NCBI GenBank assembly: GCA_902523095.1
Contig: CABYYE010000002.1
Span: 1 to 64,000 of the forward strand
Source: an uncultured Pelagibacteraceae bacterium
GTDB lineage: Bacteria > Pseudomonadota > Alphaproteobacteria > Pelagibacterales > Pelagibacteraceae
Length of the DNA stretch: 64,000 bases
Direction: 5' to 3'
Part shown: positions 1 to 64,000 of the stretch, piece by piece
How positions within the stretch are numbered: position 1 is the stretch's first letter
How the letters are laid out: every line of letters starts with the position of its first letter
Made by a program: the position numbers and the translations under genes
Notes under the pieces: generated by a model
The model's database searches: none
What the model saw: the letters and a program-made list of their open reading frames with translations, nothing else
Told to the model about the DNA's origin: nothing

Positions 1-2
1 TT

Positions 3-317
3 AATCGTTATAGATCAAATGAAGATTTTATTCAAAAATATATATTTCCTGGAGGTTTTCTACCTTCACTTAATCAAATTAAGGAAATCACTCAAAAAAA
101 TTTTATGCGAATAGAAGAAGTTAATTCTTACTCAATGGACTACGCCAAAACACTTTTAATTTGGAAAAAAAGTTTTTTAAAAACATGGGACAATATTTCA
201 CCTCTAGGATTTGATGATTATTTTAAAAGAATGTGGGAATTTTACTTATCATATTGCGAAGCAGGTTTTAGAGCTAGAAATATAGACTTGATTCAATTTT
301 CTTTGTCTAATAAGTAA
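3..317 (+). CDS. cfa: Cyclopropane-fatty-acyl-phospholipid synthase, C-terminal part (5' end outside window)
   Basis: The frame is open from the window edge, before the ATG that the ORF track uses at 105, so the gene is cut by the window and not truncated. The visible 104 residues carry typical CFA-synthase C-terminal features: YIFPGGFLPS, a Y-A-x-T-L-x-x-W segment, and the closing FYLSYCEAGFRARNIDLIQF. The family transfers a methylene from S-adenosylmethionine to unsaturated acyl chains of membrane phospholipids in the cytoplasm. The SAM-binding part lies upstream. A DUF3833 lipoprotein follows after 5 bp, a common partner in CFA clusters. A related SAM-dependent methyltransferase of the same fold cannot be excluded without the N-terminus. 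Confidence 0.88.
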   Translation, partial: NRYRSNEDFIQKYIFPGGFLPSLNQIKEITQKNFMRIEEVNSYSMDYAKTLLIWKKSFLKTWDNISPLGFDDYFKRMWEFYLSYCEAGFRARNIDLIQFSLSNK

Positions 318-322
318 TTTTA

Positions 323-847
323 ATGTTTAGATTAATTATTTTTTTTTTGTTAACTTTTTTGATTGGATGTTCTAGCAATATGAAACCAACAGATTTTAAA
401 GATCAACAACCAAGATTGATTATAGAGGAGTACTTATCAGGAAAAGTTAAAGCATGGGGTATTTTGCAAAATAGATCAGGTGAAGTAACAAGACAATTTA
501 ATGCGGAGTTAAACGGTAATTGGGATGGATCTAAATTAATCTTAGATGAGTTATTCAATTGGAATGATGGTGAAAAACAGACTAGACAATGGGTTATTAA
601 AAAAATTGATAATCATAATTACGAAGGAACAGCGGGAGATGTTGTGGGAACAGCCAAAGGCTATTCATATGGTCCAGCGTTTAAATTCGAGTATGTGCTC
701 CTAGTTCCTGTGAAAGGAAAAAATATCAAGATTACTTTTGATGATTGGATTTTTATGCAGGATGAGCGTGTGGCAATTAATAGAGCAACAATGACAAAAT
801 TTGGTATTAAAGTGGCCGAACTGACAGTAATGTTTGTGAAAGATTAA
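323..847 (+). CDS. DUF3833 family lipoprotein
   Basis: This 174-residue protein starts with a lipoprotein signal peptide (MFRLIIFFLLTFLIGCSS), predicting lipidation on the Cys near residue 16 and anchoring in the cell envelope. The body matches the DUF3833 pattern: EYLSGKVKAWGILQNRSG, then TAGDVVGTAKG, then FDDWIFMQDERVAINRATMTKFGIKVAEL. The family has no proven activity. It usually sits beside cyclopropane synthase and FAD amine-oxidase genes, which suggests a role in lipid modification or envelope maintenance. Here it lies 5 bp after cfa and 1 bp before sodB, so the three are probably co-transcribed. The family call is firm and the function is unknown. Confidence 0.85.
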   Translation: MFRLIIFFLLTFLIGCSSNMKPTDFKDQQPRLIIEEYLSGKVKAWGILQNRSGEVTRQFNAELNGNWDGSKLILDELFNWNDGEKQTRQWVIKKIDNHNYEGTAGDVVGTAKGYSYGPAFKFEYVLLVPVKGKNIKITFDDWIFMQDERVAINRATMTKFGIKVAELTVMFVKD

Positions 848-848
848 T

Positions 849-1433
849 ATGTTTGAACTACCTAAACTTGACTATTCTAAATCAGCTCTTACACCTTTGA
901 TGTCTGAGCAAACCTTAGATTTGCATCATGGCAAGCATCACCAAACTTATATAACAAATTTAAATAAATTTATAAAAGAATCTGATTATGAAAAATTATC
1001 TTTGGAAGAAATAATTAAAAAATCTTCATCGGAGTCTAAGGCTGGAATATTTAATAATGCTAGTCAACACTGGAATCATAATCTATTTTGGAAATGTATG
1101 AAACCTGGTGGAGGAGGTAAAATTCCATCCAAACTAGAGGAAAAAATTAAAAAAGATTTTGGTAGCATTGAAAAACTTAGAGAAGAATTTATTTCAGCTG
1201 GAGTTACTCAATTTGGCTCAGGATGGTGTTGGTTATCCGTTAAGGATAACAAGTTAGTTGTTACAAAAAGTCCCAACGCAGAAAACCCGTTAATTCATAA
1301 CATGAAACCACTTTTAGGATGTGATGTTTGGGAGCACTCATATTATTTGGATTATAAAAATAAAAGACCAGTATATTTAGAAAACTTTTTTGACAAATTA
1401 ATTAATTGGGAATTTGTAGAATCAAATCTTTAG
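849..1433 (+). CDS. sodB: Superoxide dismutase, iron type
   Basis: The 194-residue protein is full length for Fe/Mn superoxide dismutase, which converts superoxide to O2 and H2O2. Metal ligands are visible in MSEQTLDLHHGKHHQ (first His), NASQHWNHNLFW (second His) and DVWEHSYYLDY (Asp and last His). The Gln in NASQ and the absence of the Mn-type Gly-Gln pair favour the iron form; this is an inference from family signatures. No signal peptide is visible, so it is cytosolic. It starts 1 bp after the DUF3833 gene and closes this small plus-strand group. Confidence 0.95.
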   Translation: MFELPKLDYSKSALTPLMSEQTLDLHHGKHHQTYITNLNKFIKESDYEKLSLEEIIKKSSSESKAGIFNNASQHWNHNLFWKCMKPGGGGKIPSKLEEKIKKDFGSIEKLREEFISAGVTQFGSGWCWLSVKDNKLVVTKSPNAENPLIHNMKPLLGCDVWEHSYYLDYKNKRPVYLENFFDKLINWEFVESNL

Positions 1434-1442
1434 TTCACAATT

Positions 1443-1590
1443 TCAACGTTTTACAAATTTATCTACTAAAAATAAGTAAATTTTATAAGGTAAAATTCTC
1501 AAAAATTTTAGAATTAAAGTTAATCCCTTTGGAAAATGGATTTCAAATGCCTGTTTATTAACTATCCCCGTATAAATTTTTTCAGCGCTT
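1443..1590 (-). pseudogene. 3' remnant of a short-chain dehydrogenase (SDR) gene
   Basis: The minus-strand frame ending at 1443 encodes KQAFEIHFPKGLTLILKFLRILPYKIYLFLVDKF, which resembles the C-terminal tail of an SDR subfamily common in marine alphaproteobacteria and often encoded near cfa/DUF3833 genes. Only about 45-50 residues remain; the Rossmann fold (TGxxxGxG) and YxxxK catalytic parts are absent. Upstream of about 1590 on this strand the sequence is MATE-transporter DNA read backwards. I therefore treat the 71-aa ORF of the track as a decayed gene end and not a real protein. The breakpoint is placed by eye between about 1576 and 1592. Confidence 0.6.
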
Positions 1591-2391
1591 AATATTATTT
1601 TTAGTTCTTTATTAGTATTAACTTTTAATTTAGATATTTTAGGTGTTGCTTTTGGCACTTTAATTGCGAGTTATGTTTCAGGTATACTTTTTACTTTTTA
1701 TACATATTTTTATATTAAAAAAAAATTTCAAATTACTCCAACTTTAAATAAATTAGTTGTACCCTCTAAATTATTAAAGTTATTAATTATTAATTTTGAT
1801 ATTTTCATTAGAACTTTAGTCCTAACCTTTTCTTTTTTATGGTTCACTTATATAGGTGCTAAATTTGGAGAAGACTTCCTAGCAGTTAATGCCGTCCTAA
1901 TGCAATTTATAATACTTGCCTCTTTCTTTTTAGACTCTTATGCTTTTTCTACAGAAGGCATTATTGGATATACAGTTGGTAAAAAAAATAAAAATTTTTT
2001 TATTATGACTGTAAAAAATTCGATTCAGCTAAGTTTTTATACTAGTTTAATCATCTCTATTATTTTTCTTTGTTTTTTTAAACAGGTAATTAACGTAATC
2101 ACAGATATAGAAATGCTGAGATTTATTTCGTACAAATATTTCATTTGGATTATAATTATCCCACCAGTTGCTTCTTTTTGTTATCAATTAGATGGAATAT
2201 TTATAGGAGCTTCTCAAACTACTGATATGAGAAATGCAATGATAATATCTGTTGCTTCTTTTATCATTTTGTCTATATATCTATCAAAATTTTACGGTAA
2301 CCATGGTCTTTGGTTATCTCTACTACTTTTTATGATATTAAGATCACTAACACTTAAATTATTTTTCGAAAAAATTTTAAAAAAATTTTAA
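1576..2391 (+). pseudogene. MATE-family efflux transporter, 5'-truncated
   Basis: The frame is open from 1576 to 2391 (271 codons), longer than the 163-aa ORF in the track, because no ATG, GTG or TTG occurs before 1900. The translation is MATE-like from its first residues (ALNIIFSSLLVLTFNLDILGVAFGTLIASYVS) to the end (FCYQLDGIFIGASQTTDMRNAM). MATE pumps have about 440 residues and 12 membrane segments; here about the first 170 residues are missing. The sequence just upstream is the tail of an SDR gene on the other strand, so the 5' half appears deleted. A short product from the ATG at 1900 is possible but would hold only about five helices. The stop is followed directly by the ATG of the next gene. 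Confidence 0.75.
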
Positions 2392-3258
2392 ATGCAAATT
2401 ATCTATAAAATACCAGGTTACATACTTTTATTATTTGGAGGATTCTGTTTAAGTTGGGGAGGTTTTATAGTTAGGTCTTTTGAGACTTCAAATGCTTGGG
2501 AAATTTTATTATTGCGATCCTTCTTTTTTTTTTTAGGAATATCAACTTTTTTAATTTTAATTTATAAAAAAGATACACTTAAAACTATAAGAAACTCTGG
2601 ACTTGCAGCATTATCAGGAGGATTTGTAATGTCTTTTAGTTTCATTTCTTTTGTATTCGCTATGATGAATACCTCGGTTGCTAACGTTGTATTTATAATA
2701 AGCACTCAGACTATGTTCTTAGCAATACTTGGTTATTTTTATCTAAAAGAAAAAGTCTCTCTCATAGGCTTATTATCAATAATTTTAGCTATGACTGGAA
2801 TAACTGTAATGATAGGAGACTCATTAACTTCTGGAACACTATTTGGTAATTTGATTGCTCTTGTTATCCCAATTAGTTTTTCTATTTTAGTAATGATCGT
2901 TAGAAAAAATTCTAATTTAGATCTAGTACCAGCGATTTGGTATGCATCAATCTTTAGTTTTTTCTATGCTTTTGTAATGGTTGAGAATTTTATTTTTAGT
3001 AGTAATGATATTTTAATGGGTTTTTTGTTAGGTGTCCCCCAACTCAGTTTTGGATTTATTTGTATAACTATTGGATCTAGGACTACTCGTTCAGTAACAG
3101 TTGGTTTGTTAATGTTGACTGAGACAATATTTGCACCTTTTTGGGTGTGGTTATTCTTAAATGAAATTCCACCTTTAAGTGTGTTTATAGGAGGAACAAT
3201 AATCATTTTTGCGATAATTGTAAAAAACTTGGATAGAAACAAGTCTTTTAAAACTTAA
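2392..3258 (+). CDS. EamA/DMT-family transporter
   Basis: The 288-residue protein has about ten hydrophobic segments arranged as two repeated halves, the drug/metabolite transporter (EamA) architecture. The pair PxWVWLFLNEIPP and GGTIII near the C-terminus is typical. It probably exports a small metabolite across the inner membrane; the substrate cannot be read from sequence. Its ATG directly abuts the stop of the truncated MATE gene, so it may once have been its operon partner. It resembles the DMT gene at 40458 (FWVW...NE.P...IGG near the end), suggesting paralogy. Confidence 0.85.
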   Translation: MQIIYKIPGYILLLFGGFCLSWGGFIVRSFETSNAWEILLLRSFFFFLGISTFLILIYKKDTLKTIRNSGLAALSGGFVMSFSFISFVFAMMNTSVANVVFIISTQTMFLAILGYFYLKEKVSLIGLLSIILAMTGITVMIGDSLTSGTLFGNLIALVIPISFSILVMIVRKNSNLDLVPAIWYASIFSFFYAFVMVENFIFSSNDILMGFLLGVPQLSFGFICITIGSRTTRSVTVGLLMLTETIFAPFWVWLFLNEIPPLSVFIGGTIIIFAIIVKNLDRNKSFKT

Positions 3259-3299
3259 TTATATTTGACATTTTCAGCTTTTTATTAGAGAGTCCGAAT

Positions 3300-3375
3300 G
3301 TAACGGGAGAGTCTGATTTAATTCAGCGCCGAAGGAGCAACTACCCAGGAAACTCTCAGGCAAAAGGACCGTTAC
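3300..3375 (+). promoter_or_regulatory. Glycine riboswitch, aptamer 1
   Basis: The core CGCCGAAGGAGCAA ... AAACTCTCAGGCAAAAGGACC matches the glycine aptamer. P1 can be drawn as GTAACGG (3300-3306) with CCGTTAC (3369-3375), seven pairs. It is the first half of a tandem pair lying directly before gcvT. A perfect TTGACA occurs at 3265-3270, but no well-spaced -10 box follows, so the promoter remains uncertain. Confidence 0.95.
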
Positions 3376-3380
3376 TTTAA

Positions 3381-3461
3381 TAACTCTGGAAAGAAGGCTA
3401 AAGCCTCACCGAAGGATTAAATCTCTCAGGTACCTAGACAGATCGGGTTTTAGAAGAGTTA
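3381..3461 (+). promoter_or_regulatory. Glycine riboswitch, aptamer 2, overlapping the gcvT ribosome binding site
   Basis: The core TCACCGAAGGATTAAATCTCTCAGGTACC ... GACAGATCGGG matches the second aptamer of tandem glycine riboswitches, joined to the first by a five-base linker. P1 can be drawn as TAACTCT (3381-3387) with AGAGTTA (3455-3461). The 3' strand of P1 overlaps the only purine-rich Shine-Dalgarno candidate (AGAAGAG, 3452-3458) and ends 2 nt before the gcvT ATG. This points to control of translation. No terminator hairpin is visible in the leader. The sign of regulation cannot be settled by eye. Confidence 0.93.
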
Positions 3462-3463
3462 TT

Positions 3464-4558
3464 ATGCAAGCACAAAAAACAGCTTTATATAATATTCATA
3501 AAAAACTAGGGGCAAAATTTGTTCCTTTCGCTGGTTATGAAATGCCAATCCAGTACAAGGATGGGATAGTAAAAGAACATATCTCTACTCGAACGCATGC
3601 TGGATTTTTTGATGTTTCTCACATGGGACAATTTTTTTTAGAAGGTGATGAAACATTAATAGAGGCTCTAGAAAAAATTATTCCCGCAGACTTAAAATCT
3701 TTAAAGATTAACCACTCAAAATACTCTTTTCTACTTAATAGTAATGGAGGAATAATTGATGATTTGATTGTGACAAAAACAGACGGGGGGTTTTGTATAA
3801 TTTTAAATGCTGCATGTAAAGAAAATGATATTAAGGAAATTTCTCAATTTTTAGGAGAAAATCATAAGTATCATTTAAATAATAATTTATCTTTAATAGC
3901 TTTACAAGGGCCTAGGTCAGTCGAAATTTTGGAGAAACTTATACCTAATGTTTCTAACTTAAAGTTTATGACAGGTAACAAATTTAGTTATGATGATGAA
4001 AATATATACATTACAAGATCAGGTTATACAGGAGAAGATGGTTTTGAAATTTCTATATCAAACAAAAAAGTAGAAAAACTGATCAATTTTTTAATTTCAA
4101 ATGGGGTCAAACCAATAGGTTTAGGAGCTAGAGACACATTAAGATTAGAGGCAGGTCTTTGTTTGTATGGGCAAGATTTAAATGAAAAGATAAATCCCGT
4201 AGAAGCAAACTTAAAATGGGCTATCGCAAAGAAAAGAAAAGATGTTGGAGGCTTTAATGGATGGGATAAGATTAAAAGATTATTAACAAACGGAAGTGAA
4301 AAAATTAGAGTTGGTATTAAGCCCGAAGGTAAAGTTATAGCAAGGGAAAACACAAAAATTTTTTCAACCGATGATAAAGAGATAGGGTTAATTACAAGTG
4401 GAACTTTTGGCCCGAGTGTTAATGCACCAGTTGCAATGGGATATATTCAATCAAAATTTGCTGGGATTGGAACGCCAATAAAATTAGAGGTAAGGGGGAA
4501 GAAGTATGGAGGTAAAGTATCTGAGCTTCCATTTTACAAGAAAAACTATGCGAAATGA
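3464..4558 (+). CDS. gcvT: Glycine cleavage system T protein (aminomethyltransferase)
   Basis: The 364-residue protein is full length. T protein takes the aminomethyl group from lipoylated H protein, releases NH3 and gives 5,10-methylene-tetrahydrofolate in the cytosol. Family signatures are TRTHAGFFDVSHMGQF near residue 45, IIDDLIV around residue 100 with the expected catalytic Asp, GYTGEDGFEI near 190 and GLGARDTLRLEAGLCLYGQDL near 220. It is the first gene of gcvTHP and lies 2 nt after the riboswitch P1 stem, so glycine level very likely sets its expression. The ATG at 3464 is fixed by the riboswitch and the conserved N-terminus. Confidence 0.98.
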   Translation: MQAQKTALYNIHKKLGAKFVPFAGYEMPIQYKDGIVKEHISTRTHAGFFDVSHMGQFFLEGDETLIEALEKIIPADLKSLKINHSKYSFLLNSNGGIIDDLIVTKTDGGFCIILNAACKENDIKEISQFLGENHKYHLNNNLSLIALQGPRSVEILEKLIPNVSNLKFMTGNKFSYDDENIYITRSGYTGEDGFEISISNKKVEKLINFLISNGVKPIGLGARDTLRLEAGLCLYGQDLNEKINPVEANLKWAIAKKRKDVGGFNGWDKIKRLLTNGSEKIRVGIKPEGKVIARENTKIFSTDDKEIGLITSGTFGPSVNAPVAMGYIQSKFAGIGTPIKLEVRGKKYGGKVSELPFYKKNYAK

Positions 4559-4570
4559 AAAGAGGTAAAA

Positions 4571-4951
4571 ATGAGTGAAAAAAAATTTTCAAAAAAACAC
4601 GAGTGGGTTTCGCTGGAAGGCGAAATAGCTACAGTTGGTATTACCCAACATGCTACTGAGTTGCTTGGAGACATAGTTTTTGTAGAAGTGCCTGACATAG
4701 GTAAGTCTATAGAAAAAGAAGGTCAAGCCGCTGTCGTTGAGTCAACAAAAGCTGCTAGCGATGTTTATTCTCCGATTTCAGGAGAAATTACCGAAGGTAA
4801 TAAAACTATAGTAGAAGATCCGAGTAGCGTTAACACAGATCCAGAAGGAGCGAGTTGGTTTTTTAAATTAAAAATTAATGACAAAGGAGAGTTTGACTCT
4901 TTAATGTCAAAAGAAGAATACGATAAATTTTGTAAGGAGAATCCAAATTAA
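4571..4951 (+). CDS. gcvH: Glycine cleavage system H protein
   Basis: The 126-residue lipoyl carrier shuttles the aminomethyl group between P, T and L proteins. The lipoylation site is the Lys in [14 protein letters not shown], residue 60. The [18 protein letters not shown] opening and the [14 protein letters not shown] end are typical. An AAAAGAGG-like ribosome binding site (aaaagaggtaaaa) lies before the ATG, 12 bp after gcvT. The stop is directly followed by the ATG of gcvP, so the subunits are likely made in a coupled way. The L protein (lipoamide dehydrogenase) is not in this window. Confidence 0.98.
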
Positions 4952-7819
4952 ATGATTGACGATAATTCAAAAGAATTCATAAAAAGACACATAGGACCAT
5001 CAAATGAAGATCAATCAAAAATGTTGGAGTATGTAGGATATAATTCACTTAATGATTTGATGGTAAATACTGTACCAGAAAAGATTTTATTAAAAAATGA
5101 TCTTAAAATAGATGAGCCATTATCCGAAAATGATGCTTTGCGTAAATTGAAATCAATTTCTAAAAAAAACAAGATATTTAGAAATTTTATAGGAATGGGT
5201 TATTATAACTCTTTAACTCCGAGTGTTATTTTAAGAAATATTTTGGAAAACCCTGGCTGGTATACCTCTTATACTCCATATCAAGCTGAAGTAGCTCAAG
5301 GTAGATTAGAAATGCTTTTGAATTTTCAACAATTGATTATTGATTTAACAGGAATGGATATCGCAAATGCCTCATTGTTAGATGAAGCTACTGCAGCTGC
5401 AGAAGCTGTAGGCTTATGTCATAGATTAAATAATCAAAAAACTAAAAAAATATTTGTTTCAAAACATTGTAATCCTCAAACAATTTCATTGATAAAAACA
5501 CGAACTGAGCCATTGGGGTTAGAATTAATTATAGGAGATGAAAAAACTGAGTTGGAAAAAATAAATGACAGTATTATTTGTGGGGTTCTATCTTATCCGC
5601 GTACTTTAGGAGAAATTGTAGATCCAAGTGAATGCATAAGTAAAATACATAAAAAAAATGGAAAAGCAATTTTAATTAGTGATCTATTAGCTTTAGCTAA
5701 ACTAAAAACTCCAGCAGAGTTAGGAGCAGATATAGCAGTTGGAAGTGCTCAAAGATTTGGAATACCGATGGGATATGGCGGTCCTCATGCAGCTTTTTTT
5801 GCAACAAAAGAGAAATATAAACGATCAATGCCTGGAAGAATTATTGGAGTTTCAGTTGATCGATATGGAAAAAAAGCTTACAGATTATCTCTTCAAACCA
5901 GAGAGCAACACATAAGAAGAGATAAAGCCACAAGTAACATTTGTACATCTCAAGCTTTGCTAGCAATTATTTCTGCAGCATACGCAATCTACCATGGTCC
6001 AAAGGGAATTTTAAAAATAGCTACCAGAACCTCTAAGTTAGCAAAATTATTTGCTGACGAAATAAAAAAAGGAGGATTTGAAATATTGTCAGACAATTTT
6101 TTTGATACTGTAACAATTAAAACAAATGAAAAAACTAACGATATTTATGAGGCTGCATTAAAAGAAAAAATAAACCTACGAAAAGTTGATAACGAACAAA
6201 TATCAGTAGCCTTTGATGAAGCTAAAAAACTAAAAGATATTAATACTTTATTGAAAATATTCGGTGTAACAAAAATCGTAGAGCAAGATGCAATAATAGA
6301 ATTAGATAACCTTCCTAATAGCCTACTTAGAACTTCAAAATTTCTGACTCACCCAGTTTTTAACAAATATCACTCGGAAACAGAAATGCTTAGATATCTA
6401 AAAAAACTCGAAGATTATGATATTGCTCTTAACAGATCTATGATTGCTCTGGGGTCTTGTACAATGAAACTTAATGCGGCAGCAGAATTAATGCCAATTA
6501 CTTGGAAAGAATTTTCTCTTCCTCATCCATTTGTTCCTACAAATCAAATGGAGGGTTATAAGATACTCTTTAACGATTTGATAAATGATTTGAAAGAAAT
6601 TACAGGATTTGATGCAGTATCTCTTCAACCAAACTCTGGAGCTCAAGGTGAGTATGCTGGATTAATGACAATTAGAAAATTTCATAAAAAAAATAATCAA
6701 TCTAATAGAAATGTGTGTTTAATTCCAAGTTCAGCTCATGGAACTAATCCAGCTAGTGCACAAATGAGCGGCATGAAGGTTGTGGTAGTTAATTGCGATG
6801 AAGATGGAAACGTAGATATTGATGATTTAAAAAATAAGGTAGAGAAATATTCAAAAGATCTCGCCGCTTTAATGGTCACTTATCCCTCAACTCATGGAGT
6901 TTTTGAAGAAAAAATAATTGAAATTTGTGAAATTGTTCATAAATCAGGCGGCCAAGTTTACATGGATGGAGCTAATTTAAATGCGCTAGTTGGTATTGCA
7001 AAACCAGGAAAATTTGGACCTGATGTTTGTCACATTAATTTACATAAAACGTTTTGTATCCCACATGGTGGTGGTGGTCCGGGCATGGGTCCAATTGCTT
7101 GCGCTAAACATTTAGCAGATTTTTTACCTGCTCATGAAATAATAAAAGAGTCTGGTCCAAAAAATGGAATGGGAGCTGTGTCTGCTGCACCTTGGGGTAG
7201 TTCAAGCATTCTTCCAATTTCTTGGATGTATATTAAAATGATGGGAGCTGAGGGATTAAAGAAGGCTTCACAGATTTCAATTTTAAACGCAAATTATATT
7301 TCAAAAAAACTGTCCCGAGATTACAAAGTTTTATATACAGGCAAAAATGGCAATGTAGCTCATGAATGCATAATTGATATAAGACCTATTAAAGCTAGCT
7401 CCGGAATTTCCGAAGAGGATATCGCAAAAAGGTTAATTGACTATGGTTATCACGCTCCTACTATGTCTTGGCCTGTCACGGGTACAATAATGATAGAGCC
7501 GACAGAAAGTGAAAATTTAGAGGAGATAGATAAGTTTTGTAATGCATTTATTCAAATTAAAAAAGAAATTAATTTAGTAGAGTCATCAAAATTTGATAAA
7601 ATAGATAATCCATTAAAAAACGCTCCTCATACTTATATTGAATTAGCTTCTAATGAATGGAAACACAAATATACACGAGAGGAGGCTGCTTTTCCTAATG
7701 AGTATGTGAAAAATAATAAATTCTGGGCACCGGTAGCTAGAGTAGATAACGTTTACGGAGATCGAAATCTCGTGTGTTCCTGTCCATCAATTGAAGAATA
7801 TAAAGAAGAAGCAGCATAA
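4952..7819 (+). CDS. gcvP: Glycine dehydrogenase (decarboxylating), P protein
   Basis: At 955 residues this is the single-chain P protein, with the P1-like and P2-like halves fused. It decarboxylates glycine with pyridoxal phosphate and passes the aminomethyl group to GcvH. The PLP lysine is K699 in HINLHKTFCIPHGGGGPGMGP, and SSAHGTNPASAQMSG lies upstream. The N-terminus RHIGPSNEDQSKML is conserved. It ends the riboswitch-controlled gcvTHP operon and is followed at once by a terminator. No glyA follows, although glyA is near gcv genes in some bacteria. Confidence 0.98.
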   Translation: MIDDNSKEFIKRHIGPSNEDQSKMLEYVGYNSLNDLMVNTVPEKILLKNDLKIDEPLSENDALRKLKSISKKNKIFRNFIGMGYYNSLTPSVILRNILENPGWYTSYTPYQAEVAQGRLEMLLNFQQLIIDLTGMDIANASLLDEATAAAEAVGLCHRLNNQKTKKIFVSKHCNPQTISLIKTRTEPLGLELIIGDEKTELEKINDSIICGVLSYPRTLGEIVDPSECISKIHKKNGKAILISDLLALAKLKTPAELGADIAVGSAQRFGIPMGYGGPHAAFFATKEKYKRSMPGRIIGVSVDRYGKKAYRLSLQTREQHIRRDKATSNICTSQALLAIISAAYAIYHGPKGILKIATRTSKLAKLFADEIKKGGFEILSDNFFDTVTIKTNEKTNDIYEAALKEKINLRKVDNEQISVAFDEAKKLKDINTLLKIFGVTKIVEQDAIIELDNLPNSLLRTSKFLTHPVFNKYHSETEMLRYLKKLEDYDIALNRSMIALGSCTMKLNAAAELMPITWKEFSLPHPFVPTNQMEGYKILFNDLINDLKEITGFDAVSLQPNSGAQGEYAGLMTIRKFHKKNNQSNRNVCLIPSSAHGTNPASAQMSGMKVVVVNCDEDGNVDIDDLKNKVEKYSKDLAALMVTYPSTHGVFEEKIIEICEIVHKSGGQVYMDGANLNALVGIAKPGKFGPDVCHINLHKTFCIPHGGGGPGMGPIACAKHLADFLPAHEIIKESGPKNGMGAVSAAPWGSSSILPISWMYIKMMGAEGLKKASQISILNANYISKKLSRDYKVLYTGKNGNVAHECIIDIRPIKASSGISEEDIAKRLIDYGYHAPTMSWPVTGTIMIEPTESENLEEIDKFCNAFIQIKKEINLVESSKFDKIDNPLKNAPHTYIELASNEWKHKYTREEAAFPNEYVKNNKFWAPVARVDNVYGDRNLVCSCPSIEEYKEEAA

Positions 7820-7854
7820 AAAAAACCCTCTTTAATTAAAAAAAGGGTTTTTTT
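7820..7854. terminator. Intrinsic terminator after gcvP, likely bidirectional
   Basis: AAAAAACCCTC ... AAAGGGTTTTTTT forms an A-rich/T-rich stem around CCC/GGG with a T run on both strands. It lies between the end of gcvP (plus) and the end of the convergent outer-membrane gene (minus), and so can serve both. Confidence 0.85.
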
Positions 7855-7871
7855 ATAAAAAGTTTTTAAAT

Positions 7872-8540
7872 TTAAAAACCGTAGACTACTGATAATTTAA
7901 ATCCACTTGTATCTATATCACCATCAACTTTGTTACCGTTCGCGTTCTTGATAGAAACAGTATCAAAATCAATTGCTTCATAGGCAAATTTGTAATTTAA
8001 ACCGCTACCACTTCCGGATGAGAAACCAACACCATATGTAACTCCATCAACACTAGAGTTTCCATAAGCAGTCATTCCTGATTCGTCAGTATTAACGTCA
8101 ACTTCTGTATATCCAAGTTTGGCATAAAAATTTTGATAAACTGGAATTTCAGCATAAAGCGTAGTCAAATTTTCGATTTCCGCATTTGCTTTGAAAGTTG
8201 TTGAGGTTCCTTCACTATCTCCTGATGCAGGAGTTTCAACTCTTGATTGGAAGTTTTTACTTACATCTGCAGAACCTGGAGTGTAATCAACACCAATAGT
8301 TATTGGGTAAACATCCATTGTATATTCTGCGAATATAGCTCCAACAGGAACTAAATCGTGACTTACTGAACCTTTGTTAGTGTTAGCAGAACCACCAGCT
8401 ACTGTTCCAGCAGTTGTTGTCTCTGTAACGTCAGCGTCTATGTTTAAAATAGTACCAGCTATACCCACGCCAAAGCTTCCTGCATAAGCAGAAGTGCTTA
8501 AAAATGCGGCTGCGGCTAAAGCTAAAAATATTTTTTTCAT
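7872..8540 (-). CDS. Outer membrane beta-barrel protein
   Basis: I start this gene at the internal ATG at 8540 and not at 8594 as in the ORF track, because MKKIFLALAAAAFLSTSAYA is a clear Sec signal peptide with an A-x-A-type cleavage site, and AAGAAAG upstream can serve as ribosome binding site. The mature part of about 200 residues alternates hydrophobic and polar residues, is rich in Gly, Ser and Thr, and ends in a Phe (KLSVVYGF), the C-terminal signal used by BAM-inserted barrels. It is probably an 8-stranded barrel of the OmpA/opacity type. No ligand or enzymatic motif is seen. It is convergent with gcvP across the terminator. Confidence 0.75.
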   Translation of the reverse strand: MKKIFLALAAAAFLSTSAYAGSFGVGIAGTILNIDADVTETTTAGTVAGGSANTNKGSVSHDLVPVGAIFAEYTMDVYPITIGVDYTPGSADVSKNFQSRVETPASGDSEGTSTTFKANAEIENLTTLYAEIPVYQNFYAKLGYTEVDVNTDESGMTAYGNSSVDGVTYGVGFSSGSGSGLNYKFAYEAIDFDTVSIKNANGNKVDGDIDTSGFKLSVVYGF

Positions 8541-8720
8541 AGTATATACTTTCTTAATAATTATCTCGTTAACGATACTGCTATCTAAAGGCATTTTATT
8601 GAAAAGTCTATCAATTTAAGGTTGAATGGAATGATATCTTCCAGTAAATCCTTGATTTATAGGGCTATTTTTGTTGCAAAAATGCAACATAGCATACTTT
8701 AATCAATCAAAAATTTTTGC

Positions 8721-10226
8721 TTAAAAAATGCCCTTCCTAGGATGTTTTTTGAGTTTGGATTCAAGAATCGCCTGAATATTCAATTTATTCAGTTCTCCAG
8801 GTTTTAAATTTTTCAAATTTTGTACTGCATTTAAAAACCTTTCCGACTCTTTTTTTGTTATTAGACCTACAGTTAAATCATTAAATTTTTTAATATAATC
8901 ATCTCTTTTAAATGGTCTAGCCCCTGCAGGATGCGCATCAGCCACATTTATTTCTTGAAAAATTTTTGACCCGTTTTTCATTGTTATTACTACTCTTCCC
9001 CCAAAACATTTTTTTTTAGGATTTTTGTCATGATATTTTTTAGTCCACTTCTTGTCTTCCTTAGTAGTTATTTTTTGCCAAAGTTTGATAGTACTTTTGC
9101 GTTTTGCTCTTTGAGGGGTATAAGACTTTATATGATGCCAATCACCATCCTCTAAAGCTACTGCAAATATATACATGATAGAATGATCCAATGTTTCGCG
9201 ACTAGCATTTGGATCCATTTTTTGAGGGTCATTAGCACCTGTGCCAATAACAAAATGTGTATGATGACTAGTTTCAATTAAAATTTTTTTAATATCAGAT
9301 AAATTACTAATCTTTTTATTTAAACTTCTAGCTAAGTCAATTAAAGCTTGGGACTGATATTCTGCAGAATGCTCTTTTGTGTAAGTTTCTAAAATTGTTT
9401 TTTTAGGTTCATTAATCTTAGGTAAGGGAACAACATATTTTTTTCCAGGCCCAGATAAAACGTAAGCGATAACGCTATCTTCTCCCTCGTAAATAGGACT
9501 TGGCGATCCTTCACCTCTCATACATCTATCTACTGCCTCAATCGCGAGTTTACCTGCATGTGCTGGAGCAAATGCTTTCCAGCTTGAAATCTCTCCTTTT
9601 CTGGATTGTCTTGTTGAAATTGTAATGTGTAAAGCTTGTTGAATAGATTGATAAATAACTTCGGTGTTAAGTTTTAATAAACTTCCAATTCCCGCTGCAA
9701 CGCTCGGACCCAAATGAGCTATATGATCTATCTTATGTTCATGCAAACAAATTCCTTTAACTAGATTAACTTGTACTTCGTATCCAGTAAGAATTCCTCT
9801 AATTAAATCCATGCCACTACAATTTTTTTGCTGAGCGACAGCTAAAATCGCTGGAATATTATCTCCAGGATGGCTATAATCTGCAGCTAGAAAAGTATCG
9901 TGATAATCTAATTCTCTAACAGCAGTTCCGTTTGCCCAAGCTGCCCATTCACAATCAACTTTTATTTTTGGGCTTAAACCAAAAATATTAGCACCTTTTT
10001 TCTTTACATGAGCTAAAGCCATTGCTCTTGCTGAAATAACGGGTTTTCTATTCAAAGATGCAATAGCGACTGAAGCATTATCAATTATTCTATTTATAAC
10101 CATTTGAACTGCATGTTCATTTAATTTAGCTTTATCAGACGCGATCTCAGCAATTTTCCAGGCGAGCTGGTCTTTTTTTTTTAAATTAGCTTTTGATGGG
10201 TGAACTTTAACAATTATATTTCTCAT
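8721..10226 (-). CDS. MmgE/PrpD family protein (2-methylcitrate dehydratase-like)
   Basis: The 501-residue protein belongs to the MmgE/PrpD family: [18 protein letters not shown] near the start, then [29 protein letters not shown], then a GxxxGL-type helical region and the C-terminal [12 protein letters not shown]. PrpD proteins dehydrate 2-methylcitrate in propionate catabolism; other family members act on citrate- or aconitate-like compounds. Its ATG overlaps the stop of the upstream aconitase gene by one base, so the two are translated together and may act on related tricarboxylates. prpB and prpC are not in the window, so I give no gene symbol. Confidence 0.88.
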
Positions 10227-12898
10227 TAATTTAACATATTTCTAAGAACATATTGGAGGATCCCACCGTTCTTGTAATATTCAACTTCGTTTTGAGTATC
10301 AATTCTACAAAGAACTTTAATTGTTTTACTTGTTCCATCTTTATATTTTATTTCGCAAGATACTTCTTCTCTTGGCTTAACGCCCTTATCTATATCAATT
10401 ACGGTTATTAACTCTGATCCAGTAATTTTTAATTTTTTTCTATCAAATCCCTCTTTAAATTGAAGAGGTAAAACACCCATCCCGATTAAATTTGATCTAT
10501 GAATTCTCTCAAAACTTTCTGCAATTACAGCTTTAATTCCAAGCAGTTTCGTGCCTTTGGCCGCCCAATCTCTAGAAGATCCTGTTCCATATTCTTTTCC
10601 AGCCATCACTACTAGATCGTTTCCTCTTTTTTTATACTCAATTGCTGCATCATAAACACTCATAACTTTTCCATCCGGTTGCAAAGTAGTAAATCCCCCC
10701 TCTGTACCAGGTGCCATTTCATTTCTAATTTTAATATTTCCAAAAGTACCTCTCATCATAACTTCGTGATTTCCTCTTCTTGCTCCATAAGAATTAAAAT
10801 CTTTTTGTTGAACTTGCTTTTTCATAAAATAATCGCCTGTAGGGCTATCTTTCTTTATATTTCCTGCAGGAGAAATATGATCAGTAGTAACTGAATCAGC
10901 TAATAAAAGTAATAATCTAGCATCTTTAATTGGTTTAAATCCTTCAGGTTGATCTGGTAAATTATCAAAAAAAGGAGGTCTTTTAACGTAGGTAGAACTA
11001 TCCTCCCAATTATAAATACTGCTATCTACTGTTTTAATAGCGCTCCACTCTTTAGGACCTTCAGAAACATTTGAATAACGATCAATAAACATATCCGCAT
11101 TAATTGATTTTAACATTATATCTTCGATTTCTTTATTACTTGGCCAAATGTCTTTAAGATAAACTTCCTTACCTTCCTTATCTTTCCCTAGAGAGCTCTT
11201 ATATATATCAAAGTTCATATTGCCTGCTAAAGCAAAAGCAACTACAAGAGGTGGTGAAGCCAAATAGTTGGCTTTTACGTCTGGGCTTATTCTTCCTTCA
11301 AAGTTTCTATTTCCCGATAATACAGAAACTGCATATAAATTTTCTTTATGAATTGCATCAGAGATATTTTTATTAAGAGGTCCAGAATTTCCAATGCAAG
11401 TGGTACAGCCGTAACCTACTAAATTAAAACCGAGTTCATCTAAATATTTATTTAAACCTGCTTTCTCTAAATAATCTGTCACCACTTTAGATCCTGGTGC
11501 CAAAGAGGTTTTTACCCACGGTTTAATTTTCAAATTTTTCTCTACAGCTTTTTTTGCTAGCAATCCAGCTCCTATCATTACACTTGGATTTGAAGTATTA
11601 GTACATGAAGTAATAGCTGCTATCACTATATCTCCATCTGTGACTTTAAAATTAGCTCCTGAAACTTTAGCTTCAATCAATTTTTCTCTTTTCGTATTTT
11701 CTTTATAAGCTTTTGCAAATTCTTTTGAAGACTCTGTTAATAAAACCTTATCTTGAGGTCTTTTAGGACCAGATATGCTTGGCACAACAGTGCTAATATC
11801 TAAAGATAAAGTGTCTGTAAACTTCATGTCTTCACTTGCCCAGAGTCCTTGTTCTTTTGAATATTTTTCTACAAGTTTAATTGTATCCTTATCTCTTCCA
11901 GAAATTTCTAAATATTTTAAAGTTTCCTCATCAATTGGAAAAAAACCACAAGTTGCCCCATACTCAGGGGCCATATTGGCAATAGTAGCTCGATCAGCTA
12001 AAGTAAGATTTTTTAATCCTTCTCCATAAAATTCTACAAATTTTCCTACAACTCCTTTTTTTCTTAACATTTCAACGATAGCTAAAACTAAGTCTGTAGC
12101 TGTCAATCCTTCAAGTAGTTTTCCTTTAATTTCTACGCCAATAACTTCGGGAATTAACATTGATATAGGTTGACCTAACATAGCGGCCTCAGCTTCAATT
12201 CCTCCTACGCCCCAACCTAATACCGATAATCCATTAACCATGGTAGTATGACTATCTGTGCCAACTAACGTATCTGGGTAAGCATATAAATCATTACCAC
12301 TTTTAGATGACCACACTACTTTAGCTAAATATTCTAAATTTACTTGATGACAAATACCTGTTCCTGGAGGAACAACTCTAAAATTATCAAACGCTTTTTG
12401 ACCCCATTTAAGAAATGCGTATCTCTCTCCATTTCTAGAAAATTCTTTTTCAACGTTCTGATTAAATGATTTACCAGATGCGTATTCATCTACCATAACT
12501 GAATGATCAATTACTAAATCAACAGTTGATAAAGGATTAATTTTATTTGGATCTTTGTTTTTTTCTTTGACAGCGTCTCTCATCGCTGCAAGGTCTGCAA
12601 TAGCTGGAATGCCTGTATAATCTTGTAGCAAAGTTCTTGCGGGCCTGTAAGCTATTTCTGTATTGGATTTTTTGCTTTTAAGCCATTCTTTTAAAGCTAA
12701 AATCTGTTTTTTATCCACGGTAACATCATCTTCGTGCCTAAGAAGGTTTTCTAATAAAACTTTAAGTGATTTTGGAAGTTTAGATATTCCTTCTAAACCA
12801 TTTTGTTCCGCAGTTTTTAAATTAAAAATTTTATAATCCTTTCCCGAAGAATTTATAATATCTAAAGAATTAAAGGAATTTTTACTATTAAATTTCAT
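10226..12898 (-). CDS. acnA: Aconitate hydratase A
   Basis: The 890-residue protein is a full-length AcnA/IRP-type aconitase converting citrate to isocitrate through a [4Fe-4S] cluster. The cluster cysteines lie in [17 protein letters not shown] and in [25 protein letters not shown] and the C-terminal swivel domain ([45 protein letters not shown]) are typical. Because it is coupled to a prpD-like gene, an AcnD-like role in 2-methylcitrate metabolism is an alternative. The length and motifs fit AcnA better, and no other aconitase is in the window. Confidence 0.93.
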
Positions 12899-12901
12899 GC
12901 G

Positions 12902-13492
12902 CTATACATAAAACATAATAACACAAACGATAAGCAAAAAAGACATACTATAGTTAAAATTTTGAATAAATTGCTCGCTTGTGGCAAATTTTCTCAAATA
13001 TTTTCCCATGAAACACCATACAGCTTGACTTCCAACCGCCATAATAAAAAAAATGAGAATAACTATAGAAGAATCTTCAAAAAAATTATTTTGCATATCC
13101 ACAAACATTGAAATCGCAGTTAAAGCAATAACTATACTTTTAGGATTAACGAATTGAAATAAAAAAGTATTTAAAAAAGTAACAGGTTTCGGTAAACTCT
13201 TTTTATTTTTGGATTTAGTAAAAGATATTTTGTAAGCAATAAACAATAAATATATTGAACCTAAAACTTTTACAATTATTTGTAATTCCTTAAATTTTTG
13301 AAATACAAATGAAGAACCAACTAACAACACTATAACAAGTAATGTCCAGCCAATTATTACACCCAGCATTGTTGGAATAGTTTTTTTAAATCCAAAATTA
13401 AAAGCAGTATAAGATGTCATGATATTATTGGGACCCGGAGTCAAAGATGCTACAGTACTAAAAAGTATCAATGAAAAAAGTTGAGATGACAT
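12902..13492 (-). CDS. LysE-family amino acid exporter
   Basis: The 196-residue membrane protein has about six hydrophobic segments and the LysE/RhtB N-terminal signature SLTPGPNNIMTSYTAFNFGFKKTIPTMLGVIIG. The FVNPKSIVIALTAIS motif in the middle is also typical. Family members export amino acids or related metabolites from the cytoplasm. The substrate is not readable. It overlaps the stop/start of the csaA-like gene by one base and lies 3 bp before acnA, so these genes probably share a transcript. Confidence 0.88.
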   Translation of the reverse strand: MSSQLFSLILFSTVASLTPGPNNIMTSYTAFNFGFKKTIPTMLGVIIGWTLLVIVLLVGSSFVFQKFKELQIIVKVLGSIYLLFIAYKISFTKSKNKKSLPKPVTFLNTFLFQFVNPKSIVIALTAISMFVDMQNNFFEDSSIVILIFFIMAVGSQAVWCFMGKYLRKFATSEQFIQNFNYSMSFLLIVCVIMFYV

Positions 13493-13827
13493 TAAGCAAT
13501 ATCCAACCCATTTTCTGTTTTCTGAGAAGGATGAACTAATACCACTTTACCGTCTTTTTCTATTGCTCCTAGTATAAGGACTTCTGAGACTATTCCAGCA
13601 ATATTCTTTTTTGGAAAATTACACACTCCAATTACCTGTTTGCCAACTAAATTATTTGAATTGTAATAGTGGGTAATTTGTGCTGAGGATTGTTTAATAC
13701 CAATTTCTTCTCCAAAATCTACCTTTATAACTAATGAAGGCTTTCTAGCTTTTTCATTTCTTTTTACTTCTAGAACAGTACCAATCTTTAAATTTATCTT
13801 TTTAAAATCATCATAAGAAATTTCCAT
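13492..13827 (-). CDS. csaA: CsaA-like tRNA-binding domain protein
   Basis: This 111-residue protein is a stand-alone OB-fold of the EMAP-II/Trbp type: DFKKINLKIGTVLEVKRNEKARKPSLVIKVDFGEEIGIKQSSAQITHYYN, then KQVIGVCNFPKKNIAGIVSEVLILGA. The FGxExGxxxSSAQITxxY stretch is the CsaA hallmark. CsaA dimers bind tRNA and have been described as export-related chaperones. No aminoacyl-tRNA synthetase domain is attached. It is part of a minus-strand group with the LysE exporter and, 25 bp upstream, the proC-like gene. Confidence 0.88.
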   Translation of the reverse strand: MEISYDDFKKINLKIGTVLEVKRNEKARKPSLVIKVDFGEEIGIKQSSAQITHYYNSNNLVGKQVIGVCNFPKKNIAGIVSEVLILGAIEKDGKVVLVHPSQKTENGLDIA

Positions 13828-13852
13828 TTAATATCCTCCGTTATAAAATTTG

Positions 13853-14611
13853 TTAGAACTTTTTAAATATACTATTTAACGCTTTTCTTTGGGCCTGATA
13901 AAATTTATTTTTTTTTAAATTTTTTAAAACGAAAGCATTTGTACCACCAGGAGTTTGTGAAACTTTAACAAGTTGTTTTAATGAAATATCTTTTTTATTT
14001 AAAGTATCCGCTGATAAAGCATAAAAAAGTTCTCTAACATACTTTTCTGCCTCTTTTTTTTTAATACCTTTAGATATAAGCCATTCGCTTGTAACAGAAA
14101 TCAAATTATAAAATGACGCCATAAAGGATGATGTTGACCAGAAACCTTTAGAAAGTTTTTCATCATTTATTTCTAAAGTCGTTCCTAAGTGATTAAAAAA
14201 ATTTTTGCTTTGTTTATCAATTGGAGAAATAATTATTGGACCTTTTCTCATTCCAATAAAAGGTAAAGGAATTACACGAGTAATATTTCTACTTTTAGTA
14301 AGTTTTTTTAAATCTTTAAGTTTTATAGTCGAAATAAAACTGATGATTTTTTTCTTTTTTTTAAAATTAAGTAATCTTAAAATCTTTTTTCCAACTTTAG
14401 GAGTAATTGCTAAGAAAATCCAATGAGAATTGTCTACTAGCTGTTGATTGTTATTTGATATGTATATTTTTTTAAATCTTTTAGACAGTTTTTTTGCTAT
14501 CAATTTATTACGTGGTGAAATATAAACCTTATTAAATTTTAACTTTGATTTAAATATACCTTCAATAACTGAAGTTGTAATATGGCCAGTTCCTATAAAA
14601 CCTAAATTCAT
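13853..14611 (-). CDS. Pyrroline-5-carboxylate reductase-like protein
   Basis: The 252-residue protein starts with a dinucleotide-binding motif (LGFIGTGHITTSVIEGI) like that of ProC. Near the C-terminus it has LKQLVKVSQTPGGTNAFVLKNL, resembling the ProC signature with its TPGGT core. ProC reduces pyrroline-5-carboxylate to proline with NAD(P)H. The sequence is divergent and very Lys-rich, and the protein is a little shorter than usual (about 270), so another NADP-dependent imine reductase of the same fold is possible. Its start codon lies only 5 bp from the divergent AbrB gene start. Confidence 0.75.
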   Translation of the reverse strand: MNLGFIGTGHITTSVIEGIFKSKLKFNKVYISPRNKLIAKKLSKRFKKIYISNNNQQLVDNSHWIFLAITPKVGKKILRLLNFKKKKKIISFISTIKLKDLKKLTKSRNITRVIPLPFIGMRKGPIIISPIDKQSKNFFNHLGTTLEINDEKLSKGFWSTSSFMASFYNLISVTSEWLISKGIKKKEAEKYVRELFYALSADTLNKKDISLKQLVKVSQTPGGTNAFVLKNLKKNKFYQAQRKALNSIFKKF

Positions 14612-14616
14612 GAATT

Positions 14617-15696
14617 ATGCACAATAACCAAGCTATACCGTTTAATAAAGAAAATTTTAAACAGATATTCTCGAAAAATTTTACTTTAGTTGTATTAATT
14701 TCCATCCCAAGCGCTTTAATCGCAGAATACTTTAATATTCCTTTAGCTTGGTTTTTAGGGCCGATGCTTGCCACTTCTATTGCATCTCTAAAAGGGTTGA
14801 ATTTGAAAATGCCAAAATTGATGCTTTCATCAATCTTGATTTTGTTAGGTTTATACATTGGAAATTATATTGATAAAAATTTATTTACTCAGATGTCTCA
14901 ATGGGCATGGACATCAATCATAATGTTAATCTATATAATTCTTAGTGTAATTATAGTTTCAAAATATCTACAAATTTTTTCTAAATATGAGAGAAAAACC
15001 TCAATTTTTTCTGCAGCTCCAGGAGCATTGGGACCGTTAATGATTTTAGCAGAAAATGAAAAAAAAGCTGACCTTAGTCAAGTAGCCACTTCTCATTTGA
15101 TTAGATTGATAATTATCATTACTGTCTTTCCTTTTGTTGTTAATAGTTTTTATGAAACTGATAATATTAAAGTTATTGAAGAAACAGCTGTTAACCAGAA
15201 TTCTTTAAATTTAATTTTATTAATTTTGTCTTCTATCTTGCTAATAAAAATTTTTGATAAATTAAGAGTTCCTGCTGCATTGCTATCAGGTACTTTATTT
15301 GCTAGTGGCTTTTTGCAAATTACTGACATTGCGAGCTATAAACTTTCTCCAGAAATAATAAACTTTTGTCTACTAATTCTAGGAGCTTCTGTAGGATGTA
15401 GATTTGCTAATAAAACATTTAAAGAAATTGCAAATAATGCCTTTCATAGTTTTGTAGCAACTTTCTTACTAGTAGCTTTAGGGCTCGTAGCTGCTTATGT
15501 TGCTAGTATGATAATAGATAAAAATTTTTTCACTTTACTTCTCTCTTATTGCCCTGGAGGCATTTATGAGGTTGCTGTAATTGCAATATTTTTTAATTTA
15601 GATCCTGAATTTGTTTCATTTCATCATATTATTAGACTTTTAATGATATTGTTTATTGTGCCTTTAATTCTGAGATTAATAGAGAAAAAGACCTAA
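14617..15696 (+). CDS. AbrB-family membrane protein (putative transporter)
   Basis: The 359-residue protein is strongly hydrophobic and has the duplicated AbrB (PF05145) layout. The first repeat is PSALIAEYFNIPLAWFLGPMLATSIASLKGLNLKMP with the following LLGLYIGNYI; the second is RVPAALLSGTLFASGFLQ with ILGASVGCRF. The motif SYCPGGIYEVAVIAIFF is typical. Members were once labelled ammonia monooxygenase or AbrB regulators, but the sequence is that of an inner-membrane protein of unknown substrate. It is transcribed divergently from the proC-like gene, sharing an extremely short start region. Confidence 0.82.
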   Translation: MHNNQAIPFNKENFKQIFSKNFTLVVLISIPSALIAEYFNIPLAWFLGPMLATSIASLKGLNLKMPKLMLSSILILLGLYIGNYIDKNLFTQMSQWAWTSIIMLIYIILSVIIVSKYLQIFSKYERKTSIFSAAPGALGPLMILAENEKKADLSQVATSHLIRLIIIITVFPFVVNSFYETDNIKVIEETAVNQNSLNLILLILSSILLIKIFDKLRVPAALLSGTLFASGFLQITDIASYKLSPEIINFCLLILGASVGCRFANKTFKEIANNAFHSFVATFLLVALGLVAAYVASMIIDKNFFTLLLSYCPGGIYEVAVIAIFFNLDPEFVSFHHIIRLLMILFIVPLILRLIEKKT

Positions 15697-15746
15697 ATTA
15701 ATCAATCCTTTTTTGACTTTTATTTATCAATAAGTTTAAATCAATT

Positions 15747-16133
15747 ATGATAAATTTAATAGATCTTCTAGGAAGAGTATTAATCTCATTAGTCTTTTTA
15801 TTGTCCGGATACAATAAAATTTTCAATTATAGCAATACTGTATCTTGGATGGAAGGATATGGAGTCCCTGGCTTTTTATTATGGCCTACTATCGTTTTAG
15901 AAATTATTTTACCTATTTTAATAATTATAGGTTACAAAACTCAAATATCAGCTATTCTTTTAGCAATCTTTTGTATAGTCACAGCAATAATTTTTCATTT
16001 GGACTTCGCAAATCAAATGCAAGTAATTGCTCTGCTTAAAAACTTTGGTTTAGCTGGCGGATTTATTTTTATTGCGATTAACGGTCCTAAAGATTGGGCT
16101 TTAGACCAAAAAAAAAAGTACGTTAGACTATAA
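15747..16133 (+). CDS. DoxX-family membrane protein
   Basis: This 128-residue protein has four predicted membrane helices and the DoxX opening LLGRVLISLVFLLSGYNKIFNY, followed by PTIVLEIILPILIIIGY. DoxX proteins are small inner-membrane proteins tied to quinone-linked redox or thiosulfate/oxidative-stress complexes, but their roles vary and none can be assigned here. Its 3' end overlaps the 3' end of the convergent tctA gene by 6 bp, leaving no space for a separate terminator. Confidence 0.82.
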   Translation: MINLIDLLGRVLISLVFLLSGYNKIFNYSNTVSWMEGYGVPGFLLWPTIVLEIILPILIIIGYKTQISAILLAIFCIVTAIIFHLDFANQMQVIALLKNFGLAGGFIFIAINGPKDWALDQKKKYVRL

Positions 16134-17630
16134 TTTCTTTTTAATAAAACTATTATAAATTTGCCATCCCACTAAAAGGATAATTACAATCATGATGCAA
16201 AATGTTAAGGGTCTATCCCATAAAAATGACCAAGAACCGTCACTAATTAAAAGCGATCTTCTTAAATTTTCCTCCATTAAGCCGCCCAATACAAAGGCTA
16301 AAATTAGAGGGGGCATAGGAAAATCATAAAGTCTTAATATAGTTGCGACTACAGCTATACCAATCATTAAAAAGATATCAAAATTGTTAAATGACATTAA
16401 ATAAATTCCTGTTACTGAAAAAAATAAAATCATAGGAATTAAAAAAGTTCTAGGTACTGCTAGTATTCTTGCAATATACGGGATTAAAGGTAAATTAAGT
16501 ATTAATAAAACCACCATTCCAATATACATCGACATTATTACTGACCAAAAAATTTCAGGATTTGTCTCATAAAGTCTTGGTCCTGGCTGAATGCCAAAAC
16601 CTAATAATGCACCTAGCATTACAGCAGTAGTTCCACTGCCAGGTATACCTAATGTAAGTAAAGGTACAAAAGCTCCTGAACAAGCTGCATTATTTGCAGT
16701 TTCTGGAGCGGATAACCCTTGCACACTTCCTTTACCAAACTTTTCTTTTTCTTCATTACTTACAAAATTTCTTTCCATCCCATAAGCTAAAAACGATGCA
16801 ATTGTTGCTCCCGCTCCTGGTAGAACTCCAATGATAAATCCTAAAATAGATGAACGTGGAATAGTTTTAGCCATTTGTTTTGTTTCCTCTTTGCTGACTT
16901 TAATTGATCCTAATTCAGTTAAAGAAATCTGTTTCGCAGCTTTGGTAGGATCATTTCCTTTAATAATAATTGTTAAAGCCTCACTCATCGCAAATGTTGC
17001 CATTACAACTAAAACGAAACTTATACCATCTGATAAGTTCATGGTGTTAAACGTAAATCTTGGAATATCAGACAAAGTGTCTTGTCCAACTGATGCTAAC
17101 ATCAAACCTAAAACACACATCATCATTGCTTTTAAAAAATTTCCTTTTGAAGAGAAAGCAGCGACAGCAGTTAACCCTAAAATCATTAAACCAAAATAAT
17201 CTGGTGATCTAAAAGATAGACTAACTTTTGACAAGCTTGGCGCAGCGATTAATAAAAAGATTGCTGCGATTGTACCGCCTGCAAAAGAACTATAAGCAGC
17301 AATAGCTAATGCTTTGCCAGCTTTACCTTGTTGTGCCATTGGATAACCATCAAAAGATGTAGCTACTGTTCCTGGAACACCAGGTGCATTAATCAAAATT
17401 GAAGAAGTTGATCCACCAAATACAGCCCCATAATATACTCCTGCCATTAAAATTAAACCTGTAGCAGGATCAAAACCATAAGTAATTGGGATCATTAAAG
17501 CAATAGCAGTCATTGGGCCTAAACCTGGAAGCATTCCAATTATAGTGCCTGCAAAACATCCTATCATTACCATTAAAAGGTTTTGAAAAGATAAAGCAGT
17601 TTTTAATCCAATTAAAATTCCTTCGATCAT
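16128..17630 (-). CDS. tctA: Tripartite tricarboxylate transporter, large membrane subunit TctA
   Basis: The 500-residue protein has about 11-12 hydrophobic segments and the TctA signatures GLGPMTAIALMIPITYGFDP and MAGVYYGAVFGGSTSSILINAPGVPG, repeated later as LPGAGATIASFLAYGMER and LTLGIPGSGTTAVMLGALLGFGIQPGP. TctA is the transport channel of a sodium- or proton-driven system using a periplasmic binding protein. It overlaps tctB by 4 bp. The substrate is set by TctC; known systems of this family take citrate, other tricarboxylates, or dicarboxylates such as adipate. It ends the large minus-strand directon. Confidence 0.96.
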   Translation of the reverse strand: MIEGILIGLKTALSFQNLLMVMIGCFAGTIIGMLPGLGPMTAIALMIPITYGFDPATGLILMAGVYYGAVFGGSTSSILINAPGVPGTVATSFDGYPMAQQGKAGKALAIAAYSSFAGGTIAAIFLLIAAPSLSKVSLSFRSPDYFGLMILGLTAVAAFSSKGNFLKAMMMCVLGLMLASVGQDTLSDIPRFTFNTMNLSDGISFVLVVMATFAMSEALTIIIKGNDPTKAAKQISLTELGSIKVSKEETKQMAKTIPRSSILGFIIGVLPGAGATIASFLAYGMERNFVSNEEKEKFGKGSVQGLSAPETANNAACSGAFVPLLTLGIPGSGTTAVMLGALLGFGIQPGPRLYETNPEIFWSVIMSMYIGMVVLLILNLPLIPYIARILAVPRTFLIPMILFFSVTGIYLMSFNNFDIFLMIGIAVVATILRLYDFPMPPLILAFVLGGLMEENLRRSLLISDGSWSFLWDRPLTFCIMIVIILLVGWQIYNSFIKKKL

Positions 17631-18097
17631 CCCATTATTCCTATGTATTTTAGCAATGGATCTCTTAGATAAACAGCCAATAAACCATGAAGCAGATACA
17701 TAAAAATTGCAACAAATGGAAAAGAAAAAATTAAAATATATTTTAATCTTCTCTCCCCTAAAAAATAATATGAAAAAACTAAAAATAAAGAAGTAGATAA
17801 AAAGAAACCAACTTTAAGTATTGTTGCTCCATAAATAATCATAGTCAGCACCAATAATATTGTTTTTTTAAATTCTAAATATTTTGGGTCTACCTTTATA
17901 GGTTTTTGATCTGGTAAAATAATCTTTAGACCAGAAAAAAACATTCCTGCATAACCTAAGTAAATTGGAAAGGTTTTAGCATTAAAAGGTGCTCCTTCAT
18001 CGAATGCAAAAACCTGTATTTGATGAGCTGTATATAAATAAAATGCTGATAAAATAAAGAAGAGCAGTGAGATAATTTTTACAGAATTTATTTTCAC
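17627..18097 (-). CDS. tctB: Tripartite tricarboxylate transporter, small membrane subunit TctB
   Basis: The 156-residue protein has four predicted membrane helices in the TctB layout: one N-terminal helix (ISLLFFILSAFYLYTAHQI), the FPIYLGYAGMFFSGLKII segment, and a C-terminal pair. TctB sequences are poorly conserved, so the call rests on size, topology and position between tctC and tctA. It overlaps tctA by 4 bp and starts 23 bp after tctC. Confidence 0.9.
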   Translation of the reverse strand: MKINSVKIISLLFFILSAFYLYTAHQIQVFAFDEGAPFNAKTFPIYLGYAGMFFSGLKIILPDQKPIKVDPKYLEFKKTILLVLTMIIYGATILKVGFFLSTSLFLVFSYYFLGERRLKYILIFSFPFVAIFMYLLHGLLAVYLRDPLLKYIGIMG

Positions 18098-18120
18098 TGC
18101 TCTTCCAAAAAGTTAATTAA

Positions 18121-19101
18121 CTAGATTACGCCTAGTTTTTTCATTAACTTTGTCATTTCTTTAGTTTGCTTTTTTAAGAAACTGTCGAATTTGCTTCCTG
18201 GATTATAAATATTAACCCAAGCATTTCTTTTTCTAACTGTTTCCCATTCTGGAGTTTTTTGAACATCGCCTAACATTTTAGCAATCTTCTTAACGTCTCC
18301 GCTTGCCATACTTTTTGGAGCAAAGAAACCTCTCCAATTTACAAACTGAACATCGTATCCTTGTTCCTTCAGTGTTGGGACTTCTGGAGCGTCACCCACT
18401 CTTTCAGGTGCTGTAATACCAATAATTCTTACTTGGTCTCTAGCACCCATTACTTCTCCCAAACCAGTTGAGAGAATTTGAGTCTCTCCTGACAAAAGTC
18501 CAGCTAGGGCTTTACCACCAGCATCGTAAGGTACGTACACTACGTTGTTAGGGTTTGCGCCTGCTTCTTGAAATGCAAGTGCACCAATTAAATGGTCCAT
18601 GCTTCCTCTTACAGAACCGCCAGCCATTTTAATTGACTTAGGGTTTGCTTTGTAAGCATCCACTACATCTTTGAAATTTTTGTATGGTGAATTTTTAGCG
18701 ACTGCGATTGCACCGTAATCTCCAATTACACCAGCGATTGGCTTAACATCTTTGTAAGATAATACACCAGAACCTTTTACGTAACCTTTGTGTCTCGTGA
18801 TTGATCTTAATACTAAAGGTGTTGACTGAACTAATATAGTTCCTTCTGGCTTAGAATTAATTATGTAAGATAGAGCTTTTCCTCCTCCACCACCTGACAT
18901 ATTTTCAAATGAAGCGCTTTTTAGAAAACCAGCTTTAGTTAAAGCTTCTCCAGTCCCTCTAGCAGTTCCATCCCAACCACCGCCAGCACCACCACCGATA
19001 ATGAAATGTAACTTATCGATTGCAAAACTAGTTGATGAGATTGAAGTTAAAAGAACAGTAGCAAAAACTAAGCTAATTAATTTTTTCAAATTATTAAACA
19101 T
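18121..19101 (-). CDS. tctC: Tripartite tricarboxylate transporter binding protein TctC
   Basis: The 326-residue protein has a Sec signal peptide (about residues 1-27, ending SSTSFA) and then the TctC/Bug fold: LHFIIGGGAGGGWDGTARGTGEAL near the start, SMDHLIGALAFQEAGANPNNVVYVPYDAGGKALAGLLSGE in the middle. The periplasmic protein captures a carboxylate and delivers it to TctAB. AGAGGAAAA before the ATG is a good ribosome binding site. It lies 71 bp after a glutarate hydroxylase gene, which makes a C5 dicarboxylate a reasonable guess for the ligand. That is inference only. Confidence 0.94.
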   Translation of the reverse strand: MFNNLKKLISLVFATVLLTSISSTSFAIDKLHFIIGGGAGGGWDGTARGTGEALTKAGFLKSASFENMSGGGGGKALSYIINSKPEGTILVQSTPLVLRSITRHKGYVKGSGVLSYKDVKPIAGVIGDYGAIAVAKNSPYKNFKDVVDAYKANPKSIKMAGGSVRGSMDHLIGALAFQEAGANPNNVVYVPYDAGGKALAGLLSGETQILSTGLGEVMGARDQVRIIGITAPERVGDAPEVPTLKEQGYDVQFVNWRGFFAPKSMASGDVKKIAKMLGDVQKTPEWETVRKRNAWVNIYNPGSKFDSFLKKQTKEMTKLMKKLGVI

Positions 19102-19172
19102 GTTATTTTCCTCTGTTAATTAATTAATTAAAAACTTATTAAAAATGAATTAAGGATCTGAGTCAACTAGTC

Positions 19173-20069
19173 TTAATTGAAAAAAGTTCCTCTGATTCTG
19201 AGCAATTCTCTGCTCAAATTGGTGTTTTCTTTAAACGGCTTTCTTCCATGGAGCCAAAAATAATTATTAGAAAATATGGTAGACCCAACTGGTAATGGAA
19301 ATTCGATTTTATTTTTACTTTCTTCGAGACAATCCGAAAGTCTTTGTAAAAACAAACCTTGATCCATATTTTTTGGTTCTGGAAATTGATCTATATAAGA
19401 GATTATGGGCTTATCGTTCTTATCTTTTTTAAATACAGGATGTTCTACTTTATAATCTATATTTTTACTTTTTGGTGAACCCCAAGTAAAATTTTGTTGC
19501 CCTACTGGATTATTGCTTAATTCATCTAGATGTTCCCAATCATCCAAGTGTAAAATAACACTTTCACCGCCAGAAACTCCTTGTTCTTCCATTTTTGTCA
19601 TGATTAACCAATCTGTTTTTTCTCTAACATAGGTACCATCAGTATGTAGATCTAAATTAGTGTAAGCTTTTCTTAAATAAGAGTCGCTACTGTCTTGGTG
19701 TTTAACGTAAAATCTAGCGTAATATTTCCCTGTCATTGAATCGAAATTTGGATTGCCCACTAAATAAGCTAGACCGGTAGAAAGTTTAACTAAGAAATCT
19801 TTATCAAATTTTTTATTATTTATTTCAGGCTCAATTATAGCTGTGCCAGACTCTCTATCGTTTAATATCTTAACTAAAGATTTGCCAAGTTTGCCTTCAA
19901 AAACCTCATCTAAACTTTTGGCTAGAGTAAATCTCGAAAAAGGTTTGTACTCTAATGAAGTTATAGTGTGTTTTTTAAAAGGAAAAATAAGCTTATCTAA
20001 ATCACTTTCTTTTAACCCTATAACCTTAACTCTTTTTGAGTTTTTATGATCTTTTATTTCTGCACTCAT
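19173..20069 (-). CDS. glaH: Glutarate 2-hydroxylase, CsiD/GlaH type
   Basis: The 298-residue protein matches CsiD/GlaH, a Fe(II)/2-oxoglutarate dioxygenase turning glutarate into L-2-hydroxyglutarate. Iron ligands are H142 and D144 in LDLHTDGTYV and H274 in YFWLHGRKPF; the RELLRIRGTFF end supplies arginines that can bind 2-oxoglutarate. The HLDDWEHLDEL and SYIDQFPEPKNMDQGLFLQRLSD stretches are CsiD-specific. Its ATG overlaps the azlD stop (ATGA). In Escherichia coli csiD is followed by lhgO and gab genes; here no L-2-hydroxyglutarate oxidase is adjacent, and tctCBA follows instead. Confidence 0.92.
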   Translation of the reverse strand: MSAEIKDHKNSKRVKVIGLKESDLDKLIFPFKKHTITSLEYKPFSRFTLAKSLDEVFEGKLGKSLVKILNDRESGTAIIEPEINNKKFDKDFLVKLSTGLAYLVGNPNFDSMTGKYYARFYVKHQDSSDSYLRKAYTNLDLHTDGTYVREKTDWLIMTKMEEQGVSGGESVILHLDDWEHLDELSNNPVGQQNFTWGSPKSKNIDYKVEHPVFKKDKNDKPIISYIDQFPEPKNMDQGLFLQRLSDCLEESKNKIEFPLPVGSTIFSNNYFWLHGRKPFKENTNLSRELLRIRGTFFN

Positions 20070-20392
20070 ATACTGTTTAAAATAGATAAAAGTATAGCAG
20101 AAACTATTGTTGGAACTACTAGATTTTTTTTAGTTACAATAAAAATTATTATGCAAGTTACTAATACCGCTATTCTGATAAAAAGATATGATTCCGCAAG
20201 CACTCCTGCGGGAAATATAATCATTCTTCCTAATAATGCTGCTAAAGTTGAGTAAGCAACACAATTAAACCAATGAAATATTTTAGATTTCACACTTACT
20301 TTTTCTGAAGTTAGAGCTCCCATAAATCGAGAGATAAATGTTGCTAACGAGGTAGCAATAATTGCTAAAACTATTATTTGACTACTTGTCAT
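20066..20392 (-). CDS. azlD: AzlD-family membrane protein
   Basis: I start this gene at the ATG at 20392 (MTSSQIIVLAIIATSLATFISRFMG) because a good GGAGAA site lies just upstream; the track start at 20428 adds 12 residues and lengthens the azlC overlap. The resulting 108-residue protein has three to four hydrophobic segments, typical of AzlD, the small partner of AzlC in branched-chain amino acid export. It overlaps azlC by 11 bp upstream and glaH by 4 bp downstream, so all three are likely translated as a unit. Confidence 0.88.
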   Translation of the reverse strand: MTSSQIIVLAIIATSLATFISRFMGALTSEKVSVKSKIFHWFNCVAYSTLAALLGRMIIFPAGVLAESYLFIRIAVLVTCIIIFIVTKKNLVVPTIVSAILLSILNSI

Positions 20393-21086
20393 TTTTTTCT
20401 CCAAATAAAAAAGCGATTGTTCCACCAATTAAGCCTGCAAATAATAAAGCCCACTCGGTTGAAACTAAATAAATCAAAGGACCTAATATTGTTCCTACAA
20501 CAACCGCAATAGATATACTTAAGTTTTTCATTGCACCAATCATCATACAAAAGAAATATACTGGGTTAACAATTGCTAAACCAATTAGCATATCTTTATT
20601 TAGATAATCAGCTGAAAGATAACCTAACGCTGTCATCAAAATCGCTGTTGACCATGTTCCTATACCTATCCCAATCCAAAAATCTATTCTGTGTTTTTTA
20701 TCTATTTTTTTATAACCATCTTTAGCAATTAACCAAGATGTTACTGCTAAGAAATGACATGATAAATAATATTTCCATTTCGGTTGAGTTTTATGTTCAA
20801 GTAATGGAAATAAAGAAACTGTCATTGGATAAAGTCTAAAGTTTACTAACCACACTGCTATAAATATATTGACTATTGAAGCACCAACCAACAAGGACTC
20901 TGCCATCACTAATTGACCAGGTAATGCATAAGTAAATAAACTTGAGGCAGCACTTTGTTTTAAATTAAAACCAGCATCTTTTAATAAAGCGCCTAATGCA
21001 ACAAAGCATGCTGCTAAAGGAATAGCTGGACTTTTAGAACCTTGTAATGATTTTAAGCCTTTTAGAAATACTTTTGAGTTTATCAT
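20382..21086 (-). CDS. azlC: AzlC-family amino acid exporter subunit
   Basis: The 234-residue membrane protein has the AzlC pattern: IPLAACFVALGALLKDAGFNLKQSAASSLFTYALPGQLVMAESLLVGASI, then LVNFRLYPMTVSL. AzlC with AzlD forms a branched-chain amino acid efflux pump in characterised bacteria. It overlaps the livF-like ATPase by 4 bp. An export pump placed inside an import operon is unusual and may vent an amino acid by-product or act as a second transport step. Confidence 0.9.
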   Translation of the reverse strand: MINSKVFLKGLKSLQGSKSPAIPLAACFVALGALLKDAGFNLKQSAASSLFTYALPGQLVMAESLLVGASIVNIFIAVWLVNFRLYPMTVSLFPLLEHKTQPKWKYYLSCHFLAVTSWLIAKDGYKKIDKKHRIDFWIGIGIGTWSTAILMTALGYLSADYLNKDMLIGLAIVNPVYFFCMMIGAMKNLSISIAVVVGTILGPLIYLVSTEWALLFAGLIGGTIAFLFGEKNDK

Positions 21087-21868
21087 CCTCCAAGGAATAA
21101 TCTTCCTACGTCTGGATTTTTAAGAAGATCGTCCCCTTTGCCAGCAATTGCTGTTTGTCCTGATACCAAAACATATCCAATATCAGCAAACTCCAAACCT
21201 TTTTTTGCGTTCTGCTCTACAAGTATAATTGTTTTCTTCTCAGTTTTTTGAAGATCATCCAAAATTTCAAAAACCATATTTATGTATTTAGGTTCCAAAC
21301 CGATTGACGGCTCGTCTACCAATAATACTGAAGGTTTCATAACTAAAGCTCTAGAGATTTCTAACAATCTTCTCTCGCCCCCTGATAAAACTTTTGCAGG
21401 TTGATTTCTTCTATTTCTTAATCTTTCATATTTTTGAAAAATTCTTTCAGCTTCCTCATAAGCTTCATCCTGTTTATCTTTGATATAGCCACCCATTAAA
21501 AGGTTTTCCTCAACAGTCATATCGGGAAATACTGAATTATCTTGTAAGATGTAAGCAATACCAACTTTACTTAATTTTTGTGCAGGTGTTAATTTTGTAA
21601 TTTCATCACCTTCTAATTCAATTTTTCCATCAAAAATATTTGTAAAGCCATAAATAGAATGAAGTATTGTAGATTTCCCTGCTCCATTCGGTCCTATTAA
21701 ACATAACGATTGAGCTTTACCTACGGTCAAATCAAAGTTGTGAAGAATTTCCATTTTACCGTACCCAGCCTTTAAACCTCTGATGGTCAAGTGAACATCA
21801 TTAGGAGATAGTTTGTTAAGGTCTTCTAAACCAGGTGCTTTACCTAAAACATCATATTGATTTGCCAT
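21083..21868 (-). CDS. livF: ABC transporter ATPase, LivF type
   Basis: The 261-residue cytoplasmic ATPase has Walker A GPNGAGKST, signature LSGGERRLLEISRAL, Walker B VLLVDEPSIGLEP and the switch His region ILVEQNAKKGLEFADIGYVL. The LivF type powers branched-chain amino acid or amide import with LivG. A stretch of about 28 residues before the usual start (MANQYDVLGKAPGLEDL) is an unusual N-terminal extension. It overlaps livG by one base and azlC by 4 bp. The substrate is set by the LivK-type protein encoded at 25744. Confidence 0.95.
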   Translation of the reverse strand: MANQYDVLGKAPGLEDLNKLSPNDVHLTIRGLKAGYGKMEILHNFDLTVGKAQSLCLIGPNGAGKSTILHSIYGFTNIFDGKIELEGDEITKLTPAQKLSKVGIAYILQDNSVFPDMTVEENLLMGGYIKDKQDEAYEEAERIFQKYERLRNRRNQPAKVLSGGERRLLEISRALVMKPSVLLVDEPSIGLEPKYINMVFEILDDLQKTEKKTIILVEQNAKKGLEFADIGYVLVSGQTAIAGKGDDLLKNPDVGRLFLGG

Positions 21869-22602
21869 TATTGAGCTCCTAAATAAGCATCGACAACTCG
21901 CTTGTCATTTTTAATTTGATCAGGTGAACCCTCTGCTAACATTTTTCCATGCGCTAAACAGAAAATTTTTTGTGCCAAACTCATAATCACTTTCATATTG
22001 TGTTCTATAACTAATAAAGTTATTCCATAATCTTTATTTATTTTAATCAATCTATCAATTATTCCATTTATTAATGTTGGATTAATTCCAGCTGTGGGCT
22101 CATCTAGTAAAAGCATTTTGGGTTCATTCATTAAAGCCATTGCTAATTCTAATAACTTTTGCTGACCAAATGACAAATCCCCTGCTCGTAAGTTTCTTTT
22201 TTGATAAAGACCTACAAAATTTAAAAGGTTTTCTGCTTTTTCAGTTAGCTCAGTTGGCACTTTTGCAAAAATAAATCCTGAATCACTTGCTTTATGACTT
22301 ATTAGCATATTCTCTACACAATTAAGCTTTGAATAAATTCTTGTTTGTTGGAAAGTTCTTAACAAACCAAGTTTAGCTACTGCTGGAACAGGCATTTCTG
22401 ATACCTCAGTATTATTGAAAACTATAGATCCTTTATCTATTGGATGAGTTCCTACAATAGAATTAAATAAAGTAGTTTTACCTGAACCATTAGGTCCAAT
22501 TAAACCTACAATTGATCCTTGCTCTACCGAAACAGAAATATCTACATTGGCTTGCACACCACCAAAAGATTTACTTACGCTTTTAACTTCTAAAATACTC
22601 AT
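21868..22602 (-). CDS. livG: ABC transporter ATPase, LivG type
   Basis: The 244-residue ATPase has Walker A GPNGSGKTT, the LivG-like signature LSFGQQKLLELAMAL, Walker B MLLLDEPTAGINP and VIEHNMKVIMSLAQKIFCLAHGKMLAEG at the C-terminus, all typical of LivG/UrtD-type ATPases. It pairs with LivF to drive the LivHM permeases. It overlaps livM by 4 bp and livF by 1 bp. Confidence 0.95.
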   Translation of the reverse strand: MSILEVKSVSKSFGGVQANVDISVSVEQGSIVGLIGPNGSGKTTLFNSIVGTHPIDKGSIVFNNTEVSEMPVPAVAKLGLLRTFQQTRIYSKLNCVENMLISHKASDSGFIFAKVPTELTEKAENLLNFVGLYQKRNLRAGDLSFGQQKLLELAMALMNEPKMLLLDEPTAGINPTLINGIIDRLIKINKDYGITLLVIEHNMKVIMSLAQKIFCLAHGKMLAEGSPDQIKNDKRVVDAYLGAQ

Positions 22603-23657
22603 TTTAATTCCACTTGTGCTTTACGGTCTTTTTCATCAATAGTTTCTCCAAATCTATCAGGGTATTTTTCTCTTAACCAACCCATTAACCCTTCTGGGAA
22701 ATAAACTACGATCACAACAATTAGAACTCCCAGCGCAACATATTGCCAACCCAATATAAAAGTCCAAAGACCTTCTTTAAAGAAATGGAATAAAGTTGCT
22801 CCAATTATTGGTCCCCATAAAGTTCCTTTACCACCAAGTATTGCCATAAGAACCATAAATACTCCCATCTCTCTTCCATCAAATGCAACATCCGTTGAGT
22901 CTATATATCCAATTAATCCACCCATAATTCCGCCAGCAAGACCACAAAAAAATGCAGAGCACATCCAACCTACAATTTTATATTTCATTGTCTGAATACC
23001 CATTGCCTCTGCTTTATCTTCATTATCTCTTATCGCATTAAGTATTAATCTAAATCTAGAGCCGTAAATATATTTAACAAAAACAAATGCTACAACTAAT
23101 ACAAAAAAACTTAAGAAGTAAAAAAATTGTCCTCTTGCTTCAGGATCAACTATTTCCGCAGGAAAAGGTGGTGTAGTAAAGCCTTGACCTGCTCCAATAA
23201 TTTCTATTCCTCCGGCGATTTCACCTGCTGCAATTCCAAGGCCTAAAGTACAAATAGCAAAGTAATGACCTCTTAAACCTAGAATAGCATAGCCTATTGC
23301 GCCAGCAACAATGGTAGGAATAATAGCTGCAACCAATAACCCGACACCTATTCCTTGAAAATATTGTGCTGTAGTATGAACAAACGTTTTTTCACCACCA
23401 CTTTCTGTCCACTCTGCTAATGGAAAAAACATACCAACTTGAACTGAGGCTGTTAGATACATTCCAAGACCATAGAAAAGAATATTTCCAAAAGAGTTGT
23501 AGCCCATTTCTCCGCCTTGTAAATTCCAAGTCATCGCTAGAACGATCAAGACACAAAGATATGTAAGTTGAACTTTAAAAGCAGAAAACAAAAAAGGCGC
23601 AGCTAAACCTAAGATTATTAGGCCTGAATATAAGATAAGATCTTTTTGTTTCATCAT
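22599..23657 (-). CDS. livM: ABC transporter permease, LivM type
   Basis: The 352-residue inner-membrane permease has about ten hydrophobic segments and LivM landmarks: LAMTWNLQGGEMGYNSFGNILFYGLGMYLTASV near the N-terminus, RFRLILNAIRDNEDKAEAMGIQTMKYKIVGWMCSAFFCGLAGG in the ATPase-contact region and MAILGGKGTLWGPIIGATLFHFFKE near the end. It would pair with LivH. It is separated from livH by a hydrolase gene that overlaps both by 4 bp, an uncommon arrangement. Confidence 0.94.
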   Translation of the reverse strand: MMKQKDLILYSGLIILGLAAPFLFSAFKVQLTYLCVLIVLAMTWNLQGGEMGYNSFGNILFYGLGMYLTASVQVGMFFPLAEWTESGGEKTFVHTTAQYFQGIGVGLLVAAIIPTIVAGAIGYAILGLRGHYFAICTLGLGIAAGEIAGGIEIIGAGQGFTTPPFPAEIVDPEARGQFFYFLSFFVLVVAFVFVKYIYGSRFRLILNAIRDNEDKAEAMGIQTMKYKIVGWMCSAFFCGLAGGIMGGLIGYIDSTDVAFDGREMGVFMVLMAILGGKGTLWGPIIGATLFHFFKEGLWTFILGWQYVALGVLIVVIVVYFPEGLMGWLREKYPDRFGETIDEKDRKAQVELK

Positions 23658-24784
23658 AATAAGTTCTCCTTAAAAAAATTGATGAATTGGGGCATATAAA
23701 CTTCTGCGTTATCCCCTCCAATGGTGACGCCTTTTGAGATGCATTTTTCTTTCTTCATAATTTTGAAACCAGTTTTCCATGCTTTTCTTGGATCTTTCTG
23801 CGCAGTTTCATAAAATGCCTCTACGGACGGGTAAACTTTGTGTTTGTTTACCATCCATTCCACCCAAGTAGGATTGGTAAATCTACCTTCGTTATCAACA
23901 TAGAAATCAGGACAATCATGAAGAGTCATTGCCATTTTTTCTCTCCAAGGTTTTTTACCGGCAGCCCAGGCATGATACCAACCTTCCTTAATATCTACTT
24001 TTACTTTACCAGGCGGTGCTTTAATTCTCTCAGCATGTTCTTTACAAAACTTGGCTAAAGTATAATCATCCGCGCCACCGTGCACTACTAATAAAGTAGT
24101 ATTAGATGTTAATTCTGGTTTTGCAAAAAAACCGGCCATTCTACATTCTGCTGCTTCTGGAAGAATTGCGTCAAAACCTTTGGAGCCTCCAAGAAACTTA
24201 GATGTAAGTTTAACGTCTGCTAAGAAAAAAGAATTGGTTCCACCTCTTGAATGTCCAGTTGTTCCAAATTTCCCATTAGATCTTGGGTGAGACTGCAAAA
24301 CTTTAAACGCCATGAGTGCATCGATTGCTCCATTTATTAAAGGAACTTTAGACTGATCTCTCCATGTAGATCTAGCGCCTCTAGGACAAAAATTATCAAT
24401 ATACATTACACCAATGCCCTCTTTTAGAAGATTTTGTGCTGCATGATATACAAAGTCATCCCAAACATAATCTCCAGGTCCTCCACTGCTATGAGTATAA
24501 ATTACTATAGGAACTTTACCTGTTCCTTCTGGCAATCGAAGATATCCTGTTATTTCAATAGGATTATTCTTATGACCATCTATCAAAACAGTTCTCTGAT
24601 CAAAACCAGTATAGGAATTGAATTTAATTATTTCACCTCCTCCATAACCTTTTAATTTGGAGATACCTTTGAGCATCGATAATTTTTTTCTGCAATTATC
24701 TTTTGAATTAAATTGAGGTGGTGAATGAGCTAGTAAACTGGTTGAAAATAAAATAGTAAACAAAATAATAACAAATTTCTTCAT
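23654..24784 (-). CDS. Secreted alpha/beta hydrolase (dienelactone hydrolase-like) within the ABC operon
   Basis: The 376-residue protein begins with a Sec signal peptide (MKKFVIILFTILFSTSLLAHS), so it should act in the periplasm. The alpha/beta-hydrolase triad can be placed as Ser in GTTGHSRGGTN, Asp in HGGADDYT and His in EGWYHAWAAG. The segment IVIYTHSSGGPGDYVWDDF can form the oxyanion loop. Several cysteines (NFCPRGA, AAECRMA, KFCKEHA) could form periplasmic disulfides. Relatives cleave esters, lactones or dienelactones. The gene overlaps both livH and livM by 4 bp (ATGA), so it is likely made with the permeases and may release the ligand that the transporter takes in. The substrate is unknown. 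Confidence 0.85.
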   Translation of the reverse strand: MKKFVIILFTILFSTSLLAHSPPQFNSKDNCRKKLSMLKGISKLKGYGGGEIIKFNSYTGFDQRTVLIDGHKNNPIEITGYLRLPEGTGKVPIVIYTHSSGGPGDYVWDDFVYHAAQNLLKEGIGVMYIDNFCPRGARSTWRDQSKVPLINGAIDALMAFKVLQSHPRSNGKFGTTGHSRGGTNSFFLADVKLTSKFLGGSKGFDAILPEAAECRMAGFFAKPELTSNTTLLVVHGGADDYTLAKFCKEHAERIKAPPGKVKVDIKEGWYHAWAAGKKPWREKMAMTLHDCPDFYVDNEGRFTNPTWVEWMVNKHKVYPSVEAFYETAQKDPRKAWKTGFKIMKKEKCISKGVTIGGDNAEVYMPQFINFFKENLL

Positions 24785-25674
24785 TTTAAATATTCCCTTT
24801 TTTTGGATAGTTTAAATCTTCTGTAAACTAATATAAAAACAAGCAGCATAAATACTGCCCCAATTCTAAATTCTGTACCTAAAATATAATCTGCAAACTC
24901 CTCAAAAAGTCCTAGTCCCATACCTGAAATTGCTACCGCTGGTAAATTACCAAGGCCTGCAACAATTACTATCATGAAAGATCTAACTGTATAAGGAAGT
25001 CCCACATAAGGATGAAGGGTAAGAGTTATTGAAATTAATGCTCCAGCAATTCCACATAAAGCTGCATTGATACCAAAAGTCGCTGCATAAACTTTTTCAG
25101 TATCTACACCTAAAATTTTTGCAGCTCTCGCATTTTGTGCTGTAGCTCTTATAGCTCGTCCGAGCCTAGATCTTTTCATGTAAATAACTAAACCAATTGC
25201 ATATAAAACACTTATAAAAGCAGCGAATATTTTTGAATTTGGTAGAGTTACTGAATTATCGAACAACATTGTTGTTCCATACTCCGACTGAGCCACAACT
25301 ACATCTGCTCCGAAAACAAAATTCATTAATTGTTGAAATACAATTGCAATTCCGAAAGTTGCTAAAATTGAAATAAAAAGATCTCGGTCTACGACTTTAT
25401 TTATAACAAGTTTATATAAAGCCCAACCTACAAAATACATTATAATTGGAGAAACAATTACACCCCAAGCTGGATGAATTCCAGCAAGATACATAGTGTA
25501 TGCAATATAACCTCCAAGAATTACTAGATCTCCTTGAGCAATATTAATTATATTCATTACTCCCCATTGAAGTGCCATGCCATAAGCTATTAAAGCAAAT
25601 AAAATTCCAAGAAGAATTCCATCCAAAGATGCTTGGACCATTAAGATTGGAGCTTTAAAAATTAGAAAGTCCAT
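24781..25674 (-). CDS. livH: ABC transporter permease, LivH type
   Basis: The 297-residue permease has about eight hydrophobic segments with LivH landmarks: GILFALIAYGMALQWGVMNIINIAQGDLVILGGYIAY near the start, RLGRAIRATAQNARAAKILGVDTEKVYAATFGINAALCGIAGALIS in the ATPase-contact loop and SFMIVIVAGLGNLPAVAISGMGLGLFEEF later. It forms the import channel with LivM. It is preceded by an intrinsic-terminator hairpin lying after the binding-protein gene, so its expression is likely lower than that of livK. Confidence 0.94.
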   Translation of the reverse strand: MDFLIFKAPILMVQASLDGILLGILFALIAYGMALQWGVMNIINIAQGDLVILGGYIAYTMYLAGIHPAWGVIVSPIIMYFVGWALYKLVINKVVDRDLFISILATFGIAIVFQQLMNFVFGADVVVAQSEYGTTMLFDNSVTLPNSKIFAAFISVLYAIGLVIYMKRSRLGRAIRATAQNARAAKILGVDTEKVYAATFGINAALCGIAGALISITLTLHPYVGLPYTVRSFMIVIVAGLGNLPAVAISGMGLGLFEEFADYILGTEFRIGAVFMLLVFILVYRRFKLSKKREYLK

Positions 25675-25695
25675 AAAATTAAAAAATTTATAAAA

Positions 25696-25728
25696 GAAAA
25701 GCCCCTAGAAAACTAGGGGCTTTTTCAA
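25696..25728 (-). terminator. Hairpin between binding-protein and permease genes, likely operon attenuator
   Basis: GCCCCTAG (25701-25708), four A and CTAGGGGC (25713-25720) form a perfect 8-bp GC-rich stem with a tetraloop. On the minus strand it is followed by TTTTCTTTTAT. It sits in the 69-bp gap after the livK stop and before livH, where partial termination would leave more livK message than permease message. A T run also follows on the plus strand, but no plus-strand gene enters here. Confidence 0.85.
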
Positions 25729-25743
25729 ATTATTTATAAGTTA

Positions 25744-26985
25744 TTAACTTCTTTCTGACCACTTAGGTATTGGGTGGTAGAACTTGTCTGAAGCCCATTT
25801 AGTAGGAGCAACAACTTTATTCTCACACGTATCACCTTTACATCTTACTTGGAACAAGATCATTGGTTTAGCAACGTTTTGGCCACCTGGACCAAATTTT
25901 ATGTTTCCATAGAAAGTTTGCATGTCAGTAGTTTTCAAAGCATCTCTTACTTTATCTCTGTCAAAAGAATTTGCTCTTTCGAACGCATCTTTAAACACTA
26001 GCAAAGCAGCAGATGACTCAGCTGATTGGTACGGCGGTGCATAACCAAACTCTTTTTTAAAGTCTTTGTCATACTTTTTTCCACCACCAAAAAACTTATC
26101 TTTGTAACTTAAGTTTTTATGCCACTGTGAAGCACATAATGCGTACTCTGAATTCTTTCCATGTTGTTTAGAAAGTTTTGCAGCATCACAATGTGTCATC
26201 GCTAACATTGGAACATCAACTTTCATTTCAGAAATTTGTCTGATTGCAGTTAATGCACCTTTTGTGTGGCCAGATACAACAAGTACATCAGGCTTAGTTG
26301 CTTTAACTTTAGCTAATGTAGCAGCCATATCATTTAACTCTTTTGGCAATTTGTCATCAATAATGATTTCTGATCCAGTTCTTTTTGCTGCATCTAAAAT
26401 ACCAAGTCTCACGTCTTGTGAGAATGCGTCTTGTTCAAATGCTTGTGCAATTCTAACTGGTTTCCCACCATTTTTTTCAACAGCAAGATCGATTGCTACT
26501 TCAAGGTATTGGTTAGCTGGTGATAACACCGCAAACAAATATTTGTATCCTTTTGTAAATAAAGATCTTGATGCACCGTTTGCTTCAACCATAGGAATTT
26601 TATATTTCTCGGTTACTGGTGCAATGGCTTTCGTTAAACCTGAACTGTATGGTCCAAGCATATAATGAACGCCGTCTTGTTTGATTAGTCTTTCAGCTAA
26701 CTGAGCAGCTCTTTTAGGATTTGACTCATCATCGTAATAAATGATTTCAAATTTATAAGATTTTCCACCAACTTTTACACCACCCATTTTATTGATTCTA
26801 TCAACGGCCATATTGTAACCATTTTGAGTATGTACTCCATTAGAAGAATATTTTCCTGTAAGAGATATCGCAGAACCTAAAACAATATATTCACCTTCAA
26901 CTTTTGCAAAAGAAGAAGAGATAGATGCTATTGTCAAAGTTATAGCTGAAATAAAAATAGTAAATAGTTTTACTAGTTTATTCAT
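25744..26985 (-). CDS. livK: ABC transporter substrate-binding protein, LivK type
   Basis: The 413-residue protein has a Sec signal peptide (about residues 1-27, ending SSSFA) and the type I periplasmic binding fold: YIVLGSAISLTGKYSSNGVHTQNGYNMAVDRINKMGGVKVGGK, YYDDESNPKRAAQLAERLIKQDGVHYMLGPYSSG and VEANGASRSLFTKGYKYLF. This resembles LivK-like amino acid or amide receptors. CKGDTC near the end could form a small disulfide loop. AAAGGGGAA precedes the ATG. It is the first gene of the directon and is followed by an attenuator hairpin. The true ligand cannot be read; Leu/Ile/Val is only the default guess. Confidence 0.93.
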   Translation of the reverse strand: MNKLVKLFTIFISAITLTIASISSSFAKVEGEYIVLGSAISLTGKYSSNGVHTQNGYNMAVDRINKMGGVKVGGKSYKFEIIYYDDESNPKRAAQLAERLIKQDGVHYMLGPYSSGLTKAIAPVTEKYKIPMVEANGASRSLFTKGYKYLFAVLSPANQYLEVAIDLAVEKNGGKPVRIAQAFEQDAFSQDVRLGILDAAKRTGSEIIIDDKLPKELNDMAATLAKVKATKPDVLVVSGHTKGALTAIRQISEMKVDVPMLAMTHCDAAKLSKQHGKNSEYALCASQWHKNLSYKDKFFGGGKKYDKDFKKEFGYAPPYQSAESSAALLVFKDAFERANSFDRDKVRDALKTTDMQTFYGNIKFGPGGQNVAKPMILFQVRCKGDTCENKVVAPTKWASDKFYHPIPKWSERS

Positions 26986-27064
26986 TAGTTCCCCTTTGTT
27001 TATTAATTAATTAATTTCAAATATTTAAACAAGAAATGTCGACGAAGACAACCTTAAGAGTTAA

Positions 27065-27679
27065 TTAATAATTTTGAGAAGCCGCGACATATAATGCGAT
27101 AAGTATTAATACACACGCGGAGATTGTATTTAAAACTTTTGGGTTATCTTTAAGCCATATAGATACTCTGCTTGCTGCAATAGCATAAATCATTAAAGTT
27201 AAAAAATCTAAAGATATATATGTAATTATTAATATAAAAAATTGAACAGTATAATTAGAAGTAAAGTCTATAAACGAAGTAAAAATGGTTCCAAAAAATA
27301 TTATTGATTTTGGACTTAATCCAGCAACCAAAAAACCGTCTCTGTAAAAAGAAAAAGCTGACTTTAAATTTTTATTTCTTGAATTAATTATTCTTACCCT
27401 TGAAGTGTAAGTGTCATAAGCTAAATAAATAATATATAAAATTCCGGCCCACTTTAACGCTTGAAGAATATCTGGATTATCGCTTAAAAAAGTTCCAATA
27501 AAAAATACTACAAGAATTCCTTGGCACAAATTTGCTGATATATCTCCAAATGCAGTCCATATAGACTTTTTAATTCCATAATTTAAAGTATGAGAAACAA
27601 TTACAACGCGCGGAGGACCCGGAGTAATAAACAAAAATAAAATTATTTGTAAAAAAATTAAAAAATCAGTTGGAAACAT
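27065..27679 (-). CDS. LysE-family amino acid exporter
   Basis: The 204-residue protein has six hydrophobic segments and the LysE/RhtB start FLFITPGPPRVVIVSHTLNYGIKKSIWTAFGDISANL, with GLSPKSIIFFGTIF in the middle. It differs from the family at TPGPPR where TPGPNx is usual, the Asn being replaced by Pro. It probably exports an amino acid. It lies 79 bp upstream of livK on the same strand and may belong to the same transcript, and is divergent from the small TIGR03643 gene. Confidence 0.85.
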   Translation of the reverse strand: MFPTDFLIFLQIILFLFITPGPPRVVIVSHTLNYGIKKSIWTAFGDISANLCQGILVVFFIGTFLSDNPDILQALKWAGILYIIYLAYDTYTSRVRIINSRNKNLKSAFSFYRDGFLVAGLSPKSIIFFGTIFTSFIDFTSNYTVQFFILIITYISLDFLTLMIYAIAASRVSIWLKDNPKVLNTISACVLILIALYVAASQNY

Positions 27680-27704
27680 AATAAAAGCGACTATATAGAA
27701 ACTA

Positions 27705-28001
27705 ATGAAAAAAAGAAGTTTAATTCCTCAAACAAAAGTTAAAAATCCAGAGCCAAAAGAAAAAGATGATAACTGGGTTATCTGGGCAGCTTGGGCTGAT
27801 CGTATTACGTTTGAAGAGATAAAAGAGAAAACTGGAAAGACGGAATCAGATGTAATTAAATTAATGAGAAAAACCTTAAGACCAGGTTCTTTCAGGCTTT
27901 GGAGAAAAAGAGTTCATAACACTAGTATAAAACATAGAAAAAAATTTAAACTTGGGCGAAAAAAACTCAGGGAAAAAATTAAAATTACTGATATATATTA
28001 A
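27705..28001 (+). CDS. TIGR03643/DUF2805 family small basic protein
   Basis: The 98-residue protein contains WAAWADRITFEEIKEKTGKTESDVIKLMRKTLRPGSFRLWRKRVHNTSIKHRKK, a conserved block of the DUF2805/TIGR03643 family. The pattern looks like a helix-turn-helix followed by a very basic tail, so nucleic-acid binding is plausible, but no function is established. It opens a plus-strand group with grxC (2 bp gap) and msrB (1 bp overlap). Confidence 0.8.
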   Translation: MKKRSLIPQTKVKNPEPKEKDDNWVIWAAWADRITFEEIKEKTGKTESDVIKLMRKTLRPGSFRLWRKRVHNTSIKHRKKFKLGRKKLREKIKITDIY

Positions 28002-28003
28002 TT

Positions 28004-28261
28004 ATGAAAAAAGTCACAATGTATACTGGAAATCCTTGCTCATTTTGCGAAGCAGCAAAAGCCTTATTAAAAACAAAAAATGTTGAAATTGAAGAATTAG
28101 ATATTTGGAAAGATCCAGCTAAAGCAAAAGAAATGTTACAGAGAACAAATGGAGTAAGAACTATTCCTCAAATATTTATTGGCAATCATTACATTGGGGG
28201 AAACGATAAATTACAAGAAGCTAATAGAACTGGTCAATTAGATAAAATTTTAAACTCTTAA
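28004..28261 (+). CDS. grxC: Glutaredoxin
   Basis: The 85-residue protein is a Grx3-like glutaredoxin, a cytosolic glutathione-dependent disulfide reductant. The dithiol site is C-S-F-C in YTGNPCSFCEAAKALL in place of the common CPYC, keeping both cysteines but losing the Pro. The cis-Pro loop (VRTIPQIFIG) and GGNDKLQEAN glutathione-binding region are intact. Its stop overlaps the ATG of the exported MsrB, linking two thiol-redox functions. Confidence 0.93.
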   Translation: MKKVTMYTGNPCSFCEAAKALLKTKNVEIEELDIWKDPAKAKEMLQRTNGVRTIPQIFIGNHYIGGNDKLQEANRTGQLDKILNS

Positions 28262-28716
28262 TGCGAAGAAGTTTTTTAAAGATCTTAGGATTATCATTAA
28301 TTTCAGCTTTATTTCTACCTTATAACTTTATCAAAGCAGCAACTAAAAAACTTTTTAATGAATCTTTAACTGACGAACAAAAAAATATCATGTTTAATGA
28401 AGGAACCGAAAGACCTTTTTCAAGTGAACTTAATAATGAAAAAAGAAAAGGGTTTTATCATTGTGCTAACTGCGGGGCAAAACTTTTTGATTCAACTTCG
28501 AAGTTTGATAGTGGAACTGGATGGCCTTCTTTTTCAGAAGCTTTACCTGGAGCTTTTAAAACAAAAGTCGATCGTAAATTTGGAATGGTAAGAACTGAAT
28601 ATCATTGCGCTAAGTGTGGCGTGCATCATGGTCATGTTTTTAATGATGGACCAAAAACAACAGGAAAAAGATTTTGCAATAACGGCCTTTGCTTAATTTT
28701 TAAACCTTCAAATTAA
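28261..28716 (+). CDS. msrB: Peptide-methionine (R)-S-oxide reductase MsrB, Tat-exported
   Basis: The 151-residue protein carries an N-terminal twin-arginine-like signal (MRRSFLKILGLSLISALFLPYNFIKAA) before a complete MsrB domain, so it should act in the periplasm. Two zinc-binding CxxC pairs (HCANCG and HCAKCG) and the catalytic Cys in GKRFCNNGLCL are visible. It reduces methionine-R-sulfoxide in proteins. Its 3' end overlaps that of the convergent ribokinase gene by 17 bp. A second, cytosolic msrB lies at 31390. Confidence 0.93.
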   Translation: MRRSFLKILGLSLISALFLPYNFIKAATKKLFNESLTDEQKNIMFNEGTERPFSSELNNEKRKGFYHCANCGAKLFDSTSKFDSGTGWPSFSEALPGAFKTKVDRKFGMVRTEYHCAKCGVHHGHVFNDGPKTTGKRFCNNGLCLIFKPSN

Positions 28717-29605
28717 TATCATTAAAGGTTGGCATCGAGTCACCCGCACCTAACTTTGTAGTTGAAAGTCCTGCAACTTTATTTGCTATTTCTAAACATT
28801 CTTTTATTTTTTTTCCTTTAAGTAATGCAAACGAAAATCCTCCATTAAAAGCATCTCCTGCTCCCGTAGTATCAATTGCTTTATCTGCGCTCGCTTTCAT
28901 GTAAATTTCTTCCTTTCCATCTGAATAAAACAATCCTTTTTCACCTAAAGTAATTATTACCTTTTTAATTCCCATTTCTATCATTTTTTTTGCACTAGCT
29001 TTTGCATCATTTTTATTATTGATTTTGACTCCTGAGTAGAACTCTGCCTCTGTTTCATTGGGTGTAAAATAGTCAATTAATTCAAAAAATTCATTGCTGA
29101 GTTTACACGCAGGTGCAGGATTTAATATATTTATTAAACCGTATTCTTTTGCAGCTTTTAAACAATGTAAAGTAACTTTTATTGGTATTTCTAATTGCGT
29201 TAAAAATATTTTTGACTGTTTAATTAAATTTGTATCAATTTCATCTGTGGTTAAACTTGAAGGTGCACCTCTAACAACAGTAATTGCATTTTTTCCAGTA
29301 TTTTTATCTACGTGAATACCTGAAACACCTGTCTTATGTTTTTTAGAAATTATTATATTTGAAGTATCTATGTTATCTTTTTTAAGTTTATCTATCGCAA
29401 GTATTCCATAATCATCATCTCCTAACTTAGAAATAAAATTTACTTTTCCTCCTAACCTAGAGATAGCTATAGCTTGATTACATCCTTTTCCGCCTGGTCC
29501 AACATTATAACTTTCGCCGAGAATAGTTTCTCCTGTTTTTGGAATCTTATTTCCTAAAAAACTTATATCAGCAACAAATATACCTAGAACAGTTATATCT
29601 TTCAT
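28700..29605 (-). CDS. rbsK: Ribokinase (PfkB family)
   Basis: The 301-residue protein has the ribokinase signatures GPGGKGCNQAIAISRLGGKVNFISKLGDD near the N-terminus and DTTGAGDAFNGGFSFALLKGK near the C-terminus, with the catalytic Asp in GAGD. Family members phosphorylate ribose or related sugars and nucleosides. ITVVRGAPSSLT and NPAPAC are typical of RbsK. No ribose transporter is nearby, so the substrate call is moderate. It overlaps ccdA by one base upstream. Confidence 0.9.
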   Translation of the reverse strand: MKDITVLGIFVADISFLGNKIPKTGETILGESYNVGPGGKGCNQAIAISRLGGKVNFISKLGDDDYGILAIDKLKKDNIDTSNIIISKKHKTGVSGIHVDKNTGKNAITVVRGAPSSLTTDEIDTNLIKQSKIFLTQLEIPIKVTLHCLKAAKEYGLINILNPAPACKLSNEFFELIDYFTPNETEAEFYSGVKINNKNDAKASAKKMIEMGIKKVIITLGEKGLFYSDGKEEIYMKASADKAIDTTGAGDAFNGGFSFALLKGKKIKECLEIANKVAGLSTTKLGAGDSMPTFNDINLKV

Positions 29606-30318
29606 TAACCTAGACTAGTAAGGAAAGGAAACGTTGTCAAAATATAATAGCTTATAACTTGAATCTGGTTAGTCGCAATTAGAATTCCTGTTATTAAGAG
29701 AATAACTCCACCACTTTTAGTTATTCTGTCATAGTATTTACCAAACCCTTTTTTAGAAATTAAAAAACTATTCATATAATAACCGGATAGAATAAAAGGT
29801 ATAGCTAATCCTAAAGAATAAAAAGAAAGCAAAAGAATTCCTTTACTTATCGATGCGTCAGTAGCTGATAAAGCTAAAATTGAGCCTAGAATCGGACCAA
29901 TACAAGGAGTCCAACCGAAAGCAAAAGCTGAACCTACTACGAAAGGAAATATATAGTTATCTTTATATCCTTTGGTATGAATTCGCTTTTCTTGATTCAA
30001 AAGTTGAAAATTTAAAATACCCAGCATTTGCAAAGAAAATAAAATAATTATTACTCCAGCTGCTATTCTTAATTCACTTGATAAAAATAATAAAATATTT
30101 CCAACTGCAGATGCCGTAGCACCTAGTGTTATAAACACTAATGAAAATCCTAAAGAAAATAAAATTGTTTTATATAAAACAATTTTTTTATCATGGTCTA
30201 TTTCAGTTAAATTTTTACCTGTTATATAAGAAATATATCCTGGAATAATAGGTAATACACAGGGTGTCAGAAAACTGATAAATCCTGCACCAAAAGCAAA
30301 AGCTAGCTTAATAATCAT
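29605..30318 (-). CDS. ccdA: Cytochrome c biogenesis protein CcdA (thiol-disulfide transmembrane reductant carrier)
   Basis: The 237-residue membrane protein has six predicted helices and the two conserved redox cysteines in FLTPCVLPIIPGYISYITG and GWTPCIGPILGSILAL. CcdA carries electrons from cytosolic thioredoxin to periplasmic thiol proteins, classically for cytochrome c maturation. No ccm or resA gene is near. The closest periplasmic thiol enzyme in the window is the Tat-exported MsrB about 900 bp away, a possible client. Confidence 0.93.
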   Translation of the reverse strand: MIIKLAFAFGAGFISFLTPCVLPIIPGYISYITGKNLTEIDHDKKIVLYKTILFSLGFSLVFITLGATASAVGNILLFLSSELRIAAGVIIILFSLQMLGILNFQLLNQEKRIHTKGYKDNYIFPFVVGSAFAFGWTPCIGPILGSILALSATDASISKGILLLSFYSLGLAIPFILSGYYMNSFLISKKGFGKYYDRITKSGGVILLITGILIATNQIQVISYYILTTFPFLTSLG

Positions 30319-30368
30319 ACTCTCTTTATATTTGCCTTTGATATCTCTCGCAATTACAATATTGGCTC

Positions 30369-30713
30369 ATGATAATTAAATACATTGGCTTTTTGTTTAC
30401 TCTATTATGGTCATATACTTTTATTAAATCTCAAAGTATTTTTAAAAAAGGATCCGGTTTATTAATCACATTATTTGTTTCAAATATCTCTTGGTTAACG
30501 TTTATTGCTGCTTGCTTTTACGGATTTAAGAATTTCTCATTTTACCAAACATTGCTTGGAATTGTAGTAAGTATAATTTTAGTTCATTTAGCATTTGCGA
30601 GATTAAGTCTTTATATTAGTTCAAAATTTAGCAATAAAAGTTATCTAATAATGGTTAAAACAGCTATTGAATATTTAATTATTGCAATTTTTATATATTA
30701 TATTTTTTTCTAG
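30369..30713 (+). CDS. Small membrane protein of unknown function
   Basis: The 114-residue protein has four hydrophobic segments and almost no soluble part. I do not recognise a family. It is divergent from ccdA, with 50 bp between starts, and its 3' end overlaps the convergent phosphatase gene by 4 bp. Its codon use and AT content look like its neighbours, so I take it as a real gene, although a hydrophobic ORF of this length can be spurious in AT-rich DNA. Confidence 0.6.
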   Translation: MIIKYIGFLFTLLWSYTFIKSQSIFKKGSGLLITLFVSNISWLTFIAACFYGFKNFSFYQTLLGIVVSIILVHLAFARLSLYISSKFSNKSYLIMVKTAIEYLIIAIFIYYIFF

Positions 30714-31270
30714 TTTGTTGTTACAGTTGAAAGAGTATTAAAATTTTTATCTATAATAACAATTTCACCCGATCTTGGTATTACATTTGTTATTGAAGTA
30801 ATTATTACATAATGGGTTACTAACACTAAGTTACTACCATTCCCATTCCAATTTTTAATGTAATCTTTTAACTCCTTAATTTGTTTTTTCGCATTTTTAT
30901 CGTAGGGCGGCTGAAAAGTAGAATTAAGTGCTGAAAACTCTTTATAATTTTTGAATGCATATTTAGCAGTATCTTTACACCTGCACCATTGACTACTTAA
31001 GACTCGATCAATTTTAATTTGGTTAAGTTTAAATAATTTTCCAATTTTTTTTGATTGATCTATTCCTTCTTTACTAAGATTTCTTTGAGTTTTGCAATCT
31101 TTAATTTCAAATCCAAGAGGATCGCCGCTTCCCGGAGCTATTGAGTGTCTAATAAGAATAATTTTATTACCCTCTTTAGCTGGTTGCCAATTAGCGTGAA
31201 TAGATGAAATATATAAAATTGAAAATAGAAAGGACAAAAAAAAGATACGGGGAACAGTGTTTCTTATCAT
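30710..31270 (-). CDS. Exported histidine phosphatase family protein
   Basis: The 186-residue protein starts with a signal peptide (MIRNTVPRIFFLSFLFSILYISSIHA) and holds the phosphohistidine motif IILIRHSIAPGSGD, in which the usual RHG is RHS. A second conserved His occurs in LVLVTHYVIITSITN and an Arg in LSSQWCRCKDTA. The branch of the histidine-phosphatase superfamily with an exported, SixA-like layout is common in marine bacteria. Its substrate is unknown. Confidence 0.85.
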   Translation of the reverse strand: MIRNTVPRIFFLSFLFSILYISSIHANWQPAKEGNKIILIRHSIAPGSGDPLGFEIKDCKTQRNLSKEGIDQSKKIGKLFKLNQIKIDRVLSSQWCRCKDTAKYAFKNYKEFSALNSTFQPPYDKNAKKQIKELKDYIKNWNGNGSNLVLVTHYVIITSITNVIPRSGEIVIIDKNFNTLSTVTTN

Positions 31271-31389
31271 GGCGGATGAAAAGAGAGTATAACAAATTTA
31301 TGATGCCTTGGTCTAGTTGACATGGCAAATAAACTTTAATGTTTTAGCTGGTTGTAATCAAAACACTTGTGAGGTGAGTGAATAACTTT

Positions 31390-31767
31390 TCAACTTTTAG
31401 GCTTAAATACTAAACACACGCCATTATTGCAGTAACGTTTTCCAGTAGGTTCTGGTCCATCGTCGAAAATATGCCCATGATGACCGCCACATTTTTTACA
31501 ATGATACTCTGTTCTCTGATAACCGATGTGCATATCTGTTTTTTCTTCGAATACCCCAGGAATTGATTCAAAAAATGATGGCCAACCTGATCCACTTTCA
31601 TACTTAGTTTTTGAGTCAAAAAGTTTTGTTCCGCAACCTACACAGTGATAACTACCTTCTCTTTTTTCATTATTAAGAGTGCTTGAGCCGGGAGCTTCAG
31701 TACCTTCTTGTTTTAAAATATAATTCTGTTCTGGAGTTAAATCAGGATCCCAATTTTTTTTACTCAT
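31390..31767 (-). CDS. msrB: Peptide-methionine (R)-S-oxide reductase MsrB, cytosolic
   Basis: The true start is the ATG at 31767 ([29 protein letters not shown]), not 31872, because MsrB homology begins here and the preceding 35 residues are an out-of-frame reading of cysE. The 125-residue protein has the zinc CxxC pairs (HCVGCG, HCKKCG) and catalytic Cys in [10 protein letters not shown], with no signal peptide. It overlaps cysE by 8 bp. It reduces methionine-R-sulfoxide in the cytosol and complements the exported copy at 28261. Confidence 0.94.
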
Positions 31768-32335
31768 CTTTAACTTGTTGATCGACTCCGTAGGGTCTAA
31801 AATTTCCTTTATTTCCACTTTTAACTGCTTTCGCAGGAACTCCCACCATTGTAGTATCTTCTGGAACATCATTTACTACAACTGCGTTTGCAGCGATTCT
31901 TGATCCATTTCCAACTTTAATAGGACCAATTATTTGTGCGCCCGATCCAATTACAACGTCATTTCCAATAGTTGGATGTCTTTTTTCATATCGTTGTCTT
32001 TCGCTGTCTATACTCGGAGAAATACCTCCTAAAGTAACTGCATGATAAATAGTTACGTTGTTTCCTATTTCAGATGTCTCTCCAATGACAACTCCCATAC
32101 CGTGGTCGATAAATAAATTTTCACCAACTTTTGCTCCTGGATGAATTTCAATTCCAGTAAAAAATCTACTTGTTTGAGAAATTATTCTTGCAATTAAATG
32201 AAAGCCAGCTAAATGAAAAAAATTTGCTATTAGATGTAAAAAAACAGCTTTTACACCTGGATAGGTCAAAATTATGCTTAATGTCGATTTAGCCGCAGGG
32301 TCTCTTTTTTTTATAGATTTAATAAAATCATTCAT
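31760..32335 (-). CDS. cysE: Serine O-acetyltransferase
   Basis: The 191-residue protein is a short-form CysE: a compact helical N-terminus and a left-handed beta-helix of hexapeptide repeats. Key parts are [46 protein letters not shown] (with the catalytic Asp-His) and [36 protein letters not shown]. It makes O-acetylserine for cysteine synthesis from serine and acetyl-CoA. The short N-terminus resembles the EpsC/plant-like shorter type. Its end overlaps msrB by 8 bp. Confidence 0.94.
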
Positions 32336-32397
32336 ATCCTATTTACATATATAATGACTACTTGAAAAATTTAAAGAATTAATTATACCAATCCTAT

Positions 32398-32790
32398 ATG
32401 AGTAATTCTTTCCATTTAGCCTTGCCTGCCGGAGATCTTAAAGTCACAGAAAAATTTTATACTGAAATTCTCGGTTGTAAAACTGGTAATAGAGAACTAG
32501 GAAAGTGGGTTGATATTGATTTCTGGGGGAATGAACTAACCCTTCATCAAACTAAAATGAAATTACCTAGAGAAAGGCATGACGTAGAAATGGGAAATGT
32601 CCCAGTTCCTCATTTTGGTGTTCATTTAGAAAAAGAAGTTTTTGAACAAATAAAATCTAATCTAAAGTCACAAAATATAAGTTATATTGATAAGCCTTAT
32701 ACTAGATTTAAAGGCTCAAAATTTGAGCAAAATACATTTTTTATTGAAGATCCTAATGGTAACGTCTTAGAACTAAAAACATTCGAATAA
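32398..32790 (+). CDS. VOC/glyoxalase superfamily protein
   Basis: The 130-residue protein has the vicinal-oxygen-chelate fold: FHLALPAGDLKVTEKFYTEILGCKTG at the start, VPHFGVHLEKEVFEQI in the middle and FFIEDPNGNVLELKTFE at the end. Candidate metal ligands are His6, His near 82 in PHFGVHL, and Glu near the C-terminus. VOC proteins include glyoxalase I, dioxygenases and resistance proteins; the reaction is not readable here. It sits alone between the divergent cysE gene and the dimethylglycine dehydrogenase-like gene. Confidence 0.82.
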   Translation: MSNSFHLALPAGDLKVTEKFYTEILGCKTGNRELGKWVDIDFWGNELTLHQTKMKLPRERHDVEMGNVPVPHFGVHLEKEVFEQIKSNLKSQNISYIDKPYTRFKGSKFEQNTFFIEDPNGNVLELKTFE

Positions 32791-32827
32791 AATCACAACT
32801 TTTCCACTATTTACAAGTCAGATTATC

Positions 32828-32856
32828 TTGACGTATCATTACCTTCTATTAAGAAT
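32828..32856 (+). promoter_or_regulatory. Possible sigma70 promoter before the dimethylglycine dehydrogenase-like gene
   Basis: TTGACG (32828-32833) is followed after 17 bases by AAGAAT (32851-32856), a 4/6 match to TATAAT. The end of this -10 is only about 9 bases before the ATG at 32866, which would give an almost leaderless message. This is weak support. Confidence 0.3.
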
Positions 32857-32865
32857 AAACAATCT

Positions 32866-35298
32866 ATGAAATCAAAAACAAAAGTGGTGGTAGTCGGTGG
32901 TGGTGTAGTCGGAGTAAGTGTGCTTTATCACTTAGCTAAAAAGGGTTGGTCAGACGTAGTATTAGTTGAAAGAAAAGAATTAACTTCAGGATCAACTTGG
33001 CATGCTGCGGGATTATTGCCTTTGTTTAATATGAGTTATTCAGTTGGTCAACTTCATAGATATGCTGTTCAACTTTATAAATCTTTAGAAAAAGAAACAG
33101 GTAAGAATGTTGGTTTTAGTGTTGTATCAAATATTCGCTTAGCGCAAACTCAAGATCGTATGGATGAATATCATCAATACGCAGGTGTAGCTAAAACTAT
33201 TGGGGTAGATGTAAAGTTTTTAAAACCTCAACAAGTAAAAGAAATTTGGCCATTAATAAATACTGAAGGTTTAGTTGGTGCAATACAACATCCTGAAGAT
33301 GGTTATATTCAGCCGGCGGATTTAACACAGGCATTAGCAACAGGTGCAAGAAATCATGGAGCAGAAATTTATAGAAACACAACAGTTACAGAAATTAAAC
33401 AAACCAAAGATGGTTGGATTGTTAAAACTGACAAAGGAGATATAGAATGTGAGCATGTTGTATCTTGTAGTGGAAACTTTGCAAGACAAACTGGTCGAAT
33501 GGTTGGTTTAGATATTCCTGTAATTCCTGTTGAACATCAATACATAGTTACTGAGCCTCATCCAGAAATTCAAAAAAGAAGGAAAGAAGGAAAACCTGAA
33601 ATGGGAGTGCTTAGAGATAGTGATAACTCTTGGTACATGAGAGAGGAAGCTGGCGGATTATTACTTGGTCCTTATGAAAAAGGGGCGCCATGTTGTTATG
33701 TTGATGGTCCTTCTAAAGATAGTGAATATGAATTATTTCAAGAAGATTTAGATCGATTAGCCCCACACATTGAAGGAGCAATAAAAAGAGTTCCTGCGTT
33801 TGGAGAAGTTGGTGTAAAAAAAGTTTATAATGGTGCAATCGCTTACACTCCTGATGGAAATCCGATAGTTGGTCCTGCATGGGGATTAAAAAACTTTTGG
33901 ATTAATGAAGGCCATAGTTTTGGAATTACAGCTGCAGGAGGAGCTGGATGGCAATTAGCTGAGTGGATAATTGATGGCGAACCAACTATAGATATGCTTG
34001 GAGTTGAACCAAGAAGATATGGCTCATACGCAACTAAATCTTATTTAAAAGCTAAAAATGAGGAAGCGTATGCAAATGTATTTACAGTTCATTATCCTGA
34101 TGAAGAAAGAGAAGCAGGCAGACCTTTAAGACAAGCTCCATGCTACGATCGTTTAAAAAAATTAGGAGCAGTGTTTGGTGCTAAATTTGGATGGGAAAGA
34201 GCTAACTTTTTTTCAAGAGATGGAGAGAAACAAGAAGATGATTGGTCGTTTAGAAGATCTAAATGGTTTAAAAATGTTGAGAGTGAATGTAGGAATGTAA
34301 AAGAAAATGTTGGACTTCTTGACATGACAGCATTTGGAAAATGTAGAATTAAAGGTCCTGGAGCAGAAGAATTTTTAGATAAACTTGTTGCAAATAAACT
34401 TCCTAAGAAAATTGGAAGAATTAATCTTTGTCATGCTTTAAATACTAAAGGTGGTGTTCATTCTGAATTTACTATCATGAGAGAAGCGGAAGATAGTTTT
34501 TATTTGGTTTCAGCTGGAGCATACCAAAGACTTGATCACGATTGGATTCATAAATGGATGCCAAAGGATGGAACTGTCCAATACGAAAATTTAACTAACA
34601 GTATGGGGGTTTTAGTTGTCTCTGGACCTAAAGCGAGACAGCTTATGCAAAAAGTTTCTAGATCAGATTTTTCTAACGAAAGATTTAAATGGTTAAGTGC
34701 ACAAAATATTAATATCGGTTTAGCTCCCTGTAGCGCTATGAGAGTAAACTTTGTTGGAGAATTAGGTTGGGAACTTCATCATCCAATCGAATATCAGAAT
34801 CATATCTTTGATCAATTAATGGAGGCTGGAAAAGAATTTGGTTTAAAACCTTACGGTATTAGAGCTATGAATAGTCTTAGAGTTGAAAAATCATATAAAT
34901 TAGTAGGAACAGAATTATCAATTGAATACTCACCATATGAGTCAGGTCTGGATAGATTTGTTCACCCAAATAAAGGGGATTTTATAGGTCGTGCGGCATT
35001 AGATAAATGGAGAGCAAAAGGCTTTTCAAATAAATTAGTTACAATGGAAATTCATGGCGTTACTGATGCGGATGTTTTAGGAAACAATCCAATATACAAT
35101 AATGGTTCCGTTGTTGGCAGAGCTACAAGCGGAGATTTTGGTTTCAGAGTAAATAAATCAATTGCTCTGGGCATGGTTAAGCCTGAATTAGCAAAAGTTG
35201 GTCAAAAATTAAAAATAGATATTCTTGGTAAAATGCATGAGGCTTCGATAGTAGAAGAGTCTCCTTATGATGCTGATAATAAATTACTTAGAGCTTAA
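32866..35298 (+). CDS. Dimethylglycine/sarcosine dehydrogenase-like flavoprotein with GcvT domain
   Basis: The 810-residue protein joins an FAD oxidase domain (VVVVGGGVVGVSVLYHLAKKG, then GSTWHAAGLLPLFNM, whose His is the usual covalent FAD site) to a GcvT-like tetrahydrofolate domain in the second half (LLDMTAFGKCRIKGPGAEEFLDKLVANK ... GELGWELHHP ... GIRAMNSLRVEKSYKL). Such enzymes demethylate dimethylglycine or sarcosine, pass electrons to ETF and load the methyl carbon on tetrahydrofolate. Direct abutment to etfB (TAAATG), with etfA and an ETF-quinone oxidoreductase after it, supports this. Substrate choice between dimethylglycine and sarcosine is open; the separate sarcosine oxidase genes at 41368-46480 favour dimethylglycine. 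Confidence 0.88.
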   Translation: MKSKTKVVVVGGGVVGVSVLYHLAKKGWSDVVLVERKELTSGSTWHAAGLLPLFNMSYSVGQLHRYAVQLYKSLEKETGKNVGFSVVSNIRLAQTQDRMDEYHQYAGVAKTIGVDVKFLKPQQVKEIWPLINTEGLVGAIQHPEDGYIQPADLTQALATGARNHGAEIYRNTTVTEIKQTKDGWIVKTDKGDIECEHVVSCSGNFARQTGRMVGLDIPVIPVEHQYIVTEPHPEIQKRRKEGKPEMGVLRDSDNSWYMREEAGGLLLGPYEKGAPCCYVDGPSKDSEYELFQEDLDRLAPHIEGAIKRVPAFGEVGVKKVYNGAIAYTPDGNPIVGPAWGLKNFWINEGHSFGITAAGGAGWQLAEWIIDGEPTIDMLGVEPRRYGSYATKSYLKAKNEEAYANVFTVHYPDEEREAGRPLRQAPCYDRLKKLGAVFGAKFGWERANFFSRDGEKQEDDWSFRRSKWFKNVESECRNVKENVGLLDMTAFGKCRIKGPGAEEFLDKLVANKLPKKIGRINLCHALNTKGGVHSEFTIMREAEDSFYLVSAGAYQRLDHDWIHKWMPKDGTVQYENLTNSMGVLVVSGPKARQLMQKVSRSDFSNERFKWLSAQNINIGLAPCSAMRVNFVGELGWELHHPIEYQNHIFDQLMEAGKEFGLKPYGIRAMNSLRVEKSYKLVGTELSIEYSPYESGLDRFVHPNKGDFIGRAALDKWRAKGFSNKLVTMEIHGVTDADVLGNNPIYNNGSVVGRATSGDFGFRVNKSIALGMVKPELAKVGQKLKIDILGKMHEASIVEESPYDADNKLLRA

Positions 35299-36048
35299 AT
35301 GAAAATCCTCGTAGCCGTTAAAAGAGTTATTGATTACAACGTTCAGATTAGAGTTAAAGATGATGGTTCTGGTGTTCACACAGATAATGTTAAAATGTCA
35401 ACCAACCCACCTGATGATAATGCGGTAGAAGAGTCAGTTAAATTAAAAGAGTCTGGTAAAGTAAAAGAAATTGTGGCTATTTCTATAGGCGAAGACAAAG
35501 CTCAAGAAAGTATTAGAAAAGCTCTTGCAGTAGGAGCTGATAAAGGAATTCATGTTAAGGCTGATAGCTATATTGAGCCTTTAGGTATTGCAAAAATTCT
35601 TAAAAAAATTGTAGAAAAAGAAAAACCTGACATGGTTTTTTTAGGTAAGCAGGCTATTGATGATGATTGTAATCAAACAGGTCAGATGCTGGCTGCAATG
35701 CTTAGTTGGCCACAAGCAACATTTTCTTCAAAAGTAAATTTAAAAGATAAGTCTGTAGAGATAGTTAGAGAAATCGATGAAGGACTTGAAACAATAGAAG
35801 TTAATTTACCAGCTGTAGTTTCTTGTGATTTAAGACTTAATGAACCTAGGTTTGCATCTCTTCCAAATATTATGAAAGCAAAAAAGAAACCTATGGAACA
35901 ATTGAATGCCAAAGATTTAGGTTTAGATCTCACAAATAGAATTCAACAAATAAAAGTTGAGGAGCCACCAAAAAGAAAAGCTGGGATTAAGGTGGCAAAC
36001 GTAGCTGAATTAGTAAGTAAACTCAAAAATGAGGCTAAAGTATTGTAA
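35299..36048 (+). CDS. etfB: Electron transfer flavoprotein beta subunit
   Basis: The 249-residue protein has the EtfB start [26 protein letters not shown] and [29 protein letters not shown], plus the signature [25 protein letters not shown]. With EtfA it binds FAD and AMP and shuttles electrons from dehydrogenases to the membrane. The ATG directly follows the stop of the DMGDH-like gene, identifying that enzyme as a likely electron donor. It overlaps etfA by 1 bp. Confidence 0.97.
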
Positions 36049-37001
36049 TGTCAGTATTATTAATAGCAGAACACGACAATACAAAATTAAAACCATTTAC
36101 TTTAAATGCAATTACAGCAGCATCTAAAATTGACAGTGAAGTTCATGTGTTGGTTGCTGGAGCTAATTGTGAAAATGTAACTAAAGAAGCAGCGAGTGTT
36201 CCGCTTGTTAAAAAAGTTTTATTGTGTGACTCGCCAAATTATCAAAATTATTTGCCTGAAAATTTAGCACCTTTAGTAACAAAGACTGCAGAAAAATATG
36301 ATCACATTGTAGCATCTGCAAACACGTTTGGAAAAAATTTTATGCCAAGAGTAGCTGCTGCGTTAGATATTTCACAAGTAAGTGATATTATTAAAGTATC
36401 AAGTCCCGATACTTTTATTAGACCTATTTATGCTGGAAATGCTTTTGCCACAGTTAAGAGTAATGACAAAAAGAAGTGTGTAACTATAAGACCAACTTCT
36501 TTTGACCCTGCCGAAAAAACTGGTGGTTCTGCGCAAGTTGAAAAAATTGAAGCTGTTGATGTGCCAAATACATCAAAATTTATTAAAAGAGAGGAAACAA
36601 AATCTGAAAGACCTGAACTTGGAACAGCGAGAATAGTTGTGTCAGGCGGCAGAGGTTTAGAAAGTGGAGAAAATTTTAAGTTAATTACAGATATCGCTGA
36701 TAAGCTTAATGCTGCTGTTGGTGCATCACGAGCGGCTGTCGATGCAGGTTACATAAGTAACGATCATCAAGTTGGACAAACAGGTAAAGTTGTAGTTCCT
36801 GATTTATATATTGCTGTAGGAATCTCTGGAGCAATTCAACACTTAGCTGGAATGAAAGAGAGTAAAATAATTGTCGCAATTAACAAAGATGGTGAAGCTC
36901 CGATTTTTAGTGTTGCAGACTATGGTTTAGAAGCAGATTTATTTAAAGCTCTTCCTGAGTTTTTAGCAGAGTTGAACAAACTGAATACTATCCAAAAATA
37001 A
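36048..37001 (+). CDS. etfA: Electron transfer flavoprotein alpha subunit
   Basis: The 317-residue protein has the EtfA FAD-binding C-terminal half: RIVVSGGRGLESGENFKLI, VGASRAAVDAGYISNDHQVGQTGKVVVPDLYIAVGISGAIQHLAGMKESKIIVAINKD, and ADYGLEADLFKALPEF. It forms the soluble electron carrier with EtfB. The 493-bp interval after it separates it from ETF-quinone oxidoreductase, which is unusual for this otherwise tight genome. Confidence 0.97.
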   Translation: MSVLLIAEHDNTKLKPFTLNAITAASKIDSEVHVLVAGANCENVTKEAASVPLVKKVLLCDSPNYQNYLPENLAPLVTKTAEKYDHIVASANTFGKNFMPRVAAALDISQVSDIIKVSSPDTFIRPIYAGNAFATVKSNDKKKCVTIRPTSFDPAEKTGGSAQVEKIEAVDVPNTSKFIKREETKSERPELGTARIVVSGGRGLESGENFKLITDIADKLNAAVGASRAAVDAGYISNDHQVGQTGKVVVPDLYIAVGISGAIQHLAGMKESKIIVAINKDGEAPIFSVADYGLEADLFKALPEFLAELNKLNTIQK

Positions 37002-37255
37002 TCCATATTATCCACAATTTATAAAAAAAATGGTGGGGGTCGAAGGTGCCCAACCTGCCGCCCTAATTTTAATTTTAATCATATAAATCAATACTAATTT
37101 AATAAATGAAAATTTATTGAGAGGATTAAAATTATTCTTGAATAAAGTTTTTACAAATATAATTTAAAATTATAAAAAATTTTATACGGAGGTGAGCTTT
37201 CTATTTTCCTGAAGAACCAGAAATATTAATTAAAGAGTCAATACTATTTAATCCA
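37002..37255 (+). other. Unusual non-coding interval with a GC-rich hairpin and an orphan Shine-Dalgarno
   Basis: This gap contains a DnaA-box-like TTATCCACA (37008-37016), a 32-base stretch with 24 G/C (37032-37063) in otherwise very AT-rich DNA, and a perfect GGAGGTGA (37189-37196 region) not followed by a usable start codon. The GC-rich stretch can fold with outer stem GGTGG/CCGCC (37032-37036 with 37058-37062) and inner AGGT/ACCT (37044-37047 with 37053-37056). No open reading frame of note is present. I cannot name an RNA family. Confidence 0.5.
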
Positions 37256-37477
37256 ATGCTTACTGTATTTGATAAAATGGTTTACATAGCTCTAAAAAAA
37301 AATCTAGACTTTAAAAGATCAGGAAATTGGACAAAGATCTTAACCTATAAAGATATACATGTGTTAATTGGTCTCAAAAGAAGTGTGGTATCACGATCAT
37401 TAAAATTCCTTGAAAGAATGAAATTTATAGAAATAAATAGAAAACAATACGGACAGTTATTTCATTTAAAGAAATAG
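37256..37477 (+). CDS. Small winged-helix DNA-binding protein, possibly a gene remnant
   Basis: The 73-residue ORF contains LTYKDIHVLIGLKRSVVSRSLKFLERMKFIEINRKQYGQLFHL, which reads as helix-turn-helix and wing (DIxxxIGLxRSxVSRxLxxLE). The frame is open for about 20 codons before the ATG (PEEPEILIKESILFNP), without a start codon. If one T of the TTTT run near 37204-37207 is removed, the frame joins a GTG at 37192 inside the GGAGGTGA motif. It may therefore be a frameshifted or truncated regulator. I do not recognise a specific family; replication-initiator or Crp/MarR-like winged helices are possible. Confidence 0.45.
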   Translation: MLTVFDKMVYIALKKNLDFKRSGNWTKILTYKDIHVLIGLKRSVVSRSLKFLERMKFIEINRKQYGQLFHLKK

Positions 37478-37494
37478 TTTGCTATAAATCATTC

Positions 37495-39102
37495 ATGGCA
37501 AGAGAAGCAATGGAATATGATGTGGTTATTGTTGGTGCAGGACCAGCAGGCTTAACTACTGCCATAAAACTTAAACAACTCGATCCAAATTTAAATGTCT
37601 GTATTCTTGAAAAAGGATCAGAAGTTGGAGCCCATATTTTAAGTGGAAATGTTTTTGAAACAAAAGCTCTCGATGAGTTGTTGCCTAATTGGAAGAGTGA
37701 AGGAGCGCCAGTAAAAACAAAAGTTTCAAAAGAAAAATTTTTATTTTTAGGAAAAAATTCTTCTCTAAGTTGGCCAACTTGGCTTTTGCCTTCTGTACAA
37801 AAAAATCATAACAATTACATCGTTAGTCTTGCAAATCTTTGTCGTTGGTTGGCAGAACAAGCAGAAAAACTAGGTGTTGAAATATTTCCAGGATTTCCTG
37901 CGAGTGAAGTTCTTTATCATGAAGATGGATCTATAAAAGGTGTAGCTACTCTAGATATGGGTTTAGACAAAGAGGGTAACAAAAAAGATACTTACCAGGA
38001 GGGAATGGAATTACACGCAAAAGTAACAGTTTTCTCAGAGGGATGTAGAGGTCATTTAGGTAAACAATTAATTAAAAAATTTAATCTAGATGATGGTAAA
38101 GACCCTCAACAATATGGAATAGGACTTAAAGAAATTTGGGAAGTAAGCGAACAACAACACCAAGAAGGTCTAGTTATGCATACTGCAGGATGGCCACTTG
38201 ATAGCAAAACTTATGGTGGAAGTTTCATTTATCATGCTGAAAATAGACAAATATATCTAGGGTACGTAATTGGTTTAGATTATCAAAATCCTTATCTATC
38301 TCCTTTTGATGAGTTTCAAAGATTTAAAACACACCCATCTATAAGAAAAATGTTTGAGGGCGGTAAAAGAATTTCTTTTGGTGCTAGAGCCTTAATTGAA
38401 GGAGGAATTCAAAGTTTACCTAAAATGTTTATGCCAGGAGCGCTGCTAATTGGCTGTGATGCTGGAACTTTAAATATGCCTAAAATAAAAGGTTCACATA
38501 CTGCGATGAAAAGCGGAATAGTTGCAGCAGAGTCTATAATTGAAAATATTAAAAATAAAGCTGATCTATCAATTTATGAAAAAAAATTTAAGGAAAGCTG
38601 GGCTTATAAAGAATTGTTTACAGCGAGAAACGTGAAACCTAGTTTTAGTTGGGGTTTAATCCTTGGAATAATATTTACTGGCATAGATCAAATTTTGTTT
38701 AGAGGAAGGATGCCTTTTACTTTAAAACACAAACATGCAGATCACGAGGCTTTAAAACCAGCTAGTCAAATGCCTAAAATTGAATATCCAAAACCTGATG
38801 GTAAGCTCACATTTGATAAAACTAGTTCTGTTTATTTAACAGGGACTAATCATGCTGAAAACCAGCCTGTCCATTTAAGGTTAAAAGATCCTCATTTACC
38901 AATAAATTACACTTTAAAAGAGTACGATGAGCCAGCTCAAAGATACTGTCCTGTAGGCGTGTACGAAATTCAAAAAGAAAAGTTTGTTATAAACTCTCAA
39001 AATTGTATCCACTGTAAGACCTGTGATATTAAAGAACCCTCTCAAAATATCACTTGGGTTGCACCTGAAGGTGGTGGCGGTCCTAAATACGGTAACATGT
39101 AA
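37495..39102 (+). CDS. Electron transfer flavoprotein:ubiquinone oxidoreductase
   Basis: The 535-residue protein has an N-terminal FAD motif (YDVVIVGAGPAGLTTAIKLKQLDPNLNVCILEKGSEVGAHILSGNVFE), the ETF-QO core and a C-terminal ferredoxin-like 4Fe-4S site (RYCPVGVYEI with NCIHCKTCDIK), ending in WVAPEGGGGPKYGNM. It oxidises reduced ETF and passes electrons to ubiquinone in the inner membrane. With the DMGDH-like enzyme and EtfAB it completes a route from methylated glycines to the respiratory chain. Confidence 0.97.
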   Translation: MAREAMEYDVVIVGAGPAGLTTAIKLKQLDPNLNVCILEKGSEVGAHILSGNVFETKALDELLPNWKSEGAPVKTKVSKEKFLFLGKNSSLSWPTWLLPSVQKNHNNYIVSLANLCRWLAEQAEKLGVEIFPGFPASEVLYHEDGSIKGVATLDMGLDKEGNKKDTYQEGMELHAKVTVFSEGCRGHLGKQLIKKFNLDDGKDPQQYGIGLKEIWEVSEQQHQEGLVMHTAGWPLDSKTYGGSFIYHAENRQIYLGYVIGLDYQNPYLSPFDEFQRFKTHPSIRKMFEGGKRISFGARALIEGGIQSLPKMFMPGALLIGCDAGTLNMPKIKGSHTAMKSGIVAAESIIENIKNKADLSIYEKKFKESWAYKELFTARNVKPSFSWGLILGIIFTGIDQILFRGRMPFTLKHKHADHEALKPASQMPKIEYPKPDGKLTFDKTSSVYLTGTNHAENQPVHLRLKDPHLPINYTLKEYDEPAQRYCPVGVYEIQKEKFVINSQNCIHCKTCDIKEPSQNITWVAPEGGGGPKYGNM

Positions 39103-39148
39103 AAAGACTATTGCTTTTGTCTGTGAGAAAGCATAATGGCTTTCCACC

Positions 39149-40471
39149 ATGTATAAAATTATAAAAAATTCTTGGGCTCTTTTCACTGGCTTTGCAGTGA
39201 TTATGATTTCTCATGGTTTTCAAGGAAATCTTTTAGGAATTAGAGCGGTATTAGAAAATTTTAATTTTATAGCAACGGGAACAATGATGTCTGGTTATTT
39301 TATTGGATATTTCATTGGTGCTAACATCATTCCAAATCTTGTAAGCAAAGTAGGTCATATAAGAGTATTTGCAGCTTTTGCTTCTATGGCTTCTTTAAGT
39401 TCCTTAGTTCATGTAGTATTTGTAGATCCAATTATTTGGACTTTAGCAAGATTTTTAACAGGCTTTAGCATGATTGGAATTCTTATAATTGTTGAAAGTT
39501 GGTTGAATGATAGAGCGACTAACAAAACAAGAGGTAAAGTTTTATCTCTGTACATGTTTGTTACTTTTTTTGCCTTTGCTTTGGGAAACTTGTTGTTAAA
39601 CGTAAGTAGTCCTAAAAACTACGAGCCCTTTATATTAATTTCTTTATTGTTTTCTGTAGCCTTAGTTCCAATTCTTCTCACAAAGAGAAAGCCTCCTACT
39701 TTTAAAAAGACTAGCTCAATTAAGATTAAAGAGCTTTTTAAAATTTCACCTTTTGGAAGTTTTTCTACATTTTGTTCAGGTTTCATATTTTCAGCAATGT
39801 TTACTATGTTATCAGTTTATGCTGTAACGATGAATTTAAATGTATTGGAGATTTCAATATTGTTATTTTCGGTAACACTAGCAGGCGCACTTTTTCAGTG
39901 GCCCATAGGCTCTTTGTCAGACAATTATGATAGAAGAATTGTAATTATCGGATGTTGTATAGCATCATCTGCTTTTGCTATTCTCTCAATCATGGCATCA
40001 GGAATTTCTTTTGAAAATCTTTTTGTGGAAGAAATGTTCAGATTTAATTATTTTTCAACAGAAACAAGCATGGATAAAACAAAGTTATTTATTTATATAA
40101 TTCTTTTGTCTGGGATGACGCTTCCATTATTTGCTTTAAACCTAGCACTTGTAAATGATTATATTCCTAAGGAAAAGTTTGTTGCTGCTGGAGCTGGTTT
40201 AAATATGATATTTGGTTTAGGAGCAATAGCTGGACCGATCGTGTGTTCAGTTTTAATGAGTATCTTTGGTCCAAATGGTTTTTTTATTCATTTGCTTATT
40301 TTTTTCATGATAATTATTATTTTCGGAATCTTTAGGATGAACAGAAGAAAATATGAGGACAATCCAGAGTCAACTTTTACTCCTTTGCCAAAAGACATTA
40401 CTCCACTAGGTATCGAACTTGATCCAGATACAGGAGTAGATTTATCTAATACTTCAAATGATAAAAAATAG
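39149..40471 (+). CDS. MFS transporter, YcaD-like
   Basis: The 440-residue protein has about 12 hydrophobic segments and MFS motifs: GYFIGYFIGANIIPNLVSKVGHIRVF in the first loop, RFLTGFSMIGILIIVESWLNDRATNKTRGKVLSLYM after helix 4, and QWPIGSLSDNYDRRIVI in the second half. The VESWLN and RGK pattern resembles YcaD-like transporters. The substrate is unknown. It lies in the methylated-glycine block and overlaps the next DMT gene by 14 bp, so transport of a related compound is possible but unproven. Confidence 0.85.
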   Translation: MYKIIKNSWALFTGFAVIMISHGFQGNLLGIRAVLENFNFIATGTMMSGYFIGYFIGANIIPNLVSKVGHIRVFAAFASMASLSSLVHVVFVDPIIWTLARFLTGFSMIGILIIVESWLNDRATNKTRGKVLSLYMFVTFFAFALGNLLLNVSSPKNYEPFILISLLFSVALVPILLTKRKPPTFKKTSSIKIKELFKISPFGSFSTFCSGFIFSAMFTMLSVYAVTMNLNVLEISILLFSVTLAGALFQWPIGSLSDNYDRRIVIIGCCIASSAFAILSIMASGISFENLFVEEMFRFNYFSTETSMDKTKLFIYIILLSGMTLPLFALNLALVNDYIPKEKFVAAGAGLNMIFGLGAIAGPIVCSVLMSIFGPNGFFIHLLIFFMIIIIFGIFRMNRRKYEDNPESTFTPLPKDITPLGIELDPDTGVDLSNTSNDKK

Positions 40472-41363
40472 TTCAGCCATACTAATTGTTTTAATCGCAG
40501 GACTGTTCTGGTCTTTTGGACCTTTAGTTGTAAGATATATCGATGATGCACAGTTAATTCCTTGGCAATATCTTTTTTTTAGAGGTTCGGTAATTTTTTT
40601 AGTCTTAAATATTTATTTATTTTTAGCTGAAGGTCTTAAATTTACCAAAAATTATTACAAGATTGGTTTGTCTGGACTAATTGGTGGAGTAAGTCTTGGT
40701 ATTGCTAATATATCTTTTATACTTTCTATCACAACTACTACTGCAGCTGTAACTATGATGATGCTAGCAACTCAACCATTTGTAGCTGCAATTTTAGCAT
40801 ATATTTTTTTGAGGGAAAAAATTTCAACAACAACATTAATATCAATAATAATTGCTGCTGGGGGTATAATATTTATGTCCTTAGATAGCGAAGGAGAAGG
40901 TTCTTTGTTTGGTCTAATTAATGGTTTGTTATCATCTTTAGGGTTTGCAGGATTTACAGTTTCACTAAGGTGGAGAAAGAAAACTCCAAAATTCACTACA
41001 GTAGCTATTGCGGGAATTTTCTGTGCAGCAGTAGCAATCTTGGTTCTTATATTTAACGATAATAATATTTTTATTTCAGTTAAAAACTCTTCTCTTTCTG
41101 CATTGCATGGATTTTTAGTTTGTTCTGGACTTATATTGTTTTCTATAAAATCTAAAGATCTACCAGCTACAGATTTAACTCTTCTTTCTCTGACAGAAGT
41201 CTTAGGTGGAATTTTCTGGGTTTGGTTACCAATATTTGGAATTAACGAAGTACCAACTGTAAAAACTTTAATTGGTGGTGGAATTATTACATCTGCAATA
41301 ATATTTTATGCCTTTAACACAAGACGGCCTTTATCATCGAGATATGTGTGGGTAAAAAAATAA
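40458..41363 (+). CDS. EamA/DMT-family transporter
   Basis: The 301-residue protein has ten predicted helices in two EamA repeats (LIAGLFWSFGPLVVRYIDDAQLIPWQYLFFRG; ATQPFVAAILAYIFLREKISTTTLISIIIAAGGIIFM; SLTEVLGGIFWVWLPIFGINEVPTVKTLIGGGII). It likely exports a small metabolite. It overlaps the MFS gene by 14 bp and converges with soxG, with only 4 bp between. It is similar in layout to the DMT gene at 2392. Confidence 0.87.
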   Translation: MIKNSSAILIVLIAGLFWSFGPLVVRYIDDAQLIPWQYLFFRGSVIFLVLNIYLFLAEGLKFTKNYYKIGLSGLIGGVSLGIANISFILSITTTTAAVTMMMLATQPFVAAILAYIFLREKISTTTLISIIIAAGGIIFMSLDSEGEGSLFGLINGLLSSLGFAGFTVSLRWRKKTPKFTTVAIAGIFCAAVAILVLIFNDNNIFISVKNSSLSALHGFLVCSGLILFSIKSKDLPATDLTLLSLTEVLGGIFWVWLPIFGINEVPTVKTLIGGGIITSAIIFYAFNTRRPLSSRYVWVKK

Positions 41364-41367
41364 TACT

Positions 41368-41889
41368 CTACAAATTAATTAAATCAGTCAATCTCTTTTT
41401 AAAATACTCCTCGTATGACTTATTGCAAGTTATAATATATTTATTGTTTAATTTGTATATGTAGCAATCTATTCTGGCAATCAAAGTTTGCGCCATTGAA
41501 AGATCTGGAAACTTTTTATTACGAAGATCAAATTGAGTTAATTTGTTTAAAAATTCATCTTTATTTTCACCTGACACTTCAAAATAAACTTGGCCATATG
41601 AGTAGTCAGAGGCAAGAATTTCATCATTCGAGTTTAAGTTAGAAATAGTCTTTAGAATTTTCTTGTAATCTTGTTCAACTAAATAAACTAAAGTCCATTG
41701 GTCAAAAGAATTTTTTGCAAAAATATATTTATCACTAGTTTTTATTTCAAGGTTTTTAGACGGGGGTTGCAAAGATGTCTCTTTGTTAATTATTTGATTA
41801 AATTTATTCTTTCCATCACCTCTTATCAGAATCTGTTGAAAATTCTTTTGAGTAATGTTTACTCTATCAGTTGAAATTAATGTGGTCAT
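41368..41889 (-). CDS. soxG: Sarcosine oxidase gamma subunit
   Basis: The 173-residue protein is the last gene of a soxBDAG operon and has the expected size for the poorly conserved gamma subunit. MAQTLIARIDCYIYKLNNKYIITCNKSYEEYFKKRLTDLI near the end matches the SoxG pattern. The subunit belongs to the heterotetrameric enzyme that oxidises sarcosine to glycine. It overlaps soxA by 4 bp. Position carries most of the weight of this call. Confidence 0.85.
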   Translation of the reverse strand: MTTLISTDRVNITQKNFQQILIRGDGKNKFNQIINKETSLQPPSKNLEIKTSDKYIFAKNSFDQWTLVYLVEQDYKKILKTISNLNSNDEILASDYSYGQVYFEVSGENKDEFLNKLTQFDLRNKKFPDLSMAQTLIARIDCYIYKLNNKYIITCNKSYEEYFKKRLTDLINL

Positions 41890-44873
41890 GATGTTAATCT
41901 TTCATTTTCTGGATCAATGAATACTGGGCTAACTATTTCAACAGGAATATTTTTAGTTCCTTTAGGAGTTGAAACAAATAACTTCTTACCCATCAATTTA
42001 TTTCCATTTTTTATCATAGCCATGGAGATACAATGACTTAAGTTAGGGCTGTGGTAGCTAGAAGAAATATGTCCAAGATATTCTATGGGAGTTTTAATTT
42101 TACTCGGTAAATTTTCACATTCAACAATGTGTTGCCCTTCTTCAATAAATTGAGATTTATCCAAAGGCACAATACCTACTAACTGTTTTCTATCATCCCT
42201 AGCAGTATCGCTTCTTGTTAAAGATCTTTTTCCAATAAAATCTTTTTTCTTTTTACCTATCATCCAATTGAAATTTATATCAATTGGAGTCACCGTTCCA
42301 TCAGTCTCTTGTCCAATTACAACATATCCTTTTTCAGCTCTTAATAAATGCATAGTCTCAGTTCCATATGGAACTAGATCAAAATCTTTTCCGTATTTAA
42401 ATATTAATTCCCAAAGTTCAAAGGCATGCTGAGGGCTGATATATATCTCGTAACCTAATTCACCTGTAAAACTTGCTCTCATTATCCTTGCTTGGGTGTT
42501 CTTGTAATTAAATGTTTTGAAAGTCATAAATGGAAACTTTTCATTACTAAAATCGATATCAGAAAATACTTTACTAACTATTTCTCGTGCTTTAGGACCG
42601 CTAATATTAAAAGTGGTGAATTGCTCTGTAATTGAATTTAGATAAACTTGTAAATGTGGCCATTCTGTTTGAAGGAATTCTTCCATATGTGCAAATACTT
42701 TTGGAGCTCCGCCTGAAGTAGTTGTTGCTATAAAATGTTTGTCATTTATTTTACAAATTATCCCATCGTCCATAATCATTCCGTCTTCTCCTAACATAAG
42801 CGCATATCTTGATGTCATAGGTTTCATTTTTGTAAAAGCATTTGTGTACATTAAGTTCATAAATTCTAAAGCATCTTTACCTTTAATTTCAATTTTTCCA
42901 AGAGTACTACCATCTAAAATTCCTGCTGATTGTCTTGTTTGTTTTGACTCTCTTTGTACTGCTTGATGCATAGTTTCTGTTTCATTTTTTTTAAAATACC
43001 AAGGTCGTTTCCATTGTCCTACGTCCTCAAAAACTGCATTATTTTTTATGTGCCAATTATGAATCGGTGTTTTTCTTTCTGGATCGTAATATTCATAGGT
43101 GCTTCTTCCAGCTATAGCTGCAAAACTTAGAGGAGCATAAGGTGGTCTATAAGTAGTAGTTCCAACTTCTTCAATTTTTTTGTTTAAAATTTTTGAGACA
43201 ATTCCTAGAGAATTAATGCTGCTTATTTTACCTTGGTCAGTTCCCATACTATTGGTTGTATATCTCTTTAAATGCTCTATTCGATCGTATCCCTCGTTGA
43301 TCGCTTGTTTTAAATCTTTTGTTGTGACATCGTTATGAAGATCAATAAAAGATTTAGACCATTTTGATTTCTTATTAGTTTTAGTTTCCCACAACTCTTT
43401 AATTGAAAGATTATCTCTTATATTTGTTTTTATTTCTAGATTGAGATCGTCAACTTTTAAGAATGATAATTTTTTGTTAATTTCTTTACAAAGATTTTTA
43501 AATTCGTAGTTTCCACTTACTGATCCTAACGTGATTGTGTTTTGAAAAGCAGTATCTGGCTTAAATGAGATAATTTTATCATCCCACTTAACTAAGCCTT
43601 TTGATTGTGTAAACAAATGTATATCAGGATTAAATCCACCTGAGGGACATAACATTTTAGCATTAATAGATGATATTTTATTACTGCTATTTCTTATATA
43701 AACTTTTTCTACTTTTTTATTACCTTCACAACCTTCTACTTCGGACTCAGGGTAAAATAGAATGTTATTTTTTGAAAGATACTCTTTTGTTTCATCTTCT
43801 ATATCTTCTTGCTTTCTTGCGTCTATGTATGCGCTAGGCTTACAATTTAAATTAATTAATGACTTGACCAAACTTACTGTTGATGAATTGTTAGTAAAAA
43901 TTACTGGTTTCTCATCAGGCGTTACTCCATATCTTTCAATATATTTTTCAAAGGAGGATGCTAGCATTACTCCAGGTAAGTCATTATTTCTAAATGAAAT
44001 AAATCTCTCTATATGACCATTTGCCAAAATAGTATGAGTTGTTCTAATCTTATGTAATGTAAGTTCCGACTTGCTAACATCGATTTTTTTTCCTGAATAT
44101 TTATCCTCTAGAGCTATTAAATGGTTAGTAAAATTATACGTAGTTACAAGAGTATTTTTTAAAATTTTTATATTCTTTGATTTTAAAATTAATTTTTCTG
44201 TTTCTTTAACCCATTCAAAAACATTTTTACCATCGATTTGTTTTACTTTATTAGAATTTTTTAAAATTCCTCCTAAAAAACTATCTTGTTCAACAAGAAG
44301 GACCTCGTTGTTTGTATCAATTAATTTTTTTGCAGCTATCAGCCCACTTAAACCTCCACCAACTATCAGAATATCGACGTTATGGTTTTGATGAATGCTT
44401 TTTGATCTAAAATTTTTTGGAGGTTTTCCTAAGCCAGCTGTTCGTCTGATCAATGGTTCGTAGATTTTTTTCCAAAATCCCTTAGGTCCCATAAAAGTTT
44501 TGTAATAAAATCCAGCTGAAAATATTGGAGATAAAATATTATTTATTGACCCAATATCAAAAGATAATGACGGCCAACGGTTCTGACTAGAGATGTTAAT
44601 TCCATCATATGCTTTTTTTACTGTTGCTCTGGTATTAGGTTCATTGTGCTCATTTAAAATTTGAACAAGTGCATTTGGTTCTTCTATTCCACAAGTATAT
44701 ATTCCTCTTGGTCTATGATATTTAAAACTTCTACCAATTAATCTAATATTATTTCTTAATAAAGCTGAAGCTATGGTGTCTCCTTCGTAAGCAGAGTAAG
44801 ATTTTCCATCAAAAGTTATCTTGATTTCTTTATTGGAAATATAATTGCAATCTTTGTTTCTAAGAGCAGGCAT
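41886..44873 (-). CDS. soxA: Sarcosine oxidase alpha subunit
   Basis: The 995-residue protein is full length. The N-terminal ferredoxin-like part is EGDTIASALLRNNIRLIGRSFKYHRPRGIYTCGIEEPNALVQI. A dinucleotide-binding domain follows (VDILIVGGGLSGLIAAKKL near residue 170), and the C-terminal half is GcvT-like (GILDGSTLGKIEIKGKDALEFMNLMYTNAF; GELGYEIYISPQHAFELWE; LLRAEKGYVVIGQETDG). The heterotetramer demethylates sarcosine to glycine and gives 5,10-methylene-tetrahydrofolate and H2O2. It lies 3 bp after soxD. Confidence 0.96.
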   Translation of the reverse strand: MPALRNKDCNYISNKEIKITFDGKSYSAYEGDTIASALLRNNIRLIGRSFKYHRPRGIYTCGIEEPNALVQILNEHNEPNTRATVKKAYDGINISSQNRWPSLSFDIGSINNILSPIFSAGFYYKTFMGPKGFWKKIYEPLIRRTAGLGKPPKNFRSKSIHQNHNVDILIVGGGLSGLIAAKKLIDTNNEVLLVEQDSFLGGILKNSNKVKQIDGKNVFEWVKETEKLILKSKNIKILKNTLVTTYNFTNHLIALEDKYSGKKIDVSKSELTLHKIRTTHTILANGHIERFISFRNNDLPGVMLASSFEKYIERYGVTPDEKPVIFTNNSSTVSLVKSLINLNCKPSAYIDARKQEDIEDETKEYLSKNNILFYPESEVEGCEGNKKVEKVYIRNSSNKISSINAKMLCPSGGFNPDIHLFTQSKGLVKWDDKIISFKPDTAFQNTITLGSVSGNYEFKNLCKEINKKLSFLKVDDLNLEIKTNIRDNLSIKELWETKTNKKSKWSKSFIDLHNDVTTKDLKQAINEGYDRIEHLKRYTTNSMGTDQGKISSINSLGIVSKILNKKIEEVGTTTYRPPYAPLSFAAIAGRSTYEYYDPERKTPIHNWHIKNNAVFEDVGQWKRPWYFKKNETETMHQAVQRESKQTRQSAGILDGSTLGKIEIKGKDALEFMNLMYTNAFTKMKPMTSRYALMLGEDGMIMDDGIICKINDKHFIATTTSGGAPKVFAHMEEFLQTEWPHLQVYLNSITEQFTTFNISGPKAREIVSKVFSDIDFSNEKFPFMTFKTFNYKNTQARIMRASFTGELGYEIYISPQHAFELWELIFKYGKDFDLVPYGTETMHLLRAEKGYVVIGQETDGTVTPIDINFNWMIGKKKKDFIGKRSLTRSDTARDDRKQLVGIVPLDKSQFIEEGQHIVECENLPSKIKTPIEYLGHISSSYHSPNLSHCISMAMIKNGNKLMGKKLFVSTPKGTKNIPVEIVSPVFIDPENERLTS

Positions 44874-44876
44874 AGT

Positions 44877-45227
44877 CTATTTCTTTACAGCAAAATTTCC
44901 AGATCCTACTGCCGGTTCTCCTGATGGTGATTTTAGAGAGCTTTGGAATTCACTTATATCTGGCTTGTTATCAGTCAACTTATAAATTTTTAATATTGTA
45001 TCAGTAGAAGTGTCACGTACAGCATTAAACCATTTTCTGCATCCATGAGAGTGTACCCACCTCTCATAAAAAATTCCTTTTGGATTTGAGCGATAAAAAA
45101 CATATTGGCCCCAGTCTTTATCATTTAAAGTATCTGGATCTTTTGGTCTTATTACATGGGCTTCTCCACCATTAGTAAATTCGGACTGTTCTCGCTCTCC
45201 GCAATATGGGCAATTTATTAAAATCAT
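44877..45227 (-). CDS. soxD: Sarcosine oxidase delta subunit
   Basis: The 116-residue protein has the zinc-binding pattern of SoxD: INCPYCGEREQSEFTNGGEAHVIRP at the start and ERWVHSHGCRKWFNAVRDTSTD later, offering three Cys and a His. The protein is slightly longer than the usual 90-100 residues because of a C-terminal tail. It is a small structural subunit of the sarcosine oxidase heterotetramer. It starts 2 bp after soxB. Confidence 0.94.
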   Translation of the reverse strand: MILINCPYCGEREQSEFTNGGEAHVIRPKDPDTLNDKDWGQYVFYRSNPKGIFYERWVHSHGCRKWFNAVRDTSTDTILKIYKLTDNKPDISEFQSSLKSPSGEPAVGSGNFAVKK

Positions 45228-45229
45228 AA

Positions 45230-46480
45230 TTAATGCGCTACGGCTGCAGCACCATGTTCGTCGATTAATCTGCCGTTAGAAAATCTTTCTAAATTAAATG
45301 CTTCATTAATTTTATGAGGTTCATCTTTTGCTACTGTATGTGCAAATACATTTGCGCTTCCAGGAGTTGCTTTAAAACCTCCAGTTCCCCAACCACAATT
45401 AAAATACAAACCTTTAACTTCACACTTGCTTATTATGGGGCTAGCGTCAGGACAAATATCAACTATTCCACCCCACTGACGTAACATTTTCATTTTACCA
45501 AAAATTGGATAGAGTTCTACAATAGCTCGTACAGTTTCTTCTATGACATCGTATCCTCCTCTTTGAGTAAATGAATTGTATCCATCTGTTCCAGCTCCAA
45601 TAACTAATTCACCTTTGTCTGATTGACTTACATAAGCATGAACTGCGTTGGACATGACAACTGTATTAATTACAGGTTTAATTGGTTCAGACACTAAAGC
45701 TTGTAAAGGTCTACTTTGTAACGGCAACCTAACGCCTGCAGTTTGTGCAAGTACGCTTGTATGCCCAGATGCTACCACTGCAACTTTATTTGCTCGGATA
45801 AAACCTTTTGAAGTATTAACACCCTCTACTTTATGGTTATCTGTTTTAATATCTTTAACTTCACAATTTTGAATAATATCAACTCCCATTTCATTTGATC
45901 TTAATGCGTAACCCCAAGCAACTGCATCGTGTCTAGCTACCCCACCTCTAGGCTGAAAAGCTGCACCTAAAACTGGATATCTTAAATTTTCTGTATTCAT
46001 AATCGGAACCAACTCTTTAATTTGTTTTGTATCTACCCATTGAGTATCCAACCCATTTAATCTATTTGCACTTATTCTTCTTTTCATCTCTTTAATATCA
46101 TGTTCATTGTGAGCTAAGTTCATTACACCTCTCTGACTGAACATCATGTTGAAGTTTAATTCTTCAGATAGATTTTCCCATAATTTCACAGAGTGGTCGT
46201 ACAAATTAGCACTTTCATTCCAGAGATAGTTTGATCTAATAATTGTTGTGTTCCGACCTGTATTACCTCCACCAAGCCAACCTTTTTCTATAACAGCTAT
46301 ATTTTTTATTCCGTGTTCTTTTGCAAGATAGTAAGCGGTTCCTAAACCATGCCCTCCGCCTCCAACAATTATAACATCATAGCCTTTTTTTGGCTCAGGG
46401 CTTTCCCACATTTTTTCCCAATTTTCATTGTTGGAAAAAGCATTTTTTATCAAGCTTAAAATTGAATATTTTTTTTTCAC
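45230..46480 (-). CDS. soxB: Sarcosine oxidase beta subunit
   Basis: The 416-residue protein starts at a GTG (46480). [57 protein letters not shown] is the conserved SoxB start, which supports this choice over the later ATG. The FAD motif is GGGGHG; H184 in [13 protein letters not shown] is the expected site of covalent [17 protein letters not shown] and [18 protein letters not shown] are typical. SoxB holds the sarcosine-oxidising site of the SoxBDAG complex. The gene is divergent from metY; the 314-bp interval between them is mostly metY leader, and I see no clear promoter for soxB. Confidence 0.96.
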
Positions 46481-46581
46481 AACTCAAATTAGCAAAAAAG
46501 CAGAAAATAACAAAAGAATTCCAGAGCAAAAAAGTATCACTTTTTAAAGAATTACCCTTGATTTTGGCAGTTTTATACAAC

Positions 46582-46609
46582 TTGACAATCATTAGTAATG
46601 GTTGATAAT
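46582..46609 (+). promoter_or_regulatory. Sigma70-type promoter for metY
   Basis: TTGACA (46582-46587, perfect) and GATAAT (46604-46609, 5/6 match) are separated by 16 bases. Transcription would start about 7 bases later, at the first base of the SAM-II aptamer (46618). This fit makes the promoter convincing. Confidence 0.8.
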
Positions 46610-46615
46610 GATTTT

Positions 46616-46669
46616 GTAGCGCTGATTTAAGTCAAATTGCTGAGCGCTTAATAAATTCCAGCTAAAGCG
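46616..46669 (+). promoter_or_regulatory. SAM-II riboswitch
   Basis: GCGCTGATTTAA ... AAATTGC ... GCGCTTAATAAATTCCAGCTAAAGCG matches the SAM-II consensus. The P1 stem is AGCGCT (46618-46623) with AGCGCT (46643-46648), and AGCTAAA (46660-46666) is the downstream pseudoknot strand. The 3' bases CTAAAGCG (46662-46669) are also complementary to CGCTTTAG inside the following terminator, giving an antiterminator pairing when SAM is absent. SAM-II RNAs lower expression of methionine-synthesis genes when SAM is abundant. Confidence 0.93.
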
Positions 46670-46681
46670 ATTAAGTCTAAT

Positions 46682-46711
46682 GACCACCGCTTTAGTCGGT
46701 GGTTTTTTTTT
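46682..46711 (+). terminator. Intrinsic terminator between the SAM-II and SAM-V aptamers
   Basis: ACCACCG (46683-46689) and CGGTGGT (46697-46703) form a 7-bp stem followed by a run of T. The loop and left arm contain CGCTTTAG (46688-46695), complementary to the end of the SAM-II aptamer. Formation should therefore depend on SAM binding upstream. It makes SAM-II a transcriptional switch. Confidence 0.93.
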
Positions 46712-46731
46712 GAAATATTTTCAAATTAAAA

Positions 46732-46788
46732 CTGGGCATTTGAACTATATTGTACGCCCGACATTTCGTCGAAGTACTAAAAAGGAGA
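46732..46788 (+). promoter_or_regulatory. SAM-V riboswitch overlapping the metY ribosome binding site
   Basis: GGGCATTTGAACTATATTGTACGCCC ... AAGTACTAAAAAGGAG resembles the SAM-V class of marine bacteria. P1 is GGGC (46734-46737) with GCCC (46756-46759). GTAC in the loop (46752-46755) can pair with GTAC (46774-46777) as pseudoknot, and AAGGAG (46782-46787) is the ribosome binding site 7 bases before the ATG. Ligand binding would block translation. It acts as a second, translational stage after the SAM-II terminator. Confidence 0.88.
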
Positions 46789-46794
46789 AAAAAA

Positions 46795-48087
46795 ATGGCT
46801 AATTTTAAACATCCGGAAACTATTGGTTTACACGGTGGAGAATTCAGAAGTGATCCAGCAACTACAGCCGTAGCAGTTCCTATTTACCAAACTTCTTCTT
46901 ATCAATTTAAAAATGCTGAAACAGCTGCAAATTTATTTGGTTTGAAAGAATTTGGAAACATTTACACAAGGATTATGAATCCTACTTGTGATGTTTTAGA
47001 AAAACGAGTGGCAGCTTTAGAAGGTGGAATGGCAGCAGTAGCGGTCGGTTCAGGTCAAGCAGCATCAGCTTATTGTGTTCTAAATGTTGCTAAAGCAGGT
47101 GATAACATTGTTGCCTCTACAGATCTTTACGGAGGCACAGTAAATCTATTTAAAAATCAGTTAAGATTGCAAGGTGTTGAAGTGAGGTTTGCAGATCCTG
47201 CAGATCCAAAAAACTTTGAAAAATTAACTGATGATAAAACTAGAGCATACTATGGAGAATCTTGTCCTAATCCATATCTTCGTGTTTTCCCAATCAAAGA
47301 AGTTGCAGATATTGGTAGAAAAAAAGGTATTCCTTTGATCATCGATAACACTGCTTCACCGGTAATATGCAAACCCTTAGCTCATGGAGCTGCTGTGGTA
47401 ATGCATTCTTTAACAAAATATATTGGTGGTCACGGTACATCGATCGGTGGAATCATTGTGGATGGTGGAAACTTCGACTGGACAAAAGATAGAAAAAGAC
47501 AACCATTAATGAATGAGCCTGATCAAAGTTATAATGGAGCTATATGGGCAGATGCGGTTCCTCAATTAACTGGAGCTAATATTCCTTTTGCTATCAGAGC
47601 AAGAGTGGTTTTACTCAGAGACTTGGGTGCTCCATTAAGTCCTTTCAATGCTTTCCAGATTATACAAGGTTTGGAAACAGTTGCGCTTAGAATGAAACAA
47701 CACTGTGTTAATGCAGAGAAAGTTGTTGCTTTCTTAGAAACACAAAAAAAAGTTACTAATATAATCTACCCTACTAATCATCAAGGTGAGATTAGAGAGA
47801 GAGCTAAGAGATACATGCAAGGTGGGTATGGCTCTTTAGTTGGAATGGACGTTGGTACAAGAGAAGCAGGTTCTAAATTTATAGATAATTTAAAAATGCT
47901 TTATCATGTTGCTAACATAGGTGATGCTAGAAGTTTAGCAATACATCCTGCTACTACAACCCATAGTCAGCTTAATGATGAAGAATTACTAGCTGCTGGC
48001 GTTACACCAGGTTATGTAAGACTTTCAATTGGTATTGAACATCCAGACGATATCATTGCTGATATTAAACAAGCATTAGCTGCTTAA
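46795..48087 (+). CDS. metY: O-acetylhomoserine aminocarboxypropyltransferase (sulfhydrylase)
   Basis: The ATG at 46795 is the start: AAGGAG lies 7 bases before it, and the track start at 46750 falls inside the SAM-V aptamer. The 430-residue PLP enzyme opens with FKHPETIGLHGGEFRSDPATTAVAVPIYQTSSYQF and has the Lys of the cofactor site in VMHSLTKYIGGHGTSIGGII. It joins O-acetylhomoserine and sulfide to give homocysteine (or methanethiol to give methionine). The double SAM leader shows that it serves methionine/SAM supply. Homocysteine made here is the acceptor for betaine methyl groups in the wider pathway. Confidence 0.96.
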   Translation: MANFKHPETIGLHGGEFRSDPATTAVAVPIYQTSSYQFKNAETAANLFGLKEFGNIYTRIMNPTCDVLEKRVAALEGGMAAVAVGSGQAASAYCVLNVAKAGDNIVASTDLYGGTVNLFKNQLRLQGVEVRFADPADPKNFEKLTDDKTRAYYGESCPNPYLRVFPIKEVADIGRKKGIPLIIDNTASPVICKPLAHGAAVVMHSLTKYIGGHGTSIGGIIVDGGNFDWTKDRKRQPLMNEPDQSYNGAIWADAVPQLTGANIPFAIRARVVLLRDLGAPLSPFNAFQIIQGLETVALRMKQHCVNAEKVVAFLETQKKVTNIIYPTNHQGEIRERAKRYMQGGYGSLVGMDVGTREAGSKFIDNLKMLYHVANIGDARSLAIHPATTTHSQLNDEELLAAGVTPGYVRLSIGIEHPDDIIADIKQALAA

Positions 48088-48095
48088 TAATTAAT

Positions 48096-48593
48096 TTATG
48101 GCCTCGATTTATTTGATTGAGGCCATGAATCTTCCTTGTTTTTAATTTTATTTTGAAAAGCTATTGCAAGTTTTCTAGGAGATTCTTTTTTTTTAAAAAA
48201 ACTTATTAACAAATCATTTTCTTTATTTGAAACTACATCAGTAGTTTTTGGATATTTCTTAGAAATTTCTAATACTTTCTCTTTTGCGGCTGTATTAACT
48301 AAAGACATTTGTTTTTTAGCAATTGTACAAAATTCTGATCTTGTACTCTCAATAAAAGAAAAGCACGTCTCTTTCTTTTTTTCAGGATTTTTTTCTTCTG
48401 CATATGAAAGTACGTGGCCTAAAGGAGTTTTTCCTGTATGTTGCTTAACTCCATAACTTATTACTGAATTTAAGGATGATTGAAACATTTTACCACTAGA
48501 TGCCCCTCCAACTGAACTCCCCAATAAAGCAACGGACTCTGCGCATCCATTAAGTAAAAATATGGTTAATAATAAAAAAGATACTTTTTTCAT
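48096..48593 (-). CDS. Small lipoprotein, paralog 1
   Basis: The 165-residue protein has a lipoprotein signal (VSFLLLTIFLLNGCAESVALLGSSVGGASSGKM). The segment SSLNSVISYGVKQHTGKTPLGHVLSYAEEKNPEKKKETCFSFIEST is shared with the next gene, followed by a basic, Lys/Ser-rich tail. I do not recognise a named function; the CAESVALLG...GASxGK start recalls small envelope lipoproteins of SAR11. The last codons overlap an inverted repeat (48098-48126) that may act as RNA stem for metY. Confidence 0.7.
   Translation of the reverse strand: MKKVSFLLLTIFLLNGCAESVALLGSSVGGASSGKMFQSSLNSVISYGVKQHTGKTPLGHVLSYAEEKNPEKKKETCFSFIESTRSEFCTIAKKQMSLVNTAAKEKVLEISKKYPKTTDVVSNKENDLLISFFKKKESPRKLAIAFQNKIKNKEDSWPQSNKSRP
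48098..48126. repeat. Inverted repeat after metY, overlapping the lipoprotein gene end
   Basis: ATGGCCTC (48098-48105) and GAGGCCAT (48119-48126) form an 8-bp stem with a 13-base loop, 10 bases after the metY stop. A clean T run does not follow at once on either strand, so termination is uncertain; it may stabilise the 3' end of the metY message. Confidence 0.45.
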
Positions 48594-48722
48594 AATTTGT
48601 AAGCTTGCTTTGTTTGTTTTCGTATAACTGCTTCTTATGTAAATAAAAGATAATTGTAAGAGTAAAAACTTTTATTAACACAACTCAAGGTAGTTAATAT
48701 TTAAGTTTTTCTAAAGGGATGG

Positions 48723-49046
48723 TTAATTTAGGAATTTAACTTTTGATTTCGTTAAAATTAGTCGTTTTTTTACAATTTCACAAATTTCTGAATTAGTTTT
48801 TTCAAGAAATGATAAACATGACTTATCCTCTCTCTCAGGATTTATTTTTTCAGCATAAGCTTTAACGTGCTCTAAAGGACCTTTGCCGGTTTGCTTTTTG
48901 ACACCATAACTTATTGCAGAATTAAAAGAAGATTGAATTATTTTTCCGTTTGATGCTCCACTAACAGAGGTACCAAGTAATGCGACGGATTCCGCACAAC
49001 CATTAAGTAACAACATTGTTGTTAATAAAACAAAAATTTTTCTCAT
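48723..49046 (-). CDS. Small lipoprotein, paralog 2 (shorter)
   Basis: The 107-residue protein repeats the layout of its neighbour: signal and lipobox (LLTTMLLLNGCAESVALLGTSVSGASNGKI), then SSFNSAISYGVKKQTGKGPLEHVKAYAEKINPE and C-S-F/C-L-S-F cysteines. It lacks the roughly 55-residue basic tail of paralog 1. The pair most likely arose by tandem duplication and the tail was lost here or gained in the other copy. Function is unknown; an outer-membrane-anchored envelope protein is likely. Confidence 0.68.
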   Translation of the reverse strand: MRKIFVLLTTMLLLNGCAESVALLGTSVSGASNGKIIQSSFNSAISYGVKKQTGKGPLEHVKAYAEKINPEREDKSCLSFLEKTNSEICEIVKKRLILTKSKVKFLN

Positions 49047-49148
49047 ACTTCCCTCTTATTTAATTAGAAGTTATTGAATTTATATAAATATAAATACAAT
49101 CACTCCGTTCATAATGAGTATATCAAATACAACCTATAATGGAAGAGT

Positions 49149-50099
49149 TTACGAGAGCAGTCTTAATGGCTTATTATCTAAGCATCCTTCAAGATTTTCT
49201 ATCATTTGGGTATAAAACTTTGAATAATTTTCTGCAGTAACGAATCCTATATGAGGCAATAAAAGAGCGTTCGGAAGAAATCTTAATTTATGATCTTGAG
49301 GAAGAGGTTCCTTAGCATAAACATCAAGACCAGCTCCTGCAATTTTTTCCTCTTTGAGAGCTTCAATTAAATCATCTTCATTAATAATTTGACCACGTGA
49401 AGTGTTTATTAAGAACGATGATTTTTTCATCAATTCAAATTCTTTTTTTGTAATTAAATTTTTATATCTGTTTCCGAATACTAAATGTATTGAAATAATA
49501 TCAGCTGTTTTTAGTAAATCTTCTTTGCTCATTGGTAAAACTCCAGTCTTATTAGCATGAGATAAATCTAAATTTTCACTCCATGCACAAACTTCCATTC
49601 CAAATGCTTTTGCAATTTTTGCAACCTGAGTTCCTATTTTTCCAAGTCCTATTAACCCTAATAATTTACCTTTTAACTCATACCCTAATGTCGATTGCCA
49701 ATATCCTTGGAACATATTGTCTAACTCTTGCTTCATATTTCTCAAAAGGCCTAGTATCAAAGCCCAAGTAACTTCAGCTGCTGGATTGGGATTAATCTCT
49801 GTTCCACATACTAAGATTTTATTTTCTTTAGCAGTCTTTAAATCAATTGCATGGTTTCGCATACCAGATGTCATGATATATTTTAAGTTAGGAAGAGCGG
49901 TTATTAAAGATTTTGTGATAGGAGTTCTTTCTCTCATTATAAATAGAACGTCTAAATTTTCTAAAGCTACTATTGCTTCATTTTCAGAAGAAAAAGGTTC
50001 ATTAAAAATTTTGAATTCATATTTTCCTTTAAATTTTTCAATATCAATTATTTGATTAAATACTCCTTGATAATCATCTAAAACTCCTACTTTAAGCAT
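49149..50099 (-). CDS. D-isomer 2-hydroxyacid dehydrogenase
   Basis: The 316-residue protein has the NAD-binding motif GLIGLGKIGTQVAKIAKAFGMEVCAW and the catalytic set of the D-2-hydroxyacid dehydrogenase family: INTSRGQIINEDDLIEAL (Arg), GAGLDVYAKEPLP (Glu) and LLPHIGFVTAE (His). The family includes phosphoglycerate, glyoxylate and other 2-ketoacid reductases. It lacks the ACT domain of many SerA proteins, so I leave the substrate open. It overlaps the upstream DMT gene by 8 bp and follows a DadA-like gene, suggesting 2-ketoacids from D-amino acids as substrates. Confidence 0.88.
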   Translation of the reverse strand: MLKVGVLDDYQGVFNQIIDIEKFKGKYEFKIFNEPFSSENEAIVALENLDVLFIMRERTPITKSLITALPNLKYIMTSGMRNHAIDLKTAKENKILVCGTEINPNPAAEVTWALILGLLRNMKQELDNMFQGYWQSTLGYELKGKLLGLIGLGKIGTQVAKIAKAFGMEVCAWSENLDLSHANKTGVLPMSKEDLLKTADIISIHLVFGNRYKNLITKKEFELMKKSSFLINTSRGQIINEDDLIEALKEEKIAGAGLDVYAKEPLPQDHKLRFLPNALLLPHIGFVTAENYSKFYTQMIENLEGCLDNKPLRLLS

Positions 50100-50985
50100 T
50101 TATTTTCCTATTAGATAAATAAATTCCAGTCAATATAAAACAAGCTCCAGTAAAATGGTATAATTCAAATTTTTCTTTAAAGATTATGATCGCCATGACT
50201 GCACTAAATAAAGGCATCAATTGAACAAACATGGTAGATCTATTTGGACCAATGATCTGAACACCTTTTTGCCAGCAGTAATAAGCAGCAATAGCTGGAA
50301 ACACAACCACATAAAAAAGAATCAAAAAAAATGCTTTGTTTAAATTTAGTTCTAGACCAATAGATTTTTCATAAAAAAATTGAGGTATCAAAAAAAGTAT
50401 CCCAACAGAAACCATTAGCTGAATTAAAGTAAACTGTGAAAATTTAAATTTATGTTTTTTAAGTAAAGTAGTATAAAGAGACCACGTAACTACACAAACT
50501 AGCATCCATAAGTCACCTTTGTTAAAACTTAAAGAAATAATTTTTTGAATATCACCGTTGGAAATGATTGATCCAATTCCTATAATTGACAACAACAGTC
50601 CAAGAATTTGAAAAATATTTGTATTTTCAATTTTCATTAAAGACGAAAGCACAATTGTTGCTGCAGGGATAGCAGCTAACATTAGAACTGCATTTATTAC
50701 TTGTGTATAATTTAGTGCAAAATAAACAACAGAGTTAAAAGTACTTATTGTAATTACTCCCATGAAGCTGATAACAAGCCAATTTTTTTTTATATAAGGT
50801 AAATTGTTGTAAATTTCTTTATAGGTAAAAGGTATTAATATAAACCAAACTGAAATCCATCTAAAAACATTTAAAGTTAGTGGAGGAATTTCAAATAATG
50901 TTGCGAACTTTCCAACAATAAAATTACCTGACCAAAACAATGCTGCTAGCACAAGAAATAAGTAAGCTAAATAATTTTTTGACAA
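50092..50985 (-). CDS. EamA/DMT-family transporter
   Basis: The 297-residue protein has ten predicted helices and two EamA repeats (LVLAALFWSGNFIVGKFATLFEIPPLTLNVFRWISVW; VCVVTWSLYTTLLKKHKFKF; IIGPNRSTMFVQLMPLFSAVMAIIIFKEKFELYHFTGACFILTGIYL). Substrate is unknown. It is placed between a DadA-like oxidase and a 2-hydroxyacid dehydrogenase, 8 bp from each boundary or overlapping, so it may move a compound of the same pathway. Confidence 0.88.
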   Translation of the reverse strand: MSKNYLAYLFLVLAALFWSGNFIVGKFATLFEIPPLTLNVFRWISVWFILIPFTYKEIYNNLPYIKKNWLVISFMGVITISTFNSVVYFALNYTQVINAVLMLAAIPAATIVLSSLMKIENTNIFQILGLLLSIIGIGSIISNGDIQKIISLSFNKGDLWMLVCVVTWSLYTTLLKKHKFKFSQFTLIQLMVSVGILFLIPQFFYEKSIGLELNLNKAFFLILFYVVVFPAIAAYYCWQKGVQIIGPNRSTMFVQLMPLFSAVMAIIIFKEKFELYHFTGACFILTGIYLSNRKINA

Positions 50986-50993
50986 AAAAACTC

Positions 50994-52253
50994 CTAGTTA
51001 AATCTTTTTGAACTGTATGCAGACAAATCTAAATTAGTTTTTTCCTCTGCTACTATTCCACATATTATCTTGCCTGTTACAGCTCCTAAAGTCCACCCTA
51101 AATGATCATGCCCAAAGGCGTAAATAATATTTTTATTTTTAAGTGACGGTCCCAAAATAGGAAGAAAGTCTGGAAGCGAAGGTCTGAAACCTAGCCACTC
51201 ATCATGATGTTCTTTAAGTTGAGGAAGAAATTCTCTTGCGCTTTTAACAATATAATCAATTCTTTTTTTAGAAGGAGGATTCTTAAGACCTCCTAATTCG
51301 ACAGTACCAACTGCTCTCAATCCCTGGTTCATAGGAGACAAACCAAACCCTCTATCCAGACAAATCACAGGCCTAGAAATTAATTTATTCATCCCTTTAA
51401 AGTGCACATGATATCCTCTTTCTGTATCTAAAGGTATGTTTTCACCCAGTTGATCAGTAAGTTTTTTCGAGTATGCGCCTGCTGCTACAACAATCTTTTC
51501 AAAACTATATCTTTCTTTTTCTGAATTAAGTATTGCTTTATTTTCATCAGTTTGTTTTAAGCTTATTATGTTATCTTGTATGAATTTACCTCCTTTATTA
51601 AGAAATAATCTAAAAATTTTTTTCAGAATGGCATGTGGATCTCTAGCAAACATACAGTTTTCATACAAAATACCACCATCAAATATTGGCTTTAAATTTG
51701 GTTCTAAATCTAAAATTTCTTTTTGTGATAAAATTTTTTGATTTATGCCTAAATCGTTTCTAACTTTTATTTCTAATTTCCTGCTTTTTAAATTTTTATT
51801 AGACCAAACATAAATTATACCTTTTTTGTCAACTAAATTAGTTGTATCGATTTCTTTGAAAATTTCTTCATATGATTGATCTGCTGAGCGACAAATTTGA
51901 TTCATGTACTTTGCAGTATGTAACATAGATCTACTATTACAATTTTTAATATAATTAGTTAACCAAGGAACTAGCTTAAAGATATAATTCCATTTTATTG
52001 CTAGAGGTCCATACGAACTAAAAAGCATTTTAGGTACATCTTTAAGAATATCTGGTCTATTAAATTTTAAAACTGCATAAGGTGAAAAATGGCCAGCGTT
52101 ACCATATGATGCAGGTTTAAAATTTTCAGACAAAGGATCGTGTTTATCGAAGATAGTGACTGGAATTCCCTTTTTAATTAATTGTAGTCCTGTACACACG
52201 CCCTGTATACCAGACCCGACTATACCAACTGAACTACATTTATATTTTTCCAT
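50994..52253 (-). CDS. D-amino acid dehydrogenase-like FAD oxidoreductase
   Basis: The 419-residue protein belongs to the DAO/DadA family: FAD motif SVGIVGSGIQGVCTGLQLIKKGIPVTIFDKHDPLSENFKPASYGNAGHFSPYAV, then GYHVHFKGM and a C-terminal GFRPSLPDFLPILGPSLKNKNIIYAFGHDHLGWTLGAVTGKIICGI. The GNAGHFSP and GH.H.G elements are DadA-like. Such membrane-linked enzymes oxidise D-amino acids or other secondary amines to ketoacids. The first gene of a three-gene group with a DMT transporter and a D-2-hydroxyacid dehydrogenase. Confidence 0.87.
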   Translation of the reverse strand: MEKYKCSSVGIVGSGIQGVCTGLQLIKKGIPVTIFDKHDPLSENFKPASYGNAGHFSPYAVLKFNRPDILKDVPKMLFSSYGPLAIKWNYIFKLVPWLTNYIKNCNSRSMLHTAKYMNQICRSADQSYEEIFKEIDTTNLVDKKGIIYVWSNKNLKSRKLEIKVRNDLGINQKILSQKEILDLEPNLKPIFDGGILYENCMFARDPHAILKKIFRLFLNKGGKFIQDNIISLKQTDENKAILNSEKERYSFEKIVVAAGAYSKKLTDQLGENIPLDTERGYHVHFKGMNKLISRPVICLDRGFGLSPMNQGLRAVGTVELGGLKNPPSKKRIDYIVKSAREFLPQLKEHHDEWLGFRPSLPDFLPILGPSLKNKNIIYAFGHDHLGWTLGAVTGKIICGIVAEEKTNLDLSAYSSKRFN

Positions 52254-52297
52254 ATTAAATTTATAATGGAAATTTGAATATTTAGTAGTGCGGTAGA

Positions 52298-52759
52298 TTA
52301 AGCTAGTACTTCTGAATCTTTGTTAACAACGGTTTCTGGTTGTTCGTTTTCCTTAGATTTTTTCTCATCTTTTGACTTACTGAATAAGAAGTCTGCTGAA
52401 AGTTTAGATTTTGAGCCATGAGTTTTTTTAATATAACCATCGATATCAGCTCCATTTTCTGTTTTTAGATTATTTCCAAATTCTATATCTCCTTTTACTG
52501 TACCAGTATTACCTACTACTACATCATCACCTGAAATTTTCCCATCCATATGACCATGAATTTCTACGTGATCAGCTTCGATTGAACCTGTGATTGAACC
52601 TGTTTCTCTAACTATAATTTCTTTTGAATAAACTGGTCCTTTGACTAACCCTGCAATATCTATGGCTCCTGAGCTATTTATAGTCCCCTCAATACTTACT
52701 GTTTCACTTATTAAAGATCTTTCAGAGTCTTTAAGTTTATTTTTTTTATCACCGAACAT
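52298..52759 (-). CDS. Bactofilin (polymer-forming cytoskeletal protein)
   Basis: The 153-residue protein has the bactofilin (DUF583) core of short beta-helix repeats: LISETVSIEGTINSSGAIDIAGLVKGPVYSKEIIVRETGSITGSIEADHVEIHGHMDGKISGDDVVVGNTGTVKGDIEFG. Flexible charged tails lie on both sides. Bactofilins polymerise without nucleotide and guide local cell-wall growth. It follows rodA by 81 bp in the mre/rod cluster, fitting a morphogenesis role. Confidence 0.92.
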   Translation of the reverse strand: MFGDKKNKLKDSERSLISETVSIEGTINSSGAIDIAGLVKGPVYSKEIIVRETGSITGSIEADHVEIHGHMDGKISGDDVVVGNTGTVKGDIEFGNNLKTENGADIDGYIKKTHGSKSKLSADFLFSKSKDEKKSKENEQPETVVNKDSEVLA

Positions 52760-52840
52760 ATAATTTTATATAATTTAATCATCTATCGGCAATATTAACA
52801 AGTATTATTTAAATAAATATTCTGATCAATATAGGTTTTT

Positions 52841-53965
52841 TTAATTAACCGGGGTATCTTTGTATACTTTACAAGACATAGCAATGCCTAGTCCTAGCAT
52901 TATCGCCATCATTGATGAACCGCCATATGACATTATAGGAAGTGGAGATCCAACTATTGGAAGCAATCCTAGAACCATTCCCATATTTACGACTACATAT
53001 ACAAAAAAAGCTGAAGCAAAACTGTAGCAATAAAGCTTTCCAAAATTACTTCTCGTAATATTTCCTATTTTGACTATTCTAGATACAATAATGCCATAAA
53101 GTATTAAGATTATTAATGATCCAAAAAAACCAAATTCTTCTGAAAATAATGTAAAGATAAAGTCTGTGTGTTTCTCAGGTAAATAATCTAAATAACTCTG
53201 AGATCCATTAAGAAAACCTTTTCCAAAAAGGCCTCCTGATCCAATAGCTATTTTTGATTGTATTATTTGATAACCAGCTCCTAAAGGGTCTTTCTCTGGG
53301 TTTAAGAAAGTAAGAATTCTAGATTTTTGATAAGGTTTAAGAAAAGAGATGGCAACAGGCAAAAATGAAATAAATAAAAGCGAAGCATAAATAAAAAATT
53401 TTGGTCTCACGCCTGCAAGCCAAGCTACAATTATACCGCCAGCACCAATTAAAATAGAAGTTCCTAAATCTGGTTGCATGATTACTAATAAAACAGGAGA
53501 GACTAAAGCTACTATTGGTAAAAATAAAAATTTAATCTTATTTACATTTTCTAATGAGACTCGATGATAATATTTTGCTAAAAATAATATTAAGCCTACC
53601 TTCATTAATTCTGACGGTTGTAAATTCATAAAATAAAAATTTAACCATCGTTTTGATCCAGAAGATGTTAAACCAAAGTATTTTACTCCTATAAGTAAAA
53701 TAAAAAAAATTAAATAGATTAAATAACTTGTGCTATGCCAAAGTCTTATTTGAACAAAAGATATAATAAAAAACATTAAAAAAAATATACAGAATCTTAA
53801 AATATGACTTTTTGTATGATACTTAAATTCTCCTCCATCTGTAGAATACATAGCGAACATACTTATTATTCCCAGAATTAAAATTGAAAATACTAATATA
53901 TAGTCGATTGAAATTAATTTATCTCGAAAAGTTAATGATGATTGAATAGATCTTGGTTGAAACAT
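52841..53965 (-). CDS. rodA: Rod-shape SEDS peptidoglycan glycosyltransferase RodA
   Basis: The 374-residue inner-membrane protein has about ten helices and SEDS signatures: SSGSKRWLNFYFMNLQPSELMKVGLILFLAKYYH, LVIMQPDLGTSILIGAGGIIVAWLAG and LPEKHTDFIFTLFSEEFGFFGSL, with GLLPIVGSPLPIMSYGGSSM near the end. RodA polymerises glycan strands with PBP2 in the elongation machine. It overlaps mrdA by one base. Confidence 0.96.
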   Translation of the reverse strand: MFQPRSIQSSLTFRDKLISIDYILVFSILILGIISMFAMYSTDGGEFKYHTKSHILRFCIFFLMFFIISFVQIRLWHSTSYLIYLIFFILLIGVKYFGLTSSGSKRWLNFYFMNLQPSELMKVGLILFLAKYYHRVSLENVNKIKFLFLPIVALVSPVLLVIMQPDLGTSILIGAGGIIVAWLAGVRPKFFIYASLLFISFLPVAISFLKPYQKSRILTFLNPEKDPLGAGYQIIQSKIAIGSGGLFGKGFLNGSQSYLDYLPEKHTDFIFTLFSEEFGFFGSLIILILYGIIVSRIVKIGNITRSNFGKLYCYSFASAFFVYVVVNMGMVLGLLPIVGSPLPIMSYGGSSMMAIMLGLGIAMSCKVYKDTPVN

Positions 53966-55899
53966 TATGTGCTCTCGCTGTATGAATTTTTAAAAGAATT
54001 TCTTAAACTGTCTCTTTCAATAACTTTTTTAATAACTTTTTGAGCAATCGGTGCCGCTGACTTACTTCCTGATCCGCCGTGTTCAACAACAACACTAATT
54101 GCATATTTTGGATCACTAACTGGCGCGAAAGCAACAAATAAAGCATGATCTCGATCTTCGTATTTTAAACTCTCTTGTTTTACTTCTGCTTCACGCTGAG
54201 CTTCGGTAAATCTTTTAATTTGAGAGGAACCTGTTTTTCCTGCAAACATAAATTTTTTATTTTCTAATCTAGATCCATAAGATGTACCTCCAGGCTCATT
54301 TGAAGAAGAATACATAGCGTCTTTAACAATTTTTATATTTTCTTGATTTCTAAATAAAGGTTTTAAATCAAAATTAGATACTAATAAATCATCTGTAAGT
54401 GGTTGATCTGGATTTTTATTTTTAAAATCAAGATAATCTTTTAAATTATTTTTATCTTTATCATATATTATTCTAGGATTTATTTTAAAGCCTCCATTAG
54501 CTATTTGTGCAGTCATTAAACACAATTGAATTGGAGTGCTTTGAAAGTACCCTTGTCCTATTCCAGAGTGCAATGTTTCTCCTAAATACCAATTTTGTCC
54601 TATATATTTTTTTTTCCAGGATGTGCTTGGAACTACTCCAGGTCTTTCCTCTGAAAAATTAGGTAATACCTTTTTTCCTAATCCAAATTTTTTTGCAGTT
54701 TCAGATAATCTATCTACTCCAAGTTTTCGAGCAATTTCATAAAAATAAACATCGCATGATCTTTTGATAGCTGACCTCATGTTCATTGTTCCATGACCCT
54801 TTTTTTTCCAACAATGAAATTTTTCTCCAAATAGTTCAATTTTACCGGTACACTTTACGGTATTTAAAGGTCTTACTATATTATTTTCTAAGGCGCTTAA
54901 CGCAACAATCGTCTTAATAGTTGATCCAGGTGGATACAGACCTGAAATCGCTTTGTTGATTAAAGGTTTTCTTTTATTTTTGATAAGACTTTGCCAATAC
55001 GTTTTATCTATTCCATGTACAAATGCATTAGGGTCATATGCGGGAGAGGAAACTAGAGAAATTATATCTCCATTGTAAATATCCATTACACATACTGAAG
55101 CAGCCTTATCTTTAATTATTTCAGAAGAAAATTTTTGTACCTCTAAATCAAGCGTAGTTTTAAAACTTTTTCCTGCTTGACCCTGATCAACTTGTATTTG
55201 TTTTATTCTTTTTCCAAAAGCGTTTACTTCATATCTTTGAAATCCTACTTTACCAATGATTTTCTCATCTAAGTAACGCTCTAAACCTGTTTTTCCTACC
55301 GCTATACCTGGAACTGACATATCTTTTAAATATGTCTTATCTTTTAAATCTTTTGCGCTTACTTGAGATACATAGCCCATTATATGAGCTGAAGAAGTAT
55401 CGTTATATATTCTAGCAATTGAAACTATAGGTTCTACTCCTTGCATTTCATGCAAAAATAAATTTATTCTCGAAAATTCTGACCAATTAAGATTATCTGA
55501 TATGATTATTGGCTCCCATGGTTTTTGTTTTGCAATTTTTCTTTTTAAAGAAAAAATTTTCTTTTCAGTAATATTTAAAATTGATTTTAATCTAAAAAAT
55601 ACCTCTTCTATATTCTGTGTATTTTCTGGTATTAGATGTATTTGATAAACTTGCCTATTAGATGCTAGTTCATTATCAAAATAATCTTTAATTACTCCTC
55701 TTTCAGGGGCAAGTTTCCATTCCCTAAATCTATTTTTATCCGATAAAGTTTTGTATTTTCTACTTTCATTGATTTGTAGAGAAATTAATCTACTTAAAAC
55801 TCCTACAACTACTATGGCTTTACCAACGCTTAACAAAAACATTCTTCTGCTAATTAGCTTTGACTTTATGACTGTGTTACCCGAATTAGAATTAAACAT
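53965..55899 (-). CDS. mrdA: Penicillin-binding protein 2
   Basis: The 644-residue protein has an N-terminal membrane anchor, a PBP dimer domain and a transpeptidase domain. The serine motif is GLYPPGSTIKTIVAL, the second motif is KRSCDVYFYEIARKLG (S-C-D in place of S-x-N, as in PBP2s), and the third is FAGKTGSSQIKR. It crosslinks peptidoglycan during elongation with RodA. It overlaps mreD by 8 bp and rodA by 1 bp. Confidence 0.96.
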   Translation of the reverse strand: MFNSNSGNTVIKSKLISRRMFLLSVGKAIVVVGVLSRLISLQINESRKYKTLSDKNRFREWKLAPERGVIKDYFDNELASNRQVYQIHLIPENTQNIEEVFFRLKSILNITEKKIFSLKRKIAKQKPWEPIIISDNLNWSEFSRINLFLHEMQGVEPIVSIARIYNDTSSAHIMGYVSQVSAKDLKDKTYLKDMSVPGIAVGKTGLERYLDEKIIGKVGFQRYEVNAFGKRIKQIQVDQGQAGKSFKTTLDLEVQKFSSEIIKDKAASVCVMDIYNGDIISLVSSPAYDPNAFVHGIDKTYWQSLIKNKRKPLINKAISGLYPPGSTIKTIVALSALENNIVRPLNTVKCTGKIELFGEKFHCWKKKGHGTMNMRSAIKRSCDVYFYEIARKLGVDRLSETAKKFGLGKKVLPNFSEERPGVVPSTSWKKKYIGQNWYLGETLHSGIGQGYFQSTPIQLCLMTAQIANGGFKINPRIIYDKDKNNLKDYLDFKNKNPDQPLTDDLLVSNFDLKPLFRNQENIKIVKDAMYSSSNEPGGTSYGSRLENKKFMFAGKTGSSQIKRFTEAQREAEVKQESLKYEDRDHALFVAFAPVSDPKYAISVVVEHGGSGSKSAAPIAQKVIKKVIERDSLRNSFKNSYSEST

Positions 55900-56404
55900 T
55901 TTTACCTATTATTATAACTGAATTATACATATTAAAAATAAACCAAAAAAATGGAAAAAAAATTAAAGTAAAAAAAGTATTATAAGACATATCTAACAAA
56001 CTAATTTCTATATTAGAAAAGTTATTCATTAATATTAAGAATGTCAGATTTGAAAAGAATATAGCTATAAAAAAAGTAAACCAATCAGTTGTTATACTTG
56101 TATTAACTGTCATATTTTTTACGTAAGTAGAGACTAATGACACGACTAAGTATGATAAAGAGCTCATTCCCAGAGGCAATCCGACAACCACATCATTAAT
56201 TATTCCCGCAAAAAAAACGTGACCATTGCCTAGTACTTCAGGTCTTTTTAAAGACCAAAAATAAATTATAATAAGCTGAATATTAAAGGATAATATTTCA
56301 AAATAATTTTCAAAATAAGTATCAAGTTCGCTTATAGATAAATAATAAAGAAGTGCTAAAGGACCAAAATTTACAATTTTTATTGTTGATTTAAAATAAT
56401 TCAT
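55892..56404 (-). CDS. mreD: Rod-shape-determining protein MreD
   Basis: The 170-residue membrane protein has five to six predicted helices. GNGHVFFAGIINDVVVGLPLGMSSLSYLVVSLVSTYV matches the MreD pattern (a conserved D in GxxxDxxxGxPLG). MreD links MreC and the RodA/PBP2 synthase. The gene lies between mreC (1 bp overlap) and mrdA (8 bp overlap), the usual order. Confidence 0.93.
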   Translation of the reverse strand: MNYFKSTIKIVNFGPLALLYYLSISELDTYFENYFEILSFNIQLIIIYFWSLKRPEVLGNGHVFFAGIINDVVVGLPLGMSSLSYLVVSLVSTYVKNMTVNTSITTDWFTFFIAIFFSNLTFLILMNNFSNIEISLLDMSYNTFFTLIFFPFFWFIFNMYNSVIIIGKNV

Positions 56405-57234
56405 TAGAAATTTGATAAATCAATTTTCACAAACGATAATTGTCCCGGTTCTGAAAAAAGTTTAACCTCTCCTTCAATTGTTGTTGTTCCTATCGGTGCA
56501 CCTGCATAAAAAATTCCATCTTTTCCTGATGTAAAAACTTCAATATCCTCTTCTATAATATATTCATCTGGTAGATATTCTAAAATTGGTCTTGTACTTC
56601 CATTTCCTTTTAAAATTGCTTGAACTCCTTCTTTACCAAAAGTTACTGGCACTCTGCTGTTTAAGTCATTTAAAAGTAAAACTCTTGATGATAAAAAATT
56701 TGTTTCTACTATTCTGCCTACTAAATAATCTTTGTCCATTACTGGCATACCTTTTAATATACCTGCTTTAGAACCTCTATTAATTATAATTGAATTTAAG
56801 TATGGACTATTCTTATCAATTAATACTTTTGATATAACAATATTTTCTTCCAATATCGTGTCTTCAGACTCTAAGATTTTTTTTAAATTTCTATTTTGAT
56901 TAGTGAGATATTTTACATTTAATTCTTTTTGTTTATATATCTCTAATTCTTTTTTTAATTTTTCATTTTCTTTTTTAAGACTAAATAATTCAGAAACATT
57001 TCCTGTGATTTCGGGAATATATCTTGAAGGTGAAGATGCAACCAAGGAGGCTCTATAAATACCATCATTTATTAATGATCTTATAGGCTTCATAAACTTA
57101 AAATCAAATGAATCTAAAAAAAAAATTATAATAGCAATTGTTATTAGTGAAAATAATGAAAATTTCTGTGCTGCCCCTCTTTGCAAAAGGGCTGATCTAA
57201 AAGCTATTCCAAAATCATCTCTGCTTGAAGACAT
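56404..57234 (-). CDS. mreC: Rod-shape-determining protein MreC
   Basis: The 276-residue protein has one N-terminal membrane helix (about residues 27-42), a coiled coil (about 84-120, LFSLKKENEKLKKELEIYKQ), and the two beta domains of MreC (VISKVLIDKNSPYLNSIIINRGSKAGILKGMPVMDKDYLVGRIVE). It forms a periplasmic scaffold activating PBP2-RodA. It starts 17 bp after mreB. Confidence 0.95.
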   Translation of the reverse strand: MSSSRDDFGIAFRSALLQRGAAQKFSLFSLITIAIIIFFLDSFDFKFMKPIRSLINDGIYRASLVASSPSRYIPEITGNVSELFSLKKENEKLKKELEIYKQKELNVKYLTNQNRNLKKILESEDTILEENIVISKVLIDKNSPYLNSIIINRGSKAGILKGMPVMDKDYLVGRIVETNFLSSRVLLLNDLNSRVPVTFGKEGVQAILKGNGSTRPILEYLPDEYIIEEDIEVFTSGKDGIFYAGAPIGTTTIEGEVKLFSEPGQLSFVKIDLSNF

Positions 57235-57251
57235 TTTTCTTTAAAGAAAAA

Positions 57252-59857
<2,606 letters not shown>

Positions 59858-59939
59858 AACTCGAAAGGTATATTACAATTAAAACTAGAATATGCAAACA
59901 CTTATACAAAAAACAGTTTATTTTTTTGATCAGTTTGGG

Positions 59940-61515
<1,576 letters not shown>

Positions 61516-61516
<1 letters not shown>

Positions 61517-63282
61517 TAAACTAAAATCTTTCCCTCATCCGATATTTCTTCTTCTTCCTCAGGACCTAAAATCATTTGATTATGAGGTTTGCCTGAAGGT
61601 ATCATAGGAAAGCAGTTCTCAGCTTTATCAACCACACAATCAAAAATTACAGGTTTTTGTATATCTATCATCTCTTTAATCTTAGCATCTAATTCATTGG
61701 GAGTTTTAGCTCTTATTCCAATACAGCCATAAGACTCAGCGAGTTTAACAAAATCTGGAAGAGCAGCGGTATAACTCTCTGAATAATTCTTTTCGTGTAA
61801 AAGTTCTTGCCACTGCCTAACCATTCCCATGTATTCGTTATTTAAAATAAATATCTTTATTGGTAGTCTATACTGAACTGCTGTAGACATTTCCTGCATG
61901 GTCATTAAAACTGATGCCTCACCAGCGATATCGACAACTAATTTGCCTGGATTGGCAATTTGAACACCAATTGCCGCGGGAAGTCCATAACCCATAGTTC
62001 CTAAACCACCTGAAGTCATCCATCGATTAGGTTTATCAAATTTATAATGTTGAGCAGCCCACATTTGATGTTGTCCTACTTCCGTAGTTATAAATGTATC
62101 TTTATTTTTTGTTAGTTCGTACAATCTCTGTACTGCGTATTGTGGCTTAATTATTTTTTCACTATTGATAAAATTTAAAGATTTTTTCTCTCTCCATTTG
62201 TCTATTTGCTCCCACCATTTTGCAGTTTTTTGTTTGTTTGAGGCTAAAAAATTATTATTTTTTTCTTTAAATCTTTTTATTAGTTTTTTTAATAATTCAG
62301 TAACATCACTAACAATTGCGAGGTCTACCTTAATATTTTTTCCAATAGACGAAGGGTCTATATCAACATGAATTTTTTTGGAGTCAGGTGAAAACTCATC
62401 AACTTTACCTGTTATTCTATCGTCGAATCTTGCTCCGATATTTATCATTAAATCACAATCGTGCATCGCGTTATTAGCTTCATAAGTTCCATGCATTCCT
62501 AACATTCCTAAAAATTGTGGGTCATCTCCTGGGTATGCTCCTAAACCTTGTAGTGTTGATGTTATTGGAAAACCGGTTAAAGAAATAAGCTCTCTTAGGT
62601 ATTTACTTGCTTCAGGTCCTGAATTTATTACTCCTCCACCAGTATAGAAAATTGGTTTAGATGATTTCTTTATTAGATTGATGAATTTGTCTAATTCTGT
62701 ATTTGATAATTTATTTTTTATCTTACCGTTTAATTTTTTCTTTAATAAATTTTTAAAAAATTTATATTTTCCTTTTTTAAATTGAATGTCTTTTGGTATA
62801 TCAACTAAAACTGGTCCAGGTCGTCCAGTCGTTGCAACTTCAAACGCTAAATGTAATATTTTTGAAAGATCATTTACATCTTTCACTAACCAATTGTGTT
62901 TAGTACATGGTCGAGTAATTCCTGTAGTGTCACATTCTTGAAAAGCATCTGTTCCAATTAAGTGTGTTGGTACTTGACCAGAAATACAAACGAGTGGAAC
63001 TGAGTCCATATAAGCATCAGTTAAAGCTGTTACAGCATTAGTTGCACCTGGTCCTGATGTAACAAGTAAAACACCAGGTTTTCCACTTGATCTCGCATAG
63101 CCTTCCGCTGCATGACCAGCACCTTGTTCATGTCTAGCTAAAATATGTTTTACAGATTTATGATTTTTTAACTCATCATATATTGGTAAAACTGCTCCAC
63201 CTGGATAACCAAAAATATATTCTACTTTTTGATCTTCCAAAGCTTTAAAAACAATTTCTGCTCCGCTTATTAATTTAGGCAT
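61516..63282 (-). CDS. ilvI: Acetolactate synthase large (catalytic) subunit
   Basis: The 588-residue ThDP enzyme has the catalytic Glu in DELKNHKSVKHILARHEQGAGHAAEGYARSSGKPG and the ThDP motif VVDIAGEASVLMTMQEMSTAVQYRLPIKIFILNNEYMGMVRQWQ, where the common GDG is GEA, as in many alphaproteobacterial versions. LDVDIDPSS-like VDIDPSSIGKNIKVD belongs to the FAD-binding middle domain. It makes acetolactate for valine and leucine. First gene of the ilv block, 37 bp after miaA. Confidence 0.97.
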
Positions 63283-63319
63283 ATATACAATCTAGCCTAG
63301 AAATATTTCTCGTCAAGTT

Positions 63320-64000
63320 TTAGCTTACGAGTTTTAAAGTTTTTTTAAGAAGAAACGCAAAATCTTTAGAATAAACCTTATTCCAGTTCTTCATATGCCC
63401 TCTAGCCCAGGTATTTTGTCTTTTTGCATATTGTCTTGTTTTAATAAGTATCAATTCTTTACATTGACTCATTGATATATGTCCACTTAAATATTTGTTG
63501 ATTTCTTGTATGCCTATTAATTTATTAATACTAAGAGAGCTGTTTAATTTTAGTTTGTTGAAATTTTTTACTTCGTCAACACACCCGCTTTTAAACATCA
63601 ATTCTGTTCTTAAATAAATCTTCTTCAAAAGCTCATCTCTAGGTGTGTCTAAGTAAATTTTTCTTACATCAAAATCTATAAAATTTGATTTTGTATTTTG
63701 TATCCAATCAAAAAATGACTTATTTGTTTTTATAAAAACCTCATAAACTCTTTGAATTCTTTGTGAGTCAGTTGGTAACAATTTACCTTTAGCTTTAGGA
63801 TCTAAGATTGTTAGCTCATTGTAAAATTTTTTGAAACCTAATCTTTTAAATAATTTCCTTACTTTTGCTCTAGTTCTAATGTCAATGTTTGGTATTTTAC
63901 TAATTCCTTTGGTGATAGAATTAAAATACAAACCAGTTCCACCAACTATTATGGGAACTTTACGTTTTTTATGACAATTATTAATTTTAACGGTAACTAA
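63320..64000 (-). CDS. miaA: tRNA dimethylallyltransferase MiaA, 5' end outside window
   Basis: The frame stays open to the window edge, so the gene is cut there; the track start at 63931 is a TTG coding for the Leu of the motif VPIIVGGTGLYFNSITKGI. The visible 226 residues include that motif, DPKAKGKLLPTDSQRIQRVYEVFIKTNKS and the C-terminal KTRQYAKRQNTWARGHMKNW. MiaA adds a dimethylallyl group to A37 of tRNAs reading UNN codons. The N-terminal P-loop lies outside. It is followed by ilvI on the same strand after 37 bp. Confidence 0.95.
   Translation of the reverse strand, partial: LVTVKINNCHKKRKVPIIVGGTGLYFNSITKGISKIPNIDIRTRAKVRKLFKRLGFKKFYNELTILDPKAKGKLLPTDSQRIQRVYEVFIKTNKSFFDWIQNTKSNFIDFDVRKIYLDTPRDELLKKIYLRTELMFKSGCVDEVKNFNKLKLNSSLSINKLIGIQEINKYLSGHISMSQCKELILIKTRQYAKRQNTWARGHMKNWNKVYSKDFAFLLKKTLKLVS

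Follow-up and report, generated by a model that had tools for sequence, protein, structure and literature searches.

The window, a stretch of 64,000 nucleotides of contig CABYYE010000002.1 from an uncultured Pelagibacteraceae bacterium, carries a nine-gene operon on the minus strand. It starts with livK (25744-26985), coding for a periplasmic binding protein of the HAAT family (PF13458, 184.8 bits). Next come the ABC permease gene livH (24781-25674; PF02653, 120 bits), a gene for a predicted exported α/β hydrolase, here called HYD (23654-24784), and a second ABC permease gene, livM (22599-23657; PF02653, 100.6 bits). These are followed by the ABC ATPase genes livG (21868-22602; PF00005 and PF12399) and livF (21083-21868; PF00005), the genes azlC (20382-21086; PF03591, 86 bits) and azlD (20066-20392; PF05437, 42 bits) for the subunits of a branched-chain-type amino-acid exporter, and glaH, or csiD (19173-20069), for a predicted Fe(II)/2OG glutarate 2-hydroxylase. 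The genes stand in the order claimed in the original prediction, all on the minus strand, and the ORF coordinates confirmed the claimed overlaps of 1-11 bp at each junction from livH onward. The overlap is 4 bp at livH/HYD, HYD/livM, livM/livG, livF/azlC and azlD/glaH, 1 bp at livG/livF and 11 bp at azlC/azlD, with the azlD start placed at an internal ATG of an ORF that is open from a TTG at 20428. Profile searches confirmed the families of all these proteins except the hydrolase. livK and livH are separated by 69 bp, and this gap contains a terminator-like hairpin with a 12-pair stem and a T-rich tail (25697-25724, minus strand), possibly an attenuator. Rfam matches in the region were all under the gathering score; one of them, at 25661-25743, spans the hairpin.

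Two flanking transport systems lie outside the gene list of the original prediction. A LysE/RhtB-type amino-acid exporter (27065-27679, minus strand; PF01810, 89.5 bits) is found upstream; it opens the conserved gene order and adjoins livK in about 100 loci. Downstream, tctC (18121-19101), tctB (17627-18097) and tctA (16128-17630) code for a TTT importer (16128-19101, minus strand; PF03401, PF07331 and PF01970), which starts 71 bp past glaH and is co-directional with the operon.

Like the HAAT/Liv branched-chain importers, the ABC system is complete, consisting of a binding protein, two BPD_transp_2 permeases and two ATPases, as recognized by Pfam. Unlike them, its subunits fall under the Liv equivalog cut-offs that mark branched-chain specificity (LivK 85 bits against 477, LivG 212 against 362, LivF 182 against 441, LivH 103 against 379), a cargo slot lies between livH and livM, and AzlCD and GlaH are linked to it. 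LivK scored under all NCBIfam equivalog cut-offs, and its assignment to a named substrate by profile was dropped. Its top-scoring relative in the PDB was 8WCH, and its AF2 model, built from a shallow alignment, had a pLDDT of 44.8. The AzlC and AzlD domains (PF03591 and PF05437) were above cut-off in adjacent genes, and the azaleucine-resistance equivalog TIGR00346 was not reached (19.7 vs 332). The nearest solved relatives of TctC, which include BugD and terephthalate-binding proteins, are too distant (≤91 bits) for glutarate to be assigned as its ligand.

The proposed identity of GlaH as a glutarate hydroxylase was borne out by profile and active-site residues, which predict a glutarate 2-hydroxylase. 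The protein scored 421.4 bits against NF002814, for which the equivalog cut-off is 333, and 438 bits against PF08943. Alignment to the E. coli CsiD structure (1jr7) and its published site, which consists of His160, Asp162 and His292 for Fe, Arg309 for 2OG, and Arg311 and Gly163 for glutarate, showed that the corresponding residues H142, D144 and H274, R291, and R293 and G145 are kept. In the E. coli csiD-lhgO-gabDT pathway (PMC6265302) the partners are different; here they are the HAAT importer and the AzlCD and LysE exporters, and LhgO does not rise above cut-off in the window's genus. Among 20 genomes tested, only one of genus g9 and one of genus g12 had LhgO (NF008726) above cut-off. None passed it in G000 (75% complete) or in more complete genomes of the same genus, where low-scoring matches alone led to the rejection of LhgO as the missing GlaH partner. 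One g12 candidate, among the 18 genomes with no passing match, was barely under the cut-off and contains a stop.

HYD is predicted to be an exported α/β hydrolase, with a Ser-Asp/Glu-His triad assigned by alignment. Its signal peptide was recognized by eye in MKKFVIILFTILFSTSLLAHS. S179 of the GHSRGG motif and H271 were invariant in an alignment of 22 sequences, and position 239, the proposed acid (D239 in the window), was D or E. The AF2 model (pLDDT 90.7) has an α/β-hydrolase fold, and Foldseek matched it to dienelactone hydrolases, feruloyl esterases and lipases with probability 1.00 and E-values down to 1e-13. The α/β hydrolase of the original prediction, which named GHSRGG and a signal peptide, is supported by predicted fold and catalytic residues. 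HYD resembles the DLH/feruloyl esterase-like hydrolases in fold, in the GxSxGG nucleophile elbow and in the D/E and H positions, but differs from them in being exported and in carrying some 80 additional C-terminal residues, among them a conserved C348. Whereas 7 of the 22 HYD relatives matched the DLH model, the window HYD by itself had no Pfam or NCBIfam match, hence none to the curated DLH model. The 80 best HYD relatives in the genome collection were all from Pelagibacterales. A search of viral_contigs for near relatives found none, and viral carriage of HYD was set aside.

The gene order lysE-livKHMGF-azlCD-glaH was kept across about 108 Pelagibacteraceae loci, with the hydrolase missing from most of them. 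The order of Liv, AzlCD and GlaH was kept in genera g1, g2, g4, g9 and part of g12, a genuine conserved association that supports this part of the original prediction. In genus g5 no importer adjoins lysE-azlCD-glaH. Two g12 genomes have a dicarboxylate-type TRAP importer instead of Liv ahead of azlCD-glaH, and the DctP of G032 matched a solved TRAP dicarboxylate-binding protein at 422 bits. The genes of the TTT importer come after glaH in genus g1 and a few others.

The core operon brings together the HAAT-type importer, the LysE and AzlCD amino-acid exporters and GlaH. Its role is perhaps the uptake of a C5 acid or amine; most likely, an imported amino acid or C5 acid or amine would yield glutarate, which GlaH would convert to L-2-hydroxyglutarate. 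In a narrower reading, the compound brought in by the core would be glutarate or a C5 precursor derived from lysine or cadaverine, GlaH would catalyze the first catabolic step, and HYD would play no part; this reading is plausible at somewhat less than even chances. The order kept in about 108 loci and in genera g9 and g12, the TRAP importer in place of Liv and the TTT importer behind glaH are consistent with it, as is the inclusion of glutarate 2-hydroxylase among the polyamine enzymes in a SAR11 study (PMC8437039). However, 18 of the 20 genomes lack LhgO above cut-off, the g5 genes have no neighboring importer, LivK fits no substrate-specific model, and E. coli takes up glutarate via KgtP and not an ABC system (PMC12622518). 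This reading, a guess at the compound imported by the core operon, is compatible with HYD being a passenger.

The livH-HYD-livM order is not confined to this assembly. It was found in 19 of 80 loci of another collection, and so many independent loci rule out a chimeric assembly or artefact. Many of these loci are from isolates with AG- names, which we take to be single-cell genomes. The original prediction was of a joint pathway, in which an ester, lactone or amide is cut by the secreted hydrolase, one fragment enters through Liv, and a C5 dicarboxylate derived from it is then oxidized by GlaH. The link between Liv, AzlCD and GlaH and the identity of GlaH stand, but the hydrolase step does not. 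The recurrent order, the position of HYD directly ahead of glaH in two genus-g2 genomes and the full set of catalytic residues that the alignment shows in this exported hydrolase would fit such a pathway. Against it, the operon can do without HYD, which is also present in unrelated operons, and the same slots hold unrelated cargo, including allantoin genes and genes for a pentapeptide protein and a metallopeptidase-like protein. LivK is also unchanged with or without HYD; its identity across genera is at least 82%, and the window LivK is 100% and 99% identical in amino acids to those of G157 and G229, both with an empty slot. Because of this genomic context, the hydrolase appears largely unrelated to the LivK ligand in homologous loci, and the joint pathway is very improbable.

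Insertions, counted as more than 150 bp at a junction, were concentrated at two sites, livH/livM (39 of 106) and azlD/glaH (27 of 108; empty in the window); the loci are related by descent, so these counts are not independent events, and the argument for a passenger rests on the numbers of cargo families and sites. The five remaining internal junctions together had 1 insert in 538 (livK/livH 0/104, livM/livG 0/108, livG/livF 0/109, livF/azlC 1/109, azlC/azlD 0/108). At least nine unrelated cargo families were found at livH/livM and at least six at azlD/glaH, mostly exported, mutually unrelated proteins. The families cl0 and cl1 occupy overlapping sets of slots. The HExxH motif is the sole basis for calling cl1 a metallopeptidase, with no Pfam or PDB support, and the glycoside-hydrolase look of a 335-aa cargo protein in G267 is a guess, with no Pfam match.

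HYD itself changes sites. Its orthologues were found at mtnA/mtnB, sdr/folB and moaA/moaC as well as at azlD/glaH, the other host operons being those of methionine salvage, folate and molybdopterin as read from the neighbor genes. The HYD tree requires 7-8 site changes, and the g2 copies at azlD/glaH cluster with g1 copies at mtnA/mtnB with support of 98/94. Divergence of HYD to genus g2 at 4-fold sites was 0.43, compared with 0.32-0.67 in neighboring core genes, and a recent transfer is only moderately supported by this measure.

Are the slots merely tolerant junctions, where random insertions survive and which are special solely by lack of harm? Polymorphic single-gene indels are known from SAR11 core regions (PMC2217521, 2007), some of the genes being under purifying selection, and HYD is likewise present or absent between otherwise syntenic loci. 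In addition, empty livH/livM junctions mostly have no overlap to disrupt. But rearrangements in that study were commonest between operons, whereas here several unrelated, mostly exported cargo families recur at specific junctions inside operons, their starts overlapping the upstream stop, and one gene family moves from operon to operon. Different cargo families share a few such junctions in various parts of the genome. Alleles with the KQKD motif have a short livM start in 25 of 26 occupied junctions vs 2 of 54 empty ones, and the window livM has this start (MMKQKDL). One and the same livH/livM junction allele accompanies unrelated cargos and is almost never seen at empty loci; random independent insertion does not predict such sharing. 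Mere tolerance is therefore unlikely, and the shared allele suggests cassette replacement at livH/livM.

Of 24 cargo-by-junction contexts, compiled by hand, 18 had an overlap of exactly -4 with the upstream gene, vs a background of 22%. Like integron gene cassettes, the SAR11 cargo would be promoterless single-gene units swapped at a common site. Unlike them, it uses several sites inside metabolic operons, and the gaps between cargo and host genes, mostly about -4 to +8 bp, leave no room for an attC site beside the cargo gene.

The best explanation, and one that we consider likely, is that HYD is a single-gene passenger of a conserved operon in a favored operon-internal slot, and not a pathway step, since the slot is elsewhere empty or filled by unrelated secreted proteins. 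livH/livM would belong to a handful of slots inside operons whose occupants, mostly exported proteins, come from a changing pool. A cargo gene would enter by overlapping the upstream stop with its own start in a 4-bp ATGA, and HYD would then be translated by coupling, with no promoter of its own. Its movement from slot to slot in unrelated operons would probably rely on recombination, with earlier cargo being replaced. The ligand of the transporter therefore need not be a substrate of HYD, though a periplasmic hydrolase could feed the importer in genomes carrying both. A broader generalization is offered tentatively, as a proposal we would not yet favor over its negation: SAR11 may keep a small set of privileged slots inside operons, and exported enzymes from a common pool may circulate among them, each as a single-gene cassette that lacks a promoter and is joined to the host operon through an ATGA overlap. 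No integrase would take part, the exchange of cassettes proceeding by recombination at junction alleles that they have in common.

The locus carries a warning on guilt by association: even where a gene is one of nine in an operon and overlaps each neighbor by exactly 4 bp, its function may be unrelated to that of the operon. The conserved Liv-AzlCD-GlaH core is a concrete target in the search for a glutarate-precursor importer in an abundant marine bacterium. Few known genomes are as streamlined as those of SAR11, which are also tightly syntenic. If the passenger interpretation is true, their conserved operons carry variable exported enzymes that need no promoter, island or mobile element, and the slot system would account for part of the flexible genes of SAR11 and offer a rule, open to testing, for where they lie.

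All nine genes named in the original prediction, livK, livH, the hydrolase, livM, livG, livF, azlC, azlD and glaH, lie on the minus strand and overlap as it described. The families of eight were confirmed; the hydrolase (HYD, 23654-24784) alone has no Pfam or NCBIfam match. Missed were a LysE-type exporter gene upstream of livK and, downstream of glaH on the same strand, the full TTT importer tctCBA (16128-19101). Convergent with tctA, 15747-16133 scores 35 of 80 bits, a weak match, on a model for HvfX-type copper-binding RiPP maturation proteins. At 13492-14611, csaA (13492-13827) directly follows a proC-like gene (13853-14611); relatives have a second Liv-type system there, missing here. The source genome is 886 kb and 75% complete.

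Gene order was parsed from about 120 fetched loci. The order lysE-livK-livH-livM-livG-livF-azlC-azlD-glaH is kept in genera g1, g2, g4, g9 and some g12 genomes. It is reduced to lysE-azlC-azlD-glaH in g5, and a TRAP system, DctPQM, replaces Liv before azlCD-glaH in two g12 genomes (loci L363 and L364). The two DctP proteins are 51% identical, and the DctP of one TRAP-bearing g12 genome scores 422 bits against a solved TRAP dicarboxylate-binding protein. Since g5 lacks Liv and two g12 genomes carry TRAP instead, azlCD-glaH is the tightest unit and the importer beside it is variable. By order across genera, the association of Liv, AzlCD and GlaH is a conserved unit. Such an arrangement is compatible with import of a C5 acid, or of a precursor of one, without proving it.

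The window GlaH scores 421 bits on the glutarate dioxygenase GlaH model (cut-off 333). The active-site residues named for E. coli CsiD in PMC6265302 are all conserved in an alignment of the two proteins: those that bind iron, the arginine that binds 2OG, and the arginine and glycine that bind glutarate. LhgO, the usual step after GlaH, was above cut-off in one g9 and one g12 genome among 20 tested, and in none of the window's genus; a second g12 match is slightly under cut-off and contains a stop. Glutarate 2-hydroxylase was already among the polyamine enzymes in a SAR11 polyamine study (PMC8437039).

HYD lies outside the conserved core. Inserts longer than 150 bp occupy livH/livM in 39 of 106 loci and azlD/glaH in 27 of 108, and the five other internal junctions together gave 1 in 538 observations (Fisher p ~1e-38, computed without correction for relatedness of loci). 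At least nine unrelated families occur at livH/livM, among them HYD, a second alpha/beta hydrolase (cl0) and an HExxH protein (cl1). By a crude test, which cannot tell a signal peptide from a membrane segment, 32 of 33 of these cargos have a hydrophobic N-terminus. The azlD/glaH slot contains HYD, cl0, an inverse-autotransporter pair, a pentapeptide-like protein and an allantoin set; Pfam identifies the inverse autotransporter and the allantoicase, and the others were called by eye. The four-gene set (L102, L119, L124, L165) has an NCS1-like permease followed by three opposite-strand genes, an unusual insertion of reversed genes within this operon; its allantoicase is Pfam-confirmed and its other genes were assigned by eye.

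The cargo start typically overlaps the upstream gene by ATGA, the overlap being exactly -4 in 18 of 24 distinct cargo-by-junction contexts, against a background of 22% of 1820 same-strand pairs (p = 5e-8, indicative, the contexts being hand-listed). The livH/livM junction alleles cleanly split occupied from empty. Among KQKD-motif alleles, livM starts short (M-x-KQKDL) in 25 of 26 occupied ones and has the longer MxxVKQKDL start in 52 of 54 empty ones; the livH stop is mostly TGA when occupied, TAA or TAG when empty. One junction allele is common to unrelated cargos, which makes replacement the best account: a new cargo would displace an earlier one at a slot already open.

The same cargos are found in other operons, whose flanking genes were named by our own reading of the sequences. 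HYD orthologues, 61-95% identical to the window copy, lie at mtnA/mtnB, sdr/folB (uvrB-uvrC neighbourhood), moaA/moaC and azlD/glaH; the named public loci with close copies are all Pelagibacteraceae or Pelagibacterales, i.e. SAR11. Across 80 loci of another collection the sites were sdr/folB (34-38, the range reflecting the treatment of contig ends and tandem cargo), livH/livM (19), mtnA/mtnB (~15), azlD/glaH (2) and moaA/moaC (2). A tree of 35 HYD proteins requires 7-8 site changes, g2 copies at azlD/glaH clustering with g1 copies at mtnA/mtnB (support 98/94). The slots of cl0 (livH/livM, azlD/glaH, mtnP/mtnA, sdr/folB, downstream of gpsA) and cl1 (livH/livM, mtnA/mtnB, acnA/prpD) overlap. 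HYD stands in tandem with cl1 at livH/livM in G205, and with cl0 at mtnA/mtnB in G183, G223 and G257. In G079 (L217) a cl1 gene lies between homologues of the adjoining window genes acnA (10226-12898) and prpD-like (8721-10226), whose junction is therefore another slot, empty here. At L343, HYD lies between homologues of window genes 32866-35298 and 35299-36048, a possible further slot, also empty. A relative of the cl0-type hydrolase (55% identity) sits elsewhere in the window's own genome (G000 contig C13, 19500-20258).

HYD is probably exported, having a predicted signal peptide as judged by eye. S179 (in GHSRGG) and H271 are invariant across the family alignment, and position 239 is D or E. 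AF2 models it with high confidence (pLDDT 90.7); in a structure search the core of the model resembles dienelactone hydrolases, feruloyl esterases and lipases, and there is a C-terminal extension of ~80 residues.

SAR11 core regions were already known to carry single-gene indels (PMC2217521). A limited literature search found no account of operon-internal slots reused by interchangeable exported enzymes, or of one gene switching between unrelated operons.

The original prediction proposed HYD as a step of a joint pathway, releasing a fragment for Liv to import, from which a C5 dicarboxylate would be derived for GlaH to oxidise. LivK proteins 100% (G157) and 99% (G229) identical to that of the window occur where livH/livM is empty, and LivK is at least 82% identical across genera irrespective of slot contents; comparing its identity between filled and empty slots gave no sign of co-variation with HYD. 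HYD is optional in this operon, is found in others, and leaves LivK the same when missing, which argues against such a step. The interpretation is thus half right: the operon has a conserved core, and HYD is most likely a passenger in it.

Follow-up and report, generated by a model that had tools for sequence, protein, structure and literature searches.

A tandem SAM-II/SAM-V leader of metY in a SAR11 bacterium, with a covarying antiterminator as the candidate switch of its first stage

How two SAM aptamers placed one after the other could control a single gene, and by which RNA structure the first of them could act, is the question raised by the leader of metY in an uncultured Pelagibacteraceae bacterium of the SAR11 group. 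The combination of SAM-II and SAM-V in one leader has been known since 2009. The leader studied here is located on the + strand of contig CABYYE010000002.1, whose first 64,000 nucleotides were analysed and are called the window. Reading of positions 46300-47100 gave, within 46582-46797, a promoter, a SAM-II aptamer, an intrinsic terminator, a SAM-V aptamer and the metY start in this order, which is the arrangement of a tandem bi-mechanism riboswitch (SAM-II 5' of SAM-V with the terminator in between). The initial annotation had proposed this layout with coordinates that proved correct, and had pointed out that such leaders occur in SAR11; 149 tandem SAM-II/terminator/SAM-V leaders have been counted (PMC9481103). 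We consider this leader very probably a tandem OFF switch for metY, with a termination stage under SAM-II followed by a translation stage under SAM-V.

The controlled gene (46795-48087, + strand) encodes MetY, an O-acetylhomoserine (thiol)-lyase/aminocarboxypropyltransferase (TIGR01326, 553.1 bits versus a cut-off of 495.1). In HTCC1062, sulfur limitation induces metY (PMC5069961). The sigma-70-type promoter TTGACA-16-GATAAT, at 46582-46609 (+), was found where it had been placed, with 11 of the 12 consensus positions matched, and it is conserved: all 76 related leaders carry a promoter-like pair at most 50 nt 5' of SAM-II, with 3-8 nt between the end of the -10 element and the aptamer in 75 of them. 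Transcription is expected to start around 46616-46618, on the 5' edge of SAM-II. On the opposite strand, 5' of the leader, there is a sarcosine-oxidase-like gene set (soxB, soxD and soxA family matches), and elsewhere in the window a glycine riboswitch aptamer is present at 3294-3381 (+; RF00504, 75.7 bits).

Concerning the second stage, the SAM-V aptamer (46725-46790, +) was recognised by RF01826 with 73.5 bits, above the gathering score of 41 (E 2.4e-12). The Shine-Dalgarno AAGGAG (46782-46787) is inside this match, in the 3' pseudoknot strand, and the metY ATG is at 46795, which agrees with the earlier claim that a SAM-V aptamer after the terminator covers AAGGAG. Several sub-threshold Rfam matches over the leader (freshwater-2, sn2317, GcvB and others) were far below their gathering scores and were taken as chance.

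The SAM-II aptamer occupies 46618-46671 (+). Its P1 is formed by 46618-46623/46643-46648, its P2a by G46639-C46662 and C46640-G46661, and its P2b by C46633-G46669, U46632-A46670 and G46631-U46671, all on the + strand. The Rfam search suggested with the initial annotation succeeded for SAM-V and failed for SAM-II: RF00521 (SAM_alpha) gave no match at the leader even at E up to 10, and nothing over the cut-off across the rest of the genome. The order-level relatives include genome G011, taken as Candidatus Pelagibacter ubique HTCC1062, with riboswitch coordinates in agreement with PMC2704228. On the validated bhmT SAM-II of HTCC1062 the same model reached only 15.5 bits (E 0.34), and therefore its miss at the leader is not a refutation; RF00521 was dropped as a criterion for SAR11 SAM-II aptamers because it is insensitive to them.

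The aptamer is identified by other evidence. The core GAUUUAA / AUUGC / GCUAAA is kept, with few tolerated changes, in 76 leaders (alignments A1, A3 and A4). The P2b pair at A3 columns 16:55 appears as UA (31), AU (23), GC (17) or GU (8) and is unpaired in only 5 of 84 leaders, a covariation score that none of 500 shuffles reached, and P2b covariation is likewise seen in A1. The element has, in short, the P1 hairpin and the covarying P2 pseudoknot of a SAM-II aptamer. Moreover, a model (R2) was built from SAR11 SAM-II aptamers, the window sequence included, and one metX SAM-II aptamer sequence, which we take to be that of PDB 2QWY. R2 gives the window leader 67 bits, a score that is not independent since the window was in the training set; it also detects 10 of 10 tested loci that RF00521 recognises in other Alphaproteobacteria (E 1e-8 to 5e-5), all of them outside that set. 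The SAM-II aptamer proposed for the leader start is upheld by the conserved core, the P2b covariation and this cross-recognition. SAM binding and the direction of control in this leader are what we infer from the two families.

The intrinsic terminator (46683-46711, +) has a stem of 8 bp (46683-46689/46697-46703) with the loop at 46690-46696 and a U tract at 46703-46711. As had been claimed, the end of the aptamer is complementary to it: nine contiguous pairs join GCUAAAGCG (46661-46669) with CGCUUUAGU (46688-46696). The pairing is real and longer than described, as CC 46658-46659 can also pair with GG 46698-46699 past one mismatch. The 5' strand of the antiterminator, CC A GCUAAAGCG, therefore extends over 46658-46669 (+) and overlaps the SAM-contacting P2 3' strand, and the 3' strand, CGCUUUAGU C GG, over 46688-46699 (+), comprising the terminator loop and the inner stem. 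The complementarity exceeded that of shuffled controls (p<0.05) in 76 of 76 relatives and in none of 38 terminator-less SAM-II relatives. Since the antiterminator covers the SAM-contacting GCUAAA of the P2 3' strand, SAM-II cannot bind SAM while the antiterminator is formed, and folding agrees with this mutual exclusion, also foreseen by the initial annotation.

Regarding covariation of the antiterminator, the comparison was widened from the window's genus to other SAR11 genera. Within the genus no covariation was found, the pair being nearly invariant. There, the terminator loop has a mean identity of 0.998 versus 0.685 for the adjacent spacer, and such invariance of a terminator loop is unusual. 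The dinucleotide that follows GCUAAA is GC without exception in the genus's terminator class; in terminator-less relatives it varies (AA, AU, CA, GA, AG). Across SAR11, on the other hand, two antiterminator pairs change on both sides (8 cells), which 0 of 500 shuffles achieved, so that the expected covariation exists between genera and is missing only within the genus. In A3, columns 52:77 change from GC to UA and columns 53:76 from CG to AU or UG. The replacement of GCG/CGC by UAG/CUA, compensated at both positions, is found in four leaders of genus g3 and in a fifth, L202; the second position is U-G in a family-f2 leader, and the first is C-G in a g6 metX leader (L218). A flanking position is A-U in seven leaders and U-A in nine, spread over several clades, and unpaired in most.

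Furthermore, the innermost terminator pair, 76:84, changes from GC to UA in step with the antiterminator: G at column 76 goes with C53 and C84, and U there goes with A53 and A84/G84. One base following two alternative partners in this way is the trace expected from two competing helices. All nine pairs are retained in 85 of 118 leaders and eight in another 23, and when the 3' strand is shifted by 1-3 columns pairing falls from 98.8% to 18-54%. The independent covariation events appear to be small in number, perhaps four or five, because a change in GCUAAA would lose SAM contacts. A top helix GUC/GAC in the antiterminator loop is not claimed as essential, as it is mostly invariant and is absent in bhmT and several relatives.

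Folding figures, which disregard pseudoknot energies, polymerase speed and ions, are consistent with a switch at this point. Folded as far as the U tract, the window leader has the antiterminator as its predicted minimum free energy (MFE) structure (-24.7 kcal/mol), versus -21.8 kcal/mol when the terminator is enforced; if the P2 3' strand is blocked, as in a SAM-held pseudoknot, the terminator is predicted to fold (-19.9 kcal/mol). With this strand sequestered the terminator was predicted in 84 of 84 leaders, and the free MFE contained the antiterminator in 74 of them and lacked it in 10. In the growing transcript, the antiterminator probability is 0 at 46690, 0.93 at 46694 and 1.0 at 46696, and so rises before the terminator 3' arm is completed at 46703. 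The full-length RNA is predicted to be about 97% or more antiterminator, that is, locked in this form, and on this prediction the outcome of stage one has to be settled while the RNA is still being transcribed.

The mechanism that we propose would begin with transcription at the SAM-II aptamer. If SAM were bound before about 46694 is made, GCUAAAGCG would be held in P2, the terminator (46683-46703) would fold and transcription would stop at the U tract. In the absence of SAM, GCUAAAGCG and the upstream CC would pair with CGCUUUAGU...GG in the terminator loop and inner stem, and RNA polymerase would read through. The read-through mRNA would carry SAM-V, whose SAM-bound form would cover the metY Shine-Dalgarno as a second check, at translation. 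SAM-dependent termination is what we infer for stage one, and folding is consistent with it. We also lean towards a narrower reading, in which stage one is a one-shot kinetic sensor: SAM-II would read SAM only during roughly 20-25 nt of polymerase travel, after which the antiterminator would permanently dismantle the binding site and SAM-V would stay as the lasting sensor.

The bhmT tandem RNA of HTCC1062 (177 nt; PMC11508383), which we located exactly via its oligo sequences, bears on this proposal. According to that paper, its SAM-II binds SAM when truncated and not at full length, an inactivity called puzzling there in 2024. The SAM contacts U46, A47 and A49 named there fall within the bhmT antiterminator strands, and folding of the 177-nt RNA gives an antiterminator probability near 1.0. 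The predicted advantage of the antiterminator, 5.7 kcal/mol, is larger than the roughly 4.7 kcal/mol that 2.5 mM SAM would provide at a Kd of 1.2 uM (PMC5069961), and this pairing would explain why binding is seen only after truncation. SAM-II binding returned when oligos were placed on the U tract or at sites farther downstream (PMC11508383); this is not obviously predicted by the antiterminator alone and counts against the proposed switch. Folding suggests that in bhmT the U tract and the SAM-V 3' strand pair with each other, which may account for some of the oligo effect.

Other explanations of the leader have to be weighed against a switching first stage. It is very unlikely that SAM-II is degenerate or inactive, with a constitutive terminator and metY regulated by SAM-V only. 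The missing RF00521 match would fit such a leader, as would the lack of a SAM-II response in full-length bhmT RNA (PMC11508383), but a dead aptamer would not maintain its core and a covarying P2b in 84 leaders. Besides, RF00521 also misses the bhmT SAM-II that binds SAM once truncated (PMC11508383), and inactivity at full length is what the antiterminator predicts from the energies given above (5.7 against about 4.7 kcal/mol).

Even less credible is that the match between CUAAAGCG and CGCUUUAG is a side effect of the conservation of terminator and aptamer, with SAM-II acting otherwise, by direct stacking or an effect on RNA polymerase. The near-invariance within the genus, which leaves no covariation signal there, is what this would give; however, the 3' strand is part of a terminator loop for whose invariance no other reason is evident, compensatory changes between clades track the pairing, a shift of 1-3 columns sharply reduces it, and terminator-less SAM-II relatives lack the match. 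As for an equilibrium device, in which both aptamers bind SAM in the finished mRNA and give a steeper response, pseudo-cooperative behaviour has been discussed for such tandems (PMC9481103), but the predicted dominance of the antiterminator in full-length RNA and the silent SAM-II of full-length bhmT (PMC11508383) make it the least plausible of the three. The antiterminator switch is hence the explanation that we retain, with mutual exclusion and antiterminator dominance in the full-length RNA as predictions from folding.

Several related leaders of SAR11 show other arrangements. The HTCC1062 metY and mmuM leaders are listed as SAM-V only (PMC2704228, PMC5069961). In Pelagibacter (genus g3), the SAM-V of metY and mmuM leaders, these two included, is directly preceded by a compact SAM-II-like element, without terminator, with a P1 of 3-4 bp and the form UGCC GAUUUGAUCCUAUUGC GGGCA ... 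GCUAAAAAGGA; it is found at 260-305 of L090 (HTCC1062 metY), at 164-209 of L091 (HTCC1062 mmuM) and in L006-L035 near 1445-1490 or 1580-1625. R2 gave this element 19-35 bits in 22 of 22 loci tested and nothing significant on seven SAM-V loci without it, and its aptamer pairs show some two-sided changes. In these compact leaders, the SAM-V 5' strand has a complement in AUCGGUA, a segment located before SAM-V, with no covariation support. For a closing helix of AUCGGUA with the 5' part of SAM-II in compact metY leaders, no two-sided changes were seen, and it is left as a suggestion.

In other leaders, SAM-V is followed by an anti-Shine-Dalgarno segment and a second Shine-Dalgarno like the first, instead of the gene's own start (L071, L074, L076, L079, L082-L087 and L089, 3' of SAM-V; L036, HTCC1062 bhmT). 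The Shine-Dalgarno GGAGAAGAUGAAC can pair with the anti-Shine-Dalgarno GUUCAUUCUUCUCC, which can alternatively pair with the second Shine-Dalgarno GGAGAAAAAAUGAACGA before the gene, and a relay acting at a distance is possible from the sequences. With the SAM-V strand sequestered, the predicted fold switches from one hairpin to the other in L079 and bhmT; no such switch was obtained in L071 or L085, whose folds favour the second hairpin throughout.

SAM-II with the same antiterminator and terminator and without SAM-V is present in other SAR11 genera before a methylenetetrahydrofolate reductase-like gene (MetF, judged by eye; L193, L194, L195, L200, L201, L205, L207, L208, L211, L214 and L215). 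Diverged SAM-V-like elements, several without the consensus UUGAAC, precede metY-like genes with no SAM-II upstream (L178, L181, L185-L188 and L190-L192). Finally, Pelagibacter metX leaders (L056-L058, around 1500-1600) have SAM-II and a conserved downstream CAAUUCAA complementary to the aptamer-loop GAAUUG, which could form an alternative helix.

The tandem architecture is already known and this metY leader joins it as a new member, to which the analysis adds an explicit and covarying stage-one switch and the kinetic prediction. The antiterminator pairing is not described in the tandem literature covered, which includes parts of PMC11508383; the initial annotation had offered it as the first-stage mechanism, an idea that covariation across SAR11 and folding support. 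An antiterminator that covaries and swallows the SAM-contacting strand is a specific answer to full-length inactivity, testable by mutation, and it suggests that finished RNA is the wrong state to probe in vitro. If the one-shot kinetic reading is true, the reported "linker-mediated inactivation" of SAM-II is the normal ON state and no puzzle. The leader also shows a possible coupling of transcription and translation in the control of methionine synthesis, in one of the most abundant bacterial groups of the ocean.

Compared with known systems, the bhmT tandem has the same order (SAM-II, terminator, SAM-V) and the same GCUAAAGCG and CGCUUUAG segments, at nt 44-52 and 66-73 of its 177-nt RNA, and differs in the controlled gene, which here is metY. 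The SAM-V aptamer shows no notable difference from RF01826, with a full-length match and the Shine-Dalgarno covered just 5' of the start codon. The SAR11 SAM-II is too distant in sequence from the Rfam SAM-II model to be detected. SAM-II riboswitches of RF00521 with a transcription terminator, such as that of S. meliloti metZ (PMC9373788), likewise have an H-type pseudoknot aptamer whose P2 3' strand can pair with terminator sequence. In rhizobial types the partners are P2b GGUCGG and the 5' arm of the terminator, in SAR11 the GCUAAA that contacts SAM and the loop of the terminator. In other Alphaproteobacteria the P2/terminator strand-shuffle test was individually mostly not significant, probably due to high G+C, and the paired P2 and terminator segments change together between lineages.
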